Source: a virus
Strand: one strand, 5' to 3'
Length of the DNA: 20,469 bases
Virus record (IMG/VR): IMGVR_UViG_3300007640_000327
Coordinates: 1 to 20,469 of that record
Shown: positions 1-20,469 of the stretch, in pieces
Layout: the number at the start of each line of letters is the position of its first letter
Position numbering within the stretch: position 1 is the first letter of the stretch
Translations under genes and position numbers: made by a program
Notes under the pieces: generated by a model
Database searches by the model: none
What the model saw: the letters and a program-made list of their open reading frames with translations, nothing else
What the model was told of the DNA's origin: nothing

Positions 1-645
1 GCGAGAGTATTAGCAGATGAATCAACTGGCTTCCCTTCCTTCGCACATGGTCAGACAGGCGTATCGGGAGTGGGCCGTACTGCCTCTGGTATTTCTATGC
101 TTATGTCTGCTGCCAACGGCAGTGTACGGAACGTAGTTAAAAACATTGACGACTATTTGCTTGCACCACTAGGTAAAGCATTTTTTAATTTCAACATGCA
201 GTTTGACTTTGATACAGAAATCAAAGGTGACCTAGAAGTTAAAGCCCGTGGTACAGAAAGTTTGATGGCCAACGAAGTACGTAGCCAACGTCTTATGCAG
301 TTTATGCAGGTTGTATCTAACCCAGCACTTGCACCATTTGCTAAAATGGATTATATTGTTCGTGAGATTGCTAAGTCTATGGATCTTGATCCTGACAAGG
401 TTGGAAACAACATGGCACAGGCAGCAATCCAAGCTGAGATCTTGAAGAAGTTCCAGCAGGAAAATCCACCACCAGCTCCACCCCCTGGAGTAGCAGGTCC
501 ACAAGGACAAGCTCCACAGGGCCAAGGAGCAGCCCCAGGAGTGCAGGATACCGCAGGTGGCGGGGGTGGTAACATCGGAATAGGAACGGCCCCTCAGCCA
601 GGAGAACAAGGCTTCTCTGGTAATACTGGCCCACAGGTACAATGA
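1..645 (+). CDS. Phage portal protein, C-terminal part (5' end outside window)
   Basis: The reading frame is open from base 1, so the gene starts upstream; the GTG at 70 is internal and not a real start. The portal forms the dodecameric ring at the head vertex through which DNA is packaged and ejected. The visible 214 residues contain a stretch (RTASGISMLMSAANG near the left edge, then FNFNMQFDFD and KARGTESLMANEVRSQRL) that I recognise from portal C-terminal regions of podovirus-like environmental phages. It is followed by a Pro/Gly/Gln-rich low-complexity tail from about base 460 to the stop, which is probably disordered. The TGA stop overlaps the ATG of the next gene in an ATGA arrangement, implying translational coupling. 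The position upstream of scaffold and capsid genes fits a portal. The fragment contains no cysteine. Assignment rests on sequence resemblance and gene order; a search of the complete protein would settle it. Confidence 0.82.
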   Translation, partial: ARVLADESTGFPSFAHGQTGVSGVGRTASGISMLMSAANGSVRNVVKNIDDYLLAPLGKAFFNFNMQFDFDTEIKGDLEVKARGTESLMANEVRSQRLMQFMQVVSNPALAPFAKMDYIVREIAKSMDLDPDKVGNNMAQAAIQAEILKKFQQENPPPAPPPGVAGPQGQAPQGQGAAPGVQDTAGGGGGNIGIGTAPQPGEQGFSGNTGPQVQ

Positions 646-848
646 AACTCGTCGTGAATAATACTTTAAAACCTTTTGTAAACAATCCAGAAATGTATAA
701 TCCATTTTTGGAAGAAATCATGAGACGAATTGATAACGTACATAAACGCCTTGAGCAGATCAATGACGTAGAGGAATTGTATCGTGCTCAGGGTGAAGTA
801 CGTATTCTCAGATCCTTACTACTTCTTAGGGAACATGTAAATGGCTGA
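642..848 (+). CDS. Small conserved coiled protein between portal and internal protein genes
   Basis: This 68-residue protein has unknown function. Its start codon overlaps the portal stop (ATGA at 642-645), and its own TGA (846-848) lies inside the start of the next gene, whose ATG is at 841, so the three genes form a translationally coupled chain. No strong Shine-Dalgarno sequence precedes it, consistent with reinitiation. After an N-terminal stretch rich in Asn and Pro, the protein is amphipathic and highly charged (EEIMRRIDNVHKRLEQ, then YRAQGEVRILRSLLLLRE), which predicts a helical hairpin or short coiled coil. Small proteins of this type, with a central RAQG-like turn between two helices, occur next to portal genes in many environmental phages. 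A portal-associated or assembly-helper role is inferred from position only. It has no cysteine, signal peptide or membrane segment. Confidence 0.75.
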   Translation: MKLVVNNTLKPFVNNPEMYNPFLEEIMRRIDNVHKRLEQINDVEELYRAQGEVRILRSLLLLREHVNG

Positions 849-3800
849 TTATCGTAAACGCCTTAGTGATATGACAGACGAAGAACGTGCAGAAGTAGCA
901 CCTGGTTCTGCAGCATACGGTAATTTTCTTGGAAAAGCTGAAAGTGGAAAGCCATTAAGTGTTCAGATGGTTGAGATGGGCTTGGAAGTAGCTACTCCAC
1001 TAGGTACTGTAAACGATATCCAAGCAGAACTAGAAAAAGATAATCCAAGCTATGCCAAGATTGCTGGTATGGCTGGGCTAGAGCTTTTAGGTCCAGCTGC
1101 AAGTGCTGTAGAAATGGCAGCAAAAGCTGGTAATAAAGGGTTACTTCAGAAGATTTTAGATTCTTTTAAGAAAAAAGAAACTGACAATAATTTTGAAGAT
1201 TTACCTGCATATGATGATGATGGAAACCTTGACAGTGTGCTTACTGATGAGGGTGTAGTAGACGATATAGCTGAGTTAGAAGCTCAAAAAGCTTCTGGTA
1301 TGTTTAATACTGAAATAGATGTTTTATCTGCATGGCAAGCTGGTGTCTTAGATGTTCCAGAGTATTTTGATGAAACTTATAAAGTTTTAAATAATAAATT
1401 AAAATACCTAAAGCCACCTGTAGGCGGTATTGCTCCAGAGTGGTCAGAGTATGGTCGAGCTAAAAGATTTGTAGATGTCTATAATGCATTTGGTAGGGAT
1501 GAGATCATACAGCTAGCTAAAGATTACCCTAGTGATGTTTTAGATGGGGATCTTGTAAGTAAATATCAGACTAAGCTAGGAGAATATGCTGATGAGCTTG
1601 GAGTATCTCCTCAAGATGCTATAGAAGTTATTAGGGATGCTAGATCTATAGTTGGCTACGAACCACTTACAGAGGTAGCTTTACCTAAAGCTGTTGACAC
1701 TGGGGATATTTACCCTAAAAAAGCTACAGAGTATTCTAGAGATCCTTTAGCAATGCCCCCTGGAATGACGGCTACAGATAAAGCTGCATCTAAATTAGGT
1801 TTTAATGACACTGTGTACCATTTAGCAGTAAATGAAAGTGAGTTTACTGAGTTTAAAAACATTGATGACATGATTCCTGAAATTGGGGATGGCCCAACAG
1901 ATAAATTTCAAGGGACTCCTCATGATCTTTTAGGTGCTCATGTAGGTACAGCAAGGGCTGCTGCAGAAAGGAATAAAATAAAATCTGGAAGTATGCTTGC
2001 TAAAGATCGTCCAAGATTTACTATGGAGCTTAGGGCTAGGTTAGATAAACCTGTTAGACCTGAAGCATTAGCCAATATGGTAGGTTTAGATTTAAAAGAG
2101 CTTACACTAACTGCAGACGAGTTAAATTTTACTGAAGGCGATCTTAAAACTCTTATTAAACAAAAAGCTAAAAATATGAATCCTGGAGAGAGTTATATCT
2201 CCACTACTATGGAAAATAAAGCAGCTATAGCTTTACGCAGAGAACTTGCTGAGGCTGGCTATACACACATCCCTTATGAAAATTCTTTAGAGGATATGGA
2301 AAGTATTAGTTACATTATGCTTGTAGATCGGCCTAAAGACTCTCCTGCAGTGTTAAGAGATACTAGAGCTAAGTTTGACCCAGAGCAAGCAAATAACCCA
2401 GACTTAAGATTGGCCGAAGGAGGCAAGGTAGGTAACATGAGCATGAAGAAACAAATGTCACTATTCGAATACGGTGGTATTGCCGATGATGGCATGACCA
2501 AAGATCCAGTATCTGGCAACAATGTACCTCCAGGGTCTCTTGCTAAAGAAGTACGAGATGATATTCCTGCTATGTTGTCGGAAGGTGAATACGTTGTTCC
2601 TGCTGATGTTCTTCGTTTTTACGGAGTAAACTTTTTTGAAAATCTTCGTAACCAAGCAAAAAACGGCTTGCAGAACATGGAGCAAAATGGTAGAATTGGT
2701 GGAACTCCAATGACACAACAAGATGTTGCTCGTAATATGCAACAACCTATGGCACCAGTTCAGGCAGCTCAAGGGGCAATGATGCAATCCCCTATGAAAA
2801 TACAACAAAGACCTGCACCACAAGCTATGGGTAATTCAGGTATGCCTATGCAAGGTTATTCTGGGGAAGATGGTTCTGTAGTAACAGGAGATCCGAGACC
2901 TAATCAATATAGATCAGGCTGGTCTCCTGCAAGGGCACGTTGGTCTTCTCCTATGTTCCAAGGTACATCTTCTCAAGCAGCTAACGTTGCTGCAGCAGCA
3001 GAAGCAGCAGAAGCTGAAGAAATTACACAGTTTAGACCTCACTACAACCAAGCAGGGGAAAGTGTACAGGTTAAGTATGTAGGTACAACCCAAGAAAATA
3101 TGAGGATAGCTGAGGGACAAGACGATATAATTGCTAAATACCCACTAACTGAACAAGAGTATAATGCTTATAAAGCAGAGATGAATAAAGGCTCTGGTGG
3201 CGATGACGGTGGCGGTGGCGGAGATCCTACACCTACTGGTTCTGATACTTCTTGGATGGATGGCATTGATTTTGGTGATCCGGCCTCTGTTAAAGAGTGG
3301 GTAGAGTCTGATAATGGTTTAGGTATGTCTTCAGCAGCAAGAAAAATTGCCGGTATGGGAGGTATTATAGGTGGAATACCTCAAGTAGTACAAGCCCAAG
3401 ATATTGCTAAAGTTAGAGGTATTCGTGACTATTATGATAGCATAGGTGACGAAAATATGGTTAAATATCTAGATGGTGAACTTAAAGAGGCTATGAAAGA
3501 AACTGGTCTACTTACATCTGCCCTAGATAAATTAGGCCTTTTAACTGGTAAAAATTATTTAGAGCAGGTAAAATCATTTGCCCCCACTAGCTTAGACTTA
3601 CAAAAAACATTTACTCCAGAGCAACGTAGAGAGTTTACAGATACCTCTGGTGACATGGTTAAAGATGAAGGTGGAGCCTCTGTCTACAAACCTGGGGGTA
3701 TTGATGTTGCAATGGTTGATACAAGTGATGATGGTCCATCACTAACTGCTGCAGAACAAAATGCTATTAATAAGTCAAGAGCTAGATCTGCAGCAACTAA

Positions 3801-3993
3801 AGCAGCAGTGGAAGAAGCTTTTGAATCTGGTGCTTCGACAGACGATATTGCAGGTCTTCAAGAAGCTGTTGAACAAGCAGGTGGTACTTGGGCTACAGGT
3901 GGACGTGCAGAAGGTGGTTTAATGACCAAAGGAAAACCACCAAAAAAGAAAACGAGAAAGTATAATAAAGGCGGACTCGCAGGTAAAAAATAA
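841..3993 (+). CDS. Large cysteine-free virion-type protein with degenerate ADP-ribosyltransferase-like region
   Basis: A 1050-residue protein, probably a virion component, lying between the portal and scaffold genes. AGGGA about 8 nt before the ATG serves as ribosome site. Visible segments: a helical, acidic N-terminal part (1-300); a region at about 320-525 starting with VYHLA (Y326, H327) and ending with YENSLEDMESISYIM (479-493) and FDPEQANNPDLRL, which follows the order of elements in the ADP-ribosyltransferase domains of phage polyvalent and MuF-linked proteins, although the usual YHGT is altered to YHLA; a conserved-looking block at 570-620 (DDIPAMLSEGEYVVPADVLR) that I associate with large structural proteins of environmental phages; a Met/Gln/Pro-rich stretch (about 640-690); a Gly-rich linker near 785-800; and a Lys-rich C-terminus (KGKPPKKKTRKYNKGGLAGKK is the end) suited to nucleic-acid contact. 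No cysteine occurs in the whole protein. Injection with the DNA and enzymatic activity are inferences. Confidence 0.65.
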   Translation: MADYRKRLSDMTDEERAEVAPGSAAYGNFLGKAESGKPLSVQMVEMGLEVATPLGTVNDIQAELEKDNPSYAKIAGMAGLELLGPAASAVEMAAKAGNKGLLQKILDSFKKKETDNNFEDLPAYDDDGNLDSVLTDEGVVDDIAELEAQKASGMFNTEIDVLSAWQAGVLDVPEYFDETYKVLNNKLKYLKPPVGGIAPEWSEYGRAKRFVDVYNAFGRDEIIQLAKDYPSDVLDGDLVSKYQTKLGEYADELGVSPQDAIEVIRDARSIVGYEPLTEVALPKAVDTGDIYPKKATEYSRDPLAMPPGMTATDKAASKLGFNDTVYHLAVNESEFTEFKNIDDMIPEIGDGPTDKFQGTPHDLLGAHVGTARAAAERNKIKSGSMLAKDRPRFTMELRARLDKPVRPEALANMVGLDLKELTLTADELNFTEGDLKTLIKQKAKNMNPGESYISTTMENKAAIALRRELAEAGYTHIPYENSLEDMESISYIMLVDRPKDSPAVLRDTRAKFDPEQANNPDLRLAEGGKVGNMSMKKQMSLFEYGGIADDGMTKDPVSGNNVPPGSLAKEVRDDIPAMLSEGEYVVPADVLRFYGVNFFENLRNQAKNGLQNMEQNGRIGGTPMTQQDVARNMQQPMAPVQAAQGAMMQSPMKIQQRPAPQAMGNSGMPMQGYSGEDGSVVTGDPRPNQYRSGWSPARARWSSPMFQGTSSQAANVAAAAEAAEAEEITQFRPHYNQAGESVQVKYVGTTQENMRIAEGQDDIIAKYPLTEQEYNAYKAEMNKGSGGDDGGGGGDPTPTGSDTSWMDGIDFGDPASVKEWVESDNGLGMSSAARKIAGMGGIIGGIPQVVQAQDIAKVRGIRDYYDSIGDENMVKYLDGELKEAMKETGLLTSALDKLGLLTGKNYLEQVKSFAPTSLDLQKTFTPEQRREFTDTSGDMVKDEGGASVYKPGGIDVAMVDTSDDGPSLTAAEQNAINKSRARSAATKAAVEEAFESGASTDDIAGLQEAVEQAGGTWATGGRAEGGLMTKGKPPKKKTRKYNKGGLAGKK

Positions 3994-3999
3994 GGCTAC

Positions 4000-4013
4000 C
4001 CAGCTACGGCTGG
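4000..4013 (+). other. Stem-loop with UACG tetraloop between internal-protein and scaffold genes
   Basis: CCAGC (4000-4004) pairs with GCTGG (4009-4013) around the loop TACG, closed by a C-G pair. In RNA this is the very stable C(UACG)G tetraloop hairpin. It lies in the 41-nt gap before the scaffold start. No run of T follows, so it is not a typical intrinsic terminator; an mRNA end-stabilising or processing role is possible. Confidence 0.55.
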
Positions 4014-4034
4014 CCCCAACATAAGGAGAATATA

Positions 4035-4928
4035 ATGCCTGAACTAGCAGAAGTAGAAACACCAAAGACAGCAGGATTTGTTGATCGAGGTTATAACTAC
4101 GATAGAAAACGTAAACGTATGGAAGATGAGGAAGAGGAGATTAAACGTCTTGAAGCTCAACAACGTGGCGAAGAATCTGAATCAATTGAAGAAGAAACTA
4201 CCAAAACGGAAGAGACCGATACAGAAGTTGAAGAAACAACGTTATCTGCAGAAGAAAGATCTTTTAAAAAGAGATATGGTGATTTAAGACGGCACATGCA
4301 AGAAAAAGAAAAAGAGTGGAACGAGAAGTTCCAAGCTTTTGAAAAACGCATGGAAAAAGAATCTATTGTTCCTCCAAAGTCCGATGAAGACATTGAAGAA
4401 TGGGCAAAGCAATATCCAGACGTAGCAGGTATTGTAGAAACTATTGCTGCTAAAAAAGCTCAAGAAATGTTTAGTAAAGCAGATGCTAGACTACAAGAGC
4501 TGGACAAGGCACAGTCAGAAGCAGAACGGGTTAAGGCAGAGAATGCTATCCGTAAAGCACACGAAGACTTTGATGATCTACGTGCTTCTGATGAATTTCA
4601 TAATTGGGCTGAAGAACAGCCTAAGTGGGTACAAGATGCACTATACGAAAATGCAGACGATCCTGCTTCAGTAGTACGTGTTATTGACTTGTACAAAGTA
4701 GATAAAGGCCTTACTAAAACTGCAAGAAAAGCTAAGGCTAAAGACGCAGCCTCAACAGTCACAAGACGTAGTAAAACGTCTGTAGATGTAGATGAGTCTG
4801 GTGACACTATTCGTGAATCAGATGTAGCAAGAATGTCAGACAAAGAGTTTGAAGCTAAATCTGAGGAAATTAACAAAGCTATCCGTTCGGGTAAATTTGT
4901 TTACGATGTATCTGGCAAAGCTAGATAA
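4035..4928 (+). CDS. Capsid scaffolding protein
   Basis: A 297-residue, very acidic and charged helical protein directly upstream of the capsid gene, where phages with P22- or T7-like heads encode the internal scaffold that templates capsid assembly and is later lost. A strong AAGGAG (4023-4028) lies 6 nt before the ATG. The N-terminal 80 residues are Glu/Thr-rich and likely disordered. LSAEERSFKKRYGDLRRHMQ and the following EKEKEWNEKFQAFEKRME form a predicted coiled coil. A middle block (SDEDIEEWAKQYPDVAGIVE, then EEQPKWVQDALYEN) matches what I know of scaffold-type proteins in marine podoviruses. The C-terminal region is a basic linker followed by a short charged helix, as expected for a scaffold's coat-binding end. 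There is no cysteine or membrane segment. Function is inferred from composition, the recognised block and position. Confidence 0.8.
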   Translation: MPELAEVETPKTAGFVDRGYNYDRKRKRMEDEEEEIKRLEAQQRGEESESIEEETTKTEETDTEVEETTLSAEERSFKKRYGDLRRHMQEKEKEWNEKFQAFEKRMEKESIVPPKSDEDIEEWAKQYPDVAGIVETIAAKKAQEMFSKADARLQELDKAQSEAERVKAENAIRKAHEDFDDLRASDEFHNWAEEQPKWVQDALYENADDPASVVRVIDLYKVDKGLTKTARKAKAKDAASTVTRRSKTSVDVDESGDTIRESDVARMSDKEFEAKSEEINKAIRSGKFVYDVSGKAR

Positions 4929-5173
4929 GCTGTTGACAACAAGTAAATCAACAGTATAACTATAGGCACAGGGACAAAAGCCTCTTTTTGACTACCTTTT
5001 GTCTCGGCCAAATTTCACACAAAAGTCTAAACTAAAAAGAACTACCTGTTCAAGTATAGGCCCAGTATATACTCGGTAGGCCAACTGAGTATTATCTGCA
5101 CCCTAGAAAAACAACAGCCTCTTTATAGGTGTTTAGCTTTATTCATAAGCCAAATATCATGGAGGATTTTCAA
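4929..5173 (+). promoter_or_regulatory. Structured intergenic leader before the capsid gene, with promoter-like elements
   Basis: No gene is visible in this 245-nt gap, the longest in the window. It holds three inverted repeats: 4930-4936 with 4948-4954 (7 bp, perfect); 4971-4980 with 4996-5005 (10 pairs, one G-U); and 5069-5077 with 5084-5092 (9 pairs, one G-U, 6-nt loop). A sigma70-like pair, TTGACA (4933-4938) and TATAAC (4955-4960), with a 16-nt spacer overlaps the first hairpin. TATAGG occurs three times (4961-4966, 5055-5060, 5124-5129), the first as ACTATAGG, the core shared with T7-type phage promoters. AGCCTCTTT is directly repeated at 4979-4987 and 5116-5124. No T-run follows any stem. 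Most likely this region boosts or uncouples capsid expression by a promoter and/or mRNA processing. Which element acts cannot be decided from sequence. Confidence 0.5.
5161..5165 (+). promoter_or_regulatory. Shine-Dalgarno site fixing the capsid start
   Basis: GGAGG lies 8 nt upstream of the ATG at 5174. It decides between three in-frame starts: ATG 5129 and ATG 5159 lie upstream of or overlapping this site and have no comparable sequence before them, so 5174 is the likely start. Confidence 0.85.
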
Positions 5174-6247
5174 ATGGCTTTTACATCCGCAGCAGGTCAC
5201 GGAAATTTACCTAACGGTAATTTCAGTAGTGTGATCTACTCCAAAAAGGTACAGCTTGCATTCCGCAAGTCTACCGTAGTAGGAGATATTACAAACTCTG
5301 ATTATTTCGGAGAAATCAGTGCCCAAGGTGATACAGTTAAGATCATCAAGGAACCTGAAATTTCGGTCAGCTCTTATGCTCGTGGCACACAGATCACAGC
5401 ACAAGATTTGGACGATGAGGATTTCTCTCTAGTCGTTGATAAGGCTAACTATTATGCCTTCAAGATCGACGATATCGAAGAAGCTCACTCACACGTAAAC
5501 TTCATGGATCTTGCGACCAACCGTGCGGCATACCGTTTGGCTGACCAGCATGACCAAGAAGTTCTAGGTTACCTATCAGGTTATAAACAGTCTGCACTAC
5601 ATGGTGCTGCAGATACTGTGAATGATACTGTAAACGGTACTAAAGCAGTAACAACTGCAGGTTCAGACGAATTGCTTTCTTCAATGAAGTTGAAGAAGGG
5701 TGACTTTGGTAACATCACAACTGCTTCTGCAGGTGACCACTCAATCCCAATCGCAGCTCGTTTACCAGGTGCAACAGATTTACCAACTGCTACGATTTCA
5801 CCAGCAATGATGGTGGCTCGTATGGGTCGTCTACTTGACCAACAACAAGTTGACACTCAAGGTAGATGGATTGTCGTTGATCCAGTATTTATGGAAATCC
5901 TTCGTGACGAAGATTCACGTTTCCTAAATGCTGATTACGGTGAATCAGGTGCTCTACGTAACGGTCTAGTCTTGAACAACTTCCACGGTTTCCGTGTATA
6001 CAGCTCAAGCAACCTACCTTCAGTAGGTACTGGCCCTGCAACAACTGGTACAGCTAACCAGAACACTAACTATGGTGTTATCGTTGCAGGTCATGACTCA
6101 GCAGTAGCAACTGCAGAGCAGATCAGTAAGACTGAAACATACCGTGATCCAGACAGCTTTGCTGACATCGTTCGTGGTATGCACCTATACGGTCGTAAGA
6201 TTCTTCGTCCAGAAGCAATCACAACTGCTAAATATAACTTGGCGTAA
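5174..6247 (+). CDS. Major capsid protein
   Basis: A 357-residue protein that builds the icosahedral head shell. The start at 5174 is chosen over the upstream in-frame ATG at 5129 because GGAGG precedes it by 8 nt and because MAFTSAAGHGNLPNG is a natural capsid N-terminus. The protein follows the scaffold and shows HK97-fold-like features: a short flexible N-arm; FRKSTVVGDITNSDYFGEI and GDTVKIIKEPEISV (beta hairpin and loop); a central helical spine region around NRAAYRLADQHDQEVL; then a beta-rich part with WIVVDPVFMEIL and GFRVYSSSNLP, which is typical of the A-domain of phage coat proteins. There is no delta domain or N-terminal protease signal that I can see, consistent with a separate scaffold. 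It contains no cysteine. Family assignment is by pattern and synteny. Confidence 0.88.
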   Translation: MAFTSAAGHGNLPNGNFSSVIYSKKVQLAFRKSTVVGDITNSDYFGEISAQGDTVKIIKEPEISVSSYARGTQITAQDLDDEDFSLVVDKANYYAFKIDDIEEAHSHVNFMDLATNRAAYRLADQHDQEVLGYLSGYKQSALHGAADTVNDTVNGTKAVTTAGSDELLSSMKLKKGDFGNITTASAGDHSIPIAARLPGATDLPTATISPAMMVARMGRLLDQQQVDTQGRWIVVDPVFMEILRDEDSRFLNADYGESGALRNGLVLNNFHGFRVYSSSNLPSVGTGPATTGTANQNTNYGVIVAGHDSAVATAEQISKTETYRDPDSFADIVRGMHLYGRKILRPEAITTAKYNLA

Positions 6248-6261
6248 GGGAGGATTGACTT

Positions 6262-6672
6262 ATGGCTAAATCTACTTCTTTGCTTTCAAAAGCAGTCATG
6301 GTTGAAAAGGAAGTTGAACTTCCAACTTCAACTGGTACAGTAACAGGTCCAACTGTTGCAGCAGGTACTCTTGTACTAGCAGCAGGTGTTGAGTTGATTG
6401 ATGCAATGGACTCAGCAGACTACGATGTTACAGTTACTGATGGCACAACTACATTTATGGCTGCTACAGCTGTAGACAGTGGTTCTGCAGGTGACTTCGC
6501 ATTCGGTACTCAAACACAGGGTATCATTGCTTCAGAAGACACCATTGACGTAACAGGTACTGCAGGTGCTGCTCCAGCAGCAACAGTGACTGCTCGTGTA
6601 TGGGCAATCGTTGTTGATGTAAATGAAGCAACTAAAGGTGCTGACGAAGTTGATCGTGACTATCTTGCATAA
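6262..6672 (+). CDS. Small beta-rich protein, likely head decoration protein
   Basis: A 136-residue protein encoded 14 nt after the capsid gene, with GGGAGG (6248-6253) 8 nt before the ATG. After a short N-terminal stretch it is dominated by Ala, Thr, Gly, Val and Asp in alternating beta-strand patterns (TGTVTGPTVAAGTLVLAAGV, YDVTVTDGTTTFMAA), and ends with an acidic tail. It has no catalytic motif, signal peptide, membrane helix or cysteine. Proteins of this size and composition immediately after the capsid gene are often head decoration or capsid-stabilising proteins. I do not recognise a specific family, so the role rests on position and composition. A hairpin lies just after its stop codon. 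Confidence 0.6.
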   Translation: MAKSTSLLSKAVMVEKEVELPTSTGTVTGPTVAAGTLVLAAGVELIDAMDSADYDVTVTDGTTTFMAATAVDSGSAGDFAFGTQTQGIIASEDTIDVTGTAGAAPAATVTARVWAIVVDVNEATKGADEVDRDYLA

Positions 6673-6685
6673 CTGATTAAACTTT

Positions 6686-6707
6686 AGGGGCTGGGCAACT
6701 GGCCCCT
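6686..6707 (+). terminator. GC-rich stem-loop after the decoration gene, possible weak terminator
   Basis: AGGGGC (6686-6691) pairs with GCCCCT (6702-6707), extended inward by a T-G pair, around an 8-nt loop. It is followed by only TTTA, so termination would be partial at best. The position between head genes and head-tail connector genes suits attenuation that keeps capsid and decoration transcripts more abundant than connector transcripts. Confidence 0.35.
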
Positions 6708-6732
6708 TTAGGCTATCTGAAGGATTTTTGTA

Positions 6733-7464
6733 ATGGCAAATTACGTTACACTAGTTAATCAACTACTTACTAGACTAAATGAAGTTACTCTTGCTACAAC
6801 AGGCAGTGGCTTTGATGATGTACGTAACGTACAAGCATTAGCTAAACAAGCTATTAACAACTCCATTAGAAATATCCTACAGACAGGTCAGGAATGGCCT
6901 TTCTTAAAAACTACATATACTCAGACATTGACTGCAGGTACAAGACAGTATGATTTTCCTGCAGATTTTGCTACGGTTGACTGGGACACTTTTTATATTA
7001 AAGAGTTAGGCTCTGCAAGTAATACACCTAGCTACTTGCCAACTATTTCTTTTGAAGAGTATACTCAAAGATATCGTGGAATAGATGATCAAAGTGATTC
7101 TGGATCTGGTGTATCTGCTCCACAAAGAGTTTATCAAACATACGAAAGTAAGTTTGGTGTAACTCCTGTTCCAAATGATGCTTATGAAATAGAGTACGTA
7201 TATTGGACATTCCCTGCAGATCTTTCTGCCTATGATGATACAGCAGTTATTCCTGACAGATTTAATCATGTAATCATTGACGGTGCTATGATGTACATGA
7301 TGAGATTTAGATCAAATGATCAAAGTGCTGCTTTACACCAGCAAAGCCTTCAAGAAGGTATTCGTTCTATGAGACGTATTCTTATGGATGATCCACTAGA
7401 TATTAGATCTACAGTTATTCAAAGAAATAAATCGTTTAGCAATACTATGAGCACTATCGTCTAA
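6733..7464 (+). CDS. Head-tail adaptor protein (P22 gp4 / T7 gp11-like role)
   Basis: A 243-residue protein expected to sit as a ring below the portal and connect it to the tail nozzle. GAAGGA (6719-6724) precedes the ATG by 8 nt. The N-terminal half is helical (VTLVNQLLTRLNEVTLATTG, then QALAKQAINNSIRNILQTGQ), followed by a tryptophan-containing strand region (EWPFLKTTYTQTLTAGTRQY) and DFPADFATVDWDTFYIKE. That order, helices then a small beta domain then a C-terminal helical region, is characteristic of podovirus adaptor proteins. The C-terminus (MMYMMRFRSNDQSAALHQQS onward) is helical and ends in a flexible arm that could dock on the portal. Its TAA stop overlaps the next ATG by one base (TAATG at 7462-7466), coupling its translation to the nozzle. 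It has no cysteine. Sequence pattern and synteny both support the call. Confidence 0.75.
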   Translation: MANYVTLVNQLLTRLNEVTLATTGSGFDDVRNVQALAKQAINNSIRNILQTGQEWPFLKTTYTQTLTAGTRQYDFPADFATVDWDTFYIKELGSASNTPSYLPTISFEEYTQRYRGIDDQSDSGSGVSAPQRVYQTYESKFGVTPVPNDAYEIEYVYWTFPADLSAYDDTAVIPDRFNHVIIDGAMMYMMRFRSNDQSAALHQQSLQEGIRSMRRILMDDPLDIRSTVIQRNKSFSNTMSTIV

Positions 7465-9014
7465 TGCCTGAAAATTTAGCTTCCTTTAAAGTATTTGCTG
7501 AAGGTGGATTGAACCTGAACAGGGACGTGTTGTCTCAAGGGGAAAGACAACCTGGTTCTGCTATTTCCTTACTTAATTACGAACCTGCTATAACTGGTGG
7601 ATATAGACGTGTCAGTGGTTACACCAACGACTATGGCACAGTACCTGGTGATAGCTCTGGTAGTGTACTTGGTGTAGCAGTAGCTGCTGGTATTAACGAT
7701 GGTATTCTTGCTGCACGTAAGCCTTCTTCAGGTAACAACTACTTACACTACTGGGATGCTACAGCAGAGTCTTGGACAGCAGTAACTACTTCTGGTTCAC
7801 CTACAATGACAGGTGTAACAAAAGTAAGATTTACTAGGTTTAACTGGGGGACAGCAAAGGTTATCCTGACAGATGGTGTAAACCCTGCAGCTACCTACGA
7901 TGGTACAACTTACACCCAGATTACCCATGCTAATGCTCCTACAGATCCTAAGTTTGCTGCAGTATTCAAGAACCATATGTGGCTTGCAGGTGATCCTAGT
8001 GAACCTCATAACTTGTATTTCAGTGCACCTACAGACGAAACCAAGTGGGCACCTGCAGATGGTGCTGGTGTAATCAACGTAGGTTTTCCTATTGTATCAA
8101 TCAAACCGTTTCGTGATTCTCTGTTTGTATTTGGTACGAACAACATTAAAAGGATTGTAGGAAACAACATCTCAGACTGGGCTTTACAGCACGTAACAGA
8201 TGACCTTGGTTGCCTAGCATCAGATAGTGTTATTGAGATTGGTGGTGACCTAATCTTTTTATCACAGGATGGTATGAGACCTATCTCAGGTACAGATAAG
8301 ATTGGTGACGTTAACTTGGAAACACTAACCAAGAACATCCAATCTTTTATTTCTGATGTTGTGTTTAATAACGATCTTGATGCTGTCTCTTCTGTAATCA
8401 TCAGAGGTAAATCTCAGTTTAGATTATTCTATAACGTAGAAAATGGGAATGCACTTCTTGGTGGACTACGTATGGGACAACAGGGTGGCATTGGCTTTGA
8501 GTTTGGTCAGATGATTGGTATTGAGGCCACTTGTGCTGACAGTGGATACATCGACAAAGAAGAATATGTCATTCATGGGGACACTTCAGGTAAAGTCCAC
8601 AGACAAGAATCAGGTAATAGCTTTGGTGGAAATAACATCGTAAGCCTTTACCAAACACCATTCTTGCACATGCAAGATCCAGAGCAACGTAAGATTATTC
8701 ATACTGTTGCTACTTACCTTAGATCAGAAGGTGATAACGAGATCGTTATGTCGGTTGTATTTGACTACGATGATACCACCATTCTTAATCCAACTAACTT
8801 TACTTTAAGCACTGAAGGTGCTGCTGCATATTATAACGAAGCTGTCTTTAATGACTCTTCAACTATTTGGAGTGGTAACCCATCCCCTGTTCAAAGGGTG
8901 AATGTTTCAGGCTCAGGTAAATCAGTTTCTTTTAGATATGTTACAAATGACACGAATGCATCACACAGTATCCAAGGACTTGTTGTGACGTTTGGAGTGG
9001 GGGATAGATTATAA
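7464..9014 (+). CDS. Tail nozzle / stabilization protein (P22 gp10 or T7 gp12-like role)
   Basis: A 516-residue protein likely forming the hexameric, beta-propeller-containing nozzle of the short tail. The ATG overlaps the adaptor stop by one base with no clear Shine-Dalgarno sequence, so it is probably translated by reinitiation. The N-terminus (FAEGGLNLNRDVLSQGERQP) and a Tyr-Gly-rich segment naming the first propeller strands (ISLLNYEPAITGGYRRVSGY) are typical of this family. In the middle are DSLFVFGTNNIKRIVG and DDLGCLASDSVIEIGGDLIF followed by LSQDGMRPISG, a recurrent motif in phage nozzle proteins. The C-terminal third is beta-rich and ends in a small jelly-roll-like region. Only about two cysteines are present, against dozens in the fiber that follows. 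The stop codon abuts the next ATG directly. The role is inferred from recognised motifs plus its place after the adaptor. Confidence 0.75.
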   Translation: MPENLASFKVFAEGGLNLNRDVLSQGERQPGSAISLLNYEPAITGGYRRVSGYTNDYGTVPGDSSGSVLGVAVAAGINDGILAARKPSSGNNYLHYWDATAESWTAVTTSGSPTMTGVTKVRFTRFNWGTAKVILTDGVNPAATYDGTTYTQITHANAPTDPKFAAVFKNHMWLAGDPSEPHNLYFSAPTDETKWAPADGAGVINVGFPIVSIKPFRDSLFVFGTNNIKRIVGNNISDWALQHVTDDLGCLASDSVIEIGGDLIFLSQDGMRPISGTDKIGDVNLETLTKNIQSFISDVVFNNDLDAVSSVIIRGKSQFRLFYNVENGNALLGGLRMGQQGGIGFEFGQMIGIEATCADSGYIDKEEYVIHGDTSGKVHRQESGNSFGGNNIVSLYQTPFLHMQDPEQRKIIHTVATYLRSEGDNEIVMSVVFDYDDTTILNPTNFTLSTEGAAAYYNEAVFNDSSTIWSGNPSPVQRVNVSGSGKSVSFRYVTNDTNASHSIQGLVVTFGVGDRL

Positions 9015-12000
9015 ATGGCAGGTTATACAAGACAGAGTGTAGCTGATATTGTTTCTGGTCAGGTTATTAAAGCTGAACCAATCAACAACGAATTAAATCA
9101 GGTACTAGCTGCATTCAATGCAAGCACAGGACACAAACATGATGGCACTTCAGCAGAAGGTGCTTACATTCCAACTATCTCTGATACTAACAACTATAAC
9201 AAGGTTGTAATTGATACAACTAACAACAGAATTAATTTCTTCACTAATGTTGGTAATGCAGCAGTAGAGCAGGTAAGGATACAAGATGGAGCTATTGTTC
9301 CTGTCACTGATGAAGATATTGATCTGGGTTCTCCGACTGCTGAGTTCAAAGATCTTTACATTGATGGTGTGGGTTATATCGACACTCTGGCGGTACATGA
9401 AAATGCTACTATTACGGGTAACCTTACCGTTAATGGGAATACTACTCTTGGTAGTGACGATAGTGATACTGTTACAGTAAATGCTGATGTTGCCTCAGAC
9501 CTTATCCCTTCTGCAGATGCAACATACGATTTGGGTGCTACAGGTAGTGAATGGAATGATGCTTACATTACTGGTACAGCAAACATTGATAGCCTTGTAG
9601 CTGACACAGCAGACATTAATGGTGGTACTATCGATGGTACTACTATTGGTGCTACTACCCCTGCTGCTGCTGACTTCACCACAATGGATGCATCTGGTAA
9701 TGCTACTGTCGGTGGTACACTTGGTGTAACAGGTAACACAACACTGTCTGGTACTCTTGGAGTTACAGGTGTTTCTACTTTCTCTGATACAGTCTGTGCA
9801 CCTAACCTAAAAGCCACAGGAACCTCAACTCTTAGCACAGTAGACATTAATGCAGGTAATATTGACAATACTGTTATTGGTGCCACTACTCCTGTTGCAG
9901 GTAGTTTTACTACAGTTAGTACGTCTGGACAGGGTACTTTTGCTACAGTAGATATCAATGGGGGTACTATTGACGGTGCTACTATTGGTGCTACTACAGC
10001 ATGTCCTATAACAGGTACGACTGTTGATGGTACAATTATTACAGCAAGCACTTGTTTTGCAGGTAATGTCTGTGGTTCTGTCACTGGTGACGTAACAGGA
10101 AACCTTACAGGTAATGCTGCAGGTTGCCATACAGGAAACTTTGATGGTACTGTAGGGGCTACTACAGCTTGCCCTATAACAGGTACTACTGTTACTGCTA
10201 ACACTTGTTTTGTTGGATGTGTAGTAGGTAATGTAACAGGAGATGTTACTGGAAATCTTACTGGAAATGCTGCAGGTTGTCACACAGGTAATTTTGACGG
10301 TACTGTTGGTGCTACGACTGCATGTCCTGTAACTGCTACAACAATTGATGGTACTGTAATATGTGCAAGCACTTGCTTAGATGGACCTTTAGTAGGTAAT
10401 GTAACAGGCGATGTCACTGGTAATGTAAATTCAACAGGAATTTCTTGCTTTACAAGCCTTAAATTACAAGGTGATATGAATGCTAATAGTAATAAAATTA
10501 CAAACTTAGCAGATCCTGTTTCTGATTCTGATGCAGCCACAAAATTGTATGTCGATAATGCAGTTGAAGGTTTGGATGTAAAAGGATCTGTTAAAGTTGC
10601 TACAACTGCAAACATTACTTTAAGTGGTACTCAGACTATTGATGATATTGCAGTAGTTGCAGACGACAGGGTTCTTGTCAAAGACCAAAGTACAGCTTCA
10701 GAAAATGGCATATATGTAGTTGCTGCAGGTGCTTGGTCCAGATCAGATGATGCAGATACCTTTGACAAACATGCAGGAGCATTCTTCTTTGTTGAAGAGG
10801 GTACAACAAATGCTGATAATGGTTTTGTTGGTACTGTGGATACAGGTGGTACTCTTGACACTACAGATATCACTTTCGTACAATTCTCAGGTGCAGGGCA
10901 GATTACAGCAGGTACTGGTCTCACTAAGTCTGGCAATACTATTAACGTTGTTACTGCAGACTCTGGTAGAATTGTAACAAATGCTGACAGTATTGATCTT
11001 GCTACAACAGGAGTAAGTGCAGGAACTTATAAGTCTGTTACTACAGATGTTTATGGACGTATTACAGGTGGGACAAACCCAACTACTCTTTCTGGGTATG
11101 GCATTACTGATGCTTACACAAACACCTGCACAGATACACTTTTAGATGCTAAGGTAGATCTTGCAGGAGACACAATGACTGGTGACCTAGCAATGGGTGC
11201 CAACTGTGTTACTTCTACTGCTACACCTGCTACAGATGATACCTTAACTCGTAAAGGTTACGTTGATACACAGGATGCTTTAAAACTAAACTTATCAGGT
11301 GGTACTATGACTGGTGCCATTGATATGGGTTCTAGTAAGATAACCACAACGTATACTCCAACTGACAATGCCGATCTCACAACAAAAACATACGTTGACG
11401 GTATTTTAGGTTCTGCAACTGCAGCAGCTACTTCTGCTACCAATGCTGCTACCTCAGAGACTAATGCAGCCACATCAGAAACAAATGCTGCTAACTCAGC
11501 TACTAATGCTGCTGCTTCAGCTACTTCGGCTGCCGATTCTTATGATGACTTTGATGACAGATACCTTGGTGACAAAGCTTCAGACCCATCAGTAGACAAC
11601 GATGGTGATGGACTTATTACTGGTGCATTGTATTGGAATACTACAGACAATGCTCTAAAAGTATACACAGGATCTGCTTGGGCTTCTGCAGCATTTACAC
11701 TGGGTGATGCTCTTACTTGTATCCAAGAAGATACTTCTCCTGTCTTAGGTGGTAATCTTAATGCAGGTACAAACTGCATCTATGGTACAGGTGTAGTCTG
11801 TGTCTCTAACCTTTGTGGTACACTGACAGGTAACGTTACTGGTAATGTTACTGGTACTGTAAGTGATATCAGTAACCATGACACAGGTGACCTAACAGAA
11901 GGTTCAAACCAGTACTTCACAACAGGCAGAGTAGACAGCCACCTAACAGGTGGTACAGGTGTTACTTACACAACTGGTACAATAGCTATTGGTCAGTCTG

Positions 12001-13922
12001 TTGGTACAGCAGACAATGTATGCTTTGGTTCTGTCTGTGTTACAGCTAACCCAACTTTAGCTTGCCAACTTGCAACTAAAGAGTACGTTGACACGATTGC
12101 TGCTGCTGGTATCCACTACCATGACCCAGTACGTGTTGAATCACCAGACAGTGCAGGAAACCTAAATGCTACCTATGACAATGGTACAGCAGGTGTAGGT
12201 GCTACACTTACTAACAATGGTACACAAGCTGCCCTAGTTATTGATGGTGTAACCCTAAACACAAATGATCGTGTTCTTATCTACAGCCAAACCAATGGTT
12301 ACGAAAATGGTGTTTACACAGTTACCAACACTGGTTCAGCTTCAACTAACTGGGTTCTTACTCGTGCTACAGATGCTGACAGTTATGGTGCTTCAGATCA
12401 GAATGCACTAGGTGAAGGTGATGCATTCTTCGTAAAAGAAGGTGACACTGGTGCTGGTGAGTTGTACGTGATGAATACATCTGGTACAATTACATTCGGT
12501 ACTACAAACATTAGCTTTACTGTCGTAGCTGAGACTGCTGTTTACGATGCAGGTAATGGTCTGACACTAGATGGTACAACCTTTGCTGTAGGAGCAGGAA
12601 CAGGTGTTACAGTCAATGCTAACACAGTTGCTATCGGACAGGCAGTAGGTACAGGCGATACAGTAACCTTTGCCAGAGTATGTGCTCCTGTCACAGGTGC
12701 TGTAACTGGTAATGCTACTACTGCAACTTGCTGGCAAACTGGTAGAACAATCAGCCTTACAGGGGCAGTAACTGGATCTGTTACAGGTGTTAATGGTTCA
12801 GGTAATGTAAGTATTGCAACGACTGCTACTTCTGATCCTACACTTTGTATCTGTGGGGATGCTACAGGTTCTGCTACATTCACAAACCTTGGTAATGCTA
12901 ACCTTAGCCTTACTATTGCAGACGATAGCCACAACCATACAGTAGCTAACGTTGATGGACTAGCAACATGTTTGTCAGGTAAAGCTGGAACAAATGGTTC
13001 TACATCTAATAACTTTAGTGCAGCCTGTCTTTGTGCAGCTAACTGTTTCCAAGCTCCATACATTGCAGTAAACTGTGGTTGTGCAGTAAACTGCTGGAAA
13101 TCACCAGTTGTCTGTGGTTCAACTGCTCTTAGGGGTGCCTGTGCAGCTTTAACTACCTGTGTTTGCACACCATACCTAGTCTCATCAGGAATTGTTTGTG
13201 CAGGTACTTGTTTAAGAGGACAAACTTGTCTGAACACACCTATTGCTTGTGGATCAAGCTGTGTTATATCTCCTACTATCTGTGGTACTTCTTGGCTTGC
13301 AGTAGGTGGCAGATGTATCTGTGAAACTGGTGGTGAGTATGGAACAATTTCTGTTACTACTGGTAATAATAACTGGTGTGGTTACTCCATTGCTAACAAC
13401 TACGTGTTCATGGCATGTGGTGGATCGATGGGTCTGTACAATGATATTACAAATGAATGGGCACTTCTACATTGTTGCAACGGTTCAACATGTTTATACC
13501 ACAATGGAACAGCTCAATTTGCAACTACTGGTTACGGTTCTTATACATCAGGTTGTAGCTGTGCATCAAACTGCTTTATCTCACCAGTAGTATGTGGTGT
13601 TACAACCAGAGGTACAACAGCTTGCTTCACTGACTTCAACTCTACTTCTGACTGCAGGTGCAAAGAGAACATTGCTACAGTAGATGATGCATACAATAAG
13701 ATCGGTCAGATCAGAGGTGTGAACTATAACTGGAAAGATTCTGGCAAGTACACAATGGGTGTTGTTGCTCAAGAAGTAGAAGAAGCATTCCCAGAACTTG
13801 TTACAACAGATGACGATGGTTACAAATCAGTCAACTATAATGGCTTGGTAGGTGCACTTATTGAAACTGTGAAGTGTCTACAAGGTAAAGTAGAGGAACT
13901 AGAGAATGGCTCTAAAGGTTAG
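9015..13922 (+). CDS. Long modular tail fiber with cysteine-rich distal part and C-terminal S74 chaperone domain
   Basis: A 1635-residue receptor-binding fiber. The ATG follows the nozzle stop without a gap; GGAG at 8994 and the G-run after it can serve as ribosome site. Modules in order: virion-attachment N-terminus (1-120, YTRQSVADIVSGQVIKAEPI); short beta repeats of the TGNLTVNG / TIDGTTIGATTP type (about 130-475); a conserved fiber domain at about 521-625 (ATTANITLSGTQ, RVLVKDQ, ENGIYVV); a second related domain at about 1032-1175 (HYHDPVRVE, ENGVYTV); between them five tandem 7-residue Ala/Thr/Ser/Asn repeats (805-839), predicted coiled coil; a distal region (1318-1550) with about 33 of the protein's roughly 58 cysteines; and an S74-type intramolecular chaperone (about 1543-1635) with S1545, D1546 and K1550, the spacing of the family's Ser-Lys self-cleavage dyad, followed by GVVAQEVEEAFPELV. 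Such chaperones help trimerise beta-helical fibers and may be released afterwards. Confidence 0.85.
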   Translation: MAGYTRQSVADIVSGQVIKAEPINNELNQVLAAFNASTGHKHDGTSAEGAYIPTISDTNNYNKVVIDTTNNRINFFTNVGNAAVEQVRIQDGAIVPVTDEDIDLGSPTAEFKDLYIDGVGYIDTLAVHENATITGNLTVNGNTTLGSDDSDTVTVNADVASDLIPSADATYDLGATGSEWNDAYITGTANIDSLVADTADINGGTIDGTTIGATTPAAADFTTMDASGNATVGGTLGVTGNTTLSGTLGVTGVSTFSDTVCAPNLKATGTSTLSTVDINAGNIDNTVIGATTPVAGSFTTVSTSGQGTFATVDINGGTIDGATIGATTACPITGTTVDGTIITASTCFAGNVCGSVTGDVTGNLTGNAAGCHTGNFDGTVGATTACPITGTTVTANTCFVGCVVGNVTGDVTGNLTGNAAGCHTGNFDGTVGATTACPVTATTIDGTVICASTCLDGPLVGNVTGDVTGNVNSTGISCFTSLKLQGDMNANSNKITNLADPVSDSDAATKLYVDNAVEGLDVKGSVKVATTANITLSGTQTIDDIAVVADDRVLVKDQSTASENGIYVVAAGAWSRSDDADTFDKHAGAFFFVEEGTTNADNGFVGTVDTGGTLDTTDITFVQFSGAGQITAGTGLTKSGNTINVVTADSGRIVTNADSIDLATTGVSAGTYKSVTTDVYGRITGGTNPTTLSGYGITDAYTNTCTDTLLDAKVDLAGDTMTGDLAMGANCVTSTATPATDDTLTRKGYVDTQDALKLNLSGGTMTGAIDMGSSKITTTYTPTDNADLTTKTYVDGILGSATAAATSATNAATSETNAATSETNAANSATNAAASATSAADSYDDFDDRYLGDKASDPSVDNDGDGLITGALYWNTTDNALKVYTGSAWASAAFTLGDALTCIQEDTSPVLGGNLNAGTNCIYGTGVVCVSNLCGTLTGNVTGNVTGTVSDISNHDTGDLTEGSNQYFTTGRVDSHLTGGTGVTYTTGTIAIGQSVGTADNVCFGSVCVTANPTLACQLATKEYVDTIAAAGIHYHDPVRVESPDSAGNLNATYDNGTAGVGATLTNNGTQAALVIDGVTLNTNDRVLIYSQTNGYENGVYTVTNTGSASTNWVLTRATDADSYGASDQNALGEGDAFFVKEGDTGAGELYVMNTSGTITFGTTNISFTVVAETAVYDAGNGLTLDGTTFAVGAGTGVTVNANTVAIGQAVGTGDTVTFARVCAPVTGAVTGNATTATCWQTGRTISLTGAVTGSVTGVNGSGNVSIATTATSDPTLCICGDATGSATFTNLGNANLSLTIADDSHNHTVANVDGLATCLSGKAGTNGSTSNNFSAACLCAANCFQAPYIAVNCGCAVNCWKSPVVCGSTALRGACAALTTCVCTPYLVSSGIVCAGTCLRGQTCLNTPIACGSSCVISPTICGTSWLAVGGRCICETGGEYGTISVTTGNNNWCGYSIANNYVFMACGGSMGLYNDITNEWALLHCCNGSTCLYHNGTAQFATTGYGSYTSGCSCASNCFISPVVCGVTTRGTTACFTDFNSTSDCRCKENIATVDDAYNKIGQIRGVNYNWKDSGKYTMGVVAQEVEEAFPELVTTDDDGYKSVNYNGLVGALIETVKCLQGKVEELENGSKG
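9621..9998 (+). repeat. Three dispersed copies of a TIDGTTIGATTP-type module in the fiber gene
   Basis: Copies begin near 9621 (GGTIDGTTIGATTPAAADF), 9852 (AGNIDNTVIGATTPVAGSF) and 9960 (GGTIDGATIGATTACPITG). They are in frame, diverged at DNA level, and separated by other short beta modules. In the third copy the proline position of ATTP is replaced by ACP. They are probably repeated strands of a trimeric fiber shaft. Confidence 0.65.
9987..10430 (+). repeat. Tandem cysteine-containing repeats in the fiber shaft
   Basis: Two and a half in-frame units start at 9987 (56 codons), 10155 (51 codons) and 10308 (partial, to about 10430). Each begins GATTACP and carries TCF or TCL, then VTGDVTGN; the first two end AAGCHTGNFDGTV. 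Cysteines sit at equivalent places in each unit, so they existed before the duplication or were kept aligned by conversion or selection. Synonymous differences show that the copies are not recent. Confidence 0.7.
11427..11531 (+). repeat. Five tandem 21-bp units encoding a 7-residue Ala/Thr/Ser/Asn repeat
   Basis: The units read ATSATNA, ATSETNA, ATSETNA, ANSATNA and AASATSA (fiber residues 805-839). The alanines at heptad spacing predict a trimeric coiled-coil segment linking the two halves of the fiber. It is followed by a common fiber module (YDDFDDRYLGDKASDP, ending ALYWNTTDNALKVYTG). Confidence 0.75.
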
Positions 13923-14121
13923 TGGTACAACTGTTATTGACGACAGTAAAAACATTCCTTCAGGAACACCATCAGTGCAAGGGACGATAGTGACAGCTAA
14001 CGTCCTTACTGCACCTTCTGGTACGACAGCACAAAGACCTGCATCCCCAAACACAGGTCACATCTTTTTTGATACAACTCTTGGTACAATAGTTTCTTAC
14101 AATGGAACCGAATGGGTTTGA
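13906..14121 (+). CDS. Short stand-alone fiber module, paralog of the next gene's N-terminus
   Basis: A 71-residue protein whose ATG lies 17 nt inside the end of the fiber gene, in another frame; GAGG just upstream can act as ribosome site. It aligns over its whole length with the first about 69 residues of the following 1150-residue protein: MALKVSGTTVIDDSKN against MAYKINGTTVVDNSRN, then APSGTTAQRPASPNTG against VPSGNTASRPASPATG, then FFDTTLGTIVSYNGTEW against YFDTDLGSLISYDGTAW. This module is common at the N-termini of fiber-type proteins in environmental phages, where it probably docks the protein to the virion. Here it ends right after the tryptophan. It has no cysteine, whereas the paralog has five in the variable stretch. 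It may be a minor structural protein, or the remnant of a fiber gene that lost its distal part. Confidence 0.7.
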   Translation: MALKVSGTTVIDDSKNIPSGTPSVQGTIVTANVLTAPSGTTAQRPASPNTGHIFFDTTLGTIVSYNGTEWV

Positions 14122-14151
14122 TTCACGATAGTCTTAGGACGGAGAATATAA

Positions 14152-17100
14152 ATGGCATATAAGATTAATGGCACTACGGTGGTCGATAACAGCAGGAACG
14201 TCTGTGCCTGTTGTGTTACCTCGTGTTGTATTACAGCTAGTACACGTATGGATGTTCCTTCAGGTAACACAGCCAGTAGGCCAGCATCTCCTGCTACTGG
14301 GTCTATCTACTTTGATACAGACTTGGGTTCTCTTATATCTTACGATGGGACTGCCTGGGCTGCTGTAGGTGGAGGATCTGGTTTAGACTTAGAAGAAATT
14401 GTAACTAGTGATGCAGATGCTTGGGCATTTATTGCTCCTTCAGCACAATGTGCATGTAGAACATATAACCCTCAGTGTCATGGTTATGCTTGTTATAAAC
14501 ATGGAGATTTAAAAGATTATTCTTTGTACTCTGTAGCTACAGATACTCCTTGTTTTCATACACTTCTAGCATTTCAAAACTACGGTAATGGTAGTTGTGC
14601 TGTACAATTATATTGTAGAGACTCACAACAATACATTTGCTGTGTAGAATGTGGGGAATACACAAAATGTGTAACTGCCCTTCCCTGTAGAACTAATAAT
14701 TGTTGTATTGGTATGATTGTTGGTTTGGAGCCAAACTGCAATGCATCATTAAATACTAGATTTAATGTTAAAGGACATTTTCCAATTCAGGTTGGACCTG
14801 ATGGATCTGTAAGAATTTTTGCTGTAGACAGATGTGTCCAAACTGGAACAAACCATTGCCTAGTAGGAGCTAACTGCTGGTATCATATGGGGGAATACTT
14901 TGTTAATACAAAGGGTGGAGTTTCCTTAAATGAAAACACTAGTCCTTGGGCTTGTGCTCTCAACATTTGTAAATGTACTAGAGTACCTTTTGGCTATATA
15001 GCCACTCCAAGAATTGCAGGTAAAACTCGTGATGGATGGTTAGCTTACTTTAGAGGAAGAATACATTTTAGAGATGATATTGGTTCATCTCCAAATATGT
15101 GTTGCCCTGTTAATATTCCTATTTTAAGTAGCACGTATGGAACTGGACTTGAAGAGGCTTGTGATTACTTCTTTATTACAAAACCTGGCCCTGGTGTTCC
15201 TTACTTCAATGCTCCTATGTTTCCTGTTTTAACCACAGGCTTGTGTTATTGTTATAACACATCTACACAGCTATGTGATACTGTTTACAATTGTTGTATG
15301 GCAAATCAGATACCTTTTAAAAGTACTATAAATGGTTTAGTTGGTTGTAATGAATTTAGCTTTTATAACTCCAGAACAGACATTCCTATGGGTGGTAGTG
15401 CTTATAATATAAACAATTATGATTTATGTATTTGTTGTTACTCAGATGGCGTTTGTAATGCTGCATTCTCTGTAGGATGTTGTGCTTTTGCAATACAAAG
15501 ACTTGTTGGGCATATTGGAGTATGTTGTATATGTTTTAGTAATTTTGCACAAGATTCACAAGGACTAATGTTTCCTTCAAGAGATGGATGTTACTTACAC
15601 AGAATTTTTATATGTCAGCAAACATGTGCCTCAACTTCTGTCTGCTCCTGTAAAAGGTCTACAAGCAGCTCAGGTGCTAATAACTGCTGGGGGCGTTTTG
15701 ACAGACTTTACCAAACAAAAATTGACAGGCTTAACCAATGTGTTGTACAACACAAAGGATTCTGTGGTGTAGATAAGCTTGCTTGGGAATGTAATGTTTT
15801 AGGATGCAGTGCTTTATCTGAACCTAGACAAACTTGGGTATCTGAGTATCCACAACTTTTGTGTTCAATTGGTGCTGCTATAGATCCAAATAGGGATCAC
15901 ACAGATCTTACAACATACATGAGATTTAATCATTCTGGTAGCAATTATACATGTCTCAGAACCATGCCACTTGAAGAACAACACCATGTTATTTGGAGTA
16001 AGGTTTGTTCTAACAGAGGGTTCCTCTTTTATGATAATTGTTGTGGAGAGATGGGGTACTCAGTCTTTGATTGTAACAAAGATCAACTAGACTTTACTTA
16101 CAATTTTTGTAGATCTTTAGGAGTTCATCCAAACAATCCAGTAGCTAGACATTTAGTAGATTTATTTGGTACACCTCCAGTTTGTATGTCTACCTCTTGT
16201 GTTGGCTGTTTTGCTTGTTTCTTTGGTGGGTGTTCCTCTGGGTGGACTGCCTACAGAGAATGTTTGTGTGCTGTTACTGGAAACTGTAGTGTACCTTTAA
16301 CTGCTAAATGTTTAGGGTATAAGCTTTACTTTGGTGGCTGTTCATGTATGTACAAATTTGTCCCACCAGGAACTGGTTCTCAGTTTTCAATGGTTCATAA
16401 CAGGTATAACGACCATTTAGTTTTCTTTAGAGCTATAGGGTGTAGTATCTCTAGTTCTGAAAATTACCCTAGTGAGATCTCTTGGATAGGAGCTATTTGT
16501 TGGGATCTACATAACCAATGTGTCTCTAAAGTAAATACTTTCTGGCCTCCTCCCCTTGATATATTACAGTATCAGTGTAAAGCATACTACGACATGCACC
16601 AGTGTGCTATAGCTTGCTCTACTTGTTATTTTACGTTATGTTCTCCTACCCATAAACCCCAGGGTTGTGGTTATGGTGGTTGTTTCTGTGAGTGTCACAG
16701 ACCTTGCAACCAAGGTGTTAAAGTTATTCCCTATGGAAACTATAAGACCTGGATTGACAGTGGTTGTACTGACTATGGTGGGCTTGTTATAAGTTCTCAC
16801 TTAGGGGGAGCAGGGTCATGTCATGGTAATCTAAACAATCTACAAATACGTAGAGATACTACTTGTTGTAATTACTTCTGTTATTATTACTGCACTGCTG
16901 TAGCATCTACTGATCCTTGTATAAGAAGTTGTAACTCAAACTTAATTATGAATATCGTTCCTGAAGCAGCTATGGTAGCTAGGGTTCCTTTTACTAAACC
17001 TTTAGAATGTATTGGCTGGAGATCCGAACCAGACTTTGCAAAGATGTTTAATGCTGTTATATCACCTCAGTGCTGTGCTTGCTACTTTACAAATTTAATG

Positions 17101-17604
17101 ACTTACGGTGGCACTGAACACCAGTGTATTACAAGACTTGCTAACTGTATGAATTTTAAAGTAGGTGAGTGTCAAACTTGTCAGGCATTAACATGTTGGA
17201 CCTGTGGTCCATACGGTAGTGTTGACTGTATGAGATGGCACTATACTCTAAAAATAGTAACTAGTAATTGTTGTTTATTTTCTAACTGTTGTTTTGTTAC
17301 AGGTCAAAGTAATGGAACTTGGTGTCCTGTTCCATTAAGTTGTTACTATGCTTATTTAACTACGTGTGCTCGTACTCATAACTGTGCACAAGTATATAAG
17401 TGTGTCCAACCATGTCACTTAAATAAAAGTGAAACATCTAAATTGTATATACACCCTTACATAGAAAGTGATGCTCCAGTAGTGGCACACAACTACTCTA
17501 GAAATAATAGAGCAGATGGACGATATATACCTCTTGCTACAGGTGAACACCCAAGAGAATGGTTCCACAGATTCTGGAATGAGTGTATAATCTGTTGTTG
17601 CTAA
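14152..17604 (+). CDS. Extremely cysteine-rich fiber-like protein, unknown fold
   Basis: A 1150-residue protein with GGAG (14141-14144) 7 nt before its ATG. Residues 1-72 are the virion-docking fiber module shared with the preceding small gene; a Gly-rich linker follows (GGGSG near 73). The remaining protein resembles no family I know. By hand count it has about 118 cysteines (about 10%), with around 15 vicinal Cys-Cys pairs, many CxC motifs, a dense cluster at GCGYGGCFCECHRPC and a C-terminus ending CIICCC. It is also rich in Tyr, Asn, Gly, Phe and Trp. Cys-poor islands occur at 27-98 and in the last 60 residues before the terminal cluster (LYIHPYIESDAPVVAHNYSR). No S74 chaperone, lectin motif, signal peptide or membrane segment is seen. 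Placement after the long fiber and the N-terminal module suggest a second fiber or tip protein; disulfide crosslinking or metal binding is inferred from composition only. The uninterrupted frame argues against a frameshift artefact. Confidence 0.8.
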   Translation: MAYKINGTTVVDNSRNVCACCVTSCCITASTRMDVPSGNTASRPASPATGSIYFDTDLGSLISYDGTAWAAVGGGSGLDLEEIVTSDADAWAFIAPSAQCACRTYNPQCHGYACYKHGDLKDYSLYSVATDTPCFHTLLAFQNYGNGSCAVQLYCRDSQQYICCVECGEYTKCVTALPCRTNNCCIGMIVGLEPNCNASLNTRFNVKGHFPIQVGPDGSVRIFAVDRCVQTGTNHCLVGANCWYHMGEYFVNTKGGVSLNENTSPWACALNICKCTRVPFGYIATPRIAGKTRDGWLAYFRGRIHFRDDIGSSPNMCCPVNIPILSSTYGTGLEEACDYFFITKPGPGVPYFNAPMFPVLTTGLCYCYNTSTQLCDTVYNCCMANQIPFKSTINGLVGCNEFSFYNSRTDIPMGGSAYNINNYDLCICCYSDGVCNAAFSVGCCAFAIQRLVGHIGVCCICFSNFAQDSQGLMFPSRDGCYLHRIFICQQTCASTSVCSCKRSTSSSGANNCWGRFDRLYQTKIDRLNQCVVQHKGFCGVDKLAWECNVLGCSALSEPRQTWVSEYPQLLCSIGAAIDPNRDHTDLTTYMRFNHSGSNYTCLRTMPLEEQHHVIWSKVCSNRGFLFYDNCCGEMGYSVFDCNKDQLDFTYNFCRSLGVHPNNPVARHLVDLFGTPPVCMSTSCVGCFACFFGGCSSGWTAYRECLCAVTGNCSVPLTAKCLGYKLYFGGCSCMYKFVPPGTGSQFSMVHNRYNDHLVFFRAIGCSISSSENYPSEISWIGAICWDLHNQCVSKVNTFWPPPLDILQYQCKAYYDMHQCAIACSTCYFTLCSPTHKPQGCGYGGCFCECHRPCNQGVKVIPYGNYKTWIDSGCTDYGGLVISSHLGGAGSCHGNLNNLQIRRDTTCCNYFCYYYCTAVASTDPCIRSCNSNLIMNIVPEAAMVARVPFTKPLECIGWRSEPDFAKMFNAVISPQCCACYFTNLMTYGGTEHQCITRLANCMNFKVGECQTCQALTCWTCGPYGSVDCMRWHYTLKIVTSNCCLFSNCCFVTGQSNGTWCPVPLSCYYAYLTTCARTHNCAQVYKCVQPCHLNKSETSKLYIHPYIESDAPVVAHNYSRNNRADGRYIPLATGEHPREWFHRFWNECIICCC

Positions 17605-17630
17605 ACTAGCATACCTATGATAAAATTCAC

Positions 17631-17649
17631 CAGGGCTGTAATGGCCCTG
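17631..17649 (+). other. Stem-loop between the cysteine-rich fiber and glycosyltransferase genes
   Basis: CAGGGC (17631-17636) pairs with GCCCTG (17644-17649), plus one T-G pair inward, around a 5-nt loop. It lies in the 77-nt gap before the glycosyltransferase and is followed by an A-rich stretch with ATA repeats, not a T-run, so it is at most an mRNA-stabilising or processing hairpin separating the fiber and sugar-gene messages. The glycosyltransferase ribosome site in this A-rich stretch is weak (AGAAGAAG). Confidence 0.5.
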
Positions 17650-17681
17650 TAAAGATAATAATAATAAAAAAGAAGAAGACT

Positions 17682-18608
17682 ATGAAAACTGTTTTTGTAA
17701 TTGATGGTGGAGCAGGTAGGGCTATAGCAGCTATTCCTGCTCTCATCAAATACTCAAAGAAAAACCAAAACTTTAAAGTTATGGTTATGGGTTGGGACTC
17801 TCTGTACTGGGGTATCCCTGAGCTACACGATAAAGTATTTAATCCAGATCAAAAAGGTGCCTTTGAGCAATTCTTTATGGATGCTGACAGGGTTATCTCT
17901 CCAGAACCATACAGAGTTCCAGGCTACTACAAACAAGAAAAGTCTCTTGCTGAAGCTTTTGATTACTTGATCAACGAGACTGATGATCACTCTGACCTTG
18001 GTGCTCCTGTTCTTAAAACAAATAGGCAAGAAGAACTACAGGCTGCTAACTTTATGCAATCTGTAAGACAGCAACAACAGAAACAGAAGACTATTGTTAT
18101 ACAACCTTTCGGTAGATCTATTGAAAAACCACAAGAAGGTGTTTTATTAGATCAGTCTTCTCGTTCTATTAATCCAGATACGTACCTTAAACTAGTAAAG
18201 AAACTAGCAACAAAGTATAACCTAGTTTTGTTTGCTGAGAAAAACTTCTGGATGCCTGAAGATACGTACACCATGAAGCCTGAAGCAGACCTTCGTATGT
18301 GGTCAGCATTTATTGATGCAGCAGATTACTTCATTGGTTGTGACTCTGCAGGTCAACATATGGCAAGAGCATTTAATAAACCAGGTACAGTAATTATAGG
18401 ATCTACTTTTTCTATAAATACTAGTTATCCAAAACACTTTAATATTGTAGAAAGGGATGTTCCTAAAGTATACTCACCTATCCGTATATCAGGTCTTGAG
18501 TCACACTTAGCTGACAGGTTCAACGAGTCTACAGTAGAGTTTAGTGATGAAGAAATTAATACGATGTATGCTGACATTGTGAAAGACATCGAGAAGAAGG
18601 TGAAGTAA
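17682..18608 (+). CDS. GT9-like glycosyltransferase (heptosyltransferase family)
   Basis: A 308-residue, soluble GT-B-type enzyme expected to transfer a sugar, by family analogy a heptose from an ADP-heptose-like donor, to a glycan acceptor. The N-terminal Rossmann-like start (VFVIDGGAGRAIAAIPALIK) occupies the place of the acceptor-site Gly loop of GT9 enzymes. The C-terminal half contains AADYFIGCDSAGQHMARAFN (about 213-232) with D221, S222 and H226, the counterpart of the family's DSG...H donor-binding motif, followed by KPGTVIIGSTF and a proline turn. Length is near the lower end for heptosyltransferases. It is separated by one base from the carbamoyltransferase start, so the two are likely co-expressed. 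The neighbouring GmhB-like gene on the opposite strand supports a heptose theme. Donor and acceptor cannot be told from sequence: they may be a virion protein, a host lipopolysaccharide or a nucleotide sugar. Confidence 0.72.
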   Translation: MKTVFVIDGGAGRAIAAIPALIKYSKKNQNFKVMVMGWDSLYWGIPELHDKVFNPDQKGAFEQFFMDADRVISPEPYRVPGYYKQEKSLAEAFDYLINETDDHSDLGAPVLKTNRQEELQAANFMQSVRQQQQKQKTIVIQPFGRSIEKPQEGVLLDQSSRSINPDTYLKLVKKLATKYNLVLFAEKNFWMPEDTYTMKPEADLRMWSAFIDAADYFIGCDSAGQHMARAFNKPGTVIIGSTFSINTSYPKHFNIVERDVPKVYSPIRISGLESHLADRFNESTVEFSDEEINTMYADIVKDIEKKVK

Positions 18609-18609
18609 A

Positions 18610-20325
18610 ATGAATATCCTAGCAATTAATCCAGGTCATAATGGTTCTGCTGCCTTACTAATAGATGGTGAACTAGAGTTTTACGTAGAAGAAGAAAGAC
18701 TGTCTCGTAGTAAATATGATGGTAACCCTTTTATGGGAATGCTTGAATCACTTAAGTATGGGGTAGATACTTTAATTATTGGTGGTACACATCCAGACTT
18801 ACCACAGCTTCCTTGGACTGGCGAAGATCCCTATACTGCTATTATTCGTAAACATAATCCAAATCTTAAAGTAATAAAAGCTGGACATATTCATCATATA
18901 GGCCATGCTGCTGCAGCTTTCTTTAACTCAGGGTTTGAAGATGCTGCTGCTGTTATTGTAGATGGTTCTGGAACTAGACAAGATATAAAACTTAATGAGG
19001 AAGGTCAAACAAATCCAGGGTTTGAAACAGAGAGTATATTTAACTGTAGTTACTCTGATGGCATAGTTCCTGTGTTTCAATCTTTTGGTGGTAACTTTGA
19101 TACCATGCCTGTCTCCTCTGATAACATTGAAATGGATAATGCTATCACACTTGTTAAAGCCTATGAAGCTGTATCAGACTATTTAGGTTTTGGTTTTATT
19201 GAAGCAGGTAAGACAATGGGTCTTGCACCATACGGTAAGTATGATGAGATGATACCTAGCCTGTTCTTTAATGGTAGAGGAAACAAGAATGTATTTATCC
19301 CTAATTACCCTGCTGGTGCTCATATTGATCATGGTCGTCACCCCTATCTAAGTCTTAAAGAAGATCCAAAGGCTTGGCATAATGATCCTAGTAAGGTAAC
19401 AGAAGCAGCTAAAAACTTAGCTTGGGCAGTACAAGATGAAACACAAACTCTTGTTGGTGACTTGATTGAGAAAGCTGTAAAGAAAACTGATAAGAAGAAT
19501 ATTGTTATTGCTGGTGGGTATGGTCTTAACTGTGTAGCAAACTACTACTACAAGAAACGTTTTCCTGACCTAAACATCTACGTAGATCCTATCTCTCATG
19601 ATGGTGGTACAGCAATCGGTCTAGCTCAATTAGTCCACTACACAGAAACTAAAGATGAAACTATTCGTCCACTAAGTACTTTGTATCTTGGCCCTAAACG
19701 TGAAGAGTCTTACGACTTTGGTGACATTGAAACGACAGAAGTAAAACCTGCTGATGTAGCAAAGCTTATCTCTGAGAAGAATATCGTAGCCTTATACCAA
19801 GGACGTTCTGAGGCTGGCCCTCGTGCACTGGGTAACCGTTCTATCCTTTATGATCCCACAGATCCCAAGGGTAAGGACACTGTGAACAAGGTCAAAGGAC
19901 GTGAGTGGTTCAGACCATTTGCAGGTTCAATGATGCAGGAGTACTTTGAAGAGTGGTTCGAGACATATGGGATGGAAGAGTCACCATTCATGATGTATGC
20001 AATGGACTTCAAGTTAGAGAAGCATGGTGAGTGTCCTGCTATCACACACGTAGATGGTACTTGTCGTATCCAGACTGTGACTAAAGAGCAGAATGAAACA
20101 TACCATACTCTGATAGATGAGTTCCGTAAGATTACTGGTGTACCTATCCTGTTCAACACTAGCTTCAACCTAGCAGGTGAGCCATTAGTAGAAACATTAG
20201 ATGATGCAATGAGAACTATTAAGAACTCAGACATCAACTACTTGTACATACCAGAACAAGGTCTGTTGGTAAAGTATCCCCACAATGACTCAGTAGTTGA
20301 AGAAGAAAAGGAAGAGGCTGCTTAA
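18610..20325 (+). CDS. NodU/CmcH-type O-carbamoyltransferase
   Basis: A 571-residue ATP-dependent enzyme that transfers a carbamoyl group from carbamoyl phosphate to a hydroxyl, usually on a sugar. Both domains are intact. The N-terminal Kae1-like domain has MNILAINPGHNGSAALL, the metal-binding HIHHIGHA (H93, H95, H96, H99), VDGSGT, and GKTMGLAPYGK. The C-terminal YrdC-like domain has GRSEAGPRALGNRSIL (398-413), RPFAGS and LFNTSFNLAGEP (514-525), the family signatures. The length is typical. It starts one base after the glycosyltransferase stop with an AAGGTGAAG ribosome-site region, forming a two-gene unit. Cysteines here fall at ordinary family positions (GLNC), showing that cysteine codons are read normally in this genome. 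The product is probably a carbamoylated sugar on a phage or host glycan; enzymes of this family also occur in other marine phages. The sugar substrate is unknown. Confidence 0.92.
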   Translation: MNILAINPGHNGSAALLIDGELEFYVEEERLSRSKYDGNPFMGMLESLKYGVDTLIIGGTHPDLPQLPWTGEDPYTAIIRKHNPNLKVIKAGHIHHIGHAAAAFFNSGFEDAAAVIVDGSGTRQDIKLNEEGQTNPGFETESIFNCSYSDGIVPVFQSFGGNFDTMPVSSDNIEMDNAITLVKAYEAVSDYLGFGFIEAGKTMGLAPYGKYDEMIPSLFFNGRGNKNVFIPNYPAGAHIDHGRHPYLSLKEDPKAWHNDPSKVTEAAKNLAWAVQDETQTLVGDLIEKAVKKTDKKNIVIAGGYGLNCVANYYYKKRFPDLNIYVDPISHDGGTAIGLAQLVHYTETKDETIRPLSTLYLGPKREESYDFGDIETTEVKPADVAKLISEKNIVALYQGRSEAGPRALGNRSILYDPTDPKGKDTVNKVKGREWFRPFAGSMMQEYFEEWFETYGMEESPFMMYAMDFKLEKHGECPAITHVDGTCRIQTVTKEQNETYHTLIDEFRKITGVPILFNTSFNLAGEPLVETLDDAMRTIKNSDINYLYIPEQGLLVKYPHNDSVVEEEKEEAA

Positions 20326-20469
20326 GGTAGCCTATCCACAAATTGGAGGAGGTTATCGAAAACCTTAGTCTTCTTTCTTAACTTCTCTTTTGAGAACTTC
20401 TTTAGCTCTCCTTCAGTGTCCACCCCATGACCAGTTCTTACTAAGATTGGGGTGGCACCAATTCTCTCA
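20322..20469 (-). CDS. HAD-family phosphatase, GmhB-like, C-terminal end (5' part outside window)
   Basis: On the minus strand a frame is open from the right edge to a TAA at 20324-20322, giving 48 residues: an N-terminal part ERIGATPILVRTGHGVDTEG and an end KTKVFDNLLQFVDRLP. The order, Gly-Ala then a hydrophobic strand LVRTG with a Gly-containing loop, a charged helix and finally a VFDNL strand-helix, is that of the C-terminus of HAD-IIIA phosphatases such as D-glycero-D-manno-heptose 1,7-bisphosphate phosphatase (GmhB) and its relatives. GmhB removes the C7 phosphate in ADP-heptose synthesis, which would fit the nearby GT9-like gene. The catalytic DxD motifs are outside the window. The gene converges on the carbamoyltransferase and their stop codons overlap through the palindrome TTAA (20322-20325). 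HisB-type or other HAD-III phosphatases are alternatives. Confidence 0.6.
   Translation of the reverse strand, partial: ERIGATPILVRTGHGVDTEGELKKFSKEKLRKKTKVFDNLLQFVDRLP

Follow-up and report, generated by a model that had tools for sequence, protein, structure and literature searches.

Cysteine-rich phage tail proteins linked to one sugar-transferring gene form a wide class of otherwise unrelated sequences, and because these proteins adjoin that gene we suggest that sugars are attached to the fiber cysteines. The window, by which we mean the whole stretch of 20 469 nt analysed from virus record IMGVR_UViG_3300007640_000327, encodes two such proteins followed by a GT9-type glycosyltransferase (Table 1). 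The best explanation, and in our judgement a fairly probable one, is that the GT9-type enzyme S-glycosylates, probably S-heptosylates, fiber cysteines. The window carries an HMO-2011-type podovirus structural module, with similar gene order and a conserved head-completion gene (7464–9014) that was 67–69 % identical to those of Roseobacter phages CRP-1, -2, -9 and -13 and 34 % identical to that of HMO-2011.

Table 1. Features of the tail fiber locus and adjoining sugar genes in the window
Feature	Position	Strand	Description
Long tail fiber	9015..13922	+	ORF, 1635 aa, 58 Cys; S74 chaperone domain at end
Cys-rich distal fiber region	12966..13665	+	Residues 1318–1551; CxCxxxC and SPVVCG repeats
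Peptidase_S74 (chaperone of endosialidase) match	13647..13805	+	Residues 1545–1597; SDCRCK inside
Short ORF	13906..14121	+	71 aa, without Cys; overlaps fiber end; resembles N-terminus of second Cys-rich protein
Second Cys-rich tail protein	14152..17604	+	1150 aa, 118 Cys; N-terminus MAYKINGTTVVDNSRNVCACCVTSCCITAS conserved
GT9-type glycosyltransferase (heptosyltransferase fold)	17682..18608	+	Arg13 replaces WaaC/WaaF Asp13; proposed fiber Cys S-glycosyltransferase
NodU-type carbamoyltransferase	18610..20325	+	Constant partner of GT9-type glycosyltransferase

Residues 1318–1550 of the long fiber contained 31 Cys (13 %), an enrichment of p = 3.6e-10 against the fiber's own Cys rate. The initial annotation had put the count at about 33; the density it described was borne out, as was the spacing, with CxCxxxC elements recurring along the region (e.g. 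ACLCAANC, NCGCAVNC, GCSCASNC), but the exact number was not. Likewise, SPVVCG was present in two copies as described, but these lie at 13101 and 13581, the second having been placed near 13570. The region sits immediately N-terminal to the C-terminal Peptidase_S74 domain (E = 2e-14, 54.1 bits against a cut-off of 22). Cysteines were not restricted to the distal tip, as the fiber holds 27 more outside residues 1318–1550, and the S74 part has its own (SDCRCK, VKCLQ), which every one of 14 aligned relatives retains. The window's seven other virion genes had a combined 2 Cys in 2828 residues. A monomer model of fiber residues 1278–1635, built with 14 relatives, had a mean pLDDT of 39, too low for Cys geometry to be read from it. 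The S74-ended fibers of Synechococcus phages S-CAM7, S-CAM9 and S-PRM1 share a homologous S74 domain and tip segments with the window fiber (34–42 % identity), yet contain just 0–2 Cys in 1824–2014 residues and read SDRRVKENI or SDRRLKDNI where the window fiber reads SDCRCKENI; none of the three phages was among 24 GT9-bearing records.

The gene following the fiber was correctly described as having the same odd composition, with Cys accounting for 10.3 % of its product (118 in 1150 aa). Beyond the conserved N-terminus MAYKINGTTVVDNSRNVCACCVTSCCITAS the length of this protein differs from phage to phage; tblastn against the phage collection gave nothing similar to it, and it matched no Pfam family. 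Its first 70 residues were 52 % identical to the short ORF that precedes it. TGT and TGC numbered 13–82 in the other frames of the gene, compared to 118 in frame, a count bearing on mutational bias that is not decisive.

The GT9-type enzyme was associated with Cys-rich proteins of unrelated sequence. With the GT9 gene as the only query, an ORF of at least 5 % Cys was present at 27 of 29 loci, and at the other two the DNA ends 615 and 647 bases upstream of the GT9 gene. Wider GT9 sets comprised 106 loci, of which 19 were dropped (under 3 kb of DNA on the upstream side, or the enzyme not hit on the plus strand) and 87 were usable, forming 52 locus clusters. ORFs of at least 200 aa reached at least 3 % Cys in 44 of the 52 and at least 5 % in 38. 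Among the eight clusters below 3 % at the 200-aa cut, three have ORFs of 165–170 aa with 7–12 % Cys, whilst five do not. In control loci without the enzyme, an ORF of at least 3 % Cys occurred in 1 of 62 and of at least 5 % in 0 of 62, a set that includes loci fetched via the N-terminus of the second Cys-rich protein (itself a Cys-containing query) and cultured records of our choosing.

Sampling by the head-completion gene, which is blind to both Cys and enzyme, gave an ORF of at least 5 % Cys in 19/19 enzyme-positive and 0/11 enzyme-negative loci, these being the 30 of 86 loci with at least 7 kb of downstream DNA. Near-identical contigs were unmerged in this count (fiber length and Cys number coincide in L214/L215, L227/L229, L233/L234/L237 and L249/L250), and merging leaves 15 versus 10. 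Among the 56 loci dropped for short downstream DNA, several cut loci had fibers with 0.8–3.3 % Cys and no enzyme in the available DNA. The fibers of CRP-1, CRP-9 and HMO-2011 had 0 Cys. In enzyme-positive L270 and L273 the first fiber also had 0 Cys, and the cysteines were found in other proteins only. The 80 Cys-rich proteins collected, including those of cyanophages P-SSM2 and S-SSM7, fell into 37 sequence clusters (E <= 1e-6). Tandem duplication alone was rejected as the cause of the trait: short repeats are present, but the trait crosses all 37 clusters, and the repeats are therefore not its cause. In the reverse direction, three Cys-rich proteins had relatives in 20 phage records. Of these, 19 belong to the 24 GT9-bearing records, and the remaining one is a contig from single cell AG-345-E02, a second contig of which is in that set of 24. 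Distant enzymes conformed to the same pattern. In Aeromonas phage HJ05 the gene upstream of the enzyme has 4.1 % Cys (Cys was counted in 9 of its 30 annotated genes), and in Vibrio phage D505, the one read among 31 Vibrio phage records, the adjacent tail protein has 41 Cys. Used as a query against viral contigs, the enzyme of the Aeromonas phage gave four pattern matches, none of which was confirmed. The suggested common function of the two adjacent Cys-rich genes is thus well supported, because the presence of the Cys trait depends on a third gene, that of the GT9-type enzyme immediately downstream. 'Common maturation' is the version favoured by the evidence, in the form of Cys modification by the adjacent enzyme.

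The window enzyme comprises 308 residues with a single Cys. Its model (pLDDT 96.5) has a GT-B heptosyltransferase fold, with Z scores of 23.6 to 3tov, 21.6 to WaaF (1psw), 21.1 to TibC and 19.7 to WaaC (2h1h). Matches with Z of 19 to 24 were heptosyltransferases and chloroplast NDH relatives, the next group scoring 11.8. The Pfam family PF01075 matched with 17.7 bits, below its gathering score of 22 (E = 0.0023), and the enzyme profile had no match to PDB sequences up to E = 1. Asp221 and His226 of the phage enzyme aligned with Asp261 and His266 of WaaC, whereas an arginine, invariant in 65 of 65 enzyme sequences, aligned with the candidate catalytic base Asp13 of E. coli WaaC and WaaF. This residue-13 correspondence comes from a low-identity multiple alignment; hhalign against WaaC alone covered the C-lobe only, and WaaU was misaligned there.

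Among known systems, TibC/AAH acting on TibA/AIDA-I is similar in that a dedicated GT-B heptosyltransferase decorates a surface adhesin with numerous sugars derived from ADP-heptose (excerpt of PMC4358343). TibC modifies Ser, whilst the putative phage acceptor is Cys, and the iron finger of four Cys in TibC has no counterpart in a phage enzyme with one Cys. The N-terminal beta-barrel of TibC (residues 1–97) is also lacking, residue 1 of the phage model aligning with TibC residue 97, at the beginning of the TibC catalytic domain. The candidate base Asp110 of TibC, identified by superposition with WaaC (same excerpt), is replaced by Arg. The genes flanking the phage enzyme offer a further likeness to WaaC/WaaF. 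Beyond the window, in contigs encoding identical proteins (L027), the NodU gene is followed by ADP-heptose genes, and the best matches of the cassette genes were to ADP-heptose synthesis. These genes point only indirectly to a putative heptose transfer from ADP-heptose onto a surface protein. As heptose genes lie beside only 20–21 of 45 GT9 enzymes, the sugar may differ or be host-derived.

The placement of the cysteines was examined across the class. The trait was also found in Gly-rich domains, in a 17-residue beta-roll-like repeat and in an Ala-rich, probably helical stretch of a Vibrio phage, so that domains carrying it need no common tip geometry. In the 17-residue repeats Cys took variable rather than hydrophobic positions, most positions being fixed by the search pattern (free phases 2, 4, 6, 7, 10, 11, 14, 16 and 17). 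Relative to their frequency, N, Q, T, R and H were the residues with which Cys exchanged most. Across 34 best alignments to low-Cys relatives, in which repeat regions align loosely, the residues opposite Cys were S (102), C (85), T (71), A (68), gaps (64), D (37), Y (37), Q (33), N (33) and others. On these counts a simple Ser-to-Cys exchange was rejected as the sole rule. No glycosylation sequon was found, the residues flanking Cys showing no strong preference beyond further Cys. Modification of every Cys would crowd the CC pairs and triplets, which counts against S-glycosylation.

Several other explanations were weighed. The Cys clusters might bind iron, zinc or copper, for stability or as bait for metal-uptake receptors, with the sugar genes acting elsewhere. 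Close CxC and CC spacings and the largely aquatic nature of the phages, as judged from sources and hosts, fit this idea, as does the fact that no residue type was better conserved between relatives than Cys (0.76, the mean being 0.54); disulfide or metal sites would also show such conservation, which counts against S-glycosylation. We nonetheless consider metal binding quite improbable: it leaves unexplained why a glycosyltransferase gene decides the presence of Cys, the 37 unrelated clusters share a composition but no common ligand motif, and cysteines are scattered over variable phases in the 17-residue repeats. The iron-receptor bait idea in particular was supported by no test. Disulfide or other covalent cross-links joining chains to one another or one fiber to the other, the 'interlocking tips' of the initial annotation, would account for two neighbouring Cys-rich proteins and for cysteines kept in register between relatives. 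Most cysteines of proteins folding in the reducing cytoplasm would, however, stay thiols; cross-linking gives no reason for the coupling to GT9 and NodU genes, and the trait is seen without a fiber-tip context in the Vibrio stretch as well as in small proteins of cyanophages. We regard it as very unlikely.

It is also unlikely, in our view, that the cassette alters host LPS as annotated and that the Cys-rich proteins form an independent trait carried along in the same variable locus. The top family matches of the enzyme are indeed LPS heptosyltransferases, and an LPS role is the published view of pelagimyophage glycosyltransferases (excerpt of PMC7029224). The same cassette (GT9, NodU, HldE parts, cupin and epimerase) occurs in the 'LPS gene clusters' of P-SSM2 and S-SSM7. 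PMC3037559 presents these as LPS genes with no known use, their role being unknown or that of 'stuffer DNA'; the word 'cysteine' has 0 occurrences in its text, and the Cys-rich neighbours go unmentioned. The link to Cys-rich proteins nonetheless holds in podovirus-like, T4-like and further phages, over 37 Cys-rich clusters, and in HJ05 and D505, near whose enzymes none of the six cassette genes, NodU included, was found. Moreover, the cassette is present in Sf-FS3, a phage of Synechococcus WH8102, and an excerpt of PMC4515613 describes WH8102 and CC9311 LPS as without heptose. A small but appreciable chance attaches to Cys modification by another enzyme or with another group, such as a non-heptose sugar or carbamoylation of the thiol itself by NodU. 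NodU was the most constant partner of the GT9 enzyme (38 of 45 loci) and is weakly similar to HypF, an enzyme that handles a cysteine thiocarbamate during hydrogenase maturation; heptose genes are absent from over half of the loci. Yet HJ05 and D505 pair the GT9 enzyme with a Cys-rich neighbour in the absence of any NodU found nearby.

We infer cysteine as the acceptor, heptose as the sugar and the purpose of the coat. Under S-glycosylation by the GT9-type enzyme, the cysteines of the fiber and the second Cys-rich protein would be acceptor sites, and the enzyme would move a sugar, most likely heptose from ADP-heptose, onto their thiols inside the infected cell; the NodU-type enzyme would probably carbamoylate the transferred sugar. 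In hosts without ADP-heptose the phage would supply an HldE-type kinase and adenylyltransferase, a GmhB-type phosphatase and an HldD-type epimerase, whereas in hosts that make it the enzyme could come alone. The outcome would be fibers densely covered with thioether-linked sugar, serving stability, adhesion or evasion. Known enzymes of glycocin S-glycosylation are of another type than the GT9-type phage enzyme. Sublancin and glycocin F carry sugar on Cys sulfur, the linkage proposed here, but each is a single small bacteriocin peptide bearing glucose or GlcNAc, with far fewer than 100 Cys per chain (excerpt of PMC9877059).

The fullest form of this proposal, which we hold to be evenly balanced between right and wrong, is a virus-encoded protein S-glycosylation in which a GT9-type enzyme with an Asp-to-Arg change coats tail fibers, whatever their fold, with as many as ~100 Cys-linked (carbamoyl-)heptoses per chain, selecting its substrates by composition and not by sequence, and has spread through podovirus-like, T4-like and further phages that infect several bacterial groups. 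This would be the unrecognized purpose of the heptose part of cyanophage 'LPS clusters'. We found no published description of such a system in the literature searched, a scope that left aside subscription journals and preprints. Cultured carriers include Vibrio phage D505 and cyanophages P-SSM2, S-CAM1 and Sf-FS3, making the proposal directly testable. If true, it would extend to dense viral glycosylation an S-linked chemistry so far known from few small peptides and single sites, and would provide a new set of S-glycosyltransferases for stable glycoconjugates. With the mass of Cys shifted, standard proteomics would miss many peptides of Cys-rich fibers. The cyanophage 'LPS clusters' would in part be fiber-decorating cassettes, a concrete and testable answer to a question about their heptose genes open since 2010 (PMC3037559, in the portion available), and phage–host recognition would include a modification layer that sequence-based host-range prediction ignores.

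On sequence grounds, the window represents an HMO-2011-type structural module. The product of the gene at 7464-9014 displayed 67-69 % identity to Roseobacter phages CRP-1, -2, -9 and -13 and 34 % to HMO-2011, and the capsid and adaptor proteins matched the P22-like coat and SU10 adaptor families, respectively. The initial annotation had placed about 33 cysteines in residues 1318-1550 of the tail fiber, with the motif SPVVCG near 13100 and 13570. Dense clustering was confirmed, although the exact count was 31 (p = 3.6e-10 against the fiber's own Cys rate), and the motif does occur twice, at 13101 and 13581. The remaining seven virion genes in the window encoded only 2 Cys in 2828 residues in total, so Cys richness is a trait of two adjoining tail proteins, not of the genome.

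Features of the window and of other loci fetched in this analysis
Feature	Position	Description
Tail fiber	9015-13922 (+)	1635 aa, 58 Cys (ORF and Cys count)
S74 chaperone domain	fiber residues 1545-1597	follows the Cys-rich region
Small ORF	13906-14121	71 aa, Cys-free paralogue of the second Cys-rich protein's N-terminus; lies between the Cys-rich genes and overlaps the fiber gene end
Second Cys-rich tail protein	14152-17604 (+)	next gene after the fiber; 1150 aa, 118 Cys (10.3 %)
GT9-type enzyme	17682-18608 (+)	
L027 cassette (contig encoding proteins identical to the window's)		order: NodU carbamoyltransferase, GmhB-type phosphatase, HldE adenylyltransferase, HldE kinase, cupin, HldD epimerase
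L027 GmhB-type phosphatase	12641-13294 (-)	opposed to the rest of the cassette
L212 (Pelagibacter phage HTVC033P) tail-region proteins	17343-19139 and 19673-21415	1.7-1.8 % Cys
L294 (Vibrio phage D505) GT9-type enzyme	9478-10215	short form, 245 aa, GGLGR motif

When the fiber distal region was used as query, 19 loci were matched in viral contigs, and a fiber with 2-5 % Cys was kept in all except the weakest, L021 (31 % identity). Where visible in these relatives, the gene after the fiber encoded 7-13 % Cys, began MAYKxNGTTVxDNSRNVCACCVTSCCITAS and varied in length (494-1156 aa for complete ORFs; only its start is visible in L012). The two large Cys-rich genes are spaced by 232-233 bases in many relatives. 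A GT9-like and then a NodU-like gene followed wherever the contig extends that far.

With the window GT9-like gene as sole query, 27 of 29 loci contained an ORF with 5 % Cys or more, the other two ending about 600 bases upstream of the gene. The Cys-rich protein in L040, L041, L045, L046, L047, L050 and L052 was unlike that of the window in name or start. A profile of 15 enzymes matched 80 viral-contig loci, additional to or overlapping with those above, and seven in genome contigs; 87 of all 106 enzyme-fetched loci were usable, forming 52 clusters at 90 % identity. An ORF of ≥200 aa with ≥3 % Cys occurred in 44 of these clusters versus 1 of 62 enzyme-free control loci, and one with ≥5 % Cys in 38/52 versus 0/62. 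Three of the eight clusters missing the lower cut-off (L167, L186, L192) contained ORFs of 165-170 aa with 7-12 % Cys, and the other five (L151, L159, L168, L183, L185) had no Cys-rich ORF in the visible DNA. As fiber and enzyme queries may bias the sample, loci were also collected blindly via the head-completion gene and combined with six cultured relatives (86 in all, of which 30 extend 7 kb or more downstream). Every one of the 19 enzyme-positive loci had an ORF of 8.9-12.3 % Cys, whereas none of the 11 enzyme-negative loci exceeded 2.4 % (Fisher p = 1.8e-8 with near-identical contigs unmerged; 15 versus 10 when merged by eye). The fibers of enzyme-negative CRP-1, CRP-9, ctYwJ313 and HMO-2011 contained no Cys. 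Enzyme-positive L270 and L273 also had a first fiber with no Cys, their Cys lying in other proteins only, which counts against a strict reading. The enzyme is coupled to Cys-rich tail proteins of many sequences. HTVC033P, in which the GT9-type enzyme was not found within the 29-kb stretch, nevertheless encodes two tail-region proteins of 1.7-1.8 % Cys, with ferrochelatase-like and 2OG-oxygenase genes nearby.

The Cys-rich proteins were diverse: 80 of them (≥150 aa, ≥5 % Cys; 62 representative loci) formed 37 clusters at E ≤ 1e-6, the biggest with 29 members. Among these were S74 fibers made of 17-residue repeats and small Gly-rich cyanophage proteins (PSSM2_304 and PSSM2_306 of P-SSM2, 36 Cys each), the latter type three in tandem in S-SSM7, Sf-FS3, S-CAM1 and S-CAM3. 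Three Cys-rich proteins had relatives in 20 phage-collection records, 19 of them among the 24 enzyme records; the 20th is a single-cell contig, and the enzyme lies on that cell's other contig. In Aeromonas phage HJ05 the enzyme is 26 % identical to the window's and the preceding gene encodes 4.1 % Cys, and in Vibrio phage D505 the gene after the enzyme encodes 41 Cys, mostly at residues 110-930; neither NodU nor the five heptose-cassette genes were found in the DNA searched for these two phages. The short enzyme form of D505, shared by 25 or more near-identical records of Vibrio phages, offers a tractable system. Cassette and Cys-rich genes also occurred on seven MAG-binned contigs (L200-L206; Woesearchaeota, Euryarchaeota, Actinomycetota, Rhodobacteraceae and others), which look like misplaced phage contigs, several of cyanophage type.

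The AlphaFold2 model of the enzyme (pLDDT 96.5) resembled the GT9 of Veillonella (Z 23.6), WaaF (21.6), TibC (21.1) and WaaC (19.7). Chloroplast NDH subunits (two to three) scored Z 19-20 as well, and the next group dropped to 11.8. LPS heptosyltransferases ranked first among family models, below cut-off. Arg13, invariant in 65 of 65 aligned enzymes, stands opposite Asp13 in both WaaC and WaaF from E. coli in a low-identity alignment; hhalign against WaaC alone covered only the C-lobe. Since attack by a thiol does not need a strong base, loss of the Asp could mark a switch of acceptor from hydroxyls to thiols. The counterpart of this position in TibC is Asp110, the candidate base by superposition with WaaC and MurG (PMC4358343), in contrast to Arg13 of the phage enzyme. 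In L133-L138, L047 and L140 the first ATG of the enzyme frame falls far within the region matched by tblastn, so the start codon must be GTG or TTG.

The L027 cassette genes gave GmhB-type (E = 3e-36), HldE adenylyltransferase (4.5e-29), HldE kinase (1.5e-35) and HldD (9e-66) as best matches, all under curated cut-offs. Of the 45 enzyme loci that continue downstream for 6 kb or more, 38 carry NodU, 21 HldE kinase, 20 HldD, 19 cupin and 15 GmhB; none of the five was found in 77 loci without the enzyme. The enzyme fold, the Asp-to-Arg exchange and the accompanying heptose and carbamoyl genes are shown by the data. In cyanophages L121-L125 the opposed gene is the epimerase rather than GmhB. 2OG-Fe(II) oxygenase genes recur in or beside the cassette (L121 and L125, i.e. 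S-SSM7 and Sf-FS3, and L122) with a tryptophan halogenase gene also located there in S-SSM7; sugar or fiber may thus be modified further. Sullivan et al. 2010, noting that several such genes co-occur, left open whether they are functional or 'stuffer DNA' (PMC3037559).

A rival account places the cassette in LPS modification. Synechococcus WH8102 and CC9311 LPS is described as lacking heptose and KDO (PMC4515613), and Sf-FS3, a phage of WH8102, carries the cassette; adding heptose to such host LPS makes little sense, whereas adding it to the phage fiber does. Alternatively, the cysteines may bind metal, form disulfides with one another or bear another modification. Cys was the most conserved residue type (0.76 versus a mean of 0.54 in 208 pairwise alignments), which taken alone would equally fit disulfides or metal sites. 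Residues replacing it were enriched in N, Q, T, R, H and E and depleted in W, P, I and G. Among 359 distinct 17-residue repeats from nine loci, in which phases outside the free ones are pattern-fixed, Cys occupied 6-24 % of variable phases 6, 7, 10, 11, 16 and 17 and 1.9 % of phase 14, and was never found at the free, hydrophobic phases 2 and 4. Placement and exchange pattern fit solvent-exposed functional sites.

Dedicated adhesin heptosylation is known from TibC/AAH, which act on Ser (PMC4358343), in contrast to the Cys acceptor proposed here, and sugars on Cys have been described in glycocins and a small number of proteins (PMC9877059). Neither a GT9 enzyme directed at Cys nor Cys-rich phage fibers accompanied by a cassette of this kind came up in our literature search, which covered few subscription journals and preprints. 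We consider it reasonably probable that tail-protein cysteines are S-glycosylated by the GT9-type enzyme; heptose in every case is less so, because over half of the enzymes lack neighbouring heptose genes. The enzyme would transfer a sugar, presumably heptose, to the Cys sulfur of tail proteins; the sugar may be carbamoylated, and the resulting coat would serve a function on the fiber.

Follow-up and report, generated by a model that had tools for sequence, protein, structure and literature searches.

What would a phage tail fiber do with more than a hundred cysteines? The question is raised by a stretch of 20,469 nucleotides (IMG/VR virus record IMGVR_UViG_3300007640_000327, hereafter the window), in which one open reading frame encodes a fiber-like protein with cysteine at 118 of 1150 positions (10.3%), specified by 104 TGT and 14 TGC codons. 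The original prediction had described a frame of about 10% cysteine that ends in CIICCC and starts with a fiber docking module. These features were confirmed: the frame is open from ATG to stop, the product terminates in CIICCC, and residues 37–73 match a PHROG virion structural family (E 1e-8). The possibility that an assembly error had created the frame was also raised there, and this is contradicted by the 100% identity of the ORF in two IMG/VR contigs from differently numbered metagenomes, L001 and L002, which makes an assembly or frame error very unlikely. L002 represents the same phage as a longer contig, with coordinates equal to the window position minus 5905. The 11 non-fiber ORFs of the window contain 7 cysteines in 3,846 residues, and the sole other cysteine-loaded ORF is that of the neighboring 1635-aa fiber. 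A reassignment of the TGT/TGC codons was also considered; cysteine motifs of the normal zinc-finger type in a related phage (L069:12692-13099) speak against it.

The source, a marine phage, belongs by its major capsid and tail genes to the HMO-2011-type podoviruses; its coat protein shows 83% identity to that of Roseobacter phage CRP-9 and 73% to that of HMO-2011, and the tail gene preceding the fibers is 69% identical to that of CRP-1. The features of the locus are listed in Table 1. The docking module contains the conserved stretch SRNVCACCVTSCC, a motif found by scanning in 24 contig stretches, and its residues 1–75 are 70–91% identical to fibers that otherwise differ. The docking-module-only protein encoded just upstream is 52% identical to residues 1–70 of the cysteine-rich fiber. 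No cysteine is present in the CRP-phage homologs of the first tail fiber. When the whole cysteine-rich fiber was compared with phage records by tblastn, no match was obtained; the fiber tip is too divergent for this search, so genome context was used instead. An AlphaFold (AF2) model of the fiber built with 16 relatives reached a pLDDT of 31.8, too low for a fold or for Cys–Cys distances.

Table 1. Features of the fiber and sugar-gene region (window coordinates unless stated)
Feature	Position	Strand	Remarks
First tail fiber	9015..13922	+	1635 aa, 58 Cys (3.5%)
Docking-module-only protein	13906..14121	+	71 aa, 0 Cys
Cys-rich fiber/adhesin ORF	14152..17604	+	1150 aa, 118 Cys; ATG at 14152, stop at 17604
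N-terminal docking module, residues 1-75	14152..14376	+	common to many otherwise different fibers
Heptosyltransferase-like GT-B glycosyltransferase	17682..18608	+	308 aa; putative fiber-Cys S-heptosyltransferase
NodU-type O-carbamoyltransferase	18610..20325	+	proposed to carbamoylate heptose
GmhB-like heptose-bisphosphate phosphatase, 3' end	20322..20469	-	truncated at window edge; full gene at L002:14417-15070 (-)

The gene that follows the fiber encodes a protein of 308 residues assigned to phrog_8954, a family annotated as of unknown function, with weak matches to PF01075 (17.7 bits, under the Pfam gathering cut-off of 22) and to RfaQ/HepIII. Its AF2 model, computed from a 37-sequence alignment, has a pLDDT of 95.5, and the top PDB matches in Foldseek were HepII (1psw, 2.7e-10), TibC (3e-9) and WaaC (4e-9), with TM scores of 0.47–0.60; the predicted fold is thus GT-B of the WaaC/WaaF type. 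Comparison of its profile with the E. coli Waa enzymes by hhalign gave E 3.9e-7, with only the nucleotide-binding C-lobe aligned. Residue 13 is arginine in all 37 phage-type sequences (Gly12-Arg13), compared with an invariant Gly12-Asp13 in four E. coli Waa proteins, a correspondence read from the gapless N-termini, outside the C-lobe alignment. Asp13 is the residue that we take to be the catalytic base of WaaC, and a thiol acceptor would have less need of a base than a hydroxyl. For TibC, the candidate catalytic base is Asp110 (PMC4358343). With a PF01075 score under the cut-off and Arg13 in place of Asp13, we infer the transferase activity from the fold.

The NodU-type gene product matches Carbam_trans_C (E 6e-62, 208.5 bits, cut-off 27), Carbam_trans_N (E 4.5e-20, 72.8 bits, cut-off 24) and phrog_1601 (E 1e-150). 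Beyond it, the GmhB-like gene is followed in L002 by genes for an HldE adenylyltransferase, an HldE kinase, a cupin and HldD. All four of the ADP-heptose kinase, phosphatase, adenylyltransferase and epimerase domains are found in this contig, although the NCBIfam matches (GmhB 3e-36, rfaE_dom_II 4.5e-29, rfaE_dom_I 1.5e-35, HldD 9e-66) are all under the curated equivalog cut-offs and assign domains only. A GmhA-like SIS domain was not found among the genes read in L002; the cassette does contain the cupin, a member of phrog_7851, which is called 'cysteine dioxygenase' in PHROGs and also gives weak matches to sugar isomerases. A precedent for pairing heptose with a carbamoyltransferase exists in Pseudomonas, where the putative carbamoyltransferase WapO adds the carbamoyl group to a heptose of the LPS (PMC8005017).

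Scanning with the transferase alignment retrieved at least 587 IMG/VR stretches, plus 7 contigs filed as parts of bacterial or archaeal genomes. We considered the 94 transferase loci for which 3 kb or more of upstream sequence was available, which span podoviruses, cyanomyoviruses (e.g. P-SSM2) and freshwater phages, and counted upstream genes of at least 150 aa. An upstream gene on the same strand with at least 4% cysteine was present in 85 of them, and one with at least 6% in 70. Of 343 genes lying up to 6 kb upstream of the transferase, 99 had at least 6% cysteine, compared with 3 of the 644 genes in the remainder of these loci (Fisher p 6e-46, which overstates the certainty because several contigs come from the same phage and are not independent). 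After masking of the cysteines, the cysteine-rich proteins still fell into at least 26 unrelated groups.

Closer relatives of the phage tell the same story. In related podovirus contigs with the cassette, the fibers contain 6.6–12.7% cysteine, whereas contigs without the cassette have no cysteine-rich fiber. Among HMO-2011-type phages, at least 14 carry the cassette and every one of them has cysteine-rich fibers; in the isolates CRP-1, -2, -9, -13, -603 and HMO-2011 the structural region that was read holds no cysteine-rich gene and the whole record no transferase. The resulting table of 14/0 against 0/9 (Fisher p 1.2e-6, kinship ignored) takes in three fragments (L037, L044 and L069) for which the presence or absence of the transferase is less sure. 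The resident MAGYTRQS fiber has 18–58 cysteines in many cassette-bearing phages and 0–2 in cassette-less ones. On a tree of the tail gene, cassette presence switches two or more times, and parsimony counts three changes; L047 and L050, which carry the cassette and cysteine-rich tips, are placed next to the CRP phages and still have a resident first fiber free of cysteine.

The same arrangement was seen in isolated phages and a single-cell virus, which represent independent lineages. P-SSM2 has two genes of 10.1% cysteine beside the transferase, S-SSM7 has three cysteine-rich genes (10.6–11.5%) and S-CAM3 three (8.0–11.6%); three are present in S-CAM1, three in Sf-FS3 and two in the single-cell virus AG-345-O18. 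Aeromonas makes its own heptose, and Aeromonas phage HJ05 carries a distant transferase with a 4.1%-Cys protein encoded directly upstream, the cysteines of which lie nearly all in the C-terminal half; no HldD was found, and no NodU, cupin or Hld genes were annotated or detected in the stretch. Conversely, S-SSM5, S-CAM8 and S-MS29 have a NodU-type gene beside tail fibers that are not enriched in cysteine, and the transferase was not found in S-SSM5 and S-CAM8 (whole record) or in S-MS29 (stretch). Fiber cysteine, by this comparison of gene content, follows the transferase and not NodU. S-CAM8 also has an ORF with 20 cysteines that lies antisense to the helicase gene.

There were exceptions. 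Despite the transferase, no cysteine-rich gene was seen on the examined parts of the 58-kb contig L173 or in the fragments of L163, L155, L178, L180, L188 and L190, and the highest value at the L164 locus was only 2.9%. L197 was dropped from this list, as a 170-aa gene with 7.1% cysteine is present elsewhere on the contig. Cysteine-rich genes in loci scored as lacking the transferase were likewise set aside, being mostly on fragments that end before the transferase position, together with one antisense ORF. Part of the correlation comes from linked genes having been transferred together. Even so, the coupling of the transferase and cysteine-rich fibers in these genomes is almost certainly real.

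We also looked at where the cysteines sit. The adjacent cysteines and CxC motifs noted in the original prediction are present (16 CC, 13 CxC), but they form no special pattern: shuffled sequences are expected to have 11.8 CC (z 1.4), 12.0 CxC and 12.0 CxxC (observed 11), and all spacings of 1 to 3 lie within 1.5 sd of the shuffles. What is odd about the fiber is the quantity of its cysteines and not their arrangement. In alignments to Cys-poor homologs, cysteine replaces Q (2.5 times the expected frequency), Y (2.4 times), H and R (2.0 times) and S (1.6 times) and avoids V, G and P positions. In 315 units of the repeat NxAIGxxALxxNTTGxxN, cysteine occurs at positions 5, 6, 9, 10, 15 and 16, rarely at 12 and 13, and never at 1, 2 or 7, structural positions at which any residue could occur; the search pattern itself fixes positions 0, 4, 11, 14 and 17 and restricts 3 and 8. 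The nine full-length relatives of the fiber (family P0001) have 114–145 cysteines each, with 11 alignment columns cysteine in all nine and 111 columns cysteine in just one. Raw pairwise conservation in this family is highest for cysteine (0.49), a mixed signal and weak evidence, as the aligner favors cysteine. From the alignments, this looks like selection for numerous exposed thiols and not for particular pairs.

These observations bear on the two ideas with which the original prediction had begun. A fiber hardened by disulfides, its thiols reduced in the cytoplasm and cross-linked within or between chains after lysis, would account for the high cysteine content, and the conservation maximum and the 11 invariant columns could be read in its favor. 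Chance-level CC and CxC counts for a protein of 10% cysteine mean that a disulfide or metal signature is absent, however, and the positions are scattered, of surface type also within the repeats, and mostly variable between relatives; nor would hardening explain why such fibers are associated with a heptosyltransferase-like gene. We therefore regard it as unlikely. The many thiols and the distal position in the fiber would likewise suit a protein that binds Fe, Zn or Cu as metal-thiolate, perhaps to exploit metal uptake as a Trojan-horse ligand, but metallothionein-like spacing is missing, the sequence groups are too many and unrelated, and the genes constantly linked to the fibers are sugar genes and not metal genes, which leaves this idea highly improbable. 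The third suggestion, a scaffold for cysteine-linked glycosylation, is the one that the comparative evidence favors: unrelated cysteine-rich groups adjoin the transferase and transferase-less relatives are Cys-poor. A bond between sugar and cysteine is the proposed chemistry.

The sugar genes could nevertheless have another target. The cassette might glycosylate Ser, Thr or Asn of the fiber or alter the host surface, with cysteine enrichment a separate trait of a co-transferred fiber module; the acceptor of TibC, whose fold matches closely, is Ser, and phage glycosyltransferases are usually interpreted as altering host LPS (PMC7029224). Against this stand the cysteine load of the resident MAGYTRQS fiber with and without the cassette, the recurrence of cysteine-rich proteins in so many groups, and the cyanophages that have NodU alone and no enrichment. 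Furthermore, the LPS of Synechococcus WH8102 contains neither heptose nor KDO (PMC4515613), whereas Synechococcus phages carry heptose genes, which makes host LPS an improbable target for the cyanophages. This alternative seems to us rather unlikely. A direct modification of cysteine by NodU (S-carbamoylation) or by the cupin (oxidation) is suggested by the phrog_7851 annotation and by the position of NodU, which adjoins the transferase in most loci; since NodU without the transferase accompanies Cys-poor fibers, HJ05 combines a transferase and a cysteine-enriched fiber with neither gene detected in its stretch, and the cupin also weakly resembles sugar isomerases, it appears very improbable.

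We thus consider it probable that the fiber cysteines are sugar attachment sites and that the transferase puts heptose on them. The 1150-aa protein would be a receptor-binding tail-fiber tip carried on the virion, and the 1635-aa first tail fiber is probably a second acceptor. The phage would supply ADP-heptose through HldE kinase, GmhB, HldE adenylyltransferase and HldD, with the cupin as the likely sedoheptulose-7-phosphate isomerase. In the host cytoplasm, the heptosyltransferase-like enzyme would move heptose onto the sulfur of exposed cysteines, and the NodU-type enzyme would then carbamoylate it. The product may be an adhesin with up to about 100 S-linked (carbamoyl-)heptoses per chain, in which sugar capping would also block thiol cross-linking when the virion meets oxygen. 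It could also be residues other than cysteine that carry the sugar.

The nearest known systems are TibC and Aah, which heptosylate the adhesins TibA and AIDA-I; TibC is a dodecamer with an iron site and has Ser acceptors in autotransporter repeats (PMC4358343). The phage enzyme shares their ADP-heptosyltransferase fold, and in both cases a dedicated enzyme would hyper-heptosylate an adhesin from ADP-heptose. Unlike them, the phage system is phage-borne, brings its own heptose genes and a carbamoyltransferase, and is proposed to use Cys instead of Ser; no autotransporter was noted in the phage loci. With the LPS heptosyltransferases WaaC/WaaF/WaaQ (CAZy GT9, PF01075) it has in common the GT-B fold and a D-S-x-G-x-H-like nucleotide motif in the C-lobe, but it falls under the Pfam cut-off, is linked to fiber genes and has GxGR for GxxGD in all 37 sequences, with Arg13 replacing the Asp13 of the E. 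coli enzymes. Sugar on cysteine sulfur is found in the glycocins (sublancin with SunS, pallidocin), which, in contrast to the phage fiber, are small non-viral peptides modified at few sites from hexose donors. Enzymes of the SunS type belong to a different class of glycosyltransferases. WapO resembles the phage NodU in its proposed role, as a putative carbamoyltransferase acting on a heptose, but its target is the Pseudomonas LPS core and not a protein (PMC8005017).

The original prediction had known of no described family of this type. This holds for the literature searched, in which (with subscription journals outside its scope) we found no paper on cysteine-rich phage fibers or phage cysteine glycosylation, and the paper on HMO-2011-type phages makes no mention of such fibers; going by the same literature, an S-linked sugar coating of a protein is most likely not known from any virus. 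The fiber is not a lone case, though: compared across genomes, including P-SSM2, S-SSM7 and S-CAM1, it is one instance of a widespread, undescribed pattern. We lean towards the view that this would be the first virus-encoded protein S-glycosylation, in which a transferase that lacks the usual Asp base, working with ADP-heptose genes and a carbamoyltransferase encoded by the phage itself, places carbamoyl-heptose on dozens to more than 100 cysteines per chain, the acceptor cysteines having evolved in many unrelated fiber groups. If so, it would be a new class of protein modification in virology, applying to more than 580 of the IMG/VR stretches and to several culturable phages. The heptose genes of marine phages and cyanophages, usually seen as modifiers of the host surface, would decorate the phage's own adhesins, which would account for the survival of 100-thiol proteins in oxygenated water. 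Finally, phrog_8954 would be a genetic marker of modified receptor-binding proteins, with a bearing on host range and on the laboratory expression of such fibers.

Cysteine was nearly absent from the head, portal and adaptor proteins (window 1–9014), and the phage seems to avoid this residue everywhere but in its fibers. The gene for the 71-aa protein overlaps the 3' end of the 1635-aa fiber gene; its product contains no cysteine and is 52% identical to residues 1–70 of the Cys-rich fiber.

On the contig carrying the 170-aa protein, the heptosyltransferase-like transferase is also encoded, far away from it. The 58-kb contig L173 encodes both the transferase and the NodU carbamoyltransferase, no Cys-rich gene was found in the parts examined, and L173 is so far a genuine exception to the pairing of the transferase with Cys-rich genes. 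In loci L117–L123 the transferase is accompanied by Cys-rich genes. The contigs in question are assigned to Woesearchaeota, Euryarchaeota, Flavobacteriales and other groups, but are probably of viral origin and were binned together with cells.

The cupin belongs to the heptose cassette in both podoviruses and cyanophages, and may be the missing sugar isomerase. Separately, the P-SSM2 'phosphoheptose isomerase' resembles a small HAD-type protein with a DIDGT motif, and its name may therefore be wrong. Further decoration by the additional enzymes of the S-SSM7 and Sf-FS3 cassettes is possible.

Features of the window and of the compared loci
Feature	Location	Description
Cupin	L002:16194-16547	PHROGs name 'cysteine dioxygenase'; within the heptose cassette
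P-SSM2 'phosphoheptose isomerase'	L112:23970-24311	
S-SSM7 cassette	L113:22977-29964	Second carbamoyltransferase, 2OG-Fe(II) oxygenases, tryptophan halogenase
Sf-FS3 cassette	L214:12062-15041	Second carbamoyltransferase, 2OG-Fe(II) oxygenases
170-aa protein	L218:554-1063	Repeat CxNxSGTYR; 7.1% Cys
71-aa protein	window 13906-14121	Docking module alone
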